The position numbers and the translations under genes were made by a program. Positions 1 through 64,000 of a stretch of 64,000 bases of DNA are shown here, in pieces. The stretch's first letter is position 1; each line of letters begins with the position of its first letter. The DNA lies in the NCBI GenBank assembly GCA_013215385.1, contig JABSOY010000008.1, positions 1-64,000 on the forward strand. The letters run 5' to 3'. Below the pieces are notes generated by a model. It made no database searches. It was not told where the DNA came from and saw nothing but the letters and a program-made list of their open reading frames with translations. The stretch is from Colwellia sp. Lineage in GTDB: Bacteria; Pseudomonadota; Gammaproteobacteria; Enterobacterales; Alteromonadaceae.

Positions 1-294
1 TTCGCTATCTGTTTCTAGAATAAACTCAGTACCAAAACCTGAGTATTCTTCAGGTTTATCTGACTCCCAAGTATTAGACATACCAGAAGTAACATAAACC
101 CAAGTATTACGTTCATTTGTAGGTGCGCATTTAAAAACACCGTAGTGTAACCAACGAGGATCAATGTCATCGATACCAAATTGATTTTTGAATAAAGAAG
201 CATCTAGCGGATAAATACCTTCGCCTGTCCCACCAAATAATTCAGGGTATATTTGTTCTTCTCGTTGTTCCCACGAATCTTCCAGCAGACTCAT
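1..294 (-). CDS. Suppressor of fused (SUFU) domain protein, C-terminus outside window
   Basis: The 98 visible residues start MSLLEDSWEQREEQIYPELF and contain WVYVTSGMSNTWE, which matches the SUFU-domain pattern of a hydrophobic strand followed by TSGMS. The family is named after the eukaryotic Hedgehog regulator. Bacterial members are widespread, often lie in accessory DNA or near contact-dependent toxins as possible immunity proteins, and have no settled function. The start is supported by an AAAGGAA ribosome site just upstream. The gene begins 14 bases after the recombination end of an attC site, so it is the body of an integron cassette whose own attC lies off the left edge. A 62-codon frame overlapping it (15-203) is a shadow. 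Confidence 0.75.
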   Translation of the reverse strand, partial: MSLLEDSWEQREEQIYPELFGGTGEGIYPLDASLFKNQFGIDDIDPRWLHYGVFKCAPTNERNTWVYVTSGMSNTWESDKPEEYSGFGTEFILETDSE

Positions 295-307
295 AATATT
301 CCTTTAG

Positions 308-406
308 TTATAACGCCCATATTAAGCGGAAAAATATAGTTGGTTATACTGTTGAACGGAGTGAAACAACCAACTGTATTTTGTCCGTTTGAATTGCTTG
401 TTAGGT
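308..406 (-). repeat. Integron attC site 1
   Basis: Read on the minus strand, the site opens with ACCTAAC (R'' box), continues AAGCAATTCAAACGGACAAA, and closes with CCGCTTAATATGGGC then GTTATAA (R' box). The inner arms containing CAGTTGG and CCAACTA pair around a short loop, giving the folded single-strand structure expected of attC. Its orientation matches that of the cassette genes. Confidence 0.88.
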
Positions 407-678
407 GAAGTTTATCTGTAAATACAAAAACCTAAAGCAAACTGTTACAACAATATAACATTCGCCACTTTAAAAACACAACTGTTAGATTTTGAGCCAC
501 AACACCAAACATTTAAAAGCCAATTCGCAAGGACATTTTGTTTTTAGGTAATGCCCGAAGACTATATTGGCGAGAGTGACGTAGAGCCTGGCGAAACCCA
601 CCTAAACATTTTATGAAAACACAAACGCCCTATTAAAATTGGCAAATGCTTTAAACAATAAAACGAAGTGGCGATTAC
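407..678 (-). other. Cassette without a recognisable gene
   Basis: This 270-base stretch lies between attC 1 and attC 2. The minus strand holds no long open frame and no clear ribosome site. The plus strand contains ATTTTGAGCCA and related words that recur in the second gene-less cassette (2095-2340), so the two may share an origin. Such cassettes may carry promoters or small RNAs, but nothing here proves it. Confidence 0.5.
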
Positions 679-779
679 ACCTAACGCCCCATTAAGAGGC
701 TTTTAATTGTTGGCTAAAATGTGAAGCGAAGCGGAACCTAGCCAACTGTTAAAAGTCCTGCTTGAATGGCTTGTTATAC
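679..779 (-). repeat. Integron attC site 2
   Basis: On the minus strand it runs from GTATAAC to GTTAGGT, with the core AACAAGCCATTCAAGCAGGA and a long paired arm (AACAGTTGGCTA / TAGCCAACAATT). It closes the cassette carrying the gene at 774-1163. The stop codon of that gene lies inside the R'' box. Confidence 0.9.
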
Positions 780-1163
780 GAATACTGGCACATTGCCTGA
801 AGCATAGTAACCCCATACACGATACATCCCATTTTCAATAGAGTAAGGGATATTATTTTGGCTTAGTATTTCCAGAACATGAGTAGATAAATCTATTTCT
901 TTGTCTGGAACTAAGCCACCAATACGTATCTTTTTAATTGGGTCGATATCAATCCATTCAAACAATGTGCAATTGTGATTTTCAAAGTTCCAATCCATCA
1001 AAGAGTAACCTGTTGGTTCGTCCTCAAATAAGAATTTAACACGTACACAAGGTTCTTTGTCTTCGTCAGCCTCAATCGCTGCACCCAACTTATTCCATTT
1101 CGTATTATTCATTACCGAAACGTAATTATTTTCATCAATAAACTTAAATATATCTCGGTGCAT
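774..1163 (-). CDS. Cassette-borne hypothetical protein, DUF6678-like
   Basis: A 129-residue soluble acidic protein with no signal peptide or membrane segment. The stretch MNNTKWNKLGAAIEADED and the later W-rich middle (MDWNFENHNCTLFEWIDID) resemble the DUF6678 family, which has no known function; the match is from memory and tentative. The ATG at 1163 is 10 bases inside the cassette boundary and has no clear ribosome site. An internal ATG at residue 18 is an alternative start and fits the family better. The gene fills its cassette exactly between attC 3 and attC 2. Confidence 0.7.
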   Translation of the reverse strand: MHRDIFKFIDENNYVSVMNNTKWNKLGAAIEADEDKEPCVRVKFLFEDEPTGYSLMDWNFENHNCTLFEWIDIDPIKKIRIGGLVPDKEIDLSTHVLEILSQNNIPYSIENGMYRVWGYYASGNVPVFV

Positions 1164-1172
1164 AATCTATTC

Positions 1173-1275
1173 GTATAACGCCCCATTAAGAGGCAAATAA
1201 TGGTTGGCTAAAATAAGTGAACGTAGTGAACAAATAGCCAACTGTTATTTGTCCTGCTTGAATGGCTTGTTATAT
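1173..1275 (-). repeat. Integron attC site 3
   Basis: On the minus strand it opens with ATATAAC and closes with GTTATAC. The body AAGCCATTCAAGCAGGACAA is nearly the same as in attC 2. The homogeneity of the sites points to one sedentary chromosomal integron as the source. Confidence 0.9.
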
Positions 1276-1280
1276 TTTTA

Positions 1281-1568
1281 CTACACCAAGTCTTCGCTTT
1301 TTGTTGAAACAGCTAATAAAGATATTGAAGCGGCATAAGTCGAAAAGAAAACAATATACGCAACAAACAAACCGATTAAACCAAAAACATTACTTTCGAT
1401 TGAAATATCATAAATTAAATAAGCAGATATTGGTAATGACAAAATTGAAAAAGCTTTACCTTGAGAAAGATTAACCAATTTATTTTTAATATAGGGGATA
1501 GCTAATATCAATACCGGTATTAATAACAATCCAGCAAACAATATATCTACTTTGACTTCTGAATTCAT
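1281..1568 (-). CDS. Small cassette-borne membrane protein
   Basis: A 95-residue protein with about three hydrophobic segments (roughly residues 8-27, 37-54 and 60-88) and a short charged loop YIKNKLVNLSQGK between the first two. A GGAG ribosome site sits about six bases before the ATG at 1568. It is the only gene of the cassette between attC 4 and attC 3. I recognise no family, and its role is unknown. Confidence 0.7.
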   Translation of the reverse strand: MNSEVKVDILFAGLLLIPVLILAIPYIKNKLVNLSQGKAFSILSLPISAYLIYDISIESNVFGLIGLFVAYIVFFSTYAASISLLAVSTKSEDLV

Positions 1569-1592
1569 TTATTACTCCAATTCCATTTGAAA

Positions 1593-1692
1593 ATATAACG
1601 CCCACTTAAGCGGACAAAAATTGTTGGTTAAAATGTGAAGCGAAGCGGAACCTAACCAACTGTTTTTGTTCCGTTTGAAGTGCTTGTTATAA
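1593..1692 (-). repeat. Integron attC site 4
   Basis: Minus-strand boxes TTATAAC and GTTATAT frame the body AAGCACTTCAAACGGAAC and its partner CCGCTTAAGTGGGC, with paired CAGTTGGTTA / TAACCAACAA arms. It closes the cassette with the gene at 1698-1979. Confidence 0.9.
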
Positions 1693-1697
1693 GTATT

Positions 1698-1979
1698 TTA
1701 CTCAGATTCTGTTGGCTGATTAGTTAAAATTTTAAGTAGTATTTTCTCAAAAGAATAAAAACAAAGATATAAAACAGTATACAGCCCCATTATTGTTGTT
1801 CCCCAGATAAAACCTTGGTCGCTACTTGTATAAGGTAGGCCCAATTCTGCATGCCGATCTATATTGCTGTTAATCAAATACCAATTTGCAAAAATTGCAC
1901 ACATCAAAAATCCGCCTAAACCTGCGGTCGCCCTACGTTGATATTTCTTAAAAATTGATTTTATCTCATCCTGTGACAT
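1698..1979 (-). CDS. Small cassette-borne two-helix membrane protein
   Basis: A 93-residue protein with a basic N-terminus (KSIFKKYQRRATAG), a first hydrophobic segment at about residues 19-35 and a second at about 58-76. AGGGAAG lies a few bases before the ATG. It fills the cassette between attC 5 and attC 4. No family recognised; the topology suggests a small inner-membrane protein with a periplasmic loop. Confidence 0.7.
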   Translation of the reverse strand: MSQDEIKSIFKKYQRRATAGLGGFLMCAIFANWYLINSNIDRHAELGLPYTSSDQGFIWGTTIMGLYTVLYLCFYSFEKILLKILTNQPTESE

Positions 1980-2000
1980 ATACGCTTCCCTTTTGAATAC

Positions 2001-2094
2001 TTATAACGCTAATATTAAGCGGCAAAGTAACGTTGGGTATAATCGCGAAGCGGTGGCCAACTGTTACGTGTCCGTTTGAATTTTCTTGTTATTT
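2001..2094 (-). repeat. Integron attC site 5
   Basis: Minus-strand boxes AAATAAC and GTTATAA. The body AAGAAAATTCAAACGGACAC and closing CCGCTTAATATTAGC fit the other sites. It is the last well-preserved attC before the array becomes irregular. Confidence 0.85.
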
Positions 2095-2340
2095 GATGGT
2101 AGCGGAAAACTACTAACGAAAACAAGAGCTTTTAAAATAATGGCAGCCCGACCGTAGAACTAAAAAGTGCCCAGCGAAGCTACCCACCAAACCATGAATT
2201 TTGAGCCAAACACTAAAGCTGGAACAAGCTAATGGCTTTACAACAAAAATGTCTAAAGCAGTAAAGCCTATTAGCGGTGAACACCGAAACGTTCCGGCGA
2301 AAACTGAGGCGTAAAATACCAAACTTGTTTAGAAAATACC
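2095..2340 (-). other. Second cassette-like stretch without a convincing gene
   Basis: A 69-codon minus-strand frame (2113-2322) exists, but it has no ribosome site, an odd composition and poor coding character. The segment shares ATTTTGAGCCAAACAC-type words with the gene-less cassette at 407-678. I treat it as non-coding. No matching attC follows on the right, so this cassette boundary has been lost or rearranged. Confidence 0.4.
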
Positions 2341-2745
2341 GCTCTTACACATAAATATTTAGCTTGAATTAGCGAAGCCAAATAACAGCTTATTAGCCCG
2401 ATTAATTCCGCACTTACGGCTGAAATATTTCCGACTAAATTATAATTTAATAATTCAATTGTAGCTTTTTACTCACACATCATCAATAGGTTACAAATTT
2501 AGCACTTTGTGATTTCCCGTTAAAAGGCGGAATTTATCTTTATTTGTGGTGGAAATCCGTTTCTTTAATTCAGTCCATATGTTTCTAATTAAACATTAGA
2601 AAAAGTATTGATTTTTTTTGATGGTTTTGTTCCGCTTAGCGCACATTCGAGACATTAACCAGTAAGGGGTTAATGTTTATTTGGATTAGATTTATTAATC
2701 AAAAACAATATTTATGTGGTTAACTACCCCGACTGTGTGAGGTAA
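2341..2745. other. Gene-free AT-rich stretch with one stem-loop
   Basis: No gene or attC was recognised. A hairpin with 9-base arms, ACATTAACC and GGTTAATGT, lies at about 2651-2676. It sits downstream of the minus-strand DUF2971 gene and could act in its 3' end, but it lacks a T-run. Confidence 0.4.
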
Positions 2746-3585
2746 TTAGATAAAACTATAGGGTATTTCTGATTTCCGGATAGATATTATGCCTGTTTTC
2801 TCATTTTTAAATATGTAAGTATGATCAGCTCGTTGAAGAACTGACCACCAATAGCTTACCCCCTCAACTGCTTTATCTTGAACGGGACTGGGACCAACCC
2901 AAATAGCACTTAACTTTGAAATATCAATGGGGACTTTTACATAGGGCACCATAATCCCCTTACTTACTCTCATCTCCATTTGAGAATCCCCCCTCCCATA
3001 CCATCTGCATTCTTTCTCTTCTAAAAAGCCATGATGTTTGAATCTATATTTCAAATCAGATAATAAATCTACTACATCGGACAAAATATGACTTTGTTTT
3101 TTATCGGGTTTATTAATATTTAAAATTACCGACTTTATTTTCTCTATTTGCGACCTACGTTCGTATATGCATTGTTGAAGCTCGTGACTATCAAAGCCTG
3201 TATGTAAGTCGGGGCTGATATTATTATCATCAAGTAATAATGGGGATTCTGAGAATTCCAATGCATAACCTGAAAATTGTGGGCAATATTCCATCCATTG
3301 ACTTTTACAATCTGGAGTTTGAGAAAATGATATTATGAAACCAAGTGCATCAATTCTTTTTCTATCAGAAGGTTTTATGTCCTTTAATATATCTTTATGA
3401 TTTTTATGAATTTCATTCCCAAAATGAAAAGGTAATTCCAATTCATTTATAGCTTCATAAAGAATACTATCTAAATAATCAAACTCCTTTTGATCGTTTA
3501 AGAAGTTTATATGAGTTCCCCACATCTCTTTATTTTCAACAATACCTTTAATTCCTTCTAAGCTTGTATAATGAAAAAATGACAA
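2746..3585 (-). CDS. DUF2971 domain protein
   Basis: A 279-residue cytosolic protein. FFHYTSLEGIKGIVENKEMW and GTHINFLNDQKEFDYL at the N-terminus, SQWMEYCPQFSGYALEFS in the middle and a late EKECRW form the DUF2971 pattern. Members often occur in mobile DNA and defence-rich loci, and some are annotated Abi-like; no biochemical activity is established. The start is an uncommon TTG, chosen because AAGGAG lies eight bases upstream and the domain begins at once. The gene sits inside the integron-cassette region but lacks a clear attC on either side. Confidence 0.75.
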   Translation of the reverse strand: MSFFHYTSLEGIKGIVENKEMWGTHINFLNDQKEFDYLDSILYEAINELELPFHFGNEIHKNHKDILKDIKPSDRKRIDALGFIISFSQTPDCKSQWMEYCPQFSGYALEFSESPLLLDDNNISPDLHTGFDSHELQQCIYERRSQIEKIKSVILNINKPDKKQSHILSDVVDLLSDLKYRFKHHGFLEEKECRWYGRGDSQMEMRVSKGIMVPYVKVPIDISKLSAIWVGPSPVQDKAVEGVSYWWSVLQRADHTYIFKNEKTGIISIRKSEIPYSFI

Positions 3586-3943
3586 CGGTTCACTCCTTGA
3601 TTTAGGGTAGAAAGTGAATAAATCTCAATAATATAGACTTAATCTGCTTGACTTCAATATCACATATTTTCAACAAATTAGAAAGAGCATAATAAATAAT
3701 TGATATTTAGCAGAGTAAGGTGTTTTCTAATGAATTATAAATAATATTTCATTAGAAAATATATGGGAAAAGTTTGAAGTTTAATGTCTTCAATGCGCAC
3801 GAAGCAGTCCATTTCAACAAGTTAAATTCACCATAATAAGCTCATTTATAAGACCAAAAAATCATTAAGGTTCTTTATAGGCCTTTAGAAATGAGGTTAG
3901 TAGAAAGGTACAAAAATACTTTACCCCCGTATTACTATGCAGG
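3586..3943. other. Gene-free stretch
   Basis: AT-rich, with no open frame, RNA gene or clear repeat that I can support. It probably carries the promoter of the DUF2971 gene. Confidence 0.4.
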
Positions 3944-4040
3944 GGAGAACGCCTCATTAAAAGGCTAAAAATAGTTGGTTAAAATAAGCGACGAAGGAGT
4001 AAAATCAACTGTTTTTTCCTTTTAAATAACTTAGTTATGT
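3944..4040 (-). repeat. Degenerate integron attC site 6
   Basis: The plus strand reads AACGCCTCATTAAAAGGC, a middle containing TTGGTTAAAAT and CAACTG, then AACTTAGTTATGT. This is the attC layout, but the right arm has mutated. It lies downstream of the minus-strand gene 4146-5186, the position expected for that gene's attC. Confidence 0.6.
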
Positions 4041-4145
4041 TTTGTTCTCATTACAATTCGAGGTGGAATTTCAATTTCGATTCAGAAAATATTATTTATG
4101 CAAAGTGAGAGGGTTGACACTCTCTATTTTAAAATTTAGCTCTTA

Positions 4146-5186
4146 TTATTCCCTGCCTTTCGTAGTATCGGTATAGGCGCGCAGGGCTAAAGCCTTACGG
4201 GCAAAAATCCTCACTTGATCATATTCGTGTCGAGTGTTATCACGTAAAAACTCCAGAGATGTTTCGTCTTTAACGTATCCTGCAAGACCTGTCGCAACAT
4301 AACGCAGTCTTTTGTTATCGTCGGCTAAGTATGCATAGAAGCTGCTTTGTTTTGTACCTTGGTACGTTTTCTCCCATGCACTTTGTTGATCTCTTAAGGC
4401 ATCATGACCACACTCCTGTGAGAATAAGTAAGCGTAACCACTAACAAGAACATTATCTTTGGTGATGAAAGCATTCACGAACTCTATACATGCTTTCTCA
4501 TTCGACTTCTCGATAGTATTTGCCAATGCTCTCACTAACTGAGTTTTTACGTACACATTGTTATCTTCCTGCGCACTCTTAAATAGCTGATTTCTGAAGT
4601 CAGACTCTAGTAGTAATGCGCGCACGGTAGAGGCGCCCGATGTTACGAAATAGCACGCGAGGAACTCTCGAGCTAATTTCTTGTTCTCGAGATCTGTTTG
4701 CGAGCCTTTGGAATCGTCACTTGCTTCATTGAATAGCTTCACGAGGTTTTTTGCCGCTTCGGGGTTCTTCGTGATCCGAGAGTCTAGAATTTCGTCAATC
4801 TCACGTGTCGTCCCACTATTTTTAACTTTGGTCATGTCCATAGTCACGATACCTGAAAAGATCGTGTTTGCCTGCGATAAATCACTTTCCCATCGCGCTT
4901 CTTCGTGAACAATAAATTTTTGACTCTCTTCCACGGTTTCAACTCTTGATGCGTCTTCTAACTGCAACCCTTGATATTTTTTATAAACTATGAAAAGTAC
5001 CGCCCCAAGTACAAGTAACATACCAACAATCAGCAGTGTAAAATCAATCCCTTTGGCCTTTGCTGCAAGTAGCCCTAATATGACCTCTGCCACAAGTACA
5101 ACCAGCACCAACAATCCTAATGGGTCTTTTACAGCACTTATTACATCTACGTTTTTCACTGGTTTACTGTCCATAATTTCATCCAA
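4146..5186 (-). CDS. Membrane-anchored hypothetical protein with a helical-repeat C-terminus
   Basis: A 346-residue protein. Two closely spaced membrane segments (about residues 24-43 and 50-68) are followed by a long soluble part made of helices (AREFLACYFVTSG, LVRALANTIEKSN, RIFARKALALRAY) that look like HEAT/armadillo-type repeats. No catalytic motif is visible. It is probably a cytoplasmic scaffold or sensor tied to the inner membrane. It lies between two degenerate attC sites and is large for a cassette gene. Function unknown. Confidence 0.7.
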   Translation of the reverse strand: MDEIMDSKPVKNVDVISAVKDPLGLLVLVVLVAEVILGLLAAKAKGIDFTLLIVGMLLVLGAVLFIVYKKYQGLQLEDASRVETVEESQKFIVHEEARWESDLSQANTIFSGIVTMDMTKVKNSGTTREIDEILDSRITKNPEAAKNLVKLFNEASDDSKGSQTDLENKKLAREFLACYFVTSGASTVRALLLESDFRNQLFKSAQEDNNVYVKTQLVRALANTIEKSNEKACIEFVNAFITKDNVLVSGYAYLFSQECGHDALRDQQSAWEKTYQGTKQSSFYAYLADDNKRLRYVATGLAGYVKDETSLEFLRDNTRHEYDQVRIFARKALALRAYTDTTKGRE

Positions 5187-5199
5187 TTATTTTTTAAAA

Positions 5200-5309
5200 A
5201 CATAACGATAACTCAATAAGCGCGTTTTTGGCGTATTTTTCGACGTATTGTTCAGTATTATTTTCTTCCGAGAAGTTTCTTTTATTTCGCTTGAAGAATA
5301 GTGTTGCGC
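5200..5309 (-). repeat. Possible degenerate attC site 7
   Basis: The plus strand has ACATAACGATAACTCAATAAG at the left and CGCTTGAAGAATAGTGTTGCG at the right, reminiscent of the box layout of the good sites. It lies just downstream of the gene at 5364-6119. The boxes are imperfect and the arms pair only in part. Confidence 0.4.
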
Positions 5310-5363
5310 CTTATTTAGCTGCTTCTACGAAATATAATAACCAATGTATAAAATAGTTTTACT

Positions 5364-6119
5364 CTATTGCGTGAACTTAGGCCATTCTAGAGCTTCTACT
5401 TTTGGTAGTTTAAATAAATCAATAGAAGGCGATTTTTGGGTGACTTTAATGGCTGCTCGAGTTCTAGTGTAGCCAAAGGGTAGTATATGCTCTGTGATAA
5501 GTGGAACTCCTTGGATTTTTTCCATTACCTTATTGTAATAAGATAACTTTTTATATTGGTAACTGTTTTTATTTAGCAACAAATTTGCACTACTCCAATA
5601 TTTGTCCTTACTGCCGTCTTCAAAAACTACTGTAATTCCACTCAAGTTCATACCCATACCTTTTCTAGGATTGGTTTTTTCTACTGAAATTAAATTATTA
5701 TCAGGAAATCCAGTAGGAACTACCTTATCTTGCACCTCGTACCTTAATACTCCACTTTTAAAAAATGTATACTCAATATTGCTTTTTGAAAAATACCATA
5801 TTTTATTTAAACGACTGGAGTCATTAAATATAAGAACCCAGTCGCCACTAGAACTGTGACATAAGCTTTGGCTACTCCCATAGTTCTGTAACATTGTATC
5901 AAGTACTAAGTCTAACTTTTCTTGATCATCAAGACTCTCTCCTTTCCTGATAGAATGACTGACCTTAAAGTCTATACAGCCTGAAAATATAGTTGCCTCT
6001 TCTTCGCTACTACTACTAGCGTTTTTTGGCAGAGGCTCAGATTTTTGAGTCAACTCTCCACCAAATACATTTGCACAAAAGAGTGCTACTGACAAACAAG
6101 TATATATTTTTATCTTCAT
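5364..6119 (-). CDS. Secreted or periplasmic hypothetical protein
   Basis: A 251-residue protein beginning MKIKIYTCLSVALFCANVFG, a typical signal peptide with cleavage near residue 20. The mature part starts with a Ser/Glu-rich stretch and contains no motif I know. A longer frame begins four codons upstream at 6131, but the ATG at 6119 has GGAAT at the right distance and begins the signal peptide directly. It sits between attC-like sites 7 and 8, so it is probably a cassette gene. Confidence 0.7.
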   Translation of the reverse strand: MKIKIYTCLSVALFCANVFGGELTQKSEPLPKNASSSSEEEATIFSGCIDFKVSHSIRKGESLDDQEKLDLVLDTMLQNYGSSQSLCHSSSGDWVLIFNDSSRLNKIWYFSKSNIEYTFFKSGVLRYEVQDKVVPTGFPDNNLISVEKTNPRKGMGMNLSGITVVFEDGSKDKYWSSANLLLNKNSYQYKKLSYYNKVMEKIQGVPLITEHILPFGYTRTRAAIKVTQKSPSIDLFKLPKVEALEWPKFTQ

Positions 6120-6138
6120 TTTACATTCCATTCCATTT

Positions 6139-6228
6139 ACTTAACGCCTCAATAAGAGGGAATTTGTAGTTTGCTAAAATGTAGGAGTGCTAGCCAACTG
6201 TTAAAAGTCCTGCTTGTATGGCTTATAT
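6139..6228 (-). repeat. Partly decayed integron attC site 8
   Basis: The R' box is perfect (GTTAAGT on the minus strand). The arm CAATAAGAGGG and the distal TCCTGCTTGTATGGCTTATA closely match attC 2, but two bases are missing from the R'' box. It marks the right edge of the array, next to the integrase stub. Confidence 0.7.
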
Positions 6229-6247
6229 TACGACTTGAACAAATTTA

Positions 6248-6400
6248 TTAGTTCACCCAACGAAAATGCAAATTTACAGACTTAGTAAAAGGGTCTAGAT
6301 TATTGAAAAAGCAGTCCTCTCCATCTAAATAAACACCATCTTCTTTTAGTACTTTTTGTTTTACTTTGGTATTCGTTAGCGGAGTGACTATTTTTGCCAT
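6248..6400 (-). pseudogene. N-terminal stub of a P4-type tyrosine integrase
   Basis: A 50-codon frame starting MAKIVTPLTNTKVKQKVLKE followed by DGVYLD. This is the N-terminal DUF4102 signature of P4/CP4-57-type integrases (LTDT.IK... then DG.GLYL), which normally run to about 400 residues. Everything after residue 35 is unrelated and the catalytic domain is missing. It sits on the same strand as, and directly downstream of, tRNA-Ile2, the standard place for such an integrase. It is the scar of an integrated island. Confidence 0.65.
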
Positions 6401-6432
6401 TTTAGTCGTACCAGAAATCTGTGTTTTGTGTG

Positions 6433-6468
6433 GTACTACTAACAGTACTACTAACAGTACTACTAAAA
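6433..6468. repeat. Three tandem copies of a 12-base unit
   Basis: The unit GTACTACTAACA occurs three times, the last copy incomplete. It lies between the tRNA and the integrase stub, where att-site arms or integrase-binding iterons are usually found. Confidence 0.7.
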
Positions 6469-6576
6469 ATTGCGAATGTCACCGTATGGCAAAGTACAGA
6501 GGAGTACACTAAGTATTGAGGTTTTAACGTTTTTATTGGGCTACAGGATAATATGGAACGAAGTAGAACAAGAAAA

Positions 6577-6653
6577 TGGTGGCCCCTCCCTGACTTGAAC
6601 AGGGGACCTGTCGATTATGAGTCGAATGCTCTAACCAACTGAGCTAAGGGGCC
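6577..6653 (-). tRNA. tRNA-Ile2 (anticodon CAU, lysidine-modified type)
   Basis: The minus strand begins GGCCCCTTAGCTCAGTTGG, has GACTCATAATCG around a CAU anticodon (plus-strand 6617-6619) and ends GGGGCCACCA with encoded CCA. The acceptor stem and arms match bacterial minor tRNA-Ile2, which reads AUA after TilS converts the wobble C to lysidine, and not elongator or initiator tRNA-Met. The integrase stub downstream makes it a likely island attachment site. Confidence 0.93.
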
Positions 6654-6970
6654 ATCTTTTATCCGCTTTGAATTGAGACTTCAACTTAAAGCGGCGTGAA
6701 GTATAAGCATTTTTTATTTTGTTGTCACCACTATATTGAGAAAAAATGAGTATAAATAGGTTGATAGTTCAATAGTTGAACAATAGTCTCAATGAATTAT
6801 AAAAATCGTTGTATTTATGAGCAAAAAAAAGAGTATGTGAAGCTTACACTTTTTTATAGTCGTAATCTGTCCTAAATAAGTTTGATACTTTGCTAGCGAT
6901 TAAATGGCGATTGTTTTGCATTAACAACTAAATCTACTCAAAAATATTATTCCCTCGCCTTTAATTTAGC
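6654..6970. other. Gene-free stretch between the tRNA and a small open frame
   Basis: No gene is supportable. An AT-rich leader to the tRNA is expected on the minus strand, but I could not fix a promoter with confidence. Confidence 0.4.
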
Positions 6971-7162
6971 TTGGTAAGCATGGTCGGTGTTATTGCTCTA
7001 AAGAAACGTCCGTTTTTTAACCCAAGGTTTTGTTATGACCAAAAAAATGCTTTAGCTGGGCGTATCAGCGCCATAGTGAAGAATGAATATTTACGGGGAA
7101 AACCTAAAGACTTGAATAAGGTAACGAAGAGGGGTGTAGAGTCAGTGATAATTTATAATTAA
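6971..7162 (+). CDS. Short uncertain open frame (63 residues)
   Basis: A basic frame (KKRPFFNPRFCYDQKNALAG and later KPKDLNKVTKRG) with weak ribosome-site support. It is followed at once by a strong hairpin at 7162-7182, as a real transcript end would be. I recognise no family. It may be a small protein or a gene fragment left in the island border. Confidence 0.3.
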   Translation: MVSMVGVIALKKRPFFNPRFCYDQKNALAGRISAIVKNEYLRGKPKDLNKVTKRGVESVIIYN

Positions 7163-7182
7163 AGGCGGTTACACACCGCCTT
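7162..7182. terminator. Perfect hairpin, probable terminator
   Basis: AAGGCGGT and ACCGCCTT arms enclose a five-base loop. The minus-strand side is followed by TTTAATT and the plus side by TTAAAA, so it could stop transcripts from either direction, including read-through from fbp. Confidence 0.6.
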
Positions 7183-7190
7183 AAAATACA

Positions 7191-7221
7191 AAACGCCTGA
7201 TGAGCTACACCAAGCGTTTTA
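7191..7221 (-). terminator. Probable fbp terminator
   Basis: Arms AAAACGC and GCGTTTT flank a 17-base loop. On the minus strand the second arm runs into GTTTTGTATTTT. It lies about 80 bases beyond the fbp stop codon. Confidence 0.45.
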
Positions 7222-7262
7222 AATTAAATTCTGTCAACCGGTACTAGAACGGGTCACATATA
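7222..7262. repeat. Intergenic repeat, copy 1 (GTACTAG hairpin)
   Basis: CAACCGGTACTAGAACGGGTCA closely matches TAACCCGTACTAGGACGGGTCA at 56374-56396, including the AT-rich bases before it. Each copy can fold into a short stem with CTAG in the loop. Both lie just beyond the 3' end of a minus-strand gene. Confidence 0.55.
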
Positions 7263-7300
7263 AGCAGAAAACAAAAATCTTAATTATAAGTGTCTATAAC

Positions 7301-8269
7301 TTATTTGTAATAAGACAAACAAGCTTCTACTTCGTTTTTAGAACCCATAATAACTTCAACACGTTGATGAATGTCGGTTGGCTCTATATCCATAATACGG
7401 CCTTCGCTAGTCATTGCTAAGGCACCGGCTTGTTCAAGTAAAAAAGCCATTGGGTTAGCTTCATACATTAAACGCAATTTATATGGTTGTTTGGCATTTT
7501 TACTGTCAGTAGGGTAAGTGAATATACCACCACGACAAAGTACACGATGAATATCGCCAACCATGGCAGCAATCCAGCGCATATTAAAGTTTTTACCGCG
7601 AGGCCCGGTATCACCTGCTAATAAATCACCTATATAATTTTGCATTGCTGGTTGCCAGAAACGCTGGTTTGACATATTTATGGCAAACTCTTGTGTATCT
7701 ACCGGAACCTGTACATTACGTTCAACTAATATATAACCACCATGAGTACGGTCAAGCACATAAAAATGTGTACCACGGCCAGTGGTCATTACTAACATAG
7801 TCGATGGACCATACAAAACATAACCCGCACAAACTTGTTTGTGCCCGGCTTGTTTAAACATATCTGGGTCGCTGGCATCCATATCGCTTGGCGCTTCATG
7901 GATAGAGAAAATTGTACCAATTAATGAGTTGATATCAATATTCGAGCTGCCATCAAGGGGATCAAAAGACACCAGATACTTGCCGTCTTTTTCTCCAGCA
8001 ACCGAGGTGTCTTCTTCTTCAGAAGATATCGCTTTTACAAAGCCTGATTCTAATAAAATATCTTTAAATAGGTCATTGGCGACCACATCGAGTTTCTTTT
8101 GTACTTCACCTTGAATGTTTTCATCCGAAGTTGAGCCCATTATGTCACCTAGTTGAGCTTGGCTGACACGAAATGATATTTCCTTTGTTGCCGCTAATAT
8201 GGTTTTTATTAGGGAAATTAAGTCTAATGGCACATTATCTTCGCGTAAAGCTGGTGCTAGTCGTTGCAT
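7301..8269 (-). CDS. fbp: Fructose-1,6-bisphosphatase class I
   Basis: Hydrolyses fructose-1,6-bisphosphate to fructose-6-phosphate, the committing step of gluconeogenesis in the cytosol. The 322 residues are the normal class I length. Visible are the metal-site strings SSEEED and [12 protein letters not shown], the substrate loop [15 protein letters not shown], and the C-terminal [20 protein letters not shown]-like stretch (here ending AGALA). The gene stands alone, divergent from the metalloprotease gene at 8504. A hairpin follows its stop. Confidence 0.97.
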
Positions 8270-8503
8270 CGGGTTACCTAATTGATTTAGAGTAAGACTC
8301 TTATAAATTGAGTCATAAAATTGTTAGCTAATTAATGCCGTAAAATAGCAGATAATAGCGGGTGCATTTTAATTCATTATATTTATTTATTTTGAAAGGT
8401 AGCGATGAAAGCTTTCAGCGTTACCTACGAGCTAATTATAACAAAAATAATTGACTGACTTGAACAAATATTTCTGAATCTAAAAATAAAATAGGGAAAA
8501 ATC

Positions 8504-10936
8504 ATGAAATTCACGCTTCGTTTCTTTTTAATGTTTATTTGCAGTGCGTTTTCAATAGCCGCATTTAGCGAAGAAGCTCAAAGTTATAATGACTTTGTTA
8601 AAGCTAAAGATCATCAACAAGGATACTTTTCTTTTTTTCATGACAAAAAGTTAGGAAAAATCTATATAGAAATAGATCAATTCGAACAAGAATTTTTATT
8701 TCAAAGTGGTTTACCACACGGAATCGGTTCAAACGATATTGGCCTTGACCGAGGCCAACTTGGTGCCACTCGATTAGTACGTTTTGAAAAAGTAGGAGAG
8801 AAAGTATTCTTACGTCAATTGAATACTGACTATCGTGCGAATACGAACAACCAATTAGAAAAACAAGCGGTTGACGAGGCTTTTGCTAGCTCTATTATTT
8901 GGGGCTTTAAAGTTGCCAAAGAAAGTGAAAATGGTAAAAAAGTATTAATTGATTACACGCCTTTTCTTTTATCTGATATTCATCAGTTATCAAGCAAATT
9001 AAAAAAACGCAAACAAGGCAACTTCAAAATTGATTTAAGCCGCAGTGGACTTTACGCCAAACGAAGTAAGGCGTTCCCTAATAATACCGAGCTTGAAGCA
9101 ACGGTAACTTATAAAGGCAGTGGCGCGGGTAACCACTTACGTTCAGTAACACCAGACTCAACGGCAATTACCGTGAATTTACATCACTCTTTAATAAAGT
9201 TACCTGATGCTAATTATAAAGTACGTGCATTTCATCCCAATAGTGGTTTCTGGTCAAATAGTTATGCCGACTATGCGAGTGGTATTGACCAGCCATTAAT
9301 TAAACGCAGCATTCCTCGTCATCGCCTTAGTAAAAAAGATGCCAGCCTTGCCTTAAGTGAAGCGGTAGAACCTATTGTTTATTACTTAGATGCTGGCGTG
9401 CCAGAGCCGGTAAAAAGCGCGTTACTTGAAGGCGCTCTTTGGTGGGATCAAGCATTTTCAGCAATTGGTTATAAAGATGCTTTTCAAGTGAAAATGTTAC
9501 CAGCAGATGCTGACCCTATGGATATTCGCTACAACGTTATTCAATGGGTGCATCGCGCAACAAGAGGCTGGTCTTATGGTGCTTCAGTTATCGACCCAAG
9601 AACAGGAGAAATACTAAAAGGCCATGTTACACTGGGTTCACTGCGGGTTCGTCAAGACTACTTAATTGCTTTGGGTTTAACCTCGCCGTTTAAAACCAAA
9701 AACACTGACACATCGCTAATGAAAGAAATGGCACTGGCACGTATTCGTCAATTATCAGCTCATGAAGTAGGGCACACCTTAGGTATTGCACATAACTTTG
9801 CCGCGAGTGCCAATAACCGTTCTTCAGTAATGGACTATCCTCACCCGTTAATTACTTTAAAAAATGGTGAAATTGATTTAACCAATGCTTACGCTACCGA
9901 TATTGGTCGCTGGGATAAGTCGGTTATTGCTTATGGTTATGCTGATGTAGCTGCGAATAAAGAACAAGCGTATCTCGCTAAGGTAATAGCGACGGCGCAA
10001 CAGCAAGGTTTGCAATATATGTCAGACCCCGATGCTCGCTCTAGTTCTAGTGCACATAGCACTGGGCATTTATGGGACAACGGAGAAAACGCAGCTGACG
10101 AGTTAAATAGAATTTTAAAAGTGCGTGAAAAAGCGCTAATGGACTTTGGTTTAAACAGTATTGCTATCGGGCAGCCATTATCTGAAATGGAAGAAGTTTT
10201 AGTGCCAATTTATAATTTCCATCGTTTTCAGGTAACCGCTGCAGCGAAATTAATTTCAGGTACCGATTATAGCTACCAACTGCGCGAAGAAAGCACTAAG
10301 CGTCCAGTAAAAATAGTTTCTGGTAAGCAACAACGAAAAGCCTTAAATGCTTTATTAGCCACCTTAGACTCGAAAATATTGACCTTACCTGAACATATTG
10401 TCAAATTGATCCCGCCAAAAGCGTATGGCTATTATCGTAATCGTGAAAGTTTTATTGGTAATACTGGGCTTACCTTTGACCCCGTTTCTGCTGCTGAAGC
10501 TAACGCGAAACACACAGTATCGTTACTTTTAAATGGCCAACGCTTAGCACGATTACAACAACAGTCTGTTATGGATAATAGTATTCCTAGTGTACAAGAG
10601 CTTATAGACTCTCTTATAAAGCAGTCAATTAAGCACTCGGCTGAAAAAGGCTTGGCACTCTTGGTGCAACAGCGTGTAAATCAACAAGTGGTTGAGCACT
10701 TATTGTCACTTTGGCATAACAAAGAATTAGTCACCGAAGTGCGCTCAGAAGTGTATGTCGCTTTGCGTAATTTAAAAGAATGGTTGGCTGACAATTATGA
10801 TGCTAGAAAGTATAAGCGTTTATCTGCCCAGTTTATGTTACTAGAAGAGCAAATTGCTTATAGCCTTCAGCAAGGAAAGTTAGTGCATCCGGTATCAACA
10901 ATTAAAATGCCACCGGGTTCACCTATTGGTAGTTAA
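8504..10936 (+). CDS. Secreted zinc-dependent metalloprotease (DUF5117/DUF5118 type)
   Basis: An 810-residue protein with a signal peptide (about residues 1-22, ending AAFSEE). The zinc motif HEVGHTLGIAHNF starts at about residue 420 and is the extended HExxHxxGxxH form of metzincin-like peptidases. The N-terminal part carries the DUF5118/DUF5117-type region (GLPHGIGSNDIGLDRGQLG), and the C-terminal part the DUF4953 region. It is probably exported to the periplasm or outside the cell to degrade protein; the substrate is unknown. A GGGAAAAATC leader precedes the ATG. A hairpin terminator follows. Confidence 0.9.
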   Translation: MKFTLRFFLMFICSAFSIAAFSEEAQSYNDFVKAKDHQQGYFSFFHDKKLGKIYIEIDQFEQEFLFQSGLPHGIGSNDIGLDRGQLGATRLVRFEKVGEKVFLRQLNTDYRANTNNQLEKQAVDEAFASSIIWGFKVAKESENGKKVLIDYTPFLLSDIHQLSSKLKKRKQGNFKIDLSRSGLYAKRSKAFPNNTELEATVTYKGSGAGNHLRSVTPDSTAITVNLHHSLIKLPDANYKVRAFHPNSGFWSNSYADYASGIDQPLIKRSIPRHRLSKKDASLALSEAVEPIVYYLDAGVPEPVKSALLEGALWWDQAFSAIGYKDAFQVKMLPADADPMDIRYNVIQWVHRATRGWSYGASVIDPRTGEILKGHVTLGSLRVRQDYLIALGLTSPFKTKNTDTSLMKEMALARIRQLSAHEVGHTLGIAHNFAASANNRSSVMDYPHPLITLKNGEIDLTNAYATDIGRWDKSVIAYGYADVAANKEQAYLAKVIATAQQQGLQYMSDPDARSSSSAHSTGHLWDNGENAADELNRILKVREKALMDFGLNSIAIGQPLSEMEEVLVPIYNFHRFQVTAAAKLISGTDYSYQLREESTKRPVKIVSGKQQRKALNALLATLDSKILTLPEHIVKLIPPKAYGYYRNRESFIGNTGLTFDPVSAAEANAKHTVSLLLNGQRLARLQQQSVMDNSIPSVQELIDSLIKQSIKHSAEKGLALLVQQRVNQQVVEHLLSLWHNKELVTEVRSEVYVALRNLKEWLADNYDARKYKRLSAQFMLLEEQIAYSLQQGKLVHPVSTIKMPPGSPIGS

Positions 10937-10948
10937 TCGATAAATCTG

Positions 10949-10990
10949 GTCAGTGGTCTTAGTTTGAATAAAGTCCACTGACTTCTTTTT
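10949..10990 (+). terminator. Rho-independent terminator of the metalloprotease gene
   Basis: Arms GTCAGTGG and CCACTGAC are followed by TTCTTTTTT on the plus strand. Confidence 0.75.
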
Positions 10991-11009
10991 TAGTCTTTAC
11001 TTTTAGCAC

Positions 11010-12116
11010 TTATTTCGATTGTAAATATTTATCGGGATCAGCTAATAGCTCAATTAATACCTTAACGTTATTACTTAGTTGTTGTTCGACACGCCCTGGA
11101 AATATTTTATTCAGTTGTTCTAAACTATCAAATTTAGTGTGCCAAATATTGCCCCAGTTTTTCTCTGCTTTTTTATCACAAGCGCTAGCGTTTTTTTGAT
11201 CATAACAACTCCACAATTGCTCTGCGGTAGATTGAGAATATCCATCAAAGCCATCTTTGCCATTAATGGCAAAATTAGTTGATTCCACATAAGCAATGGG
11301 AATACCAGCACAGGCAAAACTCGCATGATCAGACCAAGAGCCCGTTACTCCTTCTGGGTAACCTTCGTAGTCAGGGTGAATAACATATTTATTATCTTCG
11401 CCTAAAACGTTAATTGACGCAGTAAGCAATGCCGCACGTATTGAAGTGTCGCTACTGTAATTTTCGCTTTTACATCTTGAATAGGGCGTTATATGTGCGC
11501 TATGTACGTAAACATTGTCACCGCCGGCAATGGTATCAAAGTTGATCATCGCGGCAATATTATTGAGTTTGTTATTTTTGAATAAATCACTGACGTAGTA
11601 ATTTGAACCTTGCAAACCTATTTCTTCTGCGCCAAACGCGATGAAACGAATATTATAGTTTTTAGGGATTTTAGTAGTTAACGCTTTCGCAATTGCTAGC
11701 ATTGCCGCTACACCGGCGCCATTATCAGTTGCTCCCATTGAGCCTGACTTCATTGCCGTTGAATCGTAATGTGCAGCCAAAATTATGGTTGGTTTTGTTG
11801 GATCCCCCAACTCGGCAATAATGTTTTGTGACTCACCTTCACTTTTTCTACTTTTAAATGAAAAGTCTTGTTCTATAGTGCGGTAGCCAAATTTTTCAAA
11901 CTTAGCTTTAATATAACTCGCGGTTTGTTTTTCTTTGTCGGTTCCTGCTTCTCGGGCGCCTATTCCTTCGGTAGGGGATACTAGTTGCTTAAGATAGGTA
12001 TAAGCAACTTTATCACTTGTGTCTGCTGTCTTCTGGGCTGATAAAGAACAAGGTGTTACCAGTAATAGTGAACTGGTAAGCAAGCAAGGTAGGGCTAAGG
12101 GGTGTAAATATTTCAT
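11010..12116 (-). CDS. Secreted M28-family metallopeptidase
   Basis: A zinc aminopeptidase of the M28 fold. From the ATG at 12116 the protein is 368 residues and starts MKYLHPLALPCLLTSSLLLV, a signal peptide; AAGGAT precedes this start. A longer frame from 12146 would put ten polar residues ahead of it and is less likely. Co-catalytic zinc ligands are visible in AAHYDSTAM, ATDNGAGVAAML, GAEEIGLQGS and the late WSDHASF. Four or more Cys in the C-terminal half may form disulfides after export. It converges on the neighbouring metalloprotease gene. Confidence 0.92.
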   Translation of the reverse strand: MKYLHPLALPCLLTSSLLLVTPCSLSAQKTADTSDKVAYTYLKQLVSPTEGIGAREAGTDKEKQTASYIKAKFEKFGYRTIEQDFSFKSRKSEGESQNIIAELGDPTKPTIILAAHYDSTAMKSGSMGATDNGAGVAAMLAIAKALTTKIPKNYNIRFIAFGAEEIGLQGSNYYVSDLFKNNKLNNIAAMINFDTIAGGDNVYVHSAHITPYSRCKSENYSSDTSIRAALLTASINVLGEDNKYVIHPDYEGYPEGVTGSWSDHASFACAGIPIAYVESTNFAINGKDGFDGYSQSTAEQLWSCYDQKNASACDKKAEKNWGNIWHTKFDSLEQLNKIFPGRVEQQLSNNVKVLIELLADPDKYLQSK

Positions 12117-12246
12117 ATTTATCCTTACATTATAGGATGAGATCAAAAGACTATTATTTTAAGGCGATAGAATAATTGAGTTACTTATTATTAACAATGT
12201 TATCGCCTTAAAAACCGTCCAATGACTTGTTCTTGAGGTGTGTTGC

Positions 12247-13164
12247 CTATAATACGGTATTTTTTTCTGCTGCAATATCCAGTTTTTTACTTTTTATAGG
12301 TTTAGTGAGTACGACAATATTACCGGCTAAAATAATCAACAAACCGAATACGGTATAAATATTCCAGCTAAACCCTTCGACAACCGATGAAATTACCACA
12401 GCAACAGCGGGGAACATTACGCTTGCGTATGATGCCTTATGAGCACCAATGTTGTTTAATAGTGTTAGGTAACTGGCAAAAGCAATAATTGAACCGAAAA
12501 TGGATAAATAAATAAGTGAGCTTATATAGGGTAAAGTATATGAAAAGCTGAAAGATTTTCCTTGTACAAGTAATAATATCGTCATAAATACTGAGCCATA
12601 AAACATGCCCCAAGCATTTGCTTGCATCATAGGTAAATTCATTAATTTATTCTTCATTGAAACCATATTACCTGTAGAAGCGAATAAAGTACCAACAAAA
12701 CAAAGTGATAGACCAAGCAGGGTTTCTGCGCCTAATTCTGTGTCATTAATTTGCGGCCAAAATAAAACCATAATACCGGCTAATCCAAGCATAGCGCCAA
12801 GATAAGTTTGTTGCGTTATTTTTGTTTTAAACCAAATGCGGGCGTTTATTACATTAAAAAACATAATCATTGAAAAAGCGATAGAGGTTAATGCTGAGTT
12901 GATATGTTGTTGTGCTGAATATAAAAAGAAGTAATTACAGCCAAATAACGTTAAACCGAAAAACATAAACTGTAAATGCTGTTTTTTATTGAATGTAAGC
13001 GAGATCTTTTTAAAACGGCAATAAGCAAACAAAATTAATGCTGCTAAGCCAAAACGATAAACAATTGATGCTTCAGGTGGAACATCGCCTAATTGATAAT
13101 TAATGGCGATCCAAGTTGTTCCCCAGATAAGCACGGTGATCACATATAAAAAAGTATTGCTCAT
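12247..13164 (-). CDS. DMT-superfamily (EamA) inner-membrane transporter
   Basis: A 305-residue protein with ten predicted membrane helices in two EamA halves (start FLYVITVLIWGTTWIAINYQ, second half FVGTLFASTGNMVSMKN). EamA proteins export metabolites or amino-acid derivatives; the substrate cannot be told from sequence. It lies downstream of a small gene on the same strand and divergent from a MocR-type regulator that may control it. Confidence 0.92.
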   Translation of the reverse strand: MSNTFLYVITVLIWGTTWIAINYQLGDVPPEASIVYRFGLAALILFAYCRFKKISLTFNKKQHLQFMFFGLTLFGCNYFFLYSAQQHINSALTSIAFSMIMFFNVINARIWFKTKITQQTYLGAMLGLAGIMVLFWPQINDTELGAETLLGLSLCFVGTLFASTGNMVSMKNKLMNLPMMQANAWGMFYGSVFMTILLLVQGKSFSFSYTLPYISSLIYLSIFGSIIAFASYLTLLNNIGAHKASYASVMFPAVAVVISSVVEGFSWNIYTVFGLLIILAGNIVVLTKPIKSKKLDIAAEKNTVL

Positions 13165-13225
13165 TGCTATTCCTTGAGAATTGAAAAAATGAATGGCTTC
13201 ATTTCGCTGATGAAGCCTATATAGT

Positions 13226-13393
13226 TTAGGTGTTAGTACAGCATGTCGTATCGTTAGTCTTTTTATTAAGCGCTAACATGGATAAAGCCATTGTAGGACT
13301 TTCTTGCATAACTAACGCTTGAGCTAAATTATTTTTAGCCATTATTTTGATCCATTTTTCAGTGATTTTTTTCAGTATGTATACGAAAGTCAT
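13226..13393 (-). CDS. Small hypothetical protein upstream of the EamA transporter
   Basis: A 55-residue protein starting MTFVYILKKITEKWIKIMAK and ending NDTTCCTNT with a CC pair. The longer frame from 13501 lacks a ribosome site, while the ATG at 13393 has AAGGAA six bases before it. No family recognised. It is probably the first gene of the minus-strand transcript leading to the transporter. Confidence 0.55.
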   Translation of the reverse strand: MTFVYILKKITEKWIKIMAKNNLAQALVMQESPTMALSMLALNKKTNDTTCCTNT

Positions 13394-13559
13394 GTGGTAT
13401 TCCTTAGTTGAATATGTTGAGAAAATACATTGTTTTATTATTGAATGGACAGTGTATATATTTTTTGTTTTAATAACATATACAGAAAAATGAAAATGCA
13501 ACCTATACAGTTTTAATTGGGTAAATTAAGACAATTTAGGAATAATTCAGAGGTCATTT

Positions 13560-15005
13560 ATGCGTTTACTTGATAGGTCATCGACGGAATTTTTATATCA
13601 ACAAGTTATCGATTTTGTTGAACAGCAAGAGAAAAGTGGCGCGTTACGTGCGGGCGATAAACTGCCAAGTTTACGAAAATTAAGTCGCCAATTTGAAATT
13701 AGTGTACCGACCGTAAAGCAGGCTTATATTGAACTCGAGCGGCAAGGCACTATTTGTGCAAGACCACAGTCTGGCTATTATTTAAAAGCGAAACAAGCAA
13801 GAACACTAAGACCTATGAGAGCAAAATGGGCTTGTTGTGAACCGGCTGAAATATCCTGTAGAAGCTTAATCGAACAAGTTTATGATGCAGTGCATTTACC
13901 TGACTCTGTTGCTCTTGGCATTTCAAACCCGGTTAATGCTCATCCGCCAGATAAAGCCCTCGCTAGATTAATGCGTTCGGTGTTAAGTAAAAATGCTGAA
14001 AAAGCGGTCAGTTATGGGCCGGTAAATGGCGATCCAAAATTACGATTAAATCTTGCCTTTCGTTATCAAGAGCAAGGCGTTGCGATAAATCATGACGATA
14101 TACTGATTACTAGTGGTGCTCAAGAAGCTCTTTCTATTGCACTGCAATGTGTCGCTGAACGCGGCGACATTATCGCTGTTGAATCACCTTGTTATTTTGG
14201 TTTAATTGAATTAATCGAATCGCTTGGCATGAAAGTATTAGAAGTATATACCTGCACAGAAGACGGCGTTTGTGTTGATGAATTGGAAAAAGTGATACGA
14301 CAACACCCAATAAAGGCGTGTCTATTTTCAAGTGCGATTTCTAATCCGCTTGGCTCTATGATGACAAATAAACAACGTCAAGCTATGGTTACTTTATTGG
14401 AAAGTCATGAGATTCCACTGATAGAAGACGAAGTATACAACGAGTTGTACTTCGCAGAAAATCGCCCAGTGCCCGCACAACTTTATTCAGAAAAAGGCTT
14501 GGTATTAACCTGTTCGTCGTTTTCTAAAACCGCAGCTCCGGGTTATCGGGTTGGCTGGTTGTTACCAGGGAAGTATGAAGAGGCAGCTAAACGTATTAAA
14601 CGAGCACAATCATGCTCGACACCTATGTTACAGCAATGGACGCTTACTGATTATTTAATGAGTGGTGAATACGACAGACATCTACAAGTTTTGCGCAAAA
14701 CGTTACGCTATAACAGTGAACGTATGCGTTCGTTAGTTGCCAAACACTTCCCAAAAGAAGTTTGTATTTCACAACCTCAAGGAGGCAGTGTGTTATGGAT
14801 ACGCTGTCGTTCACATGTTGATACTAGCAAGTTTTTTACGCAAGCTATTGCCAAAGGCGTCAGTTTTGCGCCAGGCGAGATATTTTCACCCTCAGGAAAA
14901 TACAAAAACTTTATGCGTATCAGTTATGGGGTTAAATGGTGCGAAAAAGTGGATCAGGCAATTGCTGATTTAGGCAAGCTTGTTTATGACTACCCGGAAA
15001 AGTAA
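13560..15005 (+). CDS. MocR-type transcriptional regulator (GntR HTH fused to PLP aminotransferase fold)
   Basis: Residues 1-75 form a GntR winged helix (LRAGDKLPSLRKLSRQFEIS). Residues 110-475 form a fold-type I aminotransferase domain with the PLP lysine in SSFSKTAAPGYRVGW at about residue 323. MocR proteins use PLP or an amino-acid adduct as effector and often act on divergent neighbours, here the small gene and EamA transporter at 13393-12247. The stop overlaps the start region of the next gene, so it is co-transcribed with the exporter. Confidence 0.93.
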   Translation: MRLLDRSSTEFLYQQVIDFVEQQEKSGALRAGDKLPSLRKLSRQFEISVPTVKQAYIELERQGTICARPQSGYYLKAKQARTLRPMRAKWACCEPAEISCRSLIEQVYDAVHLPDSVALGISNPVNAHPPDKALARLMRSVLSKNAEKAVSYGPVNGDPKLRLNLAFRYQEQGVAINHDDILITSGAQEALSIALQCVAERGDIIAVESPCYFGLIELIESLGMKVLEVYTCTEDGVCVDELEKVIRQHPIKACLFSSAISNPLGSMMTNKQRQAMVTLLESHEIPLIEDEVYNELYFAENRPVPAQLYSEKGLVLTCSSFSKTAAPGYRVGWLLPGKYEEAAKRIKRAQSCSTPMLQQWTLTDYLMSGEYDRHLQVLRKTLRYNSERMRSLVAKHFPKEVCISQPQGGSVLWIRCRSHVDTSKFFTQAIAKGVSFAPGEIFSPSGKYKNFMRISYGVKWCEKVDQAIADLGKLVYDYPEK

Positions 15006-16198
15006 TGAATCAAATAAAACAGGATAACCAAGCTGAGTTGTCGTTAAAACTATTGTTGCCTTTATTGGCGGCGATTATTGCGATTTCACCTTTGGCTATC
15101 GATATGTACTTACCTGCGATGCCAATACTTGCTGAACAATTATCTACCGATATGCCCATGGTACAGAATAGCCTAAGTATTTACTTGTTAGGTTATGCTT
15201 TAGGTTTATTGTTTTTTGGCCCGCAGGCCGATAAACACAGTAGAAGAAAACTTGTTATCTTAGGTATTTCAGGCTTTATTGTCATGAGCATAGCACTCAT
15301 TTTTGTTACCAGTATTGAACAGTTTTTATCATTGCGATTTCTACAAGCTTTTATCAGTAGTGCGGCAACGGTAGTTGTACCTGGCACGATAAAAGAGCGT
15401 TATGGTAAAGACACCGCGAAAGGGTTTTCTTATGTTGCGATGATCATGATGCTGGCACCTATGATCGCACCTGGTATTGGTGCTGTTTTACTATTACATA
15501 GTTGGCAGTTAATATTTTTTGCTTTAGCCGTATATAGCGCGGTTATTTTATTTTTGGCGTATCGATTTTTGCCGGAAGTGAAAAGAGAAAAAAGCGTCGT
15601 ACCGGTCAGTTTTTTACAGCGTTATAAAATTGTTTTATCGCATAAAAAATCACAGCTAAATATCGTCAGTTCTATGGTGATCTCATTAGCATTTTTTGCT
15701 TATATTACTGCTATTCCTTTTGTCTATTTAACGGTTTTTAAGGTGTCAGAGTTTGAATTTAGTCTGTTGTTTGCCATTAATGTCTTGGCATTAATGGCGG
15801 CACATTTTATAAATACCCGTTTAGTTGGCCGTAAAGGATCGACGACAATGCTAAAATATGGCCTTATTGTCGCGGTAATTTTTTCTTCGATGTTAGTACT
15901 GGCCAATTTTTTACAATTGCCAATGGTTTATACCGCTATCGCCGTATTGCCGTTAATGGGCAGTTTATCTATGATCGCTGTTAATGCTGATGCGTTAATT
16001 ATGCAAGAATTTACCCGAGAGTCTGGCACCGCAACTGCGGTTATTGGTACATTACGTTTTGGTATTGGCGCGCTAGCTGGACCTATACTGGCATTCTTTT
16101 ACGATGGCAGTGCCTTGCCATTTGCTTTGTTGATGTGGTGCGCGATTATAATTGTATTATTATGTCAATTACCAAGTTTTATTAAACATAGGGATTAG
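15005..16198 (+). CDS. Bcr/CflA-family MFS drug exporter
   Basis: A 397-residue MFS protein with 12 membrane segments. SPLAIDMYLPAMP in helix 1 and GPQADKHSRRKLVILG in the loop between helices 2 and 3 are the Bcr/CflA signature (normal form GPLSDRFGRR). It is likely a proton-driven exporter of drugs or small metabolites. Its start codon follows the MocR stop without a gap, so the regulator may also control it. Confidence 0.92.
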   Translation: MNQIKQDNQAELSLKLLLPLLAAIIAISPLAIDMYLPAMPILAEQLSTDMPMVQNSLSIYLLGYALGLLFFGPQADKHSRRKLVILGISGFIVMSIALIFVTSIEQFLSLRFLQAFISSAATVVVPGTIKERYGKDTAKGFSYVAMIMMLAPMIAPGIGAVLLLHSWQLIFFALAVYSAVILFLAYRFLPEVKREKSVVPVSFLQRYKIVLSHKKSQLNIVSSMVISLAFFAYITAIPFVYLTVFKVSEFEFSLLFAINVLALMAAHFINTRLVGRKGSTTMLKYGLIVAVIFSSMLVLANFLQLPMVYTAIAVLPLMGSLSMIAVNADALIMQEFTRESGTATAVIGTLRFGIGALAGPILAFFYDGSALPFALLMWCAIIIVLLCQLPSFIKHRD

Positions 16199-16206
16199 AG
16201 AATAAC

Positions 16207-16860
16207 ATGAAAAAAATAGCGATTATTTTATCGGGATGCGGCGTTTACGACGGTAGTGAAATTCATGAAAGTGTTTTAACATTATTGGCAATAGAGCAGC
16301 AAGGCGCAGCTTATCGTTGTTTTGCCCCTAATATTAACCAGCACCATGTTATTAACCACTTAACGGGTGTTGTTAGTGAAGGTGAAACACGTAATGTTTT
16401 AGTAGAGTCTGCTCGTATTGCCCGTGGCGACGTTGAAGATATTGTTGAACTGTATCAAGAAGAATTTGATGCCTTAATTTTTCCTGGTGGTTTTGGCGCT
16501 GCCAAAAACTTATGTGACTTTGCTATTAATGCCGAAAACTACCAAATAAATGCTGAGGTTTTGGCCGTTACTCAAACCTTTATCAAAGCAGATAAACCTG
16601 TTGGTTTTATGTGCATAGCACCTGCGATGATCCCACTTATATACGGGGATGACGCCCAAGGTACCATAGGTAAAGATCGCGATATTGCCGAGTCACTGAT
16701 AAATCGTGGGCTAACACATGTAGATTGTGAAGTAGATGGTATCGTTGTTGATGAACAGCGTAAACTGGTGTCGACACCCGCTTATATGTTGGCAACCTCA
16801 TTAGTTGAAGCGGCAAGCGGTATTGATAAACTGGTGAAAAAAGTTATTTCACTTACTTAG
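16207..16860 (+). CDS. elbB: Isoprenoid biosynthesis glyoxalase ElbB (DJ-1/PfpI-like)
   Basis: 217 residues of the DJ-1/PfpI superfamily. The start KKIAIILSGCGVYDGSEIHE and the nucleophile-elbow string VGFMCIAPAMIP are specific to ElbB. The protein has glyoxalase activity in vitro and was linked to isoprenoid production; its cellular role is not settled. It starts nine bases after the exporter. Its stop overlaps the end of the small minus-strand gene 16857-17036 by four bases. Confidence 0.95.
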   Translation: MKKIAIILSGCGVYDGSEIHESVLTLLAIEQQGAAYRCFAPNINQHHVINHLTGVVSEGETRNVLVESARIARGDVEDIVELYQEEFDALIFPGGFGAAKNLCDFAINAENYQINAEVLAVTQTFIKADKPVGFMCIAPAMIPLIYGDDAQGTIGKDRDIAESLINRGLTHVDCEVDGIVVDEQRKLVSTPAYMLATSLVEAASGIDKLVKKVISLT

Positions 16861-17036
16861 CTTTCTTCATCGCTTGTTTCTTTATTGGCATGTTCTTTAG
16901 CTTGTAACTCGACTTGCTGTAGACGCCATTTTTTACGCTCAGCATAGTAATGATCCCATACACAAGGATTACAAGCTCCACCACCACAGCAATCATCATC
17001 GGCAGGTGGGGGTGGTTTGTTTATTAATTCATTCAT
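16857..17036 (-). CDS. Oxidoreductase-like domain protein (Cys-rich, 59 residues)
   Basis: The frame begins MNELINKPPPPPADDDCC-like (exactly MNELINKPPPPADDDCC) and continues GGGACNPCVWDHYYAE. This is the Oxidored-like (PF09791) signature: a Pro-rich lead, CCG.GC..CVWD.Y. The conserved Cys suggest metal or cluster binding; function unknown. The C-terminal half is a charged helix. The gene is convergent with elbB and shares the bases TTAG with its stop. Confidence 0.85.
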   Translation of the reverse strand: MNELINKPPPPADDDCCGGGACNPCVWDHYYAERKKWRLQQVELQAKEHANKETSDEES

Positions 17037-17149
17037 GTTTTATTATTCAGTTAGTAAAGTATAGATCATTCATTATCACCCATGATACCACGACATTGCC
17101 AATATGGATGTTGCTACTTAGGATTTTTAGGAAACCTAAAAGCAGACAT

Positions 17150-17303
17150 ATCAGCTCTTTCACATCGACGCACATGGATGTGCTAATGCCATGAAGGTAC
17201 GGATACCTAAGAATGGCCATGTGATCGCTTAATACCGTCATCCATGACATAACAGCTCTTTCATGTCCATATGATCGCTTAATACCGTCATCCATGACAT
17301 AAA
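17150..17303. repeat. Cluster of intergenic repeats
   Basis: A stretch of about 32 bases containing GATCGCTTAATACCGTCATC and then CATGACATAA occurs at about 17222 and again at about 17272. CAGCTCTTTCA precedes two units. A CACATGGATGTG palindrome lies at about 17170, and the same core recurs in the tandem repeat at 48831-48932. These look like family-specific intergenic repeats. The short frames across them (17006-17295) are not genes. Confidence 0.7.
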
Positions 17304-17326
17304 AAAGCCCTGCAATGCAGGGCTTA
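17303..17326 (-). terminator. Terminator of the accB-accC transcript
   Basis: AAGCCCTGCA and TGCAGGGCTT form a near-perfect palindromic hairpin. On the minus strand it is followed by TTTTT, about 45 bases past the accC stop. Confidence 0.85.
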
Positions 17327-17366
17327 TATTTATAATGAACTGAGCATATTAAAATATGTCTGAAGA

Positions 17367-18713
17367 TTATTCAGTTTCAGCTAATTTCTGTTCTAAATAA
17401 TGAATGTTCGCACCGCCGTTAACAAAACCTTGATCATTTAAAATATCTTGATGCAAAGCGATGTTAGTTTTAATACCGTCAATCACTAATTCATTTAATG
17501 CGTTACGCATGCGCGCCATAGCTACGTCACGGTTATCACCCCAAGTGATCAATTTTCCGATCATAGAGTCATAATGTGGCGGCACAGAGTAACCAGCATA
17601 AATATGAGAGTCCCAACGCACACCTAAACCACCTGGTGGGTGGAAGCGAGTAATTTTACCCGGAGAAGGAATAAAGCTACGTGGATCTTCAGCATTTATA
17701 CGACATTCAATTGAATGACCCGCAACTTTAATATCTGCTTGGGTATAAGATAATGGCTGACCAGCAGCAACGCGTAATTGCTCTTTGATCAAATCTACAC
17801 CGGTGATCATTTCAGTTACTGGATGTTCAACCTGAATACGGGTATTCATTTCAATGAAGTAAAATTCACCGTTCTCATACAAGAATTCAAAAGTACCAGC
17901 ACCACGGTAGTTAATGTCAACACAAGCCTTACAACAACGTTCGCCAATTTTAGCGCGCATTTCAGGAGTAATACCTGGTGCTGGAGCTTCTTCAACCACT
18001 TTTTGATGACGACGTTGCATTGAACAATCTCTTTCACCTAAGTGAATAGCGCTGCCTTGTCCATCGGCCATAATTTGAATTTCAATATGACGAGGATTTT
18101 CAAGGAATTTCTCCATGTAAACCATGTCATTTTTGAAAATAGTGCCGGCTTCTTTTTTAGTTAATGCAATCGACTCAATTAATTCATCTTCGCTGCGCAC
18201 AACACGCATACCACGACCACCGCCGCCGCCAGCAGCTTTAACGATAATCGGATAACCAATGCGTTTAGCATGAGCTTTATTGGCTGCTTCATCGTCATCT
18301 AGTGGGCCATCAGAACCTGGAACACAAGGTACGCCGGCAATTTTCATTGCTTTGATGGCCTGAACTTTATCACCCATAATGCGGATGCTCTCTGCTTTTG
18401 GACCGATAAAGGCAAAGCCAGAGTTTTCAACTTGTTCGGCAAAATCAGCATTCTCTGCTAAAAAACCATAACCAGGGTGGATAGCTACTGCATTAGTTAT
18501 TTCTGCTGCAGTGATTATTGCAGGGATATTAAGGTAACTATCAGGAGCAGATGCTTTACCAATACAGATGGTTTCATCTGCTAATAAAACGTGCTTCAAG
18601 GTACGATCGGCTGTTGAATGAACCGCAACCGTTTTAATACCAAGTTCTTTACATGCACGTAATATTCTTAGTGCAATTTCGCCTCGATTGGCGATAACAA
18701 CTTTATCTAACAT
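17367..18713 (-). CDS. accC: Acetyl-CoA carboxylase, biotin carboxylase subunit
   Basis: Carboxylates the biotin on AccB using ATP and bicarbonate, the first half of malonyl-CoA synthesis. From the ATG at 18713 it is 448 residues and starts [21 protein letters not shown] frame open further upstream adds 26 residues that overlap accB and are not conserved; AAGG lies eight bases before 18713. Visible are the glycine-rich ATP loop [10 protein letters not shown], the biotin/bicarbonate-site string [15 protein letters not shown] and [14 protein letters not shown]. It follows accB by 31 bases. Confidence 0.97.
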
Positions 18714-18744
18714 GGAATGAGCCTTATGTGTTGATATATCGGGC

Positions 18745-19185
18745 TTATTCAATGATGAATAGCGGTTGGTCGAATTCAATAGCATCTTCATTAACCGCTA
18801 AGACTTCTTTAATCACACCAGATTTATCTGCTTCAATTTGGTTCATCATTTTCATGGCTTCAAGGATACATAAGGTATCACCAGCATTTACGTGCTGACC
18901 AACTTCTACAAATGACGGAGAATCAGGTGATGCTGACGCGTAAAAAGTACCAACCATAGGAGAACGCACAACATGACCAGAAATGGCAGCAGGTGCTGCG
19001 GCTTCAACTACGGCAGCAACAGGTGCTGCTTGCATCATTGGTGCTGCTTGCATAACTGGCGCAGCTTGTACTACAGTAGTACCACGACATATACGTACTG
19101 ATTCTTCACCCTCAGATATTTCTAATTCATTAATACCTGATTCTTCTACTAATTCAATTAATTTTTTTATTTTACGAATATCCAT
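18745..19185 (-). CDS. accB: Acetyl-CoA carboxylase, biotin carboxyl carrier protein
   Basis: 146 residues: an N-terminal helical part ([20 protein letters not shown]), an Ala/Pro/Met-rich linker with repeated [11 protein letters not shown], and a biotinyl domain with the acceptor lysine in [12 protein letters not shown] near residue 112. It forms the usual operon with accC downstream and aroQ upstream (69 bases apart). Confidence 0.97.
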
Positions 19186-19254
19186 TTGAATACCTTTTTA
19201 TCTATGTGTAATGTTTGTTTAAAAAGAATAAGTCTTTACCTATTCTACTTATTT

Positions 19255-19710
19255 CTATTGTTTATTTTTGCTGAGCCATATTTTTGCTGAGCTCAGTGCA
19301 TGGCTATAGCCATCTGTCCCTAACCCACAAATTACACCGATGGCTTTATCTGAAAAAAATGACTGATGTCTGAAGCTTTCTCGGGCATGAACATTTGATA
19401 AGTGCACTTCTATAAAAGGGATGTTTACGGCTAATAAAGCATCTCTTAAAGCAACGCTCGTATGAGTAAATGCTGCGGGATTAATAATAATAAAGTCAAT
19501 TTCTTGATAAGCATTATGAATAGCATCAATAAGGGCGTGTTCAGCATTGGACTGAACATGACTTAGTTCAATTTTCAGTGACTGTGCTGCTTTGGTTAAG
19601 TTTTCGATAATTTCAGAGAGTGACAAGGCACCATATATTTCAGGTTCACGTTTACCTAACATATTTAAGTTAGGGCCATTTACTACTAAAACTTTAAACA
19701 TTGTTGCCAT
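19255..19710 (-). CDS. aroQ: 3-Dehydroquinate dehydratase, type II
   Basis: Third step of the shikimate pathway, a small dodecameric cytosolic enzyme. The 151 residues show [17 protein letters not shown] with the catalytic Tyr, [32 protein letters not shown] and [21 protein letters not shown] start three codons later ([11 protein letters not shown]) is equally possible because no ribosome site decides. It is first in the aroQ-accB-accC order. Confidence 0.96.
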
Positions 19711-20082
19711 TATCTGTGAAAACCCTGCTAAGTATCAAATTGGAGAATATAATCACATAAAATATGCGAGAATGGAACTCCAAATAACGAAATCGAACAT
19801 TTTCTACTGTTAGGCGCATATTATCGTGTTTTCGACGAATATAGCAACAAAATACTGGTCCAATCACTTGTTGTTAATATTTTATTGATAGAGCACTAAT
19901 AAAATTTTGTTTTTCTGTGAAAATTCACTACACTAATGGTTATTATATTTATCATTTAATTCATTGGTTTAGCCTGTTTTTTATGCGTATTTATCTCAGA
20001 TAATGAGCTTCATCACTCAAAACGAGTAAATTTACCTATTGGCTAGTAGTAAATTAACGGATAGTTCCTCATTAACAAGGAT
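19711..20082. other. Intergenic region between divergent aroQ and the PBP-like operon
   Basis: It must hold promoters for both directions. It is AT-rich, and I see no RNA gene or repeat. AAGG at 20077-20080 is the best ribosome site for the plus-strand operon. Confidence 0.4.
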
Positions 20083-20112
20083 TTAGTTATCAGCAAAATT
20101 CTCATCAAGTTA

Positions 20113-20511
20113 ATGGTTTTTGCCATACTCATTGGCAGTCCAGTAACTCATGCTATTGATGTTATCACCAATATCACTGCTGATACTGCGTCAATAACAA
20201 CAGCACAGTTACGTCGTATATATTCAATGCGCCAGGTAAAGTGGGCGAACGGAGTACCAATCGCTGTGTTTGTCTTACCGAGTAATAATATTCTCCATCA
20301 GAAGTTCTGTAAGGAGACTCTGCGTTTATTCCCTTATCAGTTAGACCGTATATGGAATAAGTTAACGTTCTCAGGCATGGGAATTGCCCCAACTCCTGTA
20401 AGCAACATGGAAGAATTAATTAAAGCTGTTAAATCTACAACAGGTGCAATTGGTTATATCGAAAATATCAATGAGGTAAGTGATGTCAATGTCCTTAAAA
20501 TTGATGAATAA
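20113..20511 (+). CDS. PstS-like substrate-binding domain protein, short
   Basis: About 132 residues of periplasmic phosphate-binding-protein type (TTAQLRRIYSMRQVKWANG, GAIGYIENINEV), much shorter than full PstS. The ATG at 20113 gives a weak signal peptide, MVFAILIGSPVTHA. The frame stays open upstream, and ISKILIKL immediately before would complete a normal signal peptide. AAGG at 20077-20080 points to initiation near 20086-20091, where only GTT or ATC is available. Start therefore uncertain. It overlaps the porin gene and probably senses or binds an oxyanion for the membrane GGDEF-EAL protein. Confidence 0.8.
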   Translation: MVFAILIGSPVTHAIDVITNITADTASITTAQLRRIYSMRQVKWANGVPIAVFVLPSNNILHQKFCKETLRLFPYQLDRIWNKLTFSGMGIAPTPVSNMEELIKAVKSTTGAIGYIENINEVSDVNVLKIDE

Positions 20512-21697
20512 ATATTGTTACGCATTTATATGCTTATCAGCACTGTTTACGTTTAGTGTGCTCGCAGCTGATGACAAATCAGCAAACCCTTTAAAGGTAC
20601 ATGGCTTTATCGCTCAGGGTATTATTGATGTTGATGGCAGTAATTTTGTCAACGACGACGGTGAGCTTTCAACGGAGTTAACCGAAATAGGGCTCAATAC
20701 CTCTTACCAATTATCAGATGATTTTCGTTTTGCGGCACAAGCTGTCTATCTAAATGGCGGTAATCGATATAACGAAGGTCTTCGAGTTGATTATTTTTTA
20801 ATAGATTGGAACGCATATAGTTCTGAACAGTGGCAGGCAAACTTATTTGTCGGGCGTTTTAAAAGTCCTCATTGGCTTTACTCAAGTACCCGTGATATCC
20901 CGTTTGAACGTCCCTCAATTATTTTACCACAAGGCCTTTATTTTGATGGTTTTCGCGACATAGCTGTTGGTGGTGACGGAGCAGCATTTAAATTAACTTA
21001 TAATAATGATGAGCTTGGTGAATTTGACTTTAATTTTAGCCGCGGTAAAAGCCCTATTAAGAGCGAGGATGCAGAAGTTATTCTTAGTAAAATTTCTCAA
21101 GGTGATATTGAGCATAAACTTGATAGTCAGGTGAGTGTTTATTGGCGTCCCGTATTTTCACAATGGCGGTTTGGTTTAACTTTATTAGATTCAGAATTTA
21201 ACTATACAAGTGTAAGTTCCGAATATTATGTTGATGGTGAATTTCAATTCCAAAACTATACAATAAATGCGATTTATGAAGGAGAGCAGTGGGAATTTAC
21301 TAGTGAATTTTTGCAAACAAGATTTTTGACGGAAGGTTTTTATACAGCACTATTTCATCAAGATAACCTGGGGCAAGGTGGGTATTTTCAAGCTCGTTAC
21401 AAAATTGACCAAAAATTGACAGTTATAGGTCGTTATGAAGAGTTTTATGCAGATAAAGACGATAAAAAAGGTCATAAATTAGAAGAACGTAGTAATGGGA
21501 TCGTGCCGAGTTATTTTGGTTTTCAAAATGATGCTATGTTGGGTTTTTCATATAAATTTTCTAATAATTTACAGATTAATGCTGAACATCATTGGATGAA
21601 AGGTGCAGCTCGTCTTAACCCTATTGTTTTACCTAACCCGCAAGTAAACAAAGAGCATTGGAAAGTGTGGGCTATACAATTAATGTACTGGTTTTAA
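20483..21697 (+). CDS. Outer-membrane porin-like beta-barrel
   Basis: About 404 residues with a signal peptide (YCYAFICLSALFTFSVLA). Alternating strands end in aromatic residues (VWAIQLMYWF), typical of a barrel inserted by BAM. SPHWLYSSTRDIPFERPSII resembles porins found beside small PstS-like proteins. GAGG at 20473-20476 supports the ATG at 20483; GTG 20480 and ATG 20504, which overlaps the previous stop, are alternatives. It is the middle gene of a three-gene operon. Confidence 0.85.
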   Translation: MSMSLKLMNKYCYAFICLSALFTFSVLAADDKSANPLKVHGFIAQGIIDVDGSNFVNDDGELSTELTEIGLNTSYQLSDDFRFAAQAVYLNGGNRYNEGLRVDYFLIDWNAYSSEQWQANLFVGRFKSPHWLYSSTRDIPFERPSIILPQGLYFDGFRDIAVGGDGAAFKLTYNNDELGEFDFNFSRGKSPIKSEDAEVILSKISQGDIEHKLDSQVSVYWRPVFSQWRFGLTLLDSEFNYTSVSSEYYVDGEFQFQNYTINAIYEGEQWEFTSEFLQTRFLTEGFYTALFHQDNLGQGGYFQARYKIDQKLTVIGRYEEFYADKDDKKGHKLEERSNGIVPSYFGFQNDAMLGFSYKFSNNLQINAEHHWMKGAARLNPIVLPNPQVNKEHWKVWAIQLMYWF

Positions 21698-21700
21698 TTG

Positions 21701-24160
21701 ATGAAAAAAAGATTTGTTAGTGTTCCTGTTAAGTTATTAGTGTTAGTTGTTGGCGCTTTATTGTTATTAAGCGCTATTTTTTCTTATTTATCTTTATCTA
21801 GATTAAATCAAGAGTTTACACAATATCAAAGTGATACTTTACGTAAAGGCAATGCTCAGTTTTCTGTACAGAATCGTGTTTTACGTGAGCAACGACGCAA
21901 CTGGCTCGAGTCGTTTTCAGATATAGTTCGTTTAAAAGAACAGCAAAACTTTGATGTGCTCGTTCAGGAATTTTCCGCGCAATTTGATACCTTGCAAATG
22001 AACCAAAATGTTGAAAACGTGTGGATCGTCTCGGCAGAAAATAAAACGTTATATTCATCTAATCCTATTCCTGCTTATGTCGAAAAAAGTATTCAACAGG
22101 TTCAGCAGCTCCAAAAACCTGTATATCAAATTTATTGTCGTGGGCAATGTTTTCAGCTAATTGCTGTACCCGTTTTAAACGGTAAAGGCGATATGGCAAT
22201 CGTTGCAATGGCAGTTTCCTTGGTTGATATGATTTACTCGATTAACCAAGCGCTTGAAAATGAACTCGCCATTATCAATTTTCCTTCATCAAAAAAACAT
22301 ACGTCACAACAAGGTAAGACGAGTTTAGTACTTGCTGATGCGAGCTTTATTTCTTCTTCTGACACGCAACTCGTTAGTCAGCTATTTAATGGCAATAACA
22401 AAGAAGTGCAGCTTAATACCTTAAAAACACAGGGGATAGAAGTTGGGCTAAATGAGAGCAGCTACTTAATAAACTTGATCCCTATCGCGAGTACCACAGA
22501 GCAAGATTATTACCTTGCGTTAATAGATGATGTCACTGCTTTTACTCTTAAACATCAACACAATCGTCAGCAATTTTTAGCTTTTGCTTTGGTCATACTC
22601 ATCGCTTTAGCGATAGTTGTGCATTTTGTTGCGAGCCCATTAACTCGTCGCTTATTGGTGTTGTCTGATGTGTTACCGCTACTTGCCAAGAAAGAGTTTG
22701 ATCAATTTAGGCAAGCAAAAATTAAACGTGAAGGCACATTCATCGACGAATTAGATATTTTAGCCGCAGCCACCACAGATCTAAGTTTTGAATTGGAACA
22801 GTTAAATATTGAAGTTGAGCAAAAAACCAAAGAATTAGAAAATATTGCCATGTACGATTTGTTAACAGGTTTGCCTAATCGAAACATGTTGAACTTTCAT
22901 TTACGTAAATCAGTGATGAATTTATCACGAAGTAATGGCAAATTAGCGGTGTTATTCCTTGATCTTGACGACTTTAAAAAGGTTAATGATAGTCATGGTC
23001 ATACCGATGGCGATAAACTGCTGATTCAAGCCGCTAATCGCTTACGGTCTAGTATCCGTCAAGTTGATCTAGCTTGTCGCTTTGGTGGTGATGAATTTGT
23101 TGTGGTATTAGGGCATATCGATGAATACCAAGAAGCTGAGCAAGTGGCAAAAGAAATTCTTGAATGCTTTAAAGAACCGATAAAAATTAATAGTAGCCTA
23201 TTTTACGTAAGTACCAGCATTGGTATTGCCTTTGCTGAAGATGAAGTTGTTAAGGCTGAAAGTTTGATCAGCCATGCTGATATAGCTATGTATGAGGCCA
23301 AAGATGATGGAGGTGCGCAATATCATATTTATCATGAGTCTATGTATGAGAAAGTTGCTCAGCGGGTAATGATGGAAGGTGAAGTTAGGCAAGCACTGGC
23401 CAAAAACCAGTTTAGCTTAAGTTTACAACCTCAACTTGAAGCAAAAACGAAAAGACTTTATGGCTTTGAAGCCTTACTGCGTTGGCAGCATCCTGTACGG
23501 GGCATGGTTTCTCCCGAAGACTTTATTCCTATCTTGGAAAACTCAGAGCATATGATAGAACTCGGTTATTGGGTGATAAGACGCTGCTTCGAATTATGCC
23601 AAGAGTTTATAGAACATGGACTATCTGATGTACGCATTGCCATTAATTTATCGGCAGGGCAGTTTACCGACACTCACTTAGTGGAATATTTGCAAGGATT
23701 GCTTACCGAATTTTCATTGGATGCCAAGCACTTTGAATTAGAGTTAACAGAGCAAACGTTAGTGAAAAATATTGATAGTGCAATTGACATGATGGATGAG
23801 TTAAAAGTTATCGGCTTTAGTTTTGCTATTGATGATTTTGGCACCGGCTATTCTTCATTAGCCTATTTGAAAAAGATGCCGGTTGACGTGATAAAAATCG
23901 ATAAAAGTTTTGTTTTTGGTATGTTAGAAAATAGGGCAGATTACCAAATTATAATGTCGACGATTGCCATGGTTAAAAATTTAGGTTTAAAAGTTATTGC
24001 TGAAGGGGTTGAAACCAGTGCGCAACTGAGAAGCTTAACTGAAAATGACTGTGACATTATTCAAGGGTACTACTTTTCTAAACCTATTCCTGAGGCTGAA
24101 CTTTTTGAGTTTTTGGAAAATATGGTTGTTGATGGTTATTGGAAAACATCAGCACTTTAA
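21701..24160 (+). CDS. Membrane c-di-GMP enzyme with GGDEF and EAL domains
   Basis: 819 residues: an N-terminal membrane helix (about 9-30), a periplasmic sensor region of about 260 residues, a second helix at about 290-312, then GGDEF (CRFGGDEFVVVLG at about residue 460) and EAL (YGFEALLRWQHP at about 588; later DDFGTGYSSLAYL and KIDKSFVFG). Both catalytic signatures are intact, so synthesis and hydrolysis of c-di-GMP are both possible. The ATG at 21701 follows the porin stop directly, suggesting translational coupling. The periplasmic domain may receive a signal from the PstS-like protein. Confidence 0.95.
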   Translation: MKKRFVSVPVKLLVLVVGALLLLSAIFSYLSLSRLNQEFTQYQSDTLRKGNAQFSVQNRVLREQRRNWLESFSDIVRLKEQQNFDVLVQEFSAQFDTLQMNQNVENVWIVSAENKTLYSSNPIPAYVEKSIQQVQQLQKPVYQIYCRGQCFQLIAVPVLNGKGDMAIVAMAVSLVDMIYSINQALENELAIINFPSSKKHTSQQGKTSLVLADASFISSSDTQLVSQLFNGNNKEVQLNTLKTQGIEVGLNESSYLINLIPIASTTEQDYYLALIDDVTAFTLKHQHNRQQFLAFALVILIALAIVVHFVASPLTRRLLVLSDVLPLLAKKEFDQFRQAKIKREGTFIDELDILAAATTDLSFELEQLNIEVEQKTKELENIAMYDLLTGLPNRNMLNFHLRKSVMNLSRSNGKLAVLFLDLDDFKKVNDSHGHTDGDKLLIQAANRLRSSIRQVDLACRFGGDEFVVVLGHIDEYQEAEQVAKEILECFKEPIKINSSLFYVSTSIGIAFAEDEVVKAESLISHADIAMYEAKDDGGAQYHIYHESMYEKVAQRVMMEGEVRQALAKNQFSLSLQPQLEAKTKRLYGFEALLRWQHPVRGMVSPEDFIPILENSEHMIELGYWVIRRCFELCQEFIEHGLSDVRIAINLSAGQFTDTHLVEYLQGLLTEFSLDAKHFELELTEQTLVKNIDSAIDMMDELKVIGFSFAIDDFGTGYSSLAYLKKMPVDVIKIDKSFVFGMLENRADYQIIMSTIAMVKNLGLKVIAEGVETSAQLRSLTENDCDIIQGYYFSKPIPEAELFEFLENMVVDGYWKTSAL

Positions 24161-24216
24161 TCGACTTATAGTAGTAGATTAACGTGCTGAATATAAAAAG
24201 TCCTTAGTATCAGCTA

Positions 24217-26025
24217 TTAGAAGATACTATTTAGGTGTTGAGTAAACTGCTCAGCTCCCATAAAACCGGTAACGCGTTGCTGAGTAAGTTCTTTACTATT
24301 CTTATCGAAGAACAAAATTGAGGGTAAACCAAGTACCTGATACTTCTTAGCAAACTCAGCATTGTTCGGCGAATCAAAGTCACTCATATCAATTTGAATA
24401 AGTACTGTGTTCATTAAAGCTTGCTGAACCAGAGGTTCATTGAAGGTGTACTTTTCAAACTCTTTACAAGCAATACACCAGTCGGCGTATAAATCTACCA
24501 TCACTGTTTTGCCTTGTGAACTAGCTTGTTCAACGGCACTAGTAAGCTCTGCAACGGTTTTAACTTTGATAAAATGTTGCTGTGTTGCTTCTTCAGTCGT
24601 GGCTATTTTTAACGCTGGGTTGATTAACTGATAAACTTGATTGGCACCAAATAATATCATTACAAATATAACGATACTTCTTAAGCCAAACCAAAAGTTT
24701 TTTTGGGTTTGTTGATTAACCGTATAAAAGTAGCCCGCACTCGCCAGAACTAAAATAGCCCACAGAGTCTGAGTAACCATTTCTGGAAGAAATCGTTCCA
24801 TCAAAAAGATGGGGACGGCAAGCAGTAATAAGCCAAAGACATTCTTAATGACAGTCATCCAAGTACCTGCTTTAGGTAATAATTTACCACCTGAACTACC
24901 CAATACAAGTAAAGGTAAACCCATACCTAAGCTAAGAGCGTATAAAGCTGAAGCTCCTAACCAAATATCACCAGATTGTGAAATATATAAAAGTGCGCCG
25001 GTTAATGGTGCTGTAGTGCAAGGAGAAGCGACCAAGCCAGAAATAGCCCCCATAACCACCACACCGAAATATGAACCGCCTTTTTGACTATTACTAATAT
25101 TGTTCAGTTTGTTTTGCCAGCTGCTAGGTAAGGCAAGGTTAAATGTGCCGAACATAGATAGCGCTAAAAAGATGAATAAAATACTTAACGCTATTAATAC
25201 CGCAGGGTGTTGGAACATTGCTTGAAATTGCGCGCCAGCGAGTGCGACAACAATTCCTAATAAGGTGTAGGTTATAGCCATACCTTGAACGTAGGCAAAA
25301 GATAAACGAAAGGCTTTAGCGGTTGATAATTTGTCACCCTGACCGACAATAATACCCGTTAAAATAGGATACATAGGAAATACGCAAGGAGTGAATGAAA
25401 GCAGTAAACCACCAACAAAAAATGCTGCAAGTGTTAACCAAATACTATCACCCTTTAGCATATCTGCTAACTGGTATTGTTCACTAACTGCTTCTTTATC
25501 TACTTGAGAGGAATCGTTAATCGCTGCAAGGACGTTGCTGGGAACGGCTATCTCTTGGGCACGAATTTCTGATAATTCGACAATTTTATTTTTCGGTGGA
25601 AAACATAATCCTTTGGCCGCACAGCCTTGGTAACGAATTTTTATACTCGCGTTATTATCAACTTTCGTTAGTTTAATAACAAAAGCCAGTTGCTCAGTAT
25701 ATATTTGCTGAACACCAAAAAATTCATCATCATGATCTTCACCGCGGGGTAACTCAACGGGAATTATTTCAGCATTTTCGACACTGAATTTAAATTGATG
25801 ACGATACAAGTAATAGCCTTCAGCAATTTTAAAATTTATTTCTAACTGATCGTTTTTTTGATAAAAATTAAATTCAAATGCTTTGTCGACGGTAAGGAAT
25901 TCATCATCATTGCTAAACAAAGAAGATGATGAGGTATCAAAAATTGATTCTTGCGCCTGAACACTAGGTACTTGCCAAAAAATACTGGTTAAGATTAACC
26001 AAAAAAGTAGTGTGATTTTTTTCAT
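24217..26025 (-). CDS. dsbD: Thiol:disulfide interchange protein DsbD
   Basis: Carries electrons from cytosolic thioredoxin to periplasmic DsbC/DsbG and c-type cytochrome maturation. The 602 residues comprise a signal peptide, an N-terminal periplasmic domain with the reactive pair in CAAKGLCFPP, eight membrane helices with TPCVFPMYP and SPCTTAPLTG, and a C-terminal thioredoxin domain with DWCIACK near residue 515. cutA ends five bases upstream, so the two form an operon, as in other gammaproteobacteria. Confidence 0.97.
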   Translation of the reverse strand: MKKITLLFWLILTSIFWQVPSVQAQESIFDTSSSSLFSNDDEFLTVDKAFEFNFYQKNDQLEINFKIAEGYYLYRHQFKFSVENAEIIPVELPRGEDHDDEFFGVQQIYTEQLAFVIKLTKVDNNASIKIRYQGCAAKGLCFPPKNKIVELSEIRAQEIAVPSNVLAAINDSSQVDKEAVSEQYQLADMLKGDSIWLTLAAFFVGGLLLSFTPCVFPMYPILTGIIVGQGDKLSTAKAFRLSFAYVQGMAITYTLLGIVVALAGAQFQAMFQHPAVLIALSILFIFLALSMFGTFNLALPSSWQNKLNNISNSQKGGSYFGVVVMGAISGLVASPCTTAPLTGALLYISQSGDIWLGASALYALSLGMGLPLLVLGSSGGKLLPKAGTWMTVIKNVFGLLLLAVPIFLMERFLPEMVTQTLWAILVLASAGYFYTVNQQTQKNFWFGLRSIVIFVMILFGANQVYQLINPALKIATTEEATQQHFIKVKTVAELTSAVEQASSQGKTVMVDLYADWCIACKEFEKYTFNEPLVQQALMNTVLIQIDMSDFDSPNNAEFAKKYQVLGLPSILFFDKNSKELTQQRVTGFMGAEQFTQHLNSIF

Positions 26026-26030
26026 AACAA

Positions 26031-26342
26031 CTATTTCAAAGACTCGGTGATCCAGTTTAAATAATTATTGTCGCCTTGCTGGATGTTCATGGCGATAATT
26101 TCAGGGGTATCATAACGATGTAAGCGTTTTATTTCATCAGCTACATCATTAAATTTATCTGTTCGTGTTTTTATTATTAGTTGTATTTCGGTATCGTTTT
26201 CAACCTCGTTTTGCCAACGATAAACAGAAATAACATTAGGTATAATATTGACACAAGCCGCGTGTTTTTCTTTTACTAAATGTTGTGCAATACTTTTAGC
26301 AGATTCAATATCAGGACAAGTACACAGTATTATTTGAAACAT
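26031..26342 (-). CDS. cutA: Divalent-cation tolerance protein CutA
   Basis: A 103-residue trimeric cytosolic protein. LCTCPDIESAKSIAQHLV, ACVNIIPNVISVYRWQNEVE and HRYDTPEII are diagnostic. It is linked genetically to copper tolerance and, through dsbD, to cytochrome biogenesis. It is co-transcribed with dsbD and divergent from fxsA. Confidence 0.96.
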   Translation of the reverse strand: MFQIILCTCPDIESAKSIAQHLVKEKHAACVNIIPNVISVYRWQNEVENDTEIQLIIKTRTDKFNDVADEIKRLHRYDTPEIIAMNIQQGDNNYLNWITESLK

Positions 26343-26511
26343 GAACGAAGTTCCCTTAATAAAAACTTAAGTCATTTTAGTGACATAAATAACTGAGCAT
26401 ACGCTATTCATTATCTGAAATCCCTTGTCATTAGCTGATGCTTGAAAAAGACCCGAACAACCCCATATATGTTTCATCTTATATAAATTTTTTTTAATGA
26501 CGAGATTTTAA

Positions 26512-27024
26512 ATGTTTCGATTTCTATTTATCCTTTTTATTGTCGTTCCTATTATTGAAATTATGGTGCTGATGAATGTAGGTGCATGGCTTGGCGCATG
26601 GCCGACTATTGCTATTGTTATTATTACCGCATGGCTTGGGGCAAAAAATGTTAAACAGCAAGGAGTTGCCACATTAAACTCTGTGCAAGCTAAAATGGCA
26701 AAAGGCGAAATGCCATCAGACGAAATTGTTGCGGGTTTACTTTTACTTGTCGCTGGTGTGCTCTTAGTGACCCCGGGCTTTGTGACAGACTTCTTCGGTT
26801 TATCACTCTTAATACCTAATGTACGAAATATGCTGATAAAATATGTACAAACCCATTTAGTTACCAACAGAAATGCTGCGGGTTTTACTTACCAAAGCTC
26901 TGTTCATAAACAACAGCAAGAGCCTTTCTCACAAAGTCCATTTCAATCAGATTCTCTTCGTAAAAAACCTATTGAGCATCACCGAGGTGAAACGCTTGAA
27001 GGTGAATTTGAGCGGAAAGAATAA
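26512..27024 (+). CDS. fxsA: FxsA family membrane protein
   Basis: 170 residues with three or four hydrophobic segments (FRFLFILFIVVPIIEIMVLM, GAWPTIAIVIITAWLG, LLLVAGVLLVTPGFVTDFFG) and a polar tail. In E. coli its overproduction relieves exclusion of phage T7 by the F plasmid. It lies directly upstream of groES, a conserved gammaproteobacterial order. Confidence 0.94.
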   Translation: MFRFLFILFIVVPIIEIMVLMNVGAWLGAWPTIAIVIITAWLGAKNVKQQGVATLNSVQAKMAKGEMPSDEIVAGLLLLVAGVLLVTPGFVTDFFGLSLLIPNVRNMLIKYVQTHLVTNRNAAGFTYQSSVHKQQQEPFSQSPFQSDSLRKKPIEHHRGETLEGEFERKE

Positions 27025-27041
27025 AAAATATTTTATCGGGA

Positions 27042-27069
27042 CTTGTGAAGTTTTAAATCAGCCCCATCT
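27042..27069 (+). promoter_or_regulatory. Sigma-32 (heat-shock) type promoter of groES-groEL
   Basis: CTTGTGA, then 13 bases, then CCCCATCT. This matches the known sigma-32 consensus CTTGAAA / CCCCAT.T with proper spacing, about 75 bases before groES. Confidence 0.8.
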
Positions 27070-27144
27070 TTAATTGCAACAAAGTTTTATAACCAATTTA
27101 TTTTAAATTTATTGAGAGTATATAAACTCTCAGGAGAGAAATTT

Positions 27145-27435
27145 ATGAGCATTCGTCCATTACATGACCGCGTAATTATTAAACGTCAAGAAGCAGAATC
27201 AAAATCAGCTGGAGGTATCGTTTTAACAGGAAGTGCCGCAGAAAAATCAACACGTGGAGAAATAATAGCTGTTGGTAACGGCCGTATTTTGGAAAATGGT
27301 GAAGTGCGTGCATTAGACGTAAAAGTTGGCGATCAAGTTATTTTCAGTGAAGGTTATGGCGTTAAAACTGAAAAAATTGACGGTGAAGAAGTATTGATTC
27401 TTTCTGAATCAGATATTTTAGCAATTGTAGAGTAA
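27145..27435 (+). CDS. groES: Co-chaperonin GroES
   Basis: 96 residues beginning [20 protein letters not shown], with the mobile loop GGIVLTGSA and [14 protein letters not shown]. It forms the heptameric lid of GroEL. A longer frame from 27112 is open, but GGAGAG precedes the ATG at 27145 and the conserved N-terminus starts there. Confidence 0.98.
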
Positions 27436-27542
27436 TTGAATTTTTATTAATAACTTTATATAAACTGTAGGAATTCGTTAGGCTAAGCCTCAACTTACAG
27501 TGAATAAATTATTGTGAGCCGAATTTTAGTTCGGCAATCTAA

Positions 27543-29207
<1,665 letters not shown>

Positions 29208-29250
29208 TAGGGTTTTAACTCTAAAAGCATACTGTTCCAACCATGTAAAC

Positions 29251-29284
29251 GTAAGCCCGAATAGCATTATTCGGGCTTTTTTTT
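29251..29284 (+). terminator. groEL terminator
   Basis: AGCCCGAATA and TATTCGGGCT form the stem, followed by a run of nine T. Related sequences recur at about 44974 and 55516. Confidence 0.93.
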
Positions 29285-29399
29285 TGCTATTTTTCTTGAT
29301 TGATGTTTCCATTTCACTCTATTTATTTTATGCCTAATCAGGCTCATTTCTGGCCGGTATGAGCTGATGGAATTAGAGAGCATTTTTTGAAAATGGTCA

Positions 29400-29527
29400 A
29401 ACTTTTCCCTGAGAACATATCACGATACAGCATGCTGAAATGTGGTGGCGTGATCAAGGTAATTGTTAGTATTGAAGATCCAGTTGTTATTGAGAAGTTC
29501 CTCTCTCACCTTAATGAAAATAATTGA
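29400..29527 (+). pseudogene. C-terminal relic of an IS91-type transposase
   Basis: The last 31 codons read LKCGGVIKVIVSIEDP then VVIEKFLSHLNENN and a stop. This matches the end of IS91-family transposases (C..CGG.. .. IEDP.VI..IL.HL). The remaining kilobase of the transposase is absent. The stretch from 29290 to here holds nothing else I recognise. Confidence 0.5.
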
Positions 29528-29715
29528 GTAGTAGTACCTGATTTTTACGTGAAGATAATAGGGCATTAAACTGAGTTTGTTATACTATGACAGATACAAG
29601 GTAATACCTGATATTGATGCATACAAGCCTCAAACTGGTTTTTGATGTCTGTTGAAATTGATAAAATTGGCGTATATATTACTTGTACTCAATCGATGTT
29701 ATGCGGAGAGAATTA

Positions 29716-30789
29716 ATGAATATAACGATATTGGGAGCCGGTGCAGGTGGTTCGGTTACAGCCTTCGATTACGCCAATCACGGGCATTCTGTCAGGCTTT
29801 TCGATTTTCCTGAGTTTCCTAGTAATATCGAGGCGATAGCAAACCAAGGAGGTATCTATGCAGAAGGAGATATTTCTGGATTTGGCCCTGTAGCCTACGC
29901 AGGACATGACATCGATAAAGCGTTGGAAGATGCCGAACTTATTTATGTCATAGGGCCGGCATTCAGTACATTACCATTCGGTGAAGCCTGTGCGGGCAAA
30001 CTAAAGCCTGGACAAACCGTTATTATTAGCCCGGGGTCTTGTGCAGGTGCTCTAGTCTTCAAACAAGCTGCTGGACTGAGGCTTGAGGATGATTCTGTAC
30101 GGATTGCGGAAACCCACACACTACAATATGCCGTTCGTCTGCTCAAAGCGGGCCGAGTGCACGTATTTCTCAAATTGAAAGCTGGCAATCTTCTGGCGGC
30201 CCTGCCTAGCCGCCATACAGCTGACATATTACAATTGATTACGGATGTATATCCGGGAATGGAACCAGCACACAACGTGATCCAAACCAGTCTGCAAAAT
30301 GCCAACCCCGTTATTCACCCTGCCGTATCATTGACTAACGCGGCACGCATTGAAGGGGCTGGCGATTTCCTGTTTTACGAAGAAGGTGTCAGCGATTCTG
30401 TGGGACGGCTCATTGAGGCGGTCGATCGGGAGCGAATTGCCATCGGCGAGCGTCTGGGTATTACAGTACTCTCTGATCCGGAAATAGGCATACGTCAGGG
30501 CTATATGCGGGAAAATAACTACGGCTCAGCTTATCGAAAAGCGCCTGGTTTCTTGGGTATTCCTGCCCAACCTCAACTTGATCATCGCTATATTAATGAG
30601 GATGTAGGTTACGGTCTTGTGTTTATGTCTGGGTTGGCGAAGCAGATCTGCGTAGAGACTCCTAGCATTGATGCCATCATCCAGATCACGTCGGTACTCA
30701 TGAACCGTGACTATGCAGCAGAGGCGCTACGCACACCAGAATCATTAGGTATTTCAGGCCTATCCGTGGAAGAGCTCGGCAGCCTTTAA
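29716..30789 (+). CDS. Opine dehydrogenase family protein 1
   Basis: 357 residues of the NAD/NADP octopine/nopaline dehydrogenase type: a Rossmann fold with MNITILGAGAGGSVTAFDYA at the start and an all-helical second domain containing NANPVIHPAVSLTNAARIE, which holds the catalytic His. The family reductively joins an amino acid and an alpha-keto acid; the substrates cannot be read. GGAGAG supports 29716 over an upstream start at 29683. The gene is visibly richer in G+C than its neighbours, suggesting transfer. A second, divergent family member follows 418 bases later. Confidence 0.85.
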   Translation: MNITILGAGAGGSVTAFDYANHGHSVRLFDFPEFPSNIEAIANQGGIYAEGDISGFGPVAYAGHDIDKALEDAELIYVIGPAFSTLPFGEACAGKLKPGQTVIISPGSCAGALVFKQAAGLRLEDDSVRIAETHTLQYAVRLLKAGRVHVFLKLKAGNLLAALPSRHTADILQLITDVYPGMEPAHNVIQTSLQNANPVIHPAVSLTNAARIEGAGDFLFYEEGVSDSVGRLIEAVDRERIAIGERLGITVLSDPEIGIRQGYMRENNYGSAYRKAPGFLGIPAQPQLDHRYINEDVGYGLVFMSGLAKQICVETPSIDAIIQITSVLMNRDYAAEALRTPESLGISGLSVEELGSL

Positions 30790-31072
30790 TTCAACTATAA
30801 CGATATTGGTTTATCTGTATGGGATAAAGCCAGATTAAAGAGATGGTTAAGCAAAGCTAGTTATAAAACTTCAAATGTTTGGCTAATCATACTTAGTGAC
30901 ATCATATAAAAATTATAAGAACAGGTAACTGTTCAGACATCTTTGGAGAGTATAGGTTATAATGTATACACAAAATTCACACTGACTATTTTACTACCTG
31001 TAGTGATCTGTTAAGTCACTGGAATTAGGTGTTTTTAACTATATTTTTAGATGATTAACTCAAAACACCCAT

Positions 31073-31136
31073 CTACATTTCTACATTTCTACATTTCTAC
31101 ATTTCTACATTTCTACATTTCTACATTTCTATATTT
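31073..31136. repeat. Tandem 8-base repeat, eight copies
   Basis: Seven exact copies of CTACATTT (31073-31128) and one variant, CTATATTT. The array ends 70 bases before the ATG of the second opine dehydrogenase gene, in its promoter region. Confidence 0.97.
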
Positions 31137-31206
31137 ACTGTTTTATGCTTTTAAAGGATGGGTATTTAATCCTTTGAAATAAGATCAATCATTAAAAGGA
31201 ATAATA

Positions 31207-32370
31207 ATGAAAATTACCATAATTGGAGCTGGTAACGCAGGTTCTGCTTGTGCGTTTATGGCTGCCGAGGCTGGACATAAAGTAAGACTATTGAAGACAT
31301 CAAATCGTATTACACATGATGAGCACTTTGAAGCAATGGTCAGCAATAAAGGAATATATTGCGTCAATAACACCAACAATGGCCATTTTACAGACAGTGC
31401 CGATGATGCCGAAAAAACTTTCCAACCATTGGAAATGATCACGCGAGATCCCAAAGAAGCGATTGAAGGAGCAGATGTTGTGATGATTTTCATTCAAACA
31501 ACATACCATCAAGCTTTAGCTGAACGGATTGCAAAGTATTTTCAGGATGATCAATTGGTCATGTTAGTTCCAGGATACGCAGGAAGCTTGTTTTATCGTC
31601 AATTTTGCGATAATAATCCCATCTTTGCTGAGGGTGAATCAACCCCTAATGATGCAAGAGTAGTATCACCTGGTACGGTAAAAGTTTTATTTAAAAATGT
31701 CAGAAACTCTCTATCATTTTTTCCAGCTTCAAGAACTACTGAGGGCATGGCGATTGCCTCCCGTTTATTTCCTGCCTATAACATTGAAATGAACAAGGTT
31801 CGAAAACATATATTCGAATCAGCGCTACATAATCCCAATATTATTGTTCACACAGTGGGCATGTATGTTATGTACCCGATGCTTGAGTATTGTGCCAAAC
31901 ACCATCCTGATGAAGTTCCATATATGTACAGAGACGCACTTTCCACAGACATGGCATGGCTGATGATAGAGAAATTAGACGCGGAAAAAATGGCGGTATT
32001 AAGTGCACTAGGATGTGAATCAACCCCTTATCTAGATGCCTGTTTATTTAGAAACGAGGAAGATCTCACACAAAATTCAAGAGATGTATTTGAAAGTTAT
32101 AAATTATCATCACCACCCGGTCCCTATAGTTTTGATAATCGTTACATTACAGAAGATGTTCCTATGGGATTGGTTTTATTCGCATCATTAGGTGATAAAT
32201 TGAATATTGCTGTGCCTGAATGTCACCGCTTAATAGAGATGTGTGGTGGTATTTTAAAAAGAGATTTTTATAAAGAAGGAAGAACCTTAACTTCATTAGG
32301 TTTAGGTGAGTTATCCATCGAGGACCTATTATCTTTTGTCAATGACGGTATAGTACCAATCAAAAACTGA
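31207..32370 (+). CDS. Opine dehydrogenase family protein 2
   Basis: 387 residues: a Rossmann motif in MKITIIGAGNAGSACAFMAA, a helical C-terminal domain with ESALHNPNIIVHTVGMYVM carrying the catalytic-type His, and DNRYITEDVPMGLVLFASLG, which parallels DHRYINEDVGYGLVFMSGLA in gene 1. It is the same family but clearly diverged and more AT-rich. AAAGGAATAATA precedes the ATG. No nicotianamine-synthase-like or transporter gene is adjacent, so a metallophore role is not supported. Confidence 0.85.
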   Translation: MKITIIGAGNAGSACAFMAAEAGHKVRLLKTSNRITHDEHFEAMVSNKGIYCVNNTNNGHFTDSADDAEKTFQPLEMITRDPKEAIEGADVVMIFIQTTYHQALAERIAKYFQDDQLVMLVPGYAGSLFYRQFCDNNPIFAEGESTPNDARVVSPGTVKVLFKNVRNSLSFFPASRTTEGMAIASRLFPAYNIEMNKVRKHIFESALHNPNIIVHTVGMYVMYPMLEYCAKHHPDEVPYMYRDALSTDMAWLMIEKLDAEKMAVLSALGCESTPYLDACLFRNEEDLTQNSRDVFESYKLSSPPGPYSFDNRYITEDVPMGLVLFASLGDKLNIAVPECHRLIEMCGGILKRDFYKEGRTLTSLGLGELSIEDLLSFVNDGIVPIKN

Positions 32371-32546
32371 TTACATAATGATAGAGGAGGTAAGCATAAA
32401 CTTTATACTTAGCTCCTCACTATACAAACCAACTTATTTTGAATAATTGCTTTGTGATCCTATACCTCACGCTCGTTTATTCCTTAAAGCGAGTTAGATT
32501 TCTAAGCAGTATTGGAGGTTAACCTTCTAATGTCAGCTATTATACA

Positions 32547-32588
32547 GATAGTAAACCAAAGATAGTAAACCAAAGATAGTAAACCTAA
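32547..32588. repeat. Three tandem copies of a 14-base unit
   Basis: GATAGTAAACCAAA is repeated three times (the third with one change), followed by a partial GATAG. No gene is affected. The surrounding 32371-32727 holds nothing else I can name, apart from a GAGGAGGTAAG / CTTAGCTCCTC hairpin just after the opine dehydrogenase stop. Confidence 0.9.
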
Positions 32589-32727
32589 GATAGGGCGTTG
32601 TTATAATTGCTCTTGCCACAAAAAGTTAGCAATTTTAATTAACTCACCAATGTCAGCCTTTAGCGATCAGTTGACCTAAAGAACAACCAGTAAACTAATG
32701 TCTCTTATGCGCACTTTGACCTTTAAT

Positions 32728-33255
32728 TCAAACATTAGTAACGACCACTTTAGTTCTAGAGTAGTTGTACGCTGTGGTAACTACTGCTTGATATTCATTA
32801 CTTGTCACAGACTCTGCTAATACCATTGATGATGGTAATAGGCATAACGCCGCGATAAAGCTCAAACTAAATAATGCGCTAAAGGTCATGCCATCAATAA
32901 TTACTGCGGCTAAACCACGATATATTTCAGCGCCTTCACCGGGTAATAACATCAGTGGCAATATACCGAAGATACTGCTCGCCATACTCATATAAATCGG
33001 ACGTTTCCTGCTATCAATTGCTAGGATAATGGCTTGATATTGGTTAAGGTTTTTCTGTAATGCACTCTGGTATTTACTCGCTAATAAAATGGCGTTATTA
33101 ATCACTTAACCTAATAGGATGATAAATCCAATCATGGTAATAATATCTAGCGCTTGATTCACAAATAAATTTAATAGCTGTAAACAAAGCATGTCTCCGG
33201 CAAAAGCTAACGGCATACTTAACATTACGGCAATGGCTAGTTTCCATGAATTTAA
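32728..33255 (-). pseudogene. C-terminal relic of an RND efflux permease
   Basis: The minus strand reads LAIAVMLSMPLAFAGDML, QALDIITMIGFIILLG, a TAA stop at 33106-33108, then VINNAILLA, IYMSMASSIFGILPLML and GEGAEIYRGLAAVIIDGM. These are the last membrane segments of an AcrB/MdtB-type permease (normally about 1030 residues) with one in-frame stop. The rest of the gene is missing. Confidence 0.75.
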
Positions 33256-33680
33256 GCTTAACCAAAGTGAAAAGAGTAACAGTGATACTCGGCTTTTTAG
33301 AGTGTGTCGATCTATTATATATCTAATTTATGTCGACCAACATTGGCAAGCGCATCATAATGTAACGATCACGTAAACCAAAACTAATATCATAATTGTT
33401 AAATACATCATTCCAACCTTGAAATTTATGATTACGGCCTAACGGTATTTAAATGGTTATTGGAAAACTTAAATCTTCTAGGCTATAAAAAGGTGGGTAT
33501 TAACTCACATAAAACTAATACAGTAAAAACAAATAGATACATGAGTTATGGGCGATATGTCGCAATCGAGTTTTAATTCTATAAAAAATAAATAGTAATA
33601 TTTATATTTTATTTATTTATAAACTCATTAGTGAATAAAGCGAGTAAATAGATAGCATATATTTTTAGTACTTACTCTTG
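33256..33680. other. Gene-free stretch between the RND relic and the biosynthetic operon
   Basis: A minus-strand run of about 40 codons around 33330-33450 (FGLRDRYIMMRLPMLVDIN) could be another gene fragment, but I cannot name it. No terminator for the operon is obvious. Confidence 0.35.
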
Positions 33681-35243
33681 TCAGCTTTGTGATAATTTTA
33701 TGTTTTTTCTTTTTGTTGGATATTTGTTATAAAGAAGTTTTTGAGCATCTCTTATTAATTTCTTACTTTTATCCAAAGATTTTTTGTTGTTAACAGCGGG
33801 CTTGGTGATGATTATCATGCCATGTGGCAGCAATTGTTCATAAAGCTTGGTGAGTAAAATAAGTATAAATTCACTTGAGAAATTTACTATGATTGAATTA
33901 TCTAGAATAATAGAATTAACGCCTAAAGTTTTTTTCCACAGTGGAGTCATAAGTTTATTTAGAGCTTCGGAACTAATTTTCTTATCGATAGTGAGCACAG
34001 GTGTCGTATGTTTATTAGGCGTACAGTCTGTGATAACGGAGCTTTGATTATCAGAAAATATTACTATGTTCTCACCATTGACACTAGCAAATAATTGTTC
34101 ATTAATTTTTTTACTTTCTTTTTTTATTCGTTTTAATATCATCGAGTTAACTTTAAATCCGGCGCCGAAAGTCATCATTAATACTTTACTATTTATGTTA
34201 GGCTGACTATTTTCTATTTCTTTGAGAACATAAAATACTGACGGTGAACTCATATTTGAACGACGCATAAAAACACGGTGGCTGTGTCCTAGGTCTCCAC
34301 AGCTAAGGGATAAACTGTCTGATATACCATGTAATATTTCAGTTCCTCCGGGATGAATCGCCCAGTAATCAATTAATTTTTGCCATTTAGGTGTTTTTTT
34401 ATTGAACAGGTATTTTAGCTTCATACTCAAAGGAAGTATTTTAGGTATTAGCTGCTTTAAATTTTTTGCAATAGGTTTTCCTGAAATAATGGCAAGCTTT
34501 CGAGATAACTTTATCCAAGGGCCTGCTTCACTTTCCTGAAATCGTATCGCATTAAAGCTGTTGTTATCGGCGCTGATGGTTCTTACTGAATGCTTTATTT
34601 GGTAAAGAGCTGGCTCGCTATGTGTAGAGAGAATAACAGCTGCACAACCTTCGCCAAATAGCGAATTAGGTGCGATATTATCTTCAGATAAATTAAAAAG
34701 ATTAGTTACCGCTTCAAGACTAATGACTAGAGCTCGACTGGCTTTATTCTCTGATTTTAAAAATCTCATTCCAGCATCTAAAGCTGCTAGGCCGCTAGAA
34801 CAAGACATTCCCCCTAGATTTAAAGTGACTAAGTGGTCACCAAAATTAAAAGAGTTGGCAACTATGCTGGCAGCACTGGGCATGGTTAAACCGACACTAC
34901 TTGTGACAATAACAAAATCAATGTCAGCGGCTGTGAGCTTACTCTGCTCAAATACGCCATTGATGGCATCGCACATTAGTTCTCTGATAACTTTTTCATA
35001 GCTGATTAAACGTTGTTCCCGCGTATTAAAGTTTAAAACTTCATCTAATTCAGGAATAAGTTTTCTTTGACGTTCGGGCGTAGCTTGCAGAATTTTATCA
35101 TAAAACCATAACATTTTTTTTGAGTTGTTTTTTGACTCGCTTTTGGCAAGTGCATCAACTACATGTTGAAATACTTGCTTATTATCAAGAGATTTCCCCT
35201 TTTCTGAACAATAAAAATTAACAATGGAAACTTTTTTCTTCAT
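33681..35243 (-). CDS. Chalcone-synthase/KAS III-like enzyme with C-terminal extension
   Basis: 520 residues. Residues 65-372 form a thiolase fold with Cys148 in GGMSCSSGLAALD, His297 in WAIHPGGTEIL and Asn330 in RRSNMSSPSVFYVL, the Cys-His-Asn triad shared by type III polyketide synthases and KAS III. GFGAG-like FGAGFKVNSMIL closes the domain. The last 145 residues are extra; LLTKLYEQLLPHGMIIITKP resembles the end of a methyltransferase fold, but that is weak. It would condense an acyl thioester with extender units. It is the last gene of the operon. Confidence 0.85.
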   Translation of the reverse strand: MKKKVSIVNFYCSEKGKSLDNKQVFQHVVDALAKSESKNNSKKMLWFYDKILQATPERQRKLIPELDEVLNFNTREQRLISYEKVIRELMCDAINGVFEQSKLTAADIDFVIVTSSVGLTMPSAASIVANSFNFGDHLVTLNLGGMSCSSGLAALDAGMRFLKSENKASRALVISLEAVTNLFNLSEDNIAPNSLFGEGCAAVILSTHSEPALYQIKHSVRTISADNNSFNAIRFQESEAGPWIKLSRKLAIISGKPIAKNLKQLIPKILPLSMKLKYLFNKKTPKWQKLIDYWAIHPGGTEILHGISDSLSLSCGDLGHSHRVFMRRSNMSSPSVFYVLKEIENSQPNINSKVLMMTFGAGFKVNSMILKRIKKESKKINEQLFASVNGENIVIFSDNQSSVITDCTPNKHTTPVLTIDKKISSEALNKLMTPLWKKTLGVNSIILDNSIIVNFSSEFILILLTKLYEQLLPHGMIIITKPAVNNKKSLDKSKKLIRDAQKLLYNKYPTKRKNIKLSQS

Positions 35244-35290
35244 TATTTATTGTCTCTTTATAATTGATTACGGTTCTAGTTGATTTTTAA

Positions 35291-36571
35291 TTAAAAATGA
35301 TATGAAAATGTAACTTGAATAAAGTTTTGCCGAGCATAAAGTGCAGCTTGCTTTACTAATGATTGATTTTTTAATCCTGCATTGATAAATGTTTCTGGAG
35401 ATATTGGCTTGCCAGCATCAATAATAAAGCCGTCAAATTGAATTTTTATATTATTACTATGACGCCAGCTAGATTCCATGCCGATAATTTTTTCTTTACT
35501 TTTTGAATCATAAGTCACGCTAAGTAATGCTTCAGTGCTTGCTTGATTATTGAATGCTATTCGAGATGCAAGGTATAAGTCGTCCTGATAAATACTCGAT
35601 TGTGAGCCTTCTCTCGAATCATACAAATATTCGAGTATCCAGCTAATATCTATGTTTGTTGTGAATATGCTGTTAGCGTTATATTCCAGACCTATATCAG
35701 CGGCATAAAAAGTTTTTCTCCCGCCTGACTGCGTAATTAACTCTGCTTTATAGCCCCAGTTACCTTTAAGGTAAAGGGCTTCTATACCTGTTTGATCTAT
35801 GACTGGATAAAAAGGAAATAGCGTAGGGTTATCATTGCTTCTAAGTTTCCCTTCAGTTAAAAAGTTGTTTAAGTCGAATGAGTCTGTAGCTAAGGTAAGT
35901 ACGGGCTCTCTAGCTGTACCAATGAACTTTGATAGTGCAATTTGCCAGTTTCCTAACAGGTGCTGCCAACGAAATGCAAAATCAATTCGCTTATTTTGAG
36001 CACTAGATTCATATTTAGCATTATCAGTGTTTACTAACAGAGGTAATCTTGGACGTCCCATCGCACTTGGGAACTTCTTTTCTCTCAAGCCAACTAGGGC
36101 ATAAATGTCAAATATACCATAGTCACTAACCCTGGATAAATTAATCATTGGTTGGCCTAGTTTTTCATCTCCATCTATCTGGTCGATATCATCTTTTTGA
36201 TTAATAATGTCGACTAAGTTTATGGCTTCTGTGACTCCCCAGTTTTCAATTCTAATCCCGGTTCTGTATTCCCAATGGTTATCAATATGGAGCCATGAGA
36301 GTTCTTTAATATCAAAATGTGTGCGTTCGTTATCATTCTTATCCAGTCGGATGAAAGGAGTGAATGCGAATAGATTTTCACCGTTATTTGATTGCTCATA
36401 AAAAGACACTTTTAAGAATAACGATGGCGATTCTTTTGAATCATAACCTTCTGTACGTTGATTGAAATGCCTATTTTCTAAGCCGACCTCACCCAATATC
36501 TCAACAGCTGCAACCGATTTAATATTAAGTGTAATGAGTCCTATTAAGGTCATTAATTTCACATATTTCAT
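35291..36571 (-). CDS. Outer-membrane beta-barrel protein of the biosynthetic operon
   Basis: 426 residues with a signal peptide (MKYVKLMTLIGLITLNIKSV). The body alternates polar and aromatic strands and ends QNFIQVTFSYHF, a BAM-type C-terminus. ELSWLHIDNHWEYRTGIRIE and the WGVTEAIN string suggest a DUF1302 or alginate-export-like barrel, tentatively. It overlaps the LolA-like gene by four bases (ATGA). With the MMPL pump and the LolA-like carrier it would complete a route to the cell surface. Confidence 0.8.
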   Translation of the reverse strand: MKYVKLMTLIGLITLNIKSVAAVEILGEVGLENRHFNQRTEGYDSKESPSLFLKVSFYEQSNNGENLFAFTPFIRLDKNDNERTHFDIKELSWLHIDNHWEYRTGIRIENWGVTEAINLVDIINQKDDIDQIDGDEKLGQPMINLSRVSDYGIFDIYALVGLREKKFPSAMGRPRLPLLVNTDNAKYESSAQNKRIDFAFRWQHLLGNWQIALSKFIGTAREPVLTLATDSFDLNNFLTEGKLRSNDNPTLFPFYPVIDQTGIEALYLKGNWGYKAELITQSGGRKTFYAADIGLEYNANSIFTTNIDISWILEYLYDSREGSQSSIYQDDLYLASRIAFNNQASTEALLSVTYDSKSKEKIIGMESSWRHSNNIKIQFDGFIIDAGKPISPETFINAGLKNQSLVKQAALYARQNFIQVTFSYHF

Positions 36572-37359
36572 CGTGATCTTTTTAAACTATTAGTGGTGAA
36601 ATTCATATCGGATAAACCTAAATTAAACTTATATTTATTCCAAGATAAAATAGTATACCGTCCTGTTATATTATTACTCATCGTCATAGTACTGGCGCGC
36701 CAGTATTTATCGTTATACTTTTTATAATCAGAAATAATAAGGGTTTTGCTATGCGTTGCTTTTCGATCAAAATAATGGATTTTTTGAATGAGATATTCTT
36801 CATTATCAACCCATAGTATTTCCTTGGTATACCCTGAGTTTTTGCTTTTTGGAAAGCGAATCAAAACAAAACAATTTAACTTTCCACAGGCTTCATTTTT
36901 GAGGTACTTATAGGTGAATTTTTCCACTTTTTGTGGGGTCATATCTTCATAACTGAATTCACTACCAATAAAAGACCCGGCTTTGTTTGAAGACGAAATA
37001 GCTTTTACTCGTTTAATTTTTGGTAAATATAGCCACTGTTTATCTGGTTGTTCAGTGTAGCTCCAGGTAAGTAGAGCAGTTCCTCGTATATCATTAGGAA
37101 AGGTGAAAGAAAACAAGGTCTTATCACTTTTTAAACTATCATGTTCTAGTGTTTGTATTTTTAACTTTCTTGAAACGCGATCCCCTTGTTTAGTGATGAG
37201 GGTCATCTCCATATCAGCATAACTGTCGCCAAACCCTGAATAACGCTGGTATGATTCAGTAGCAATAATGAAGCCTTGATCTACTTGTGTAAATCCATAG
37301 GCAAGATTAGTAACTAAGGCTATACCTATTAACATCACTAATATTTTCAAAGTGTTCAT
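36568..37359 (-). CDS. LolA-like outer-membrane lipoprotein-sorting protein
   Basis: 263 residues with a signal peptide. DMEMTLITKQGDRVSRKLKI, TALLTWSYTEQPDKQWLYLP and SFIGSEFSYEDMTPQKVEKF are the pattern of the LolA-like proteins that accompany MMPL/RND lipid exporters. The fold is a half-barrel that shields an acyl chain in the periplasm. It lies between the hypothetical gene upstream (2-base gap) and the barrel gene downstream (4-base overlap). Confidence 0.88.
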   Translation of the reverse strand: MNTLKILVMLIGIALVTNLAYGFTQVDQGFIIATESYQRYSGFGDSYADMEMTLITKQGDRVSRKLKIQTLEHDSLKSDKTLFSFTFPNDIRGTALLTWSYTEQPDKQWLYLPKIKRVKAISSSNKAGSFIGSEFSYEDMTPQKVEKFTYKYLKNEACGKLNCFVLIRFPKSKNSGYTKEILWVDNEEYLIQKIHYFDRKATHSKTLIISDYKKYNDKYWRASTMTMSNNITGRYTILSWNKYKFNLGLSDMNFTTNSLKRSR

Positions 37360-37361
37360 CT

Positions 37362-38105
37362 TTAACTGCCTTCTTGAATGCTATTATGAGACTTTTCTTT
37401 TATTAGTTTTTTGTACAGTTTTTTACACATAGTTTTAATGTAATAAATAGGGAGGTCAATAATAGGTACCCCACAAACGAATACTAATACACCATGTGAA
37501 ACGTCACCTTCAATGTAGTCCATAAAAACTTTGCCTTTGTTGTCCATCAACGCTAAATCTGTTTGTTCACCCTTTATTTGAAATTCGAGTGCTTGCATAC
37601 GATTTCTAAGTATGCCTTTTTCATTAACATCTGCTGCACCAATTACCTTGGCAACGGTTGAATATAAGGCTTGATATTTAAATTTTCTGTCTGGATTTTG
37701 GACATTTGGAAACACTGAGCCACCTAACGACAGCATGTTGTAATAACTTCTAGGGTTATTGGATATGGTAACAAAGGAATTTAGTCTAAATAGCCCCTTA
37801 AAAGAGATAACGTATTTATAAAATAAATAACTACCAAGCTTTGTTTGTACTTTTTTAAGCTGACCAGATTTACCACTTAAGCTAAATTGCAGAACGGAAT
37901 TACCAGCGATTACTTTTTGTTGATAAAATAAAAAAGCTTCAGGTTTGTGATCGTTAGTATAAAGAATTAATACACTTTCAATACTTTGAATATAGTAATC
38001 TAAGTTCTTAAGGGTATTTTCAGAATCAAAAGCATTATTAAAGATAGTGATAAGATCACTTTTTTCATTCATCGTTAATTTGTTGCATATATAATCTTTA
38101 ATCAT
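37362..38105 (-). CDS. Hypothetical, possibly GNAT-like acyltransferase
   Basis: 247 residues with no signal peptide. The central part (FLFYQQKVIAGNSVLQFSLS, TISNNPRSYYNMLSLGGSVF) has the feel of a GNAT fold, with a mid-protein strand and an NPRSYY helix, but the acetyl-CoA loop is not clear. A hydrophobic stretch, HGVLVFVCGVPIIDLPIYYI, followed by a Lys-rich tail suggests membrane association at the C-terminus. AGGAG precedes the ATG. Function not known; acyl transfer would suit the operon. Confidence 0.6.
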   Translation of the reverse strand: MIKDYICNKLTMNEKSDLITIFNNAFDSENTLKNLDYYIQSIESVLILYTNDHKPEAFLFYQQKVIAGNSVLQFSLSGKSGQLKKVQTKLGSYLFYKYVISFKGLFRLNSFVTISNNPRSYYNMLSLGGSVFPNVQNPDRKFKYQALYSTVAKVIGAADVNEKGILRNRMQALEFQIKGEQTDLALMDNKGKVFMDYIEGDVSHGVLVFVCGVPIIDLPIYYIKTMCKKLYKKLIKEKSHNSIQEGS

Positions 38106-38141
38106 TTTATTACTCCTGTGTGTTCACTGTTTTGTCTCTCC

Positions 38142-38582
38142 TTAACTGGATTCATGATTAAGTACTCGGGTCATCAGTTTATGACGTTGGTCAAATGTGT
38201 AATTGGTCATGGGTTTGGCGAACAAAGGATCGAATATCCCTAAGAAACCTGCACTGAAATTTAATTTATCTCGGTAAAGTGTTCCTTGTTTAGTTTCTTC
38301 AAAATGATGCTCATGTATGAAATATTTATAAGGCCCAAAACGCATGACGTCGACAAATACTTTATTGTGCTCAAATTGAGTTATTTCGGTGTGATAGAAA
38401 ATAGGGACTTTGGCGATATAAAACTTAAAAGTCAGCTCTATGCCAGATTGAGTCCATTGTTCTGGACCAGTCAACCAAGTGACTCTATAAGGAAAGTGTT
38501 GTAAAAATCCACTTTTGGATGCACAAAAAGCAAAGACCTCATCAATAGGTTTCTGGAGTAATACCGATTTTTCCAATTTCAT
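38142..38582 (-). CDS. SRPBCC (START-like) family protein
   Basis: 146 residues: SVLLQKPIDEVFAFCASKSG at the start, a central FYHTEITQFEHNKVFVDVM and a C-terminal helix RHKLMTRVL give the helix-grip ligand-binding fold. Members bind lipids or polyketides, and some act as cyclases or aromatases. It begins four bases after the desaturase stop, so it probably binds or cyclises the operon's product. Confidence 0.82.
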   Translation of the reverse strand: MKLEKSVLLQKPIDEVFAFCASKSGFLQHFPYRVTWLTGPEQWTQSGIELTFKFYIAKVPIFYHTEITQFEHNKVFVDVMRFGPYKYFIHEHHFEETKQGTLYRDKLNFSAGFLGIFDPLFAKPMTNYTFDQRHKLMTRVLNHESS

Positions 38583-38586
38583 TAAC

Positions 38587-39594
38587 TTACTTCTCTTTTA
38601 AATTGATGGTTTTAAATTGTGATTTAATATATAAATCAACAGGATCTTTAGTTCGTAGGTAAGCGGAAAAAGCAAGAAAAGAGACGTCGTTATAATCTTT
38701 GTTTTTAGGAAATTCCTGCATCAATTGAGTGACCTTAGGTAAATTATGCCAAGGTACAGTAGGGAAGTAGTGATGCTCTGTATGAAAGTTAAAATTATAA
38801 CAAAGTAACGTAGAGCCGAATGTGAAAAAAGTTGATGATCGCGTCACACTATCTTGCTCATGCAAAGGGATCGGCTTATTTCTTGTTTTGGAAGTAAAAG
38901 GGAATAAGCCTGAATGATGAGTAAAATTGATAGTTTCAAACCAAATAAAAAAACAGATAATGATAGGTAAGACATAAATAAAATATGCTTTACCTCCAAA
39001 TGTTGCTAGTAATATTGCATGTGGCAAAAGGCAAATCAATATACTGAATAGCCCTTTTTTTGCTTCACTGTGGTCATGCTTAATCAAGGCTTTAAATGGA
39101 TATGCCCAGAAGACGGTGAAAATAAGTTGTATTGAAGGAATTGGAATACATAACCACCAAACTAGTCTGAATAAATTACGTTTAACTATTGAAGCTTGTC
39201 TTAACTTTATTAAACCGACTTGGGTAGGATCTTTGTCTATGACACCCACCCATTTATGATGTTGAATATGTAAATCTCGCCAAGGAAAATAAGGTATAAA
39301 ACAAAACATGCTACAAAATAGGCCTGCCCAAGTATTTCGTGATTTAGTTTTAAATAAGGTTCTATGACCACAGTCATGTAATAAGGTAAAAAAGCGGAAC
39401 ATACCAATACCAGATATGATTATTAGTGACCAATAGCTGAACGAAAATACTTCGGTGTTGATCAGGAAATAAAATAAGATGATAAACATTAAAGTTTCAA
39501 AAGTGATTATCAACAGGCTAACCTTTGGAGAGGTTGATAGTAAACCCTCACTTTTTACTTTGTTGCGTAAATTTCTAAAGTCAATTTTATCCAT
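38587..39594 (-). CDS. Membrane fatty-acid desaturase
   Basis: 335 residues with about four membrane helices and the three His boxes of the di-iron family: HDCGHRTLF, HIQHHKWVG and HTEHHYFP. Such enzymes insert a double bond or hydroxyl into an acyl chain. Its start codon overlaps the exporter stop (ATGGATAA). It presumably modifies the acyl chain carried by the operon's ACP or the finished lipid. Confidence 0.92.
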   Translation of the reverse strand: MDKIDFRNLRNKVKSEGLLSTSPKVSLLIITFETLMFIILFYFLINTEVFSFSYWSLIIISGIGMFRFFTLLHDCGHRTLFKTKSRNTWAGLFCSMFCFIPYFPWRDLHIQHHKWVGVIDKDPTQVGLIKLRQASIVKRNLFRLVWWLCIPIPSIQLIFTVFWAYPFKALIKHDHSEAKKGLFSILICLLPHAILLATFGGKAYFIYVLPIIICFFIWFETINFTHHSGLFPFTSKTRNKPIPLHEQDSVTRSSTFFTFGSTLLCYNFNFHTEHHYFPTVPWHNLPKVTQLMQEFPKNKDYNDVSFLAFSAYLRTKDPVDLYIKSQFKTINLKEK

Positions 39595-41935
39595 GGTTAT
39601 AACCTTCCTGTAGCGTATTGACTGTCCGTTCAGAGTCTTTTTTATCGATATAAAGTAAAATGGAGGGTAAAAATAGTAGGTCGATTATTAATGCAGTAAA
39701 GATAGTTAAGGCAAGTAAATTTCCCATATGAGCGGTAGGCTGAAAAGGAGAAAATCCCATGATCACAAAGCCGGCCACTAAAACTACGGTAGTAATCACC
39801 ATAGCTATACCAACTGTGCTAAAAGCATATTCAATTGCTGCTTCAGGTGATAGGTTTAAAGATTCTCGGGCAAATTTGTATTTGGTTAGAAAGTGAACGG
39901 TATCATCGACAATAATCCCGATGGCCATACTGACTACTGCGGAAGTCGCTAAACCAATTTCTGAAATCGTTAATCCCCAAACACCAAAAGCACATATCGC
40001 AGGTAAGATATTTGGTATTAAGCTAATTACACCGTATTTAATTGAACGAGTGATGCAGCCAAGCATGATTGAAATCACAAAAAATGCCAACAGAGTTCCC
40101 CACAACATGCTATTGGTATTTGAACGAGCAATATTAGCGAAAGCTATATCTAAACCACTGGCACTGCTGACTTGAATAGAATCAGGAGTGTTGTCCTGTA
40201 ACCAGTTTTGAGCTTTTTGGGCTAAAATAAGTACCTCTTCGGATGAAGTTTTATAAACTGTTATAGAGACTCTAGTTGCCGATTTATTGAAGCTCACTTG
40301 GTTATTTAATCCAAGCCCATAAGGCAAAGACATTTCATAAAAAAGTAAATATTGTGAGGCGAGATCTGTATTTTCAGGTAGTTTATATGCCAGCTCTTGG
40401 TCAAAATGCATATTTTTATTTAGGCGTTTAAATATATCCGTAATGGCGGAACTATGGGCTACATTTGATTGTTGTTGATACCAGACTTTGAATGACTCAA
40501 CAAAGATTAAAAACTCTGGGTGGGAAATCCCGCCATCATATTTAGACGTCAGCATATAATCTATGCGATGAAGTCCTGTAATCTCTTCATTTATTTTTTC
40601 TGTCGCTATACGCAGATCAAATGATAAATCAAAATAATTATTCCAGTTATCATTAAGTTTATTGTTAAACATTTGATAAGCGAATAATGAAGTGATACAT
40701 AAACACGCTGGTAGATAATATCGGTAGCTACGACTAACATGACGGCCGAGCTTTTCCATTAATTTATTCAACAATGGCTTTTTAATGTTTTTTGCTACGG
40801 GAAGTACAGCAAGCAGAGCAGGCAATAAAAATACTGATAGGAGAAATGCAGCCAAAGTGCCAGTTGCAACCATGTTACCTAGATCACGATATGGTGGCGA
40901 GTCATTAAAATTAAGGCATAAAAATCCCACGATAGTAGTAAAACTGGTCACTGTAACAGGCATAAAGTTTATTTTAAGGCTATTACTAATTGCTGCTTCT
41001 TTATTCTGGCCGCTTTGTAGGTTTTTATAGTATGTGCTTAAAATATGGATGCAATCAGCTATTGCTATGATTAATATGGCGCTAGGAACAAATCCAATTA
41101 CCGGAGCGAGTATGCTGTCAAGCCATCCATAGATGCCTAGTACTAAAATATTAACTAAAGAAACTATAAACAGTGTAATTGCTACTGCCCATATATTTCT
41201 CAATAGCAAAAAAAGTAACAATGTAATGATGGCATAACATAATGGTACTAAAGTTAAAATATCTTGTACTGCAGCCTCTCCCATTACTTGATTCATCATT
41301 ATTGAGCCCGCTAAATAAAAATGAATATTAGGGTAACGCTCTTGATATTGAGCTATTACTTGACGAACAAAACTCACTGCTTGTGGCGTTTGCGTCATAC
41401 GTTCAGGGAGATCGTCACTCAAGTGAAGGGTTACTAATAAACCAGTCGATAGACCATCTTCAGATAATAGAGATTTCTTTAGTAAAGGCTCGGCTAATGC
41501 GATCTTTTTGAGTTGAGCAAAATCATAGCTTGAATCAAGTTTTTCGGGGATAAGATTTTCAACAGAAATATCGTCTTCTATGGCCTTTGAAAATTGGAAA
41601 TTACTTAAAGAGTCAACTCTGACTGAGTGTGGTGTTTCCCATAATTTTTGGGTAAGTTGGAGTAATGCAGTAACGGTATTCTTTTCAAATACGGTACCTG
41701 ATGTTGGTTTAAGGGCTATATAGAGAGTTTCGTTCTTAGTAAACTTGTCTTCAATTCGTTCTATATTGAGAACATCTTGACTATTGTCATCCAAATAAAC
41801 GCGAAAATCTGTACTGATTTTCAAACGAGTAACTCCAATAGCGGCAATGAAACATATCAACAAGCTGACAGCAATTACACGAATTCTATTACGGATCAGC
41901 CAAGCTGAATACTTCTTTATCATGAAGGTCAACAT
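39587..41935 (-). CDS. MMPL/RND-type lipid exporter
   Basis: 782 residues: one N-terminal helix, a periplasmic loop of about 190 residues, five helices, a second periplasmic loop, and six helices. ILIIAIADCIHILSTYYKNL and GIIVDDTVHFLTKYKFARES are the paired helix-4 motifs with Asp residues for proton flow, typical of MMPL/HpnN-like exporters of hydrophobic molecules. The ATG at 41935 or 41923 may be used. It is the likely inner-membrane pump for the product. Confidence 0.9.
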   Translation of the reverse strand: MLTFMIKKYSAWLIRNRIRVIAVSLLICFIAAIGVTRLKISTDFRVYLDDNSQDVLNIERIEDKFTKNETLYIALKPTSGTVFEKNTVTALLQLTQKLWETPHSVRVDSLSNFQFSKAIEDDISVENLIPEKLDSSYDFAQLKKIALAEPLLKKSLLSEDGLSTGLLVTLHLSDDLPERMTQTPQAVSFVRQVIAQYQERYPNIHFYLAGSIMMNQVMGEAAVQDILTLVPLCYAIITLLLFLLLRNIWAVAITLFIVSLVNILVLGIYGWLDSILAPVIGFVPSAILIIAIADCIHILSTYYKNLQSGQNKEAAISNSLKINFMPVTVTSFTTIVGFLCLNFNDSPPYRDLGNMVATGTLAAFLLSVFLLPALLAVLPVAKNIKKPLLNKLMEKLGRHVSRSYRYYLPACLCITSLFAYQMFNNKLNDNWNNYFDLSFDLRIATEKINEEITGLHRIDYMLTSKYDGGISHPEFLIFVESFKVWYQQQSNVAHSSAITDIFKRLNKNMHFDQELAYKLPENTDLASQYLLFYEMSLPYGLGLNNQVSFNKSATRVSITVYKTSSEEVLILAQKAQNWLQDNTPDSIQVSSASGLDIAFANIARSNTNSMLWGTLLAFFVISIMLGCITRSIKYGVISLIPNILPAICAFGVWGLTISEIGLATSAVVSMAIGIIVDDTVHFLTKYKFARESLNLSPEAAIEYAFSTVGIAMVITTVVLVAGFVIMGFSPFQPTAHMGNLLALTIFTALIIDLLFLPSILLYIDKKDSERTVNTLQEGYNHG

Positions 41936-41961
41936 TCCCTGTTGCAGGTTTATATAAATTG

Positions 41962-41990
41962 GCTAGCCGCTTATCTGATTGTCGGCTAGC
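41962..41990. other. Hairpin in the KAS II-exporter gap
   Basis: GCTAGCCG and CGGCTAGC form a perfect 8-base stem with a 13-base loop in the 136-base gap inside the operon. Only the plus side is followed by T-rich sequence. It may stabilise or process the mRNA. Confidence 0.5.
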
Positions 41991-42071
41991 TATTATTTTT
42001 TATAGTGTTTTTTAGTTTAGAGTTTAACTATCTTTGGGACTAGGTTATTTCTCAGTCAATGCTTAATAATT

Positions 42072-43298
42072 TTATTGTTGATCACCAGTTGCAGTGGCTT
42101 TTTTAAAAATTAAACTTACATTTAAACCACCGAACGCAAAAGAATTACTCATCACATAATTGATAGCCATACTTCGAGATATATTTGCTACATAATCAAG
42201 GTCGCACTGTGGATCACCGGGTACAAAATTTATGGTCGCAGGAGCTGTTTGGTGTTCAAGTGCAGCTATACAAGCTGCAGCTTCCACAGCTCCAGCGCCG
42301 CCTAATATATGACCATGCATAGATTTAGTGGATGAAATAGCAACCTTTTTTGCATGTTTCCCAAAGACATTATGAATAGCTTGGGTTTCAGTAGAATCAT
42401 TTTGTACTGTTCCAGAGCCATGAGCGTTAATGTAATTAATATTTTCAGGTGAAATTTGTGCGCTAGCCAAAGCTTTATTCATAGCGCTTGTCATGCCATT
42501 TACACAAGGGGCGACTACATGATAAGCGTCAGAGCTCATTCCAAATCCGACTAACTCAGCGAGAACTTTTGCCCCTCGGTTTAGTGCGTGTTCATATTCT
42601 TCCAAAATAATTGTGCCACTACCTTCTCCTAATATCACTCCTCCACGTCCAGAAGAAAACGGTTGACATTTATCTTTAGAAAGTACTCGTAATGCTTCCC
42701 ATACTTTAACACCTCCACAAGTTATAGGAGCCTCAGAGCCTCCACACAGAGCTATTTTTGCCTGTCCCGTTTGTAATAACATCGCGCCAATAGCAATTGC
42801 ATGGCTCGAGGATGCACAAGCACTGTTTGTACCAAAACTTGGTCCAGTGATACCAAATTCTAAGCTAATTTGACTAGCTGCAGAACTAGGCAATAATTTA
42901 GGGAGAGTAAAAGGAGCAAACCGTTGAATATTATCTTTAAATAAGCGTTTATAGCCTTCCTCTAAGGTATTGAGTCCTCCAATACCGCTACCAAAAGTTA
43001 CCGCTATGTCATCACTATATTCACTATTAATTAATCCAGCTTGTTTAAAGGCTTCGCGAGAACTGATCACTGCGAATTCAGCAAACCTGTCAAGATAAGG
43101 TAGTTGTTTTTTAGTATCAAAATGTTCTTCAGGGGTATAATTCTTTACTTCAGCAGCATTCTGGCGATTAACCCTAGAGCGATCAAATAGAGTGATGGGT
43201 GATACCCCATCAACCCCTTCTAGTAAGTTATTACTAAATTCTGCATAGTTGTGTCCAATTGCACTGATACAGCCTATACCCGTTATTGCAATTCTCAT
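42072..43298 (-). CDS. Beta-ketoacyl-ACP synthase II (FabF-like)
   Basis: 408 residues from the ATG at 43298. The catalytic Cys is in TNSACASSSHAIAIG, and the two His are in INAHGSGTVQND and TKSMHGHILGGAGAVE, so the enzyme looks active in decarboxylative condensation of malonyl-ACP. SNSFAFGGLNVSLIF closes the fold. The start overlaps the ACP stop (ATGA), so the two are translationally coupled. It is a dedicated extra copy, away from the housekeeping fab locus. Confidence 0.94.
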   Translation of the reverse strand: MRIAITGIGCISAIGHNYAEFSNNLLEGVDGVSPITLFDRSRVNRQNAAEVKNYTPEEHFDTKKQLPYLDRFAEFAVISSREAFKQAGLINSEYSDDIAVTFGSGIGGLNTLEEGYKRLFKDNIQRFAPFTLPKLLPSSAASQISLEFGITGPSFGTNSACASSSHAIAIGAMLLQTGQAKIALCGGSEAPITCGGVKVWEALRVLSKDKCQPFSSGRGGVILGEGSGTIILEEYEHALNRGAKVLAELVGFGMSSDAYHVVAPCVNGMTSAMNKALASAQISPENINYINAHGSGTVQNDSTETQAIHNVFGKHAKKVAISSTKSMHGHILGGAGAVEAAACIAALEHQTAPATINFVPGDPQCDLDYVANISRSMAINYVMSNSFAFGGLNVSLIFKKATATGDQQ

Positions 43299-43582
43299 GA
43301 AGGGCAACCAACACTTTCGGCTGACTTCTCTATCTCTTCTTCAATTCTTAATGCAAGTTCAGAGATAGTACCTAAATTCATGCGCTCATTAATTTCATCT
43401 GAATCATCGATAGAGATATCATATTCATCCTCTATTTCGAAAAGTAAGTTAACAGCGTCAAGTGAGTCAAGTTGGGCTTCTGACATTGACATACTCGGAT
43501 TAAGTGAGGATGGATCGGTGTCATTAATTTCCGAGATTAGTAATATTAGTTTTTTTTCAATCTTAGATGATTTAGTAGTCAT
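43295..43582 (-). CDS. Acyl carrier protein of the biosynthetic operon
   Basis: 95 residues starting MTTKSSKIEKKLILLISEIN, with the phosphopantetheine Ser in EAQLDSLDAVNLLFEIEDEY. A longer frame from 43630 exists, but AAGGA precedes the ATG at 43582 and the fold begins there. It is longer and more acidic than housekeeping AcpP. It is the first gene of the operon and carries the growing chain for the adjacent KAS II. Confidence 0.92.
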   Translation of the reverse strand: MTTKSSKIEKKLILLISEINDTDPSSLNPSMSMSEAQLDSLDAVNLLFEIEDEYDISIDDSDEINERMNLGTISELALRIEEEIEKSAESVGCPS

Positions 43583-44628
43583 TTTTGTCCTTGAATAACC
43601 TAAAAGGGTTAATAATTCCATTATATTCACGGAGCATATGTTGAATAAATGTTAATGGCAAGCAAATGAAATGAAATCAATGTGTATTTGTTTAAATTGA
43701 CTTGTAGGGGGAGGCGATAATGCCGTTAACATTTATTTATCTTTTAATTGATGTGTTATGGGGTTTTAAATAACATTTTTGCAGCTTTTTGCTAACCAAT
43801 TAAATAGGATTACCTAACCTAGAACATCATAAAATTAGCTTTATGTATATTAAATTGAGACTGACTTATGTTATTTGAAGCAATATGCTAGCAGCTCAGT
43901 CATTAGGTTAAGTCTAAAATCATTTATACGTGATGTTTCGAGTGTTTAATAACCGAAATACTCTTTAGTTGGTTGTTAGTTATTTCAAGGATAGATAGCG
44001 TTTGACCACGTTATTTTATCTCATGATGGCATTGCTTCTCTTTCAGTCTTTTTCAATTAAGAAGTGAGTCTGAAATAAGTAAATCTTTGGGCGCGTTTAT
44101 TCTATTCAAATATCTGGTTAAGTAATTTATTACGTTCTTTTTGAAGTCATTCAAGGTAAATTTTATAGCCATTTTCATCACTTGCTCGTTTAGTCTTTTA
44201 AAATGAATACCAAGTTTCAAATAAGTTTAGCACGGGGTGATTTTTTAATTTTTCATAGGTCATGATCATACGGATATTTTTTCGTATTGCTCCTTTGCTA
44301 TTTTTTCATTGCTGGAAAAAAACAAGGGCGATATAATTTATCTATGGATAAAAGTACTGTAAGTTAACCCGGATTGAGGTTAACTTAGTATGTTGTAATA
44401 AATGAATTATGTAATGTTTTTTAGAATATAGGACTTGCACTATATCAGCATTTTCAACCTGTAAAAGTGTCACTTTTCTAAGCTGTTTGATAGAGGATAT
44501 TCAAAAATTACAGAAACAGAAAAAACTTGGCTATATTCAACTTCCAAGCGATCAAGTTGGGATTTTGGCTTATCACTTATTGAAAGTAAGTATCAAAGCC
44601 AGTTCAATCTAAAAAACAATTCAAAGAC
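43583..44628. other. Long gene-free region upstream of the biosynthetic operon
   Basis: About one kilobase without a supportable gene. It should contain the operon promoter. A plus-strand run around 44490-44580 (DIQKLQKQKKLGYIQLPSDQ) looks like a gene fragment of unknown family. Confidence 0.45.
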
Positions 44629-44794
44629 AGCCCAAAGAACAAATACTCAGAATCGAACAAGTAACTGAAATGATTGGGCTCTCACGTAGCACTATATGGA
44701 AACGACGGGGACGCTCCCAACAATAGTACCATTAGGAAAAAGAAGTGTTGACTGGCGAAACATTCAAATAGAAGAATGGATAGCAAATAGATAA
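44629..44794 (+). pseudogene. AlpA-family phage regulator, frameshifted
   Basis: QILRIEQVTEMIGLSRSTIW then KRR, followed after a frameshift at the GGACGCTCCC run by PTIVPLGKRSVDWRNIQIEE and WIANR stop. This is an AlpA-type winged-helix protein, normally about 65-70 residues. AlpA genes go with P4-like integrative elements. It lies about 115 bases before the decayed groEL 3'-end copy. Confidence 0.7.
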
Positions 44795-44834
44795 AATATT
44801 AAAGTTTATTTAAATATTTTTTTGAAATCTTGAT

Positions 44835-45004
44835 GTTTAGGGAGGGAAGTGGGGGGCTAGGTTTTTAATATTAAATAAATCACCTATAAATCAATGGTAT
44901 AGCTACTACATGGGCGGTATGATGTAGAGATAGAGTTAAACTCTACTTCTACACAGTTCCAATCATTTAAACGAAAGCCCTCATAGCAATATTAGGACTT
45001 TTTT
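44835..45004 (+). repeat. Decayed copy of the groEL 3' end and terminator (copy A)
   Basis: ATGGGCGGTATGATGTA at 44910-44926 is identical to the groEL end. GTTCCAATCATTTAAACG and the weakened hairpin GCCCTCATAGCAATATTAGG with its T-run follow. A G-rich tract (44840-44857) precedes it, as in copy B. Confidence 0.75.
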
Positions 45005-45295
45005 ATTGTTAATTAAATTAATAAATATTTTCAGACAGCCTTATATCTTTATTTATCCTATCTTTTGTTTCGATCTGGCATAAGTCTTCGTGGTTTAGGG
45101 AAGATGGATTGGCAAATAATTTCGACTTTCTATGATACCTCAACTATCAATATTAAAGACTGAATTTAAATAGCTAATTTCTCATAAAAAAGACATTAAA
45201 AATTTGTATATGTTTGGTAGGCTTTTAGTTACTTTAAACTATCTACGGAGCGAAGCGGAATATAAAAACAAGAGCTAATAACGCTTAAATAAAAT

Positions 45296-46363
45296 TTAAT
45301 TCTTTTTGTTACCTCCTAATTCAACTCCGTATTTTTTAGCTTTAGCTTTCCATAAACGCTTGGCCAACTTTTGCATATCAATATCTTTGTCACCTTCATC
45401 GATTATTTCATGACCGATTAAGGTTTCCAAAATATCTTCCAGTGTTAATATTCCCCTAACAGTGCCATATTCATTTACTATCAGTGAAATATGCGCTTTG
45501 CTAAGTAACATTTCCTTCATCGCATGTGACAAGGACATATTATCTAGCAAGGTTGGCATCTCCCGGATATAGTTACCTAAACTTATGTCACTATTACCGC
45601 GAGCCTGAGCTAACAATAGGTCGGCTCGAATAACAAAACCAACAATGTCATCTAGGTCTTTGTCATAAATGGGTATTCGAGTAAAACGATTTTTTTGATG
45701 CTTATGAAAAAACTCACCCACTTTAAGCGTTTGTGAGTTAAAGAACATCACCGTTCTTGGGGTCATGGCTTGTTTGATTTTAATTTCTTTTAGTAAAAAG
45801 AGGTTTTTTAATATAGTGGCTTCTTGGCGGTCTATATAACCTTCATCTGCACTCATCTGTGCCATGATGGAAAACTCATTGCGCTTAAATCCCGCGGCTT
45901 CCTTTTTTAACATATTACGAGTAATAATTTCTAAAATTTTGATAAATGGATTTAATATATAGATTAAAAACTTTAGACAGTAGGCGGTAACAGGAGCCAA
46001 CTCCTTGTAATATGAAGCGCCTAGTGTTTTAGGGATAACCTCTGAAAAAACTAGGATCAGGAAAGTTAATACTGCTGAGATGACTCCTAATGAAAGGTCT
46101 CCTAAGACTAACGTTGCTTGAGCTCCAACCCCTGCCGCACCGACAGTATGCGCTATAGTATTCAAGGTCAAAATAGCGGCCAAAGGTTTATTTATATCTT
46201 CCTTTAACTCATGCAGAATTTTCCCTGCTTTTTGTCCTTTTTTTTCTAGTAACGCAATATGTATCCAAGAAACACTCAATAATACCGCTTCGGCAATAGA
46301 ACACAAAAACGAGAAGAATAAGGCAATAAATAAATATAATCCTAAAAGAAACATAGGTGCCAT
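45296..46363 (-). CDS. CNNM/CorC-type membrane protein with CBS pair
   Basis: 355 residues: an N-terminal CNNM (DUF21) membrane domain with the SEVIPKTLGASYYKELAPVT motif, then two CBS domains (MTPRTVMFFNSQTL; VNEYGTVRGILTLEDILETLIGHEIIDEGD). The usual C-terminal CorC-HlyC transporter-associated domain is missing. The family is linked to magnesium or other cation efflux and was once called hemolysin-like. A second start at MFLLG, three codons in, is possible. Flanking genes are decayed. Confidence 0.9.
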   Translation of the reverse strand: MAPMFLLGLYLFIALFFSFLCSIAEAVLLSVSWIHIALLEKKGQKAGKILHELKEDINKPLAAILTLNTIAHTVGAAGVGAQATLVLGDLSLGVISAVLTFLILVFSEVIPKTLGASYYKELAPVTAYCLKFLIYILNPFIKILEIITRNMLKKEAAGFKRNEFSIMAQMSADEGYIDRQEATILKNLFLLKEIKIKQAMTPRTVMFFNSQTLKVGEFFHKHQKNRFTRIPIYDKDLDDIVGFVIRADLLLAQARGNSDISLGNYIREMPTLLDNMSLSHAMKEMLLSKAHISLIVNEYGTVRGILTLEDILETLIGHEIIDEGDKDIDMQKLAKRLWKAKAKKYGVELGGNKKN

Positions 46364-46556
46364 TGTGCGCTATGCGCAAAGTAGTTAGATTAATATCTCA
46401 TTATTAAGGTAAGCTCAATTTTACCTGATAGTCTATTTTTGATGACATTTATCACGACACAATTTTTATCAGTAGTACGCTGAACGTAAATTGCTTAATC
46501 GGTTGGCTAAATAACCGAAAACATATCTATTTGATAGTTATCTCTTTGTGCTATTT

Positions 46557-47830
46557 TCATGATGAGTTATTGATACTCTGCCCCTTACCAGAGAAATAAC
46601 GAAGCCATAACTTAATAAATATAGGAACTGAAATATTTAACGAAAAAGCCGTAAACATTAGGGTATAAAAGACTTCGGTGGTAAAGATATGATTGTGAAT
46701 ATATCCTATGTCCATGACGATAAAAGTAAGTTCAGCACGCCCCAACATGCCAAATCCTATCATTATTGATTCTTTATCATTAAAATTAGCCGTAAAGCGT
46801 GCGGCTAAACTTGCTGACAGTATTTATGCAAACATGATGGTCAAGGTTAGTACTAGTGTAGTATTAACAATACTGAGTAATATTGCTCCATCTAGCACTA
46901 TTTTAGCCCCCCAAGTTGACAAAGAATACCGGCCATATCCAAGCAAATGCTACATTATCAATGATCTTACGAGTTTTTTTATAGGTATTTATAGTCCCCC
47001 TAGAATCTTCGCCGTAGAAATACTCCTTGCTCATAATCAAACCAGCCATATAAGCGCCAACAGCTGGGTGTAGGGAAAAGTAATGAGCCAAAATTGAAAA
47101 TAATATAGCAATGGTTAGGATAGCCAAAGTTGCCACTTTTCCATCACTAAATGCCAACAAATTATGCAAGCCAAACTGGGCAGATAAAGAACGTCCCCAG
47201 GTTTTCGAATTGCTTACAGGTTTCGGAAATATCCAAACAGCAAAAACAATAACCCCTGCAAAGAAGAGCAATGCTTTGCAGGTAGTTAACATTATGCCAG
47301 CTAACGACAACTCACTCTGACCACTGACTAAGGGGAGTAATATTGCGACAATAGATAAGTGAAGCTGCATTATCGAGAACCGCAGCTGTCATGATGTCCG
47401 TTGCCGCTTTGGTTAAGTGAAGATTTTCATGCTTAAGAACCGCCATGGGTAAAGAAACTGTGATCGCAGCCATTGCAAGACCAACCAATATGGCAATGTT
47501 GGTGTTATGCCAAAAATAAATAGCACAAAAATATGAAGCAATAAAAGGCCCTAAAGCGGCAAATAATGCTATCCCCCAGGTACGTTTAATACTGCGCATA
47601 AATACAGTCGCATTTTCTTCGAACCCTAAAGCAAACATGATCAAAATAATGCCAAGCTCAGAGAAACCAGCGATAAAAGGTGTCGCTTTGACCGGAAGTA
47701 GACCAAAGGTAACTAAGATACTTCCCATCACTAGATAGAAGAGCAAGGGGGTTAAGTGAGTTTTATTAGCCAAATAATAAGACACAAAAACACTACACTA
47801 AATCAATGCTAAATAGTTAAAATCTTGCAT
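46557..47830 (-). pseudogene. Cation:proton antiporter (CPA2/KefB-like), multiply disrupted
   Basis: From the ATG at 47830 the frame reads MQDFNYLALI, a TAG stop, then SYYLANKTHLTPLLFYLVMG and ELGIILIMFALGFEEN. A frameshift near 47370 moves it to SIVAILLPLVSGQSE and HPAVGAYMAGLIMSKE, and another near 46900 leads to the last helices (GFGMLGRAELTFIVMDIGYI). The layout matches CPA2 sodium or potassium/proton antiporters of about 400 residues. At least one stop and two frameshifts make it non-functional. Confidence 0.85.
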
Positions 47831-48104
47831 GGGCTAATTTACACCCTTAAAGTTTTTTCCAACAGATTAAGTTTAGCTTCTGAAGTCTATTTTTTCTTTT
47901 CAATCCAGCTATTTTATGAGTTTATTGCTTTATGTGAATAGAAATATTAACGCTGACTGAATAGGGCAACCTATGGCGATATAAAGAAATATTGTTGATT
48001 TTTCTGATATGAAAAAATGGCGGCTCACCATCAATTTACTGTGCTGTTGCGTTTAATCGTCACTTTGTTATTTAGTCGAAATCTGTTACTCAGAGACTGA
48101 AAAA

Positions 48105-48311
48105 CTAAGAATCTTCTTCATGCATTTGGCTGTCTATAAGGGTCATTTGTTCAACAAATTTCACATCATGTCTGGCTAACCGATAGGAGCCATCGCACAT
48201 ATTTTCCAAAAATATGCTTGCCCCCTCTTTGGCACCAAGCTGTGCTAGCACCTCTAGTGGCAGTTGCACCGCTAAACCCTGTTCGAAAGCTAGTATTTTT
48301 AGTTCAATCAT
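48105..48311 (-). CDS. AbrB/MazE-type antitoxin-like protein, orphan
   Basis: 68 residues: MIELKILAFEQGLAVQLPLE, VLAQLGAKEGASIFLE and DGSYRLARHDVKFVEQM form the swapped-hairpin DNA-binding fold and short C-terminal arm of MazE-like proteins that pair with Doc- or MazF-type toxins. No toxin gene follows in the 270 bases downstream, so it is an orphan or a standalone regulator. Confidence 0.8.
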   Translation of the reverse strand: MIELKILAFEQGLAVQLPLEVLAQLGAKEGASIFLENMCDGSYRLARHDVKFVEQMTLIDSQMHEEDS

Positions 48312-48830
48312 TATTTCAGCTCACCATATAGTTATAATGTTCAGCATTGTAGACAACGTTTAAGTACAAGGCGGATAAACTTAAATTGTAGTTGCTAAAC
48401 TTCATAGGTACAAGGGAACCTAAACATAGGATAAAAGTATGATTGTTTTTTCATTTTAGGAAACTTGGTCTTGCCATTGAACTGGTCTAAAAGCTCTTTT
48501 GGTATATGCCTTTGATACCGCCAGTTGTTGCGCATAGCTCAAGATGTTTTGTGTTTATTGATGGAATTTGTTCAGCTTTATAGTCACTAATATAGACAGT
48601 TATTATTGCACAAAGCCCTATATAACATTACCTTAATGGTTTGGGTGATGGATGGGGGATGATGTAATTTATTCTTGATTAAGTCTCCTGTAACTTTGTT
48701 GTTTATTTGTTCGTATCAGCAGAAACTATGCGTCGCTTTATATGCCTTGTTATAGATAATTTACTCTGCGTATAGATAGTCATAAGCTATTTTACACTAC
48801 TTGATAAAGCTTACTTCGATGGGCTTTTTT
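48312..48830. other. Gene-free stretch
   Basis: No gene, RNA or attachment site recognised. AT-rich island filler. Confidence 0.4.
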
Positions 48831-48932
48831 ATGTTCAGGAAGAACGGTATGGCATGCTCACATGGATGTGAAGAAGTGACGATGTTCAGGAAGAACGGTA
48901 TGGCATGGTCACATGGATGTGAAGAAGTGACG
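48831..48932. repeat. Two tandem copies of a 51-base unit
   Basis: The unit begins ATGTTCAGGAAGAACGGTAT and contains TCACATGGATGTGA, a palindrome. The copies differ at a single base (GCATGC versus GCATGG). The palindromic core also occurs in the repeat cluster at 17150-17303. The following 48933-49176 holds no gene. Confidence 0.93.
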
Positions 48933-49176
48933 ATGCTCTCCTGTTTCATAAAACATCAATTTTTATGGGGATAAAGTGAGAAATCGAAAGTCTTACCTTG
49001 CGGACAAAGGATTAATATCACTTTTGACGTTTTTAGCATTCAGTTGACCTTAAATACAATCAGTAGCTAAAGCCTCCAATGCGCCGCTTGCGTTCACATA
49101 TACAGCGAGCAACGTCATGAATGGCAAGCAGAGTGTACTGCTTGCCATTCATAGCTCTTATAAGTGACCACTTTTA

Positions 49177-50868
49177 TCATTCACTGGTAACTAACGACTT
49201 GATATCAAATGCAGACTTATTGAATTTATTACCGAAAAAATCACCTTGATTCCAGCTGGGACGTACCAAGCTATTGGCTATTTCCTCGCCAATAGTAAAG
49301 TTAACTTTGGTAAAAGTGACTCCAGCTTCGTAACTAATTGGTAATGAAATATCATCTGAAGGCTGGTGATAATGTTTGCCTAAGAATTGCATAAATAATT
49401 GACCACCATTAATCTTTGGATCTTTTGAAGTGAGGCCAGGAGACAATTGAATTGAAGGTATGCCTTGTTTTACGAATGAATAATGATCACTGCGAGTAAA
49501 GAACGCCTGCTCAGGCATAGGATCAGCAATGAGCTTTAACTCATGTGCAGCTGCAGCAGACTGCACATACCCCTGCATCGTTGAGTGCTGGGCACCAAAG
49601 GCAACAATATCTGCAAATGGGTAAAGAATTAGTGGCATATCAAGGTTGATATTGGCAACCATTGAGGTGACGGGGACCGTTGGGTTATGGACAAAATAAC
49701 TGGATCCCAGTAAACCTTTCTCTTCAGCCGTTACCACCACAAACAAGATGGAACGTTTAGGCCTTTCGCCTAAACTAAAACGACGAGCCGTTTCAAGTAA
49801 AATGGCAATACCGGAAGCATTATCCAGCGCGCCATTATGGATCGTATCGTCTCCATTACCTTCAATGCCAAGGTGATCTAAGTGTGCAGAATAAACTACA
49901 TATTCATTCTTCAGTACAGGATCACTTCCTTCCAGTACGCCTATCACGTTTGAGCTAAAAATCGTTTTATGGGCACTTTTTCGTTTGAGAGTAATATCTA
50001 TATTCATATCAAAGCCAACCGGTATTCGACCGGCTTCAAGCTCTGAAAAAATTTGTGCTAAATCTGAACCTGCGGCAGAAAATAGTGTTTTCCCTGTATT
50101 TATTGTCACATAGGCTAGTCCCTTAAGGCCAGGGTAAGAATCGAAAACGCCGCCTCCTTTCATTTGCCAATTTAATAGTGGCCTTTTAGCAAAAGCACTG
50201 AAATTAGGATAAGAACCCATTCGCTGTCCTTGCGGTGTTTCCAGCATTATTACGCCTATAGCCCCCCTATCTTCTGCCTGCTGTAATTTTACACGAACAT
50301 TACTAAAATGGGCTCCTTCTTCACTTGTAAAAGAGGCTGGTTTGCCCGCAAGCATTACAACAATTTTTCCTTTTACGTCAAGATCAGTATAGTCATTATG
50401 TTTCAATTCTTTTGATGCTATGCCATACCCGACAAAAACCGGCTTGGCTCGAATATTGTCTTCACTGGTGAGTGCACTTGGTAGCGAAACGAATTGTTGT
50501 ATAAATTTAAATTCAGTTTCTTTGTCACCATTATGCAGTACCATCTTCACTGAAGATTTGTCAAATGCACTTTTGGTGAAAGGCACTGATTGAAACCAGC
50601 TATCATTTTCACCTGCTGGTTTTAACCCGAACTGCTTGAATTGACTGGCGACATATTGTGCTGCTATCTCATATTCAACACTTCCTGTATCTCGACCGTT
50701 TAACCTATCATCAGCGAGAAACTCGATATGAGCACGTAATGAGTTCTTCATAGTCTTATCTGAAACAGGCGTATTTTTTTTATCACTATACGATGTTGAT
50801 TGAGCGTTGCTAGAGGCAAGGAGTAATAATATCGGCAAGCCGAGTAAAACATTTGTCATAATTTTCAT
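49177..50868 (-). CDS. Secreted M28-family peptidase with PA insert
   Basis: 563 residues with a signal peptide (NVLLGLPILLLLASSNAQS). A PA domain spans about residues 140-260 (KGKIVVMLAGKP, EDRGAIGVIMLE). The M28 zinc site is in YSAHLDHLG, HNGALDNASGIAILLE, VTAEEKGLLGS and RSDHYSFVKQGIPSIQLSPG. It is probably an exported aminopeptidase or carboxypeptidase. It is on the same strand as, and 156 bases downstream of, the AraC-type regulator, which may control it. Confidence 0.92.
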   Translation of the reverse strand: MKIMTNVLLGLPILLLLASSNAQSTSYSDKKNTPVSDKTMKNSLRAHIEFLADDRLNGRDTGSVEYEIAAQYVASQFKQFGLKPAGENDSWFQSVPFTKSAFDKSSVKMVLHNGDKETEFKFIQQFVSLPSALTSEDNIRAKPVFVGYGIASKELKHNDYTDLDVKGKIVVMLAGKPASFTSEEGAHFSNVRVKLQQAEDRGAIGVIMLETPQGQRMGSYPNFSAFAKRPLLNWQMKGGGVFDSYPGLKGLAYVTINTGKTLFSAAGSDLAQIFSELEAGRIPVGFDMNIDITLKRKSAHKTIFSSNVIGVLEGSDPVLKNEYVVYSAHLDHLGIEGNGDDTIHNGALDNASGIAILLETARRFSLGERPKRSILFVVVTAEEKGLLGSSYFVHNPTVPVTSMVANINLDMPLILYPFADIVAFGAQHSTMQGYVQSAAAAHELKLIADPMPEQAFFTRSDHYSFVKQGIPSIQLSPGLTSKDPKINGGQLFMQFLGKHYHQPSDDISLPISYEAGVTFTKVNFTIGEEIANSLVRPSWNQGDFFGNKFNKSAFDIKSLVTSE

Positions 50869-51024
50869 AATATTGCTTTATCCATTAATAATAATTTTTA
50901 CAAAATTCTGGGATGTTTTGTTCGGGAAATATTTAAACACCCAATAATGGTTAAAGCGTCTGAATGGGACGAGTTGGATGTGCGATTCGGACGAATCACA
51001 CATCTTTGAAAGGTATGTACTTGA

Positions 51025-52218
51025 TTAAATAGTTAATTGCTTGCGATATTGGCTAGGGGTTAATTTGACAAACTGTTTGAAAACGGCGTTAAAGGTGCTT
51101 CTTGAGGAGAAACCTGCGCTCATCGCAAGGTCAAGTATCTTAATTTCATTATCATCCTTCATCTTTTCGCAGATATAATTTATGCGGTATTCATTCACAA
51201 ATTGGTAAAAGTTTTTCCCCTCGTGCTGGTTTAATACTTCAGATAAATGATGGGTACTGATGCCAACGATTTCTGCCAAACGAGTGAGTGTTAACTGATT
51301 ATCCAGGTAGGTCTGCTGCTCTTGCATATTTTGCCTGACAACCTTTAACAAGCTACTTCTGATACTTGGGTCTAATGCGCCTGAATTATTAGCAGAGGTG
51401 GCAGCATCAGCTATACTCTTAGTTTCAATACTTGCCTCAATAGCTGCCACTTCTTCAGACAGTATTATATTACTCGCAGCCAGCTCCTCTTGAGCAATAG
51501 TACGTGTATTCAATTGTGCAATCTTAAATAAGACTGGGTTACGCCATTGCGCCATGGCGATGCTATAAATCATGACAATAATCAGCACGTCACCTGCAGT
51601 AGAAAAAATAAAAGGATATTCCGCAGTGCCCATCATTTCTTTTAAGGACCAGATGACTAAGGCTAAAAACAGCAATTTCCATAACCAGGAGAACATTTCA
51701 GGGTTAAAGTTTGACAATGTTTGCTTGGCTTTATTTTGAATGCGCCGCACCATAAACATACTAAAGCCTAGATAAGCAAACGCCTGTATTGACTCTATCG
51801 CTTCAGCTATATTCAAGTATTTTAAACTTTCTGTGCCATGCAAAATGATATCGAGCTTTACTTCAGGTGATGATAAAAAGAATTCAATATTGAGTAAATA
51901 ACAAACGACTAATGGCAGTAGGTGCCATAGGTCTTTCAGAGCAAAGGAGCGGTCAATAATAGCATGACGGCAATATAAATATAAAAGAGCCCCAAAACAA
52001 GCAGGCAAAAACGCATGAAAGCCAATCAATGGCGAAAGAACATTAATTTCGCGTTGCAGGTATATAAATGGACCCAAAAAATTAAAGGCCAGAAGCAGAC
52101 AAAAAATGCCCAATATGCGACTGGCAGTGGATGTTTTAGTGCCAAAGATAAGTAGCCCCGCAAGTAACAGTCCCTGAAAAACACCTATAACGTACAAGTA
52201 TTGCGTTAAAATTGACAT
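51025..52218 (-). CDS. AraC-family regulator with membrane N-terminus
   Basis: 397 residues: seven or so hydrophobic segments in the first 230 residues, then an AraC helix-turn-helix pair at the C-terminus (LTRLAEIVGISTHHLSEVLN and ILDLAMSAGFSSRSTFNAVF, ending KQFVKLTPSQYRKQL). Such membrane-tethered AraC proteins are common in marine gammaproteobacteria and sense unknown signals. The peptidase gene downstream is the likely target. Confidence 0.92.
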   Translation of the reverse strand: MSILTQYLYVIGVFQGLLLAGLLIFGTKTSTASRILGIFCLLLAFNFLGPFIYLQREINVLSPLIGFHAFLPACFGALLYLYCRHAIIDRSFALKDLWHLLPLVVCYLLNIEFFLSSPEVKLDIILHGTESLKYLNIAEAIESIQAFAYLGFSMFMVRRIQNKAKQTLSNFNPEMFSWLWKLLFLALVIWSLKEMMGTAEYPFIFSTAGDVLIIVMIYSIAMAQWRNPVLFKIAQLNTRTIAQEELAASNIILSEEVAAIEASIETKSIADAATSANNSGALDPSIRSSLLKVVRQNMQEQQTYLDNQLTLTRLAEIVGISTHHLSEVLNQHEGKNFYQFVNEYRINYICEKMKDDNEIKILDLAMSAGFSSRSTFNAVFKQFVKLTPSQYRKQLTI

Positions 52219-52641
52219 AAACTCCCTTCAACTTCACTGAATATAAAGCCAGCACTGATAGTATTAAGTATTTGGCATTTTATGAATGAAGTGGTGTTCT
52301 ATTGATATTCACTACCAGACAACAAAAAAACAGTTTTTAATCGGTAACTTTAAACCTGATGAAAACCAAAATTATTATTAACTTAAGAGCAGTTAAGCTT
52401 TCTTAGATAAACAAGATGAAAAATTTATAACATAATATGATGTATGCAAAAGTATGTCTTGTTCAATTTGATAAAATCATTAAAATTTTCAATTGTATTA
52501 AGCAATAATAAACATCTTCAAAAGCTTTGTAATGCATAAAATATGATGGGTTCGGTCACTTTTTATCAAGTTAATATCCATGTAACATCTTCTATACTTA
52601 TAGAAAAAAATCATAGAAAAGAATCATTGAAAAGTATTAAC
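52219..52641. other. Gene-free stretch
   Basis: AT-rich; presumably the promoter region of the AraC-type gene. No other feature is seen. Confidence 0.4.
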
Positions 52642-52851
52642 ATGTCTTCAATTACAACTAATTAATTCTACTTCATTAATGCTGAATGTCAGTTTTTAGG
52701 TATTAGCGGCCCTTTACGAAGAAATCGATTAGACATGATTGCATGCTGTTGTCGTAAGGTTAAATATCAAGAAAAGGAAACTTTTACTTTAGCAAACAGG
52801 GAGATTAAGTTAGAACCGGAAATTGAGACAATAAATAAAGCAGTAAGATAA
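52642..52851 (+). pseudogene. Small relic frame convergent with peptide gene 1
   Basis: A frame reads MSSITTN, stop, FYFINAECQFLGISGPLRRN and ends EIKLEPEIETINKAVR stop. The same ending, IKLEPEVETTNKAVR stop, is present before peptide gene 2 (about 55690-55739), with more decay upstream. The shared end suggests a once-coding gene that travelled with the peptide locus. Family unknown. Confidence 0.4.
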
Positions 52852-52857
52852 TTTTTT

Positions 52858-52884
52858 AAGAAAAGGGAGCTATTTGCTCCCTTT
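52858..52884 (-). terminator. Terminator of peptide gene 1
   Basis: AAAGGGAGC and GCTCCCTTT with a five-base loop, then TTCTTAAAAAATT on the minus strand, about 18 bases past the stop. Confidence 0.85.
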
Positions 52885-52901
52885 ATTTGTAATGCTTATA
52901 C

Positions 52902-53081
52902 CTACATACAATTGTATGAAGGAGGGCAGTTATCGCTGGGTACACAAACGCATGTTATACAATTGACAGTTTCTATTTGAAATCTCATGCCACCGCCAAT
53001 ATTCGGTGTTAAATTATCAGGTAATATTTGCGTATCTTTAGAAAGATTTTTAAGTTTTTTCTTATTTAATTGTAATTTCAT
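52902..53081 (-). CDS. Cys-rich GG-leader peptide precursor 1 (lanthipeptide-like RiPP)
   Basis: 59 residues. The leader MKLQLNKKKLKNLSKD continues TQILPDNLTPNIGGG (to residue 31), ending in a GGG typical of leader cleavage. The core MRFQIETVNCITCVCVPSDN and CPPSYNCM has Cys at 41, 44, 46, 52 and 58 and Ser/Thr at 43, 49 and 55. The leader resembles those of class I lanthipeptide-like precursors. AAGGAT supports the ATG at 53081; the longer frame from 53132 is rejected. It has its own promoter and terminator. No modifying enzyme is nearby. Confidence 0.8.
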   Translation of the reverse strand: MKLQLNKKKLKNLSKDTQILPDNLTPNIGGGMRFQIETVNCITCVCVPSDNCPPSYNCM

Positions 53082-53138
53082 TAATATAATCCTTATTTTC
53101 CATTTAATGATTGAAGTGTGTTTAAAATACACAACATA

Positions 53139-53167
53139 TATTTACCGATAAAATAAAACAATGTCAA
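53139..53167 (-). promoter_or_regulatory. Promoter of peptide gene 1
   Basis: On the minus strand TTGACA (53167-53162), 17 bases, TAAATA (53144-53139), about 58 bases before the ATG. An identical -35/-10 pair and spacing precede peptide gene 2. Confidence 0.75.
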
Positions 53168-53226
53168 TCTATTGTTAATTATTACTTACCGATAAAATAA
53201 AACAATGTTAACCACTTGTTAATTAT
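53142..53226. repeat. Two direct repeats over the peptide-1 promoter, period 44
   Basis: TTACCGATAAAATAAAACAA followed by TGT.AA and TTGTTAATTATT occurs twice. The second copy contains TTAAC-CACTT-GTTAA, an inverted repeat that may be an operator. A similar but weaker pair lies before peptide gene 2 at about 56022-56105. Confidence 0.75.
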
Positions 53227-53661
53227 TGAGTTTTGATGTTAAATAAATTGCTTGAGCCCATGGGAGAAAATGCTGAGATTAATAAAATTGAATTATTTAC
53301 CTATGAAATAGAAATAGAAATAGAACGATACCGAGGCCTGACTAAATAGAGTTAGTTGAATTTTTATTTATGGCTGATAGTAAGCTTCTAGCAAGAACAA
53401 GCCAATTATTACAGAGTTATAGTGAGGATATACGCTGGCGATTCACGTTTTTAGTTGCCGATAAGTTACGTGATTTGATTGAGGATACATATACAGAAAA
53501 GCTTACATTGATTTCTCAACTGAGAACTGACTTTGGTATGAGTTTAATGAAAGCAGTACGCTGAGAAAGCAATTGTGCAATAGATAAGGAAAATTTTAAA
53601 TTTTTTAAAAGGATGATGTTAATAAATGGTACTCAAAGCTTGGAAATGACTTACCTGATAG
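53227..53661. other. Region upstream of peptide gene 1
   Basis: The first part is duplicated upstream of peptide gene 2. A 64-codon plus-strand frame at 53370-53564 (MADSKLLARTSQLLQSYSED) has no ribosome site and no known relative; I do not call it a gene. Confidence 0.35.
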
Positions 53662-54330
53662 TCAAAAATAGACTCTGTAACAGATATTGTGTAACTGCCA
53701 GTTTTTCAGTTTTTTAAGCATTGTCCATTTTTTTGATGCTACATCCATCGCAAGATAAACTACAGTCTTTGCTGATTTATCTGAAGGAAATAACTTACGC
53801 CTCTTAATCGCCTTTCGAATAACACTGTTAAGTGATTCTCTTGCATTCGTTGTGTGCGGATATCTTGAGGGCATTTTAACTACGTATTTAGATTTTCCCA
53901 ATGCGCACGCCATGAACGACTGAATTGTCGGTAGTTATCATCGCAGCGAGCGGACAGATTGTCGCGTTTAAGTAACGCCTATTCTTTAGTCCCTAATTTA
54001 TCCATGCGCTTTAAACCAGCTGTGCCAGTTTTGTAATCTTTCCGGGCTACATATTTCATCGAATTACGCACCATAGCACAATACGGAGCTGAACTTGTCT
54101 CTGGGGGTAAGGTGTTAATCGCCTCAGGAAAACCTTTAAAATCATCATTACAAGCGATGAGAGTGTCATTTACGTCTCGGCTGTTAAGTTCCGTATGTAT
54201 GTTCAAACAGAGCAAAGTCCCTTCGTTTTCTATATCCACATCTCTAGCAGCTCGTTATGGCCTTTAATATTGGCCCAAAGCCAAATAAATTTCTTTATTG
54301 ATAGCCTGCTTATCTTAGCTGATTTTAATG
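53662..54330 (-). pseudogene. IS256-family transposase, fragmented
   Basis: The minus strand holds KGFPEAINTLPPETSSAPYC (53979-54239), MVRNSMKYVARKDYKTGTAG, and then in another frame TTNARESLNSVIRKAIKRRK with KTVVYLAMDVASKKWTM (53662-53913). These are consecutive conserved blocks of IS256/Mutator transposases (about 400 residues). Several frameshifts, a lost middle and missing N-terminus make it inactive. No clear terminal repeats were found. Confidence 0.85.
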
Positions 54331-54761
54331 ACTAAACAATTAAGGTAAACAATGGAATAAACTGAATCTAAAGGCCTGGCTTGTCATTCTATGACTTGGT
54401 CTCTAACCATCACTTCTCAATAGGTCATTCCAAGATTCACAAGGAAATTTAGTTTCAAACTATTGGCAAAAAATTTTTTACAGAGTTAATTCGCCCTATC
54501 TCAATATGTGATGAAAATTACAATTATCGAAACGCTAAGGTATTGTCTGGTAGACTAGGCGGTGTATATGAGAAACCTAATCCTCTTGGTCTATCGACGC
54601 TTTTATTCAGAGAAAAGTGAAATTCTATTCTGATTGAACATGTATTTAATAGTTGAAGATTTAACTGTTTGAATCGTAACTTATTGAAGGAGTTAGGGGC
54701 TAGCCGCTTGACCAGAACATTATGGTATTGAAGCGGCGATAAAAAAGGCTTGGATGAAAAA
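54331..54761. other. Debris between two transposase relics
   Basis: No gene identified. An 89-codon minus frame at 54524-54793 overlaps the IS66 relic and is a shadow. Confidence 0.35.
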
Positions 54762-55130
54762 TACCAAGCACGGCAAGATAAGCCAAAACCCATACTCGAT
54801 AAAATAAATACGTGGAAACGAATAATAAAGAAAAAATTCCGCCGAAGGTTAACTATGTGAAGCCTTAAACTATTGGTATAACCAAGCCCAAACTAGTACC
54901 TACCTTAAAGATGGACGTATCAACATAGATTATATTCGTGCAGAGCGAGCAGTGAAAGCGTTTGTTATTGGTGGTAAACGTTGGCTATTCTCAAATGAAT
55001 CAGTGATGCCAATGCCTGTGCAATACTTTACAGTTTTGTTGAAACAGCCAAGGCCAATGGTTTGTTAGTCGATAGCTATTTTCAAACCTGTTTAAATGAA
55101 TTAGCTAAAAAGCCTAGAGTACCAACTACT
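54762..55130 (+). pseudogene. IS66-family transposase (TnpC) C-terminal relic
   Basis: YQARQDKPKPILDKINTW, then CEALNYWYNQAQTSTYLKDG, RINIDYIRAERAVKAFVIGG and KRWLFSN, then a frameshifted VETAKANGLLVDSYFQTCL. These blocks are the end of the IS66 transposase catalytic domain. Internal stops and frameshifts are present, and the rest of the element is lost. Confidence 0.85.
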
Positions 55131-55390
55131 TTTGAATATCAAGCAAGACTAGACGCCATTCCCCATACGCTTACGGTCTTTTTACCGTATATTTTATTGA
55201 TGATGATTCAAAGTGCATTGTGATTATTAATGTTATCGACTCTGAGCAACACTCTAAAGCTTCAAAATTTATAACTCCAGATTAAAGCTAAGAAAAATTA
55301 CTATTATATTCTCTTCTAATAAAAAATATAAATTATTATTTGAAATCTAATTAAGTGATGATATTTCAATGGATTGGTTGTTCTTTGTTG
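55131..55390. other. Gene-free tail after the IS66 relic
   Basis: A short decayed extension of the IS66 end up to about 55220, then AT-rich sequence with no feature. Confidence 0.35.
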
Positions 55391-55548
55391 GTTTTAGGGG
55401 GGGGAGTGGGGTATCAGCACTCAATCCTATGTAACAAAGTTAGCAAAAACAATTAGATAATAGCTATATGGGTATGATGATGTAATTTATATTACATAAC
55501 GTCTTATTTAAGCGAAAGCCCGAATAGCAATGTTCGGGCTTTTTTTTG
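55391..55548 (+). repeat. Decayed copy of the groEL 3' end and terminator (copy B)
   Basis: A G-rich tract at 55395-55411, then ATGGGTATGATGATGTA at 55468-55484 and the intact hairpin AGCCCGAATAGCAATGTTCG closing with GGGCT and eight T (55516-55548). The hairpin is nearly identical to the groEL terminator. Confidence 0.75.
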
Positions 55549-55749
55549 CCAATTACAGTATCCATTTTGAAATTTAGGGGGAGCCTATTTGATTTTTTGG
55601 TAGCCCTTAACGAAGAAACCGATTGAACTGATTGAATGCTGTTGTAAGTTTATATTTTAAGAATAGGACGTTTTTATTTCAGCAGAAAGGGGATTAAGTT
55701 AGAGCCGGAAGTTGAGACAACAAATAAAGCAGTAAGATAATTTGTCAAT

Positions 55750-55772
55750 AAAAGGAGCTATTTGCTCCTTTT
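55750..55772 (-). terminator. Terminator of peptide gene 2
   Basis: AAAGGAGC and GCTCCTTT with a five-base loop; it corresponds in position and sequence to the terminator of peptide gene 1. Confidence 0.8.
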
Positions 55773-55783
55773 ATTTGCAATGC

Positions 55784-55963
55784 CTACATACAATTGTATG
55801 TGGCAGGGCAGAGATCGCTGGGTCTACAAAAGCATGATACACAATCGTTAGTTTTTACTTCTTCTATCCTACCACCGCCAATATTCGGCGTCATATTATC
55901 AGGTAATATTTGTGAGTCTTTAGAAAGATTTTTAAGTTTTTTCTTATTTAATTGTAATTTCAT
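55784..55963 (-). CDS. Cys-rich GG-leader peptide precursor 2 (lanthipeptide-like RiPP)
   Basis: 59 residues, missed by simple ORF calling because a plus-strand frame covers it. The leader MKLQLNKKKLKNLSKD continues SQILPDNMTPNIGGG and differs from precursor 1 at two positions only. The core RIEEVKTNDCVSCFCRPSDL and CPATYNCM keeps Cys at 41, 44, 46, 52 and 58 and Ser/Thr at 43, 49 and 55, while other positions vary. AAGGAT precedes the ATG. It has the same promoter and terminator design as gene 1. Confidence 0.8.
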   Translation of the reverse strand: MKLQLNKKKLKNLSKDSQILPDNMTPNIGGGRIEEVKTNDCVSCFCRPSDLCPATYNCM

Positions 55964-56020
55964 TAATATAATCCTTATTTTCCATTTAATGATTGAGGTG
56001 TGTTAAAAATACACAGTATA

Positions 56021-56049
56021 TATTTACCGATAAAACAAAATGATGTCAA
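56021..56049 (-). promoter_or_regulatory. Promoter of peptide gene 2
   Basis: TTGACA (56049-56044), 17 bases, TAAATA (56026-56021) on the minus strand, at the same distance from the ATG as for gene 1. Confidence 0.75.
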
Positions 56050-56373
56050 GAGATTGTTAATATTTACTTGCCTATAAAATGAATTTATGTTAATGAGATG
56101 TTAATTTTAAAGTTACAGTGTTCAATAAATTACTTGAGTCCACGGTGAAAATGGCGGTATTTATAAAATTTAATTCTTTACCCATCAAAGAGAAATAGAA
56201 CGATAGTGAGGTTTTGACTAAATGGAGTTAGTTGAATTTTTGTTTTTGGCTGCTTGCTGAGAAAATACTTCTAGTTCTTTTTTATTCATAGTCTGCCTAT
56301 CCTAAACCCTAGTTGGGTATTAATGACAGGCAGTTACACAGATTTTGTTACAGGGCGTTTAAAAATAAATTGT
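56050..56373. other. Upstream part of the second peptide locus
   Basis: It matches the region upstream of peptide gene 1 (about 53168-53360), including GAGTTAGTTGAATTTTT. No gene is supported. Confidence 0.45.
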
Positions 56374-56430
56374 GTTAACCCGTACTAGGACGGGTCATCG
56401 TTAAGTTATTTAAGTTATTTAAGTTATTTA
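56374..56430. repeat. Intergenic repeat, copy 2, and a 10-base tandem repeat
   Basis: TAACCCGTACTAGGACGGGTCA matches the copy beside fbp at 7232-7256. It is followed by TTAAGTTATT repeated three times, directly before the stop of the large surface protein gene. Confidence 0.6.
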
Positions 56431-56432
56431 AT

Positions 56433-59219
56433 TTATCTATTTTTACGTATTCGTAATATGAATAGAAGAGCAAACAAACTGTAACCCAAAGTACCACCGC
56501 CTCCTGTGCTTGGTGTTACTGTTATAACGTCTACTGGCGGTGCAATAACTGCTATTGATATTGTACTTGAGCTGAATGCTCCATTAACATCAGTAGCCGT
56601 TACAGTAACCTCTATTGTGTCTGGTATATTTGGTGCAACAAAGGACGTAGCTTGTTCGGTTGTTGTTGAAAACGTGACGGGTGTGCCGCTTTTTTGCTCC
56701 CACAAATAAGTGACTTTATCATTTTCTGCATCAGATGCTGTCGCCGTTAATGTAACTGCCTGCCCGGTATTTACTTGAATGTTCTCGCCGATAGATACCT
56801 GCGGTGCTGTATTCGTTTCATCATCTGTTATTGATATTGTTATGATTTTATTTTCACCTAACAAATTATCAATAGTTGACGCCAATATTAACTCTAAGGT
56901 TTCTGTGTTTTCTTCGTCACTATCATTAATTATTGTCAATAATATTGTCTTGTTTTCACTATCACCGTCTTGCCATGTTAATGTTCCTGAAGCATCGTCA
57001 ACATCGCTGCCAATGTCGGCACTTATTCCATTTAGAGAATAAGTCACTGAAACCTCTCCAGAAGAGTTACCACTTCGTGAAACATCAATAATTAAGGTTT
57101 CTTGGTTTTCTGGTACTGAAACCTCGTCTAAAGTAAAGCCGACTTTCCCTTGATCTAATTGACCATTAATATTGACGGTCAGATAAGAAGGAGAGGTTAA
57201 AGTGGCACCATTACGTGGGTCGAAAAGTCTAATAAAAAAACTTTCTTCATATTCTTCAGTATTAGTTTGTTCTGCAATAGCTACAGAGAAGGATTTTTTA
57301 CTACTATCGTTCCCAGACCAAGTTAATGTACCCGTTATTGGTGTGTAATCTTCTTGCTGAATAGCGCTACCGGGAATTAATTCATATGATACTGAAACGG
57401 TGGTTGCACTATTTTCCGGGGTATTTCGAAAGACATCAATTTGCAGGTTAGTATCTTGTGCGGTAGAAACGCTTGACTGGTTAAAAGACAAGCTGCCTTG
57501 AGCAGAGTCCAAGGTATTGTCTTTTAGTACGAACAAGCCGCCAGTGATATCGCTAACTATAATATTACCTGATGGTAAAAATGGGTATACGCCCCAAGCT
57601 CCATCAAAGCTTGCACCATTTGAAGTGGTAAAAGTGTCAAAATTCCCTATATCTACTGGAGTCGCCGGGTCAGTAATGTCTAAAACAGTTAAACCATTCA
57701 TATAAGTCGACATATAATAACGGTTGCCTCGAACAAAACCATTATGGTCAATCGCTTTAGTTTTACCTGTCCAGGTACCTGCTCGCTGAGGGTTCTTTAA
57801 GTCTTCAATAGAGAAAATACGAACAGTAGTATTAAGACCTGCATTGCCTTCAAGTTCATCAAACTCGTCATGAGCAAAAAAGAACTTATTGTCTTCACTT
57901 GCCCAACCTGAATGGACATATTGATCGGCTTGAGAAATCTCATTATAACTAACAGAACTCAGTAATTTTGCATTATCACTTTGCGTGATGTCCCACAACT
58001 TTATTACATCAACATCAGAAGAATTAGAACGACCTTGAAAGTCTATAAATACAGTACAGTTTCCTTGTGTTTGAGAACAGTCGGTAGTTTTACGATCATC
58101 TTTAATGATGATTGAAGTGCCATCGTGTGTGTATCCGTCACCTGCCGAATTATTTGAGATTAAGGTGATGGTGTCAGGGTTAGCAAGTGAGTAACTATGA
58201 AAAGCGCCTCCTAACTTGTTAGTACCTATCAATTGTAAACTAGGGGTCACATCTGCTTGGGCTATGTTGAGTGTGTGGTCGATATTAGAAATGTAAACAT
58301 TATGGGCATTGCCCACTGAGAAATTATTCTCTGCTAGCGTGATAGATTCGGGTAAATTGTTTAAATTAATCACAGTGACATACTGATCTCTTTTGTCTAC
58401 TGTTGCGTATGCATAGGCACGCCATAAATTGAGCGTATGATCAAAGTATTGATAAACTTTTATATCGCGCCATGTACTATTGGCTCCCGTTATAGTGCCA
58501 ACTTCGACCGGGTTTTCGGGATCGCTAATATTGATAACGGAAACACCATTGTTCAAACCTATTATGGCGAACTCATTGCCGGTATTTAAGTCAACATGAC
58601 CCCAAATATCATTGGCATCTGATGGCGAAGATGAAAATTTGTTCAATGGCATATGAGCAAGCAAATCAATATTGGTACATTCGAACGAACTCGCTAAATT
58701 ATTAACACACTGTTCAGCAGCATGAGAATTGCTCATTTCGTTAAAACTGGCAATTTTACTTTTAAATAATTTGCTCTGAATCTTTTCACTGCTAAGTGAA
58801 TGTTTGCCATCTATGGCAACCACAAAACCCATTTTTTCAATTTCTTCACGCATATTATTAGGTACACCAACAAGGGTGACAATATTGGACTGAGGACTCT
58901 GACTTTGAAAATGATCGAAGCGGTTATAACCTCCTTTAATAGGTACTAAGCCACTTTTAAAGGAAAATAAGTCGTTTTGATTATCAATATTGTATGTGCC
59001 TGAGGCAACAAGTACCTTATCACCTTTACTCGCTTGGCTAACTGCATAGGCGATTGTTTTACATGGTCTCAGGGCATTATCACACCGATTTTTGTCTACT
59101 CCATTAGCCGCGACAAACCGAGACTTATCATGCTCTGTATGAGCAAATGAATTTAAGGGAAGTATGAAAGACGATATTGAAATAATTGCAATTCCAATAG
59201 GTAATGATAATTTAACCAT
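56433..59219 (-). CDS. Choice-of-anchor-B (LVIVD-repeat) surface protein with Calx-beta domains and GlyGly-CTERM-like tail
   Basis: 928 residues. A signal peptide (about 1-26) is followed by a DUF1565-like segment (DNALRPCKTIAYAVSQASKG), a beta-propeller of LVIVD-type repeats (FAIIGLNNGVSVINISDPEN; GLTVLDITDPATPVDIGNFD) at about 170-570, two Calx-beta domains (about 580-800) and a PKD/cadherin-like domain (about 805-895). The tail GGGGTLGYSLFALLFILRIR and KNR is of the GlyGly-CTERM type, which rhombosortase cleaves for surface attachment. Divergent from mbnP-like 59364. Confidence 0.88.
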   Translation of the reverse strand: MVKLSLPIGIAIISISSFILPLNSFAHTEHDKSRFVAANGVDKNRCDNALRPCKTIAYAVSQASKGDKVLVASGTYNIDNQNDLFSFKSGLVPIKGGYNRFDHFQSQSPQSNIVTLVGVPNNMREEIEKMGFVVAIDGKHSLSSEKIQSKLFKSKIASFNEMSNSHAAEQCVNNLASSFECTNIDLLAHMPLNKFSSSPSDANDIWGHVDLNTGNEFAIIGLNNGVSVINISDPENPVEVGTITGANSTWRDIKVYQYFDHTLNLWRAYAYATVDKRDQYVTVINLNNLPESITLAENNFSVGNAHNVYISNIDHTLNIAQADVTPSLQLIGTNKLGGAFHSYSLANPDTITLISNNSAGDGYTHDGTSIIIKDDRKTTDCSQTQGNCTVFIDFQGRSNSSDVDVIKLWDITQSDNAKLLSSVSYNEISQADQYVHSGWASEDNKFFFAHDEFDELEGNAGLNTTVRIFSIEDLKNPQRAGTWTGKTKAIDHNGFVRGNRYYMSTYMNGLTVLDITDPATPVDIGNFDTFTTSNGASFDGAWGVYPFLPSGNIIVSDITGGLFVLKDNTLDSAQGSLSFNQSSVSTAQDTNLQIDVFRNTPENSATTVSVSYELIPGSAIQQEDYTPITGTLTWSGNDSSKKSFSVAIAEQTNTEEYEESFFIRLFDPRNGATLTSPSYLTVNINGQLDQGKVGFTLDEVSVPENQETLIIDVSRSGNSSGEVSVTYSLNGISADIGSDVDDASGTLTWQDGDSENKTILLTIINDSDEENTETLELILASTIDNLLGENKIITISITDDETNTAPQVSIGENIQVNTGQAVTLTATASDAENDKVTYLWEQKSGTPVTFSTTTEQATSFVAPNIPDTIEVTVTATDVNGAFSSSTISIAVIAPPVDVITVTPSTGGGGTLGYSLFALLFILRIRKNR

Positions 59220-59363
59220 AATGTGCTCTTTTGGGGTTAGGTGATTATTTAATTTTCTATGGCTTTACCATAGCAAGGTAAAGTACAATTTAAAACCAGT
59301 CAGTTAACAGTACTTTAACTTTTTGTAAATTTAACTTTGCATTACCGATTAAGCCCTATTCAA

Positions 59364-60206
59364 ATGATTTGTCATATACTAAAAAAAACGCTATGCGGCG
59401 CTACTATTCTATGTTTTTGCGTAACTATACTGTCAGGGTGTTTTCAACAACCACTGCCAACAAAAATTTCATTTCAGGTTGTTTATGGGAATGAGGCTTT
59501 GAACTGTAAAAGCAACTTTTTTCATGCCGGTCAAAAAAAGACAAAAAAAGCAGAATTGCATAAGTGGCAATATCAACAGCTGCAAATGTTTATGTATGGT
59601 GTTGAGGTTAATACCAAAAAAAATGGTTGGCAGCCATGGTTAATGACAACAAATTCACACCAAGCAAACAACGTCGCTTTATTAGGAGAGGTTTGTAATG
59701 AAGATAATGAGCAAAGCTATTGGCAGCTTGAATTAATGCCTTTAGATGATGCTGTTACTATTACCGATATTCGTTTTACATTAGGTGTACCGTTTGAACT
59801 TAACCATCTTAATCCATTAACACAACCTAGCCCATTAAATGACGCTTCAATGTTTTGGGGATGGCAAGGTGGACATAAATTTATACGAGCAGAGTTAGTT
59901 TCTAAAAATGATGATTGGCTATTTCACTTAGGCTCCAAAGGTTGTAATACATTAAGTCCCGTTCGCGCTCCTAAAAGTGAATGTCTGTATCCTAATCGTG
60001 TCGCGGTTTCTCTACCTTTTACTACAAAAACAACGGTAATCGAATTTGATCTAGCGGTGCTGATTCGTGATATTGAATTAACACGTAAGAATAGTTGTCA
60101 GTCATCGGCAGATAAAGAAAGTTGTCAGATGTTATTTAAACGATTAGGTTTAGAGTCTAATAGTAGTAATGAATCTTTGTTATTTAGGGCAAAAAATAAT
60201 GGGTAG
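59364..60206 (+). CDS. MbnP-family copper-binding lipoprotein
   Basis: About 280 residues. A TTG at 59337 extends the frame by nine codons, and neither start has a clear ribosome site. CVTILSGC is a lipobox, so the protein is probably lipid-anchored. FQVVYGNEALNC at the start of the mature part, the central SMFWGWQGGHKFIRAEL with the Trp block, and paired Cys later match the MbnP family. In known MbnP, MbnH oxidises a Trp to kynurenine to create a copper site. The stop overlaps the MbnH start by eight bases. Confidence 0.85.
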   Translation: MICHILKKTLCGATILCFCVTILSGCFQQPLPTKISFQVVYGNEALNCKSNFFHAGQKKTKKAELHKWQYQQLQMFMYGVEVNTKKNGWQPWLMTTNSHQANNVALLGEVCNEDNEQSYWQLELMPLDDAVTITDIRFTLGVPFELNHLNPLTQPSPLNDASMFWGWQGGHKFIRAELVSKNDDWLFHLGSKGCNTLSPVRAPKSECLYPNRVAVSLPFTTKTTVIEFDLAVLIRDIELTRKNSCQSSADKESCQMLFKRLGLESNSSNESLLFRAKNNG

Positions 60207-61365
60207 CCGACTTTTGCAAATATTTAAATTGCCAATACCTAGCTTGATCGTTGTGAGTCTATGCCTAACGTTGCAATCGTGCAGTGAAAATAAAAAACAA
60301 GAAAGTGATTATCAGTGGCCTATTATAAAGGGGTTTCCTAAGCCGCAAGTTCCACAAAATAATCCTATGACGGTAGCAAAGGTAAGTTTGGGCAAAGTTA
60401 TTTTTTTTGACAAAAGTCTATCAGCCAATGAACAACAAGCATGTGCCAGTTGTCATCATCAAGCGTTTGCTTTTGGGGAAGATATTCCACAATCAATAGG
60501 CAGCACTCAACAAAAACATCGTCGTAATGCGCCAGCTTTAGTCAATATAGCGTATAACAAAACCCTTACTTGGGCACATGACGGCTTAATGTCTATTGAG
60601 CAGCAAATTCTTTTACCTATGTTTGGTGAATTCCCGGTGGAATTAGGCATTACTGGCCATGAAGAGGAGGTTTTAGCACGATTTAAAACCTTAAAGTATC
60701 AAACGCTATTTGCTGAGGCTTTTCCTCAGCAAAAGGTAAGTTTCGATTTAATTGTAAAAGCGTTAGCAAGTTATGTGCGTAGTTTGATTTCTTTAAGCGC
60801 ACCTTTTGATCGTTATGCTTATTTAGGCAAAGATGATGCTATTTCAGTATCGGCATTACGAGGGATGAATTTGTTCTTTTCAGAAAAACTCGAATGCCAT
60901 CATTGTCACGGTGGTTTTAATTTTACCCAATCGACTAGCCACGAAAAACAGCTAATTGACAGAAGGCCCTTTCATAATACTGGTTTATATAATGTTAACT
61001 TTGCTGAGGATAATAAAGCGTCTGGTTACCCAAAACATGACACGGGTTTAGCTGAAATCTCAACTTTAGTAAAAGATGATGGCCGGTTCAGAGCGCCAAC
61101 ATTGCGGAATATTGAAGTGAGCGCCCCTTATATGCATGATGGCAGTATTGGCAGTTTATCAGAAGTCATTGATTTTTATGGCGCAGGTGGTCGTAATATC
61201 ACTGAAGGAGACTTTCAAGGTGATGGTCGTAACAATCCATTGAAAAGTAAGTTTATCAAAGGGTTTACCTTAACGGGAGAAGAAAAAGAAGATCTGATTA
61301 ATTTTTTGAAAACATTAACGGATTGCAATTTTCTATCTGATCCTCAACATGTTATTTCCGAGTAA
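60199..61365 (+). CDS. MbnH-family di-haem enzyme
   Basis: 388 residues from the ATG at 60199, which overlaps the previous stop (ATGGGTAG). LQSC near residue 30 may be a lipobox. Two haem-binding motifs, CASCHH near residue 85 and CHHCHG near residue 232, place it with the BthA/MauG/MbnH di-haem peroxidase superfamily. RAPTLRNIEVSAPYMHDGSI is the typical C-terminal motif. Its predicted job is to oxidise a Trp of the neighbouring MbnP. No methanobactin genes are present. Confidence 0.92.
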   Translation: MGSRLLQIFKLPIPSLIVVSLCLTLQSCSENKKQESDYQWPIIKGFPKPQVPQNNPMTVAKVSLGKVIFFDKSLSANEQQACASCHHQAFAFGEDIPQSIGSTQQKHRRNAPALVNIAYNKTLTWAHDGLMSIEQQILLPMFGEFPVELGITGHEEEVLARFKTLKYQTLFAEAFPQQKVSFDLIVKALASYVRSLISLSAPFDRYAYLGKDDAISVSALRGMNLFFSEKLECHHCHGGFNFTQSTSHEKQLIDRRPFHNTGLYNVNFAEDNKASGYPKHDTGLAEISTLVKDDGRFRAPTLRNIEVSAPYMHDGSIGSLSEVIDFYGAGGRNITEGDFQGDGRNNPLKSKFIKGFTLTGEEKEDLINFLKTLTDCNFLSDPQHVISE

Positions 61366-61386
61366 ATGATTATGAAAAGACCAAGG

Positions 61387-62016
61387 TTAAAAGGTAAAAG
61401 TTAAACCGAGCGATAGTTCGCTTTGTGTCCAGATATCACTAGAAATAGCAATTTTACAGCTATTATCATCACAAAACATTGCGCTGTCAGCATCAAGGAA
61501 GGTCGCATAAAGTCTTGCTCCTAAACGAATGGCTATACTGTTACTTAATTTAAATTTACTATGAACACCGATATTAGCCGAAAATTTAGTTTCATCATCG
61601 AGCTTCTGTTCATCGGGAGAAAAGTGAGTAATACCAACACCGCCAGAAAACCAAAAAGGCACTAAACCATTTGAAAGTGGAACATTGCCACCAATATGTA
61701 AATAGGTTACCGATAAGTCATTCGTATTAGGTGTTAATAAACTCGCTGGGCTTAATTCACTTTTGTAATGACTCAATAATAATTCTCCTTGGCGTTTATT
61801 GTCATAAGACCAAGCAATAATCACCCCGTAGCTGGAGCTATCATCTATCTTAACTGTTAATTCTTGCTGATTAGACATGCCGTAAAACTCACCTTTTATA
61901 TCAAAGTTCCCCCCAAATCGATAACCTGCAAAAGGAGTTACTTCTATCGGAGCCGGCTTATTTGCGTAACTTGGTAGCGTTAAAAGTAAAGCGAGTAAGG
62001 AAATAATAAAGCGCAT
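61387..62016 (-). CDS. Small outer-membrane beta-barrel protein
   Basis: 209 residues with a signal peptide (MRFIISLLALLLTLPSYANK) and eight or so amphipathic strands. VTPFAGYRFGG opens the barrel and ELSLGLTFTF ends it with a C-terminal Phe. OmpA/OmpW-sized, no known motif for transport. Convergent with the MbnH gene and downstream of rpoD. Confidence 0.85.
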   Translation of the reverse strand: MRFIISLLALLLTLPSYANKPAPIEVTPFAGYRFGGNFDIKGEFYGMSNQQELTVKIDDSSSYGVIIAWSYDNKRQGELLLSHYKSELSPASLLTPNTNDLSVTYLHIGGNVPLSNGLVPFWFSGGVGITHFSPDEQKLDDETKFSANIGVHSKFKLSNSIAIRLGARLYATFLDADSAMFCDDNSCKIAISSDIWTQSELSLGLTFTF

Positions 62017-62078
62017 GACGGATCCTTTCGTTAAGATAATTTCTATTATGTAATTGTTAACTCAAATTTAAAACAAAA

Positions 62079-62107
62079 AAAATCCAGTAACTAATTACTG
62101 GATTTTA
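62079..62107 (-). terminator. rpoD terminator
   Basis: AATCCAGTAA and TTACTGGATT form the stem with loop CTAA. The minus strand continues in TTTTTT. Confidence 0.88.
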
Positions 62108-62130
62108 GATGATTACTTAATAGTAACGTT

Positions 62131-63972
62131 TTATTCGCCGTCTAAGAAACTTTTAAGTTGTTCAGAACGAGAAGGGTGACGTAATTTACGTAACGCTTTT
62201 GCTTCGATTTGACGAATACGCTCACGTGTAACGTCAAACTGTTTACCAACTTCTTCTAACGTATGGTCAGTATTCATATCGATACCAAAACGCATTCTTA
62301 ATACTTTTGCTTCACGAGCTGTTAAACCAGCTAATACTTCATGTGTTGCATCTTTTAAGTTTTCAGAGGTTGCAGCATCAACAGGTAATTCACCACTACC
62401 ATCTTCAATAAAGTCACCTAAGTGTGAATCTTCGTCATCACCAATAGGCGTTTCCATTGAAATTGGCTCTTTAGCGATTTTCAACACTTTGCGAATTTTG
62501 TCTTCCGGCATAATCATGCGTTCAGCTAATTCTTCTGGTGTTGGTTCACGGCCCATTTCTTGTAACATTTGACGAGAAATACGGTTTAATTTATTAATCG
62601 TTTCAATCATATGCACTGGAATACGAATAGTACGCGCTTGGTCAGCAATTGAACGAGTAATTGCCTGACGGATCCACCATGTTGCGTAAGTTGAGAATTT
62701 GTAACCTCGACGGTATTCAAATTTATCAACCGCTTTCATTAAGCCGATGTTACCTTCTTGAATTAAATCTAAGAATTGTAAACCACGGTTAGTGTATTTT
62801 TTCGCAATTGAGATAACTAAACGTAAGTTAGCTTCAACCATTTCTTTTTTCGCACGACGAGCTTTTGCTTCACCGATAGACATACGACGGTTGATATCTT
62901 TTATGCCGTGTATGTTTAAGAAAGTTTCTTGTTCAAGCATGTTAAGCTTGTAGATACAGCGTTCAACGTCTAATTCAATGTCAGACATTTTAGCTGAATA
63001 CGCATGACCAGCAGCTTTTTGTTCAGTAAACCAATTTTTAGAGGTTTCGTTGCCCGGAAAAATTTTGATAAACGTTGTTTTAGGCATGCCAGCACCAACA
63101 ACACAGTGCTTCATGATCAAACGCTCTTGAATACGCAATCTGTCCATCACACTGCGCATATTTTTAACTAACTTATCAAAAAGTTTAGGAATTAAACGAA
63201 ACTCTTTAAATACTTCGGCTAAAGCATCAACAGCTGTTTGGGCATCGGCATGACCGCGTCCTTTAGCATCAATAACTTTATTGGCATTTTCATAAGCATC
63301 GCGAAGTAAGGTGAACTTTTCTTTAGCAAGTTCAGGACAAGGACCGGTATCTTCCTCTTCTTCGTCTTCTTCTTCGGCATTTGCTTTATCTTCATCGCTC
63401 AGATCTTCTTTTGAAAGCTCAGAGCCAATATGAGTTGCAGCAGCTGGAATTTCTTCTTCTTCAGCATCCGGGTCTAAAAAGCCAACAATAATATCGGTTA
63501 GACGTAATTCTTCAGCTTCAAAGTTGTCCCACATCTCGAGCAAGAAATTGATTGCCGGCGGATATTCAGCAACACTGCGCTGAACTTCTTTAATGCCTTC
63601 TTCAATACGCTTAGCGATAACAATCTCGCCTTTACGTGTTAATAGTTCAACCGTTCCCATTTCGCGCATATACATACGTACTGGATCTGTTGTTCTACCA
63701 ATTTCGCTTTCAACCGTAGCAAGTGCTTGGGCCGCTGCTTCTGCAGCGTCTTCATCAGTATTACCTTCTGCCATCATCAAGGTGTCTTGATCAGGAGCAG
63801 TTTCAAATACTTGAATACCCATGTCGTTGATCATTCTAACAATGTCTTCAACTTGGTCTGTATCGATTATATCTTGCGGAAGGTGATCGTTAACTTGTGC
63901 AAATGTTAAGTAACCTTGCTCTTTACCTTTGGTAATGAGCTCTTTGAGTCTAGATTGTGGGGCTTGATCCAT
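62131..63972 (-). CDS. rpoD: RNA polymerase sigma factor RpoD (sigma-70)
   Basis: The housekeeping sigma factor, 613 residues. Region 1.1 starts the protein ([20 protein letters not shown]). Then come region 1.2 ([11 protein letters not shown]), an acidic spacer ([14 protein letters not shown]), region 2 with [20 protein letters not shown] and [13 protein letters not shown] (-10 binding), region 3 and region 4.2 with [20 protein letters not shown] (-35 binding). The ATG at 63972 is close to the window edge. The usual upstream partner dnaG would lie outside the window. Confidence 0.98.
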
Positions 63973-64000
63973 TGACGAGTGTCCACCTAAATTAGGGCTA

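Follow-up and report, generated by a model that had tools for sequence, protein, structure and literature searches.

A nine-gene run in Colwellia sp. combining acyl-chain enzymes with an MMPL-LolA-barrel transport cassette

The window is a 64,000 nt stretch of contig JABSOY010000008.1 from Colwellia sp. and has a run of nine intact open reading frames on the minus strand (positions 33681–43582), with no internal stops. From the first gene onward these encode an acyl carrier protein (ACP), a KAS II-type ketosynthase, an MMPL transporter, a membrane fatty-acid desaturase, a predicted SRPBCC/START-fold protein, a 247 aa protein, a LolA-like carrier, an outer-membrane barrel and a condensing enzyme. 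A first-pass annotation had described nine same-strand genes with tight overlaps. The run itself is borne out, and five of the eight junctions are tight (three overlaps and two gaps of 4 nt or less); the other three are gaps of +136, +36 and +47 nt. The complete series, from ACP to condensing enzyme, is -4, +136, -8, +4, +36, +2, -4 and +47 nt. ACP, KAS, MMPL, desaturase and LolA_like pass their Pfam cut-offs in a profile search and keep the labels first given to them, as does the SRPBCC protein on the basis of a predicted fold; the label GNAT-like is unconfirmed, and chalcone-synthase-like is replaced. The active-site residues were said to be intact, and the motifs of ACP, KAS, desaturase and condensing enzyme are indeed present; we take these residues to have their usual catalytic or functional roles. 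Families and motifs together support the earlier view of a coherent same-strand set for lipid biosynthesis and transport. The nine genes include no recognisable reductase, dehydratase, thioesterase or acyl-ACP ligase, and the pathway must therefore obtain these activities from outside the run.

The ACP gene is at positions 43295–43582 (95 aa) and has a DSL motif with Ser40 and a PF00550 match of 8.2e-8. It is overlapped by 4 nt by the ketosynthase gene (42072–43298, 408 aa, PF00109/PF02801), where the motif residues Cys161, His293 and His330 are intact. Identity of the ketosynthase to two NodE proteins is 45.7–46.1%, versus 39.0–40.1% to two FabF proteins, and in sequence it is nearer to NodE than to housekeeping FabF. 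A profile search of ten proteins at positions 33681–46363 shows no nod genes. In two genomes from the same class as the window, an ACP lies beside a KAS of 48–49% identity, again with no nod gene among the scanned neighbours. Twenty-nine phage records also match the KAS, and the five listed are at 40–41% identity.

A gap of 136 nt (41936–42071) separates the KAS and MMPL genes. It contains a hairpin of 8 bp (z -2.56; 3 of 200 shuffles fold equally well), which is a possible attenuator or unit boundary; a terminator scan called no terminator there. The nine-gene run may consist of two units, ACP-KAS and the genes from MMPL onward. If two or more such units merely lie side by side in a recombined region, ACP-KAS would have no joint function with the transport and tailoring genes. 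The gap with its hairpin is consistent with this, as is the finding that ACP-KAS pairs, the transport cassette and desaturase-SRPBCC pairs each occur apart elsewhere. The desaturase, SRPBCC and 247 aa genes are tightly set between MMPL and LolA (an 8 nt overlap, then gaps of 4, 36 and 2 nt), which argues against separate units, and we consider them improbable.

The MMPL gene (39587–41935, 782 aa) encodes an HAE3-type RND transporter with a PF03176 match of 4.5e-37; the match to TIGR00921 HAE3 is 1.9e-44, below the family cut-off. The LolA_like periplasmic carrier (36568–37359, 263 aa) matches PF17131 at 2.2e-57 and DUF1329 at 1.5e-7. The barrel (35291–36571, 426 aa) has no Pfam match in the profile search and is assigned from homologues that lie beside MMPL/LolA genes and from its termini, a signal-like N-terminus and a final Phe residue. 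A C-terminal Phe or Tyr is found in 29 of 30 homologous ORFs. All three components are present on one strand in one run, as MMPL, three genes, LolA and barrel. The path from pump through carrier to barrel that was proposed earlier is present in its components, but it is not new. MMPL, LolA and barrel are found together in 29 of 40 inspected loci, one of which is a second place in the Colwellia genome itself, with 38.5–45% identity to the window's set. They represent a widespread cassette, which is a known type of lipid-transport set. The other six operon genes were matched beside the cassette in none of the 40 loci.

Two published sets are of similar composition. In one study, TOL_3187/3188 of Thalassolituus are tied to alkane passage and not to lipid export; they rise on C28 alkane, and TOL_3187 has MMPL and LolA-like domains within one protein (PMC6304351). 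In another, ameABCD comprises an HAE3 pump, a LolA-superfamily protein, a barrel and one more protein; cells with a deletion of ameABCD were less tolerant of monoterpenes and showed increased dye influx, and AmeABCD is read as efflux, not uptake (PMC6394551). The direction of transport is unsettled in these accounts of similar sets, and since they concern alkanes and monoterpenes, export is what we infer for the window's cassette. The transport genes could otherwise serve to import or remove a hydrophobic compound (an alkane, a terpene or a lipid); in that case the enzymes would modify an acquired lipid instead of making one for export. The alkane response, the effects of the ameABCD deletion and the 0/40 count for the window's biosynthetic genes all fit such a role. 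However, the presence of a dedicated ACP and KAS within this run speaks for synthesis, the Ame system is described as efflux, and the published sets are likened to this one by description, not by sequence. We regard uptake or clearance as unlikely.

The desaturase gene (38587–39594, 335 aa, PF00487 5.6e-37) has three intact His boxes, H73xxxH, H109xxHH and H271xxHH. It adjoins the gene of the SRPBCC/START-fold protein (38142–38582, 146 aa), which has no Pfam match in the profile search. An AF2 model of this protein from four sequences has a pLDDT of 76.5 and matches 256 PDB chains at a Foldseek E of 0.001 or less. START and aromatase/cyclase chains, including the polyketide type TcmN, are among the 50 listed matches, and the model supports a SRPBCC/START-like fold. 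Cyanobacterial homologues are 41–44% identical to the desaturase and 39–42% identical to the SRPBCC protein, and the two genes are adjacent in all four cyanobacterial loci. Neighbours were examined in two of these (L110 by annotation, L112 by Pfam) and include PKS, NRPS and exporter genes. No SRPBCC match is present at the desaturase locus of a Bdellovibrionaceae genome.

The next gene (37362–38105) encodes the 247 aa protein, formerly termed GNAT-like. That label is unproven: there is no Pfam, NCBIfam or GNAT profile match, and a PDB search gives matches only at E 0.35 and 0.71. A single-sequence structure model was discarded, with a pLDDT of 31.1.

The last gene (33681–35243) encodes the condensing enzyme. 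Its best Pfam match is FAE1_CUT1_RppA (PF08392), with 135.4 bits (3.2e-39) over profile positions 7–284 of 290. The score against the chalcone-synthase domain Chal_sti_synt_N (PF00195) is 27.7 bits, just above the cut-off of 27 and weaker than in all eight bacterial type III PKS controls, which have 53–100 bits for PF00195 and 48–75 bits for PF08392. The four top-scoring PDB sequences are all 3-ketoacyl-CoA synthases (KCS) with 113–118 bits (4.8e-33), and the next has 54.5 bits. The chalcone-synthase-like label is corrected accordingly. Enzymes of the KCS (FAE1/CUT1) family are plant enzymes that make wax-length fatty acids and have a hydrophobic pair at the N-terminus. The KCS-type domain occupies approximately residues 1–384 and is followed by a 136 aa C-terminal extension without a known family. 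The extension was considered as a methyltransferase remnant, which is unsupported, the YecO match being at chance level (E 1.2).

The putative triad Cys148, His297 and Asn330 falls in columns that align with KCS and with all eight bacterial type III PKS. In a 14-row tree the enzyme groups with KCS at 99/99, but this tree included FabH_L006 and FabH_L007, each the longest ORF of its locus, which have no aligned Cys and are therefore probably not FabH. In the 12-row tree from which these two rows were removed, the grouping with KCS is 92/98. Alternatively, the last enzyme could be a type III PKS of the usual lipid-primed kind, in which case an alkylpyrone or alkylresorcinol would be made by the operon and exported. 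The shared triad is compatible with this, the tree that places the enzyme among type III PKS is not rejected (p-AU 0.101), the PF02797 cut-off is passed, and the SRPBCC model matches polyketide aromatase/cyclases such as TcmN in fold. Against it, domain scores, PDB matches and the grouping in both trees all point to KCS, and a type III PKS appears rather doubtful. From its sequence the enzyme is of KCS (FAE1/CUT1) type, although the tree grouping is not decisive.

Relatives of the nine-gene set were sought by single-gene searches in genomes sampled per rank. No second copy of the set was found in these searches, and the gene association therefore rests on one genome. The condensing enzyme has only its own copy in its own genome. 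Of 196 family genomes, 66 including its own have a match at E 0.001 or less, and the others listed do not exceed 31% identity. Three of 398 phylum genomes match at E 1e-18 or less, namely its own and two that are chalcone-type by domain scores. On plasmids, 28 records match, all with under 80% query coverage, and the 20 listed are at 26% or below. The 247 aa gene has its own match and one weak match with stops in the 196 family genomes, and no match on plasmids. The desaturase is found only in its own genome among six of the genus, and in its own and one other (26%) among 369 of the class; 145 plasmid records match, and among 40 listed one is at 44% and the others at 28% or below. Pattern scans of genome contigs, which can miss relatives, gave 30 matches and no relatives for the condensing enzyme and 99 matches with four relatives for the desaturase; scanned viral contigs gave no relatives. 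A CNNM homologue is present at 78–81% identity in three same-genus genomes. In the approximately 20–40 kb around it, none of the nine operon genes is matched at E 1e-10 or less, nor are 14 other flank genes, except one distant window gene (30%, in L171), and no empty site for the operon could be drawn from these three genomes. It is the patchy distribution that suggests acquisition of the operon from outside.

Enzymes that build fatty chains lie beside a known transport set, and therefore an unusual unsaturated lipid is probably made and moved to the cell surface. The more specific reading, to which we give an even chance, is a mosaic operon whose product, an acyl lipid both extended and desaturated, is delivered to the outer membrane. 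Substrates, product, direction of export and the sequence of steps are all inferred, as follows. A dedicated acyl chain would be assembled or lengthened by ACP and the NodE-like KAS. The membrane desaturase would introduce unsaturation, assisted by the SRPBCC protein in an acyl-binding or cyclase-like role, and the KCS-type enzyme would join an acyl thioester and malonyl-CoA into a beta-keto product of greater length. A possible role for the 247 aa protein is to link the chain to an acceptor. Transfer of the product to the outer membrane or the cell surface would then fall to the MMPL pump, LolA-like carrier and barrel. A bolder and rather unlikely form is a bacterial counterpart of plant wax elongation, in which the KCS-type enzyme lengthens a desaturated chain bound to ACP or CoA and, with the dedicated outer-membrane route, yields a new class of bacterial surface lipid. 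If the mosaic-operon reading is true, a plant-type elongase condensing enzyme is placed in a bacterial lipid pathway and a biosynthetic gene set is tied to a widespread cassette for which little is known of cargo or direction. The direction could then be tested directly with the substrate made by the operon.

The first-pass annotation knew of no described cluster with this set, and full-text searches of an open-access library turned up none, only an unrelated paper. Partial likenesses are seen in several systems. Rhizobial NodF-NodE also has an ACP gene directly followed by KAS, but a BLAST comparison of the ACP here with two NodF proteins gives no match. The cyanobacterial PKS-NRPS clusters (Anabaena sp. 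WA102 plasmid, Calothrix, Nostoc) share the adjacent desaturase and SRPBCC genes and, in two loci, exporter genes; they differ in having type I PKS, NRPS and an ABC-type exporter, and SRPBCC precedes the desaturase there but follows it in the window. The plant 3-ketoacyl-CoA synthases are the best PDB matches and agree in the Cys, His and Asn columns, whereas the window enzyme is bacterial, lacks the N-terminal hydrophobic pair in a hydropathy scan and has the C-terminal extension. By description, TOL_3187/3188 and AmeABCD have the same three kinds of component, with a fourth protein in AmeABCD; in the window, the desaturase, SRPBCC and 247 aa genes are inserted between MMPL and LolA. The window's set also differs from the MMPL-LolA-barrel cassettes elsewhere in having ACP-KAS ahead of MMPL and the condensing enzyme after the barrel. 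Aryl polyene clusters likewise combine ACP and KAS genes with those of an RND pump and a LolA-like protein, and carriage of the product to the outer membrane has been proposed for them (PMC8253772). As described there, they have an acyl-ACP synthetase, ketoreductase, dehydratase, thioesterase and LolB-like gene that are unrecognised among the window's nine, which instead include the desaturase, SRPBCC protein, KCS-type enzyme and barrel. The aryl polyene product is described as attached in the outer membrane.

The operon comprises nine intact ORFs on the minus strand of the window, from position 43582 down to 33681, as the first-pass annotation had described. In order, they encode an ACP, a KAS, an MMPL protein, a desaturase, an SRPBCC protein, a 247-aa protein labeled GNAT-like, a LolA-like protein, a barrel protein and a condensing enzyme. 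The successive junctions are -4, +136, -8, +4, +36, +2, -4 and +47 nt; thus the tight packing noted earlier holds for most of the run, but a 136-nt gap separates KAS and MMPL. This gap has an 8-bp hairpin (z -2.56, equal stability in 3 of 200 shuffles), on which a terminator scan made no call. The GC content of the nine genes, 31–40% vs 36.8% for the window, says nothing about their origin. An inverted repeat with a 10–11 bp stem (positions 44360–44387) lies within the 1.7 kb that precede the operon, and at positions 46903–47785 two overlapping ORFs in different frames resemble pieces of a cation antiporter, possibly a broken gene. Directly downstream of the operon is a stop-interrupted RND efflux pump-like remnant (positions 32728–33640, translations judged by eye). 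Two related dehydrogenase-like genes, 28% identical to each other and presumably opine-dehydrogenase-like, follow groEL (positions 29683–32370); the second is unmatched in four of five other genomes of the genus and has a 27% match in the fifth.

The ACP, KAS, MMPL, desaturase and LolA-like proteins pass Pfam cut-offs, and the active-site motifs are unbroken, in agreement with the earlier reading. The 247-aa protein is without a match in Pfam or NCBIfam and its PDB matches are at chance level; it shows a weak match to one PHROG of unknown function (E 0.0035), and its structure model is unusable (pLDDT 31.1).

The condensing enzyme (positions 33681–35243) had been labeled chalcone-synthase-like. 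It scores 135.4 bits with FAE1_CUT1_RppA vs 27.7 bits, at the cut-off, with Chal_sti_synt_N. Eight bacterial type III PKS controls, which had been retrieved with the condensing enzyme as query, score 48–75 and 53–100 bits, respectively; one of these shows FAE1_CUT1_RppA slightly above Chal_sti_synt_N (74.5 vs 70.5 bits). No NCBIfam model is passed, the top one being DpgA (69 vs 425). Among the best 60 of 111 PDB matches, the first four sequences are named 3-ketoacyl-CoA synthase (KCS), which we take to be plant enzymes, at 113–118 bits, and the next is at 54.5. The Cys, His and Asn columns agree in the alignment, and residues 385–520 matched nothing in the searches. A 12-row tree joins the enzyme to two KCS fragments with support of 92/98, with long branches flagged; the test does not reject an alternative tree with the enzyme inside the bacterial PKS (p-AU 0.101). 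The enzyme is thus KCS-type by domain score, and its descent from this type is likely, though not proven. In a table line of PMC6005172, a ctenophore chalcone/FAE1-type gene is marked as bacterial in origin.

The KAS passes the NCBIfam KAS II subfamily model NF005589 (438 vs 387) but fails the FabF equivalog (452 vs 494). Its identity is 45.7–46.1% to two rhizobial NodE vs 39.0–40.1% to E. coli FabF and the FabF of its own genome, the latter so named by similarity. In both rhizobial records an ACP gene directly precedes the KAS gene; the annotation does not use the labels NodF and NodE, which we assign because nod genes are adjacent and the gene order fits. BLAST of the window's ACP gave no match to the two NodF. 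A KAS match at E<=1e-95 is present in 33 of 369 genomes of the class, own genome counted, and the two best others have 48–49% identity. These two come from different genera (L155, positions 6647–13019, and L156, positions 6629–13149), and in both the KAS gene adjoins an ACP gene. A hybrid histidine kinase that carries an Hpt domain flanks the pair on one side; on the opposite side, separated by one gene, is an HD-domain response regulator, a setting that we take to resemble RpfC/RpfG fatty-acid signaling. The resemblance to NodE is thus to a wider accessory group and not to nodulation.

No Pfam family matches the SRPBCC protein. At E<=0.001 its AlphaFold model, from four sequences (pLDDT 76.5), hits 256 PDB chains, with polyketide aromatase/cyclases and CoxG among the 50 listed. 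Its single match (39%) in 72,556 plasmid records is on an Anabaena sp. WA102 plasmid, where it adjoins the best desaturase match (44%). A scan of genome contigs with a two-desaturase alignment gave four loci, in two Calothrix MAGs, one Nostoc and one Bdellovibrionaceae MAG. The SRPBCC gene adjoins the desaturase in all four cyanobacterial loci, the Anabaena plasmid counted; in the Bdellovibrionaceae locus SRPBCC is unmatched. Neighbors beyond matches to window proteins were surveyed at two of the four cyanobacterial loci. Those annotated beside the Anabaena pair (L110, positions 15493–17002) are PKS, NRPS and DevBCA-type genes, and Pfam neighbors of a Calothrix pair (L112, positions 9508–11002) are ACP, CMAS-type methyltransferase, KS-AT-ACP, C-A-ACP-TE, HlyD, FtsX and ABC genes. 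Compared with these loci, the window has the desaturase and SRPBCC genes in the opposite order. Together the two seem to form a unit of acyl or polyketide chemistry; a literature search on the pair in cyanobacterial PKS-NRPS clusters gave one paper, which concerns heterocyst regulation.

The MMPL protein is closest among NCBIfam models to HAE3 (TIGR00921), at 152 bits vs a cut-off of 352. A LolA-like match at E<=1e-15 is found in 149 of 369 genomes of the class, own genome counted. Forty cassette loci, a non-random sample because mostly top-scoring ones were chosen, and several ending at contig edges, contain MMPL, LolA and barrel genes (29 loci), MMPL and LolA (6) or LolA and barrel (5). The barrel has no Pfam match; 29 of its 30 homologous ORFs in these loci have a C-terminal Phe or Tyr. 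The other six operon genes have no match at E<=1e-3 in any of the 40. The window's own genome contributes one of the 29 full loci (L068, positions 6838–11383), a second set that adjoins TetR, PhyH-like and copper-monooxygenase-like genes. PMC6304351 reports that in Thalassolituus TOL_3187, which combines MMPL and LolA-like domains, is raised on C28 alkane together with TOL_3188, a porin-like protein encoded downstream of it; its authors propose that TOL_3187 helps to place this porin, through which alkanes would pass. Castellaniella AmeABCD, as described in PMC6394551, consists of an HAE3 pump, a LolA-superfamily protein, a barrel and one more protein, and its deletion ties the set to monoterpene tolerance and dye efflux. 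Going by these published descriptions, both are probably the same cassette as the window's. With the 29 full cassettes of 40, they indicate that what had been read as a complete path to the outer-membrane barrel is a known kind of cassette: the components are there, and its direction here is inferred.

The best-supported reading of the nine genes is a mosaic operon. The biosynthetic genes, whose enzyme classes and pairing have direct support, would make an extended, desaturated acyl product that would then be handed to the outer-membrane transport cassette; we infer the order of steps, the product and its export. The host is taken to be a marine gammaproteobacterium. Single-gene searches found no second copy of the nine-gene set in the sampled genomes, and the earlier statement that no such cluster is described stands in the mostly open-access full texts searched, where the one hit was unrelated. 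Aryl polyene clusters have a general design like that of the operon, but their ligase, reductase and dehydratases are missing from it, and the operon is not a member of that group.
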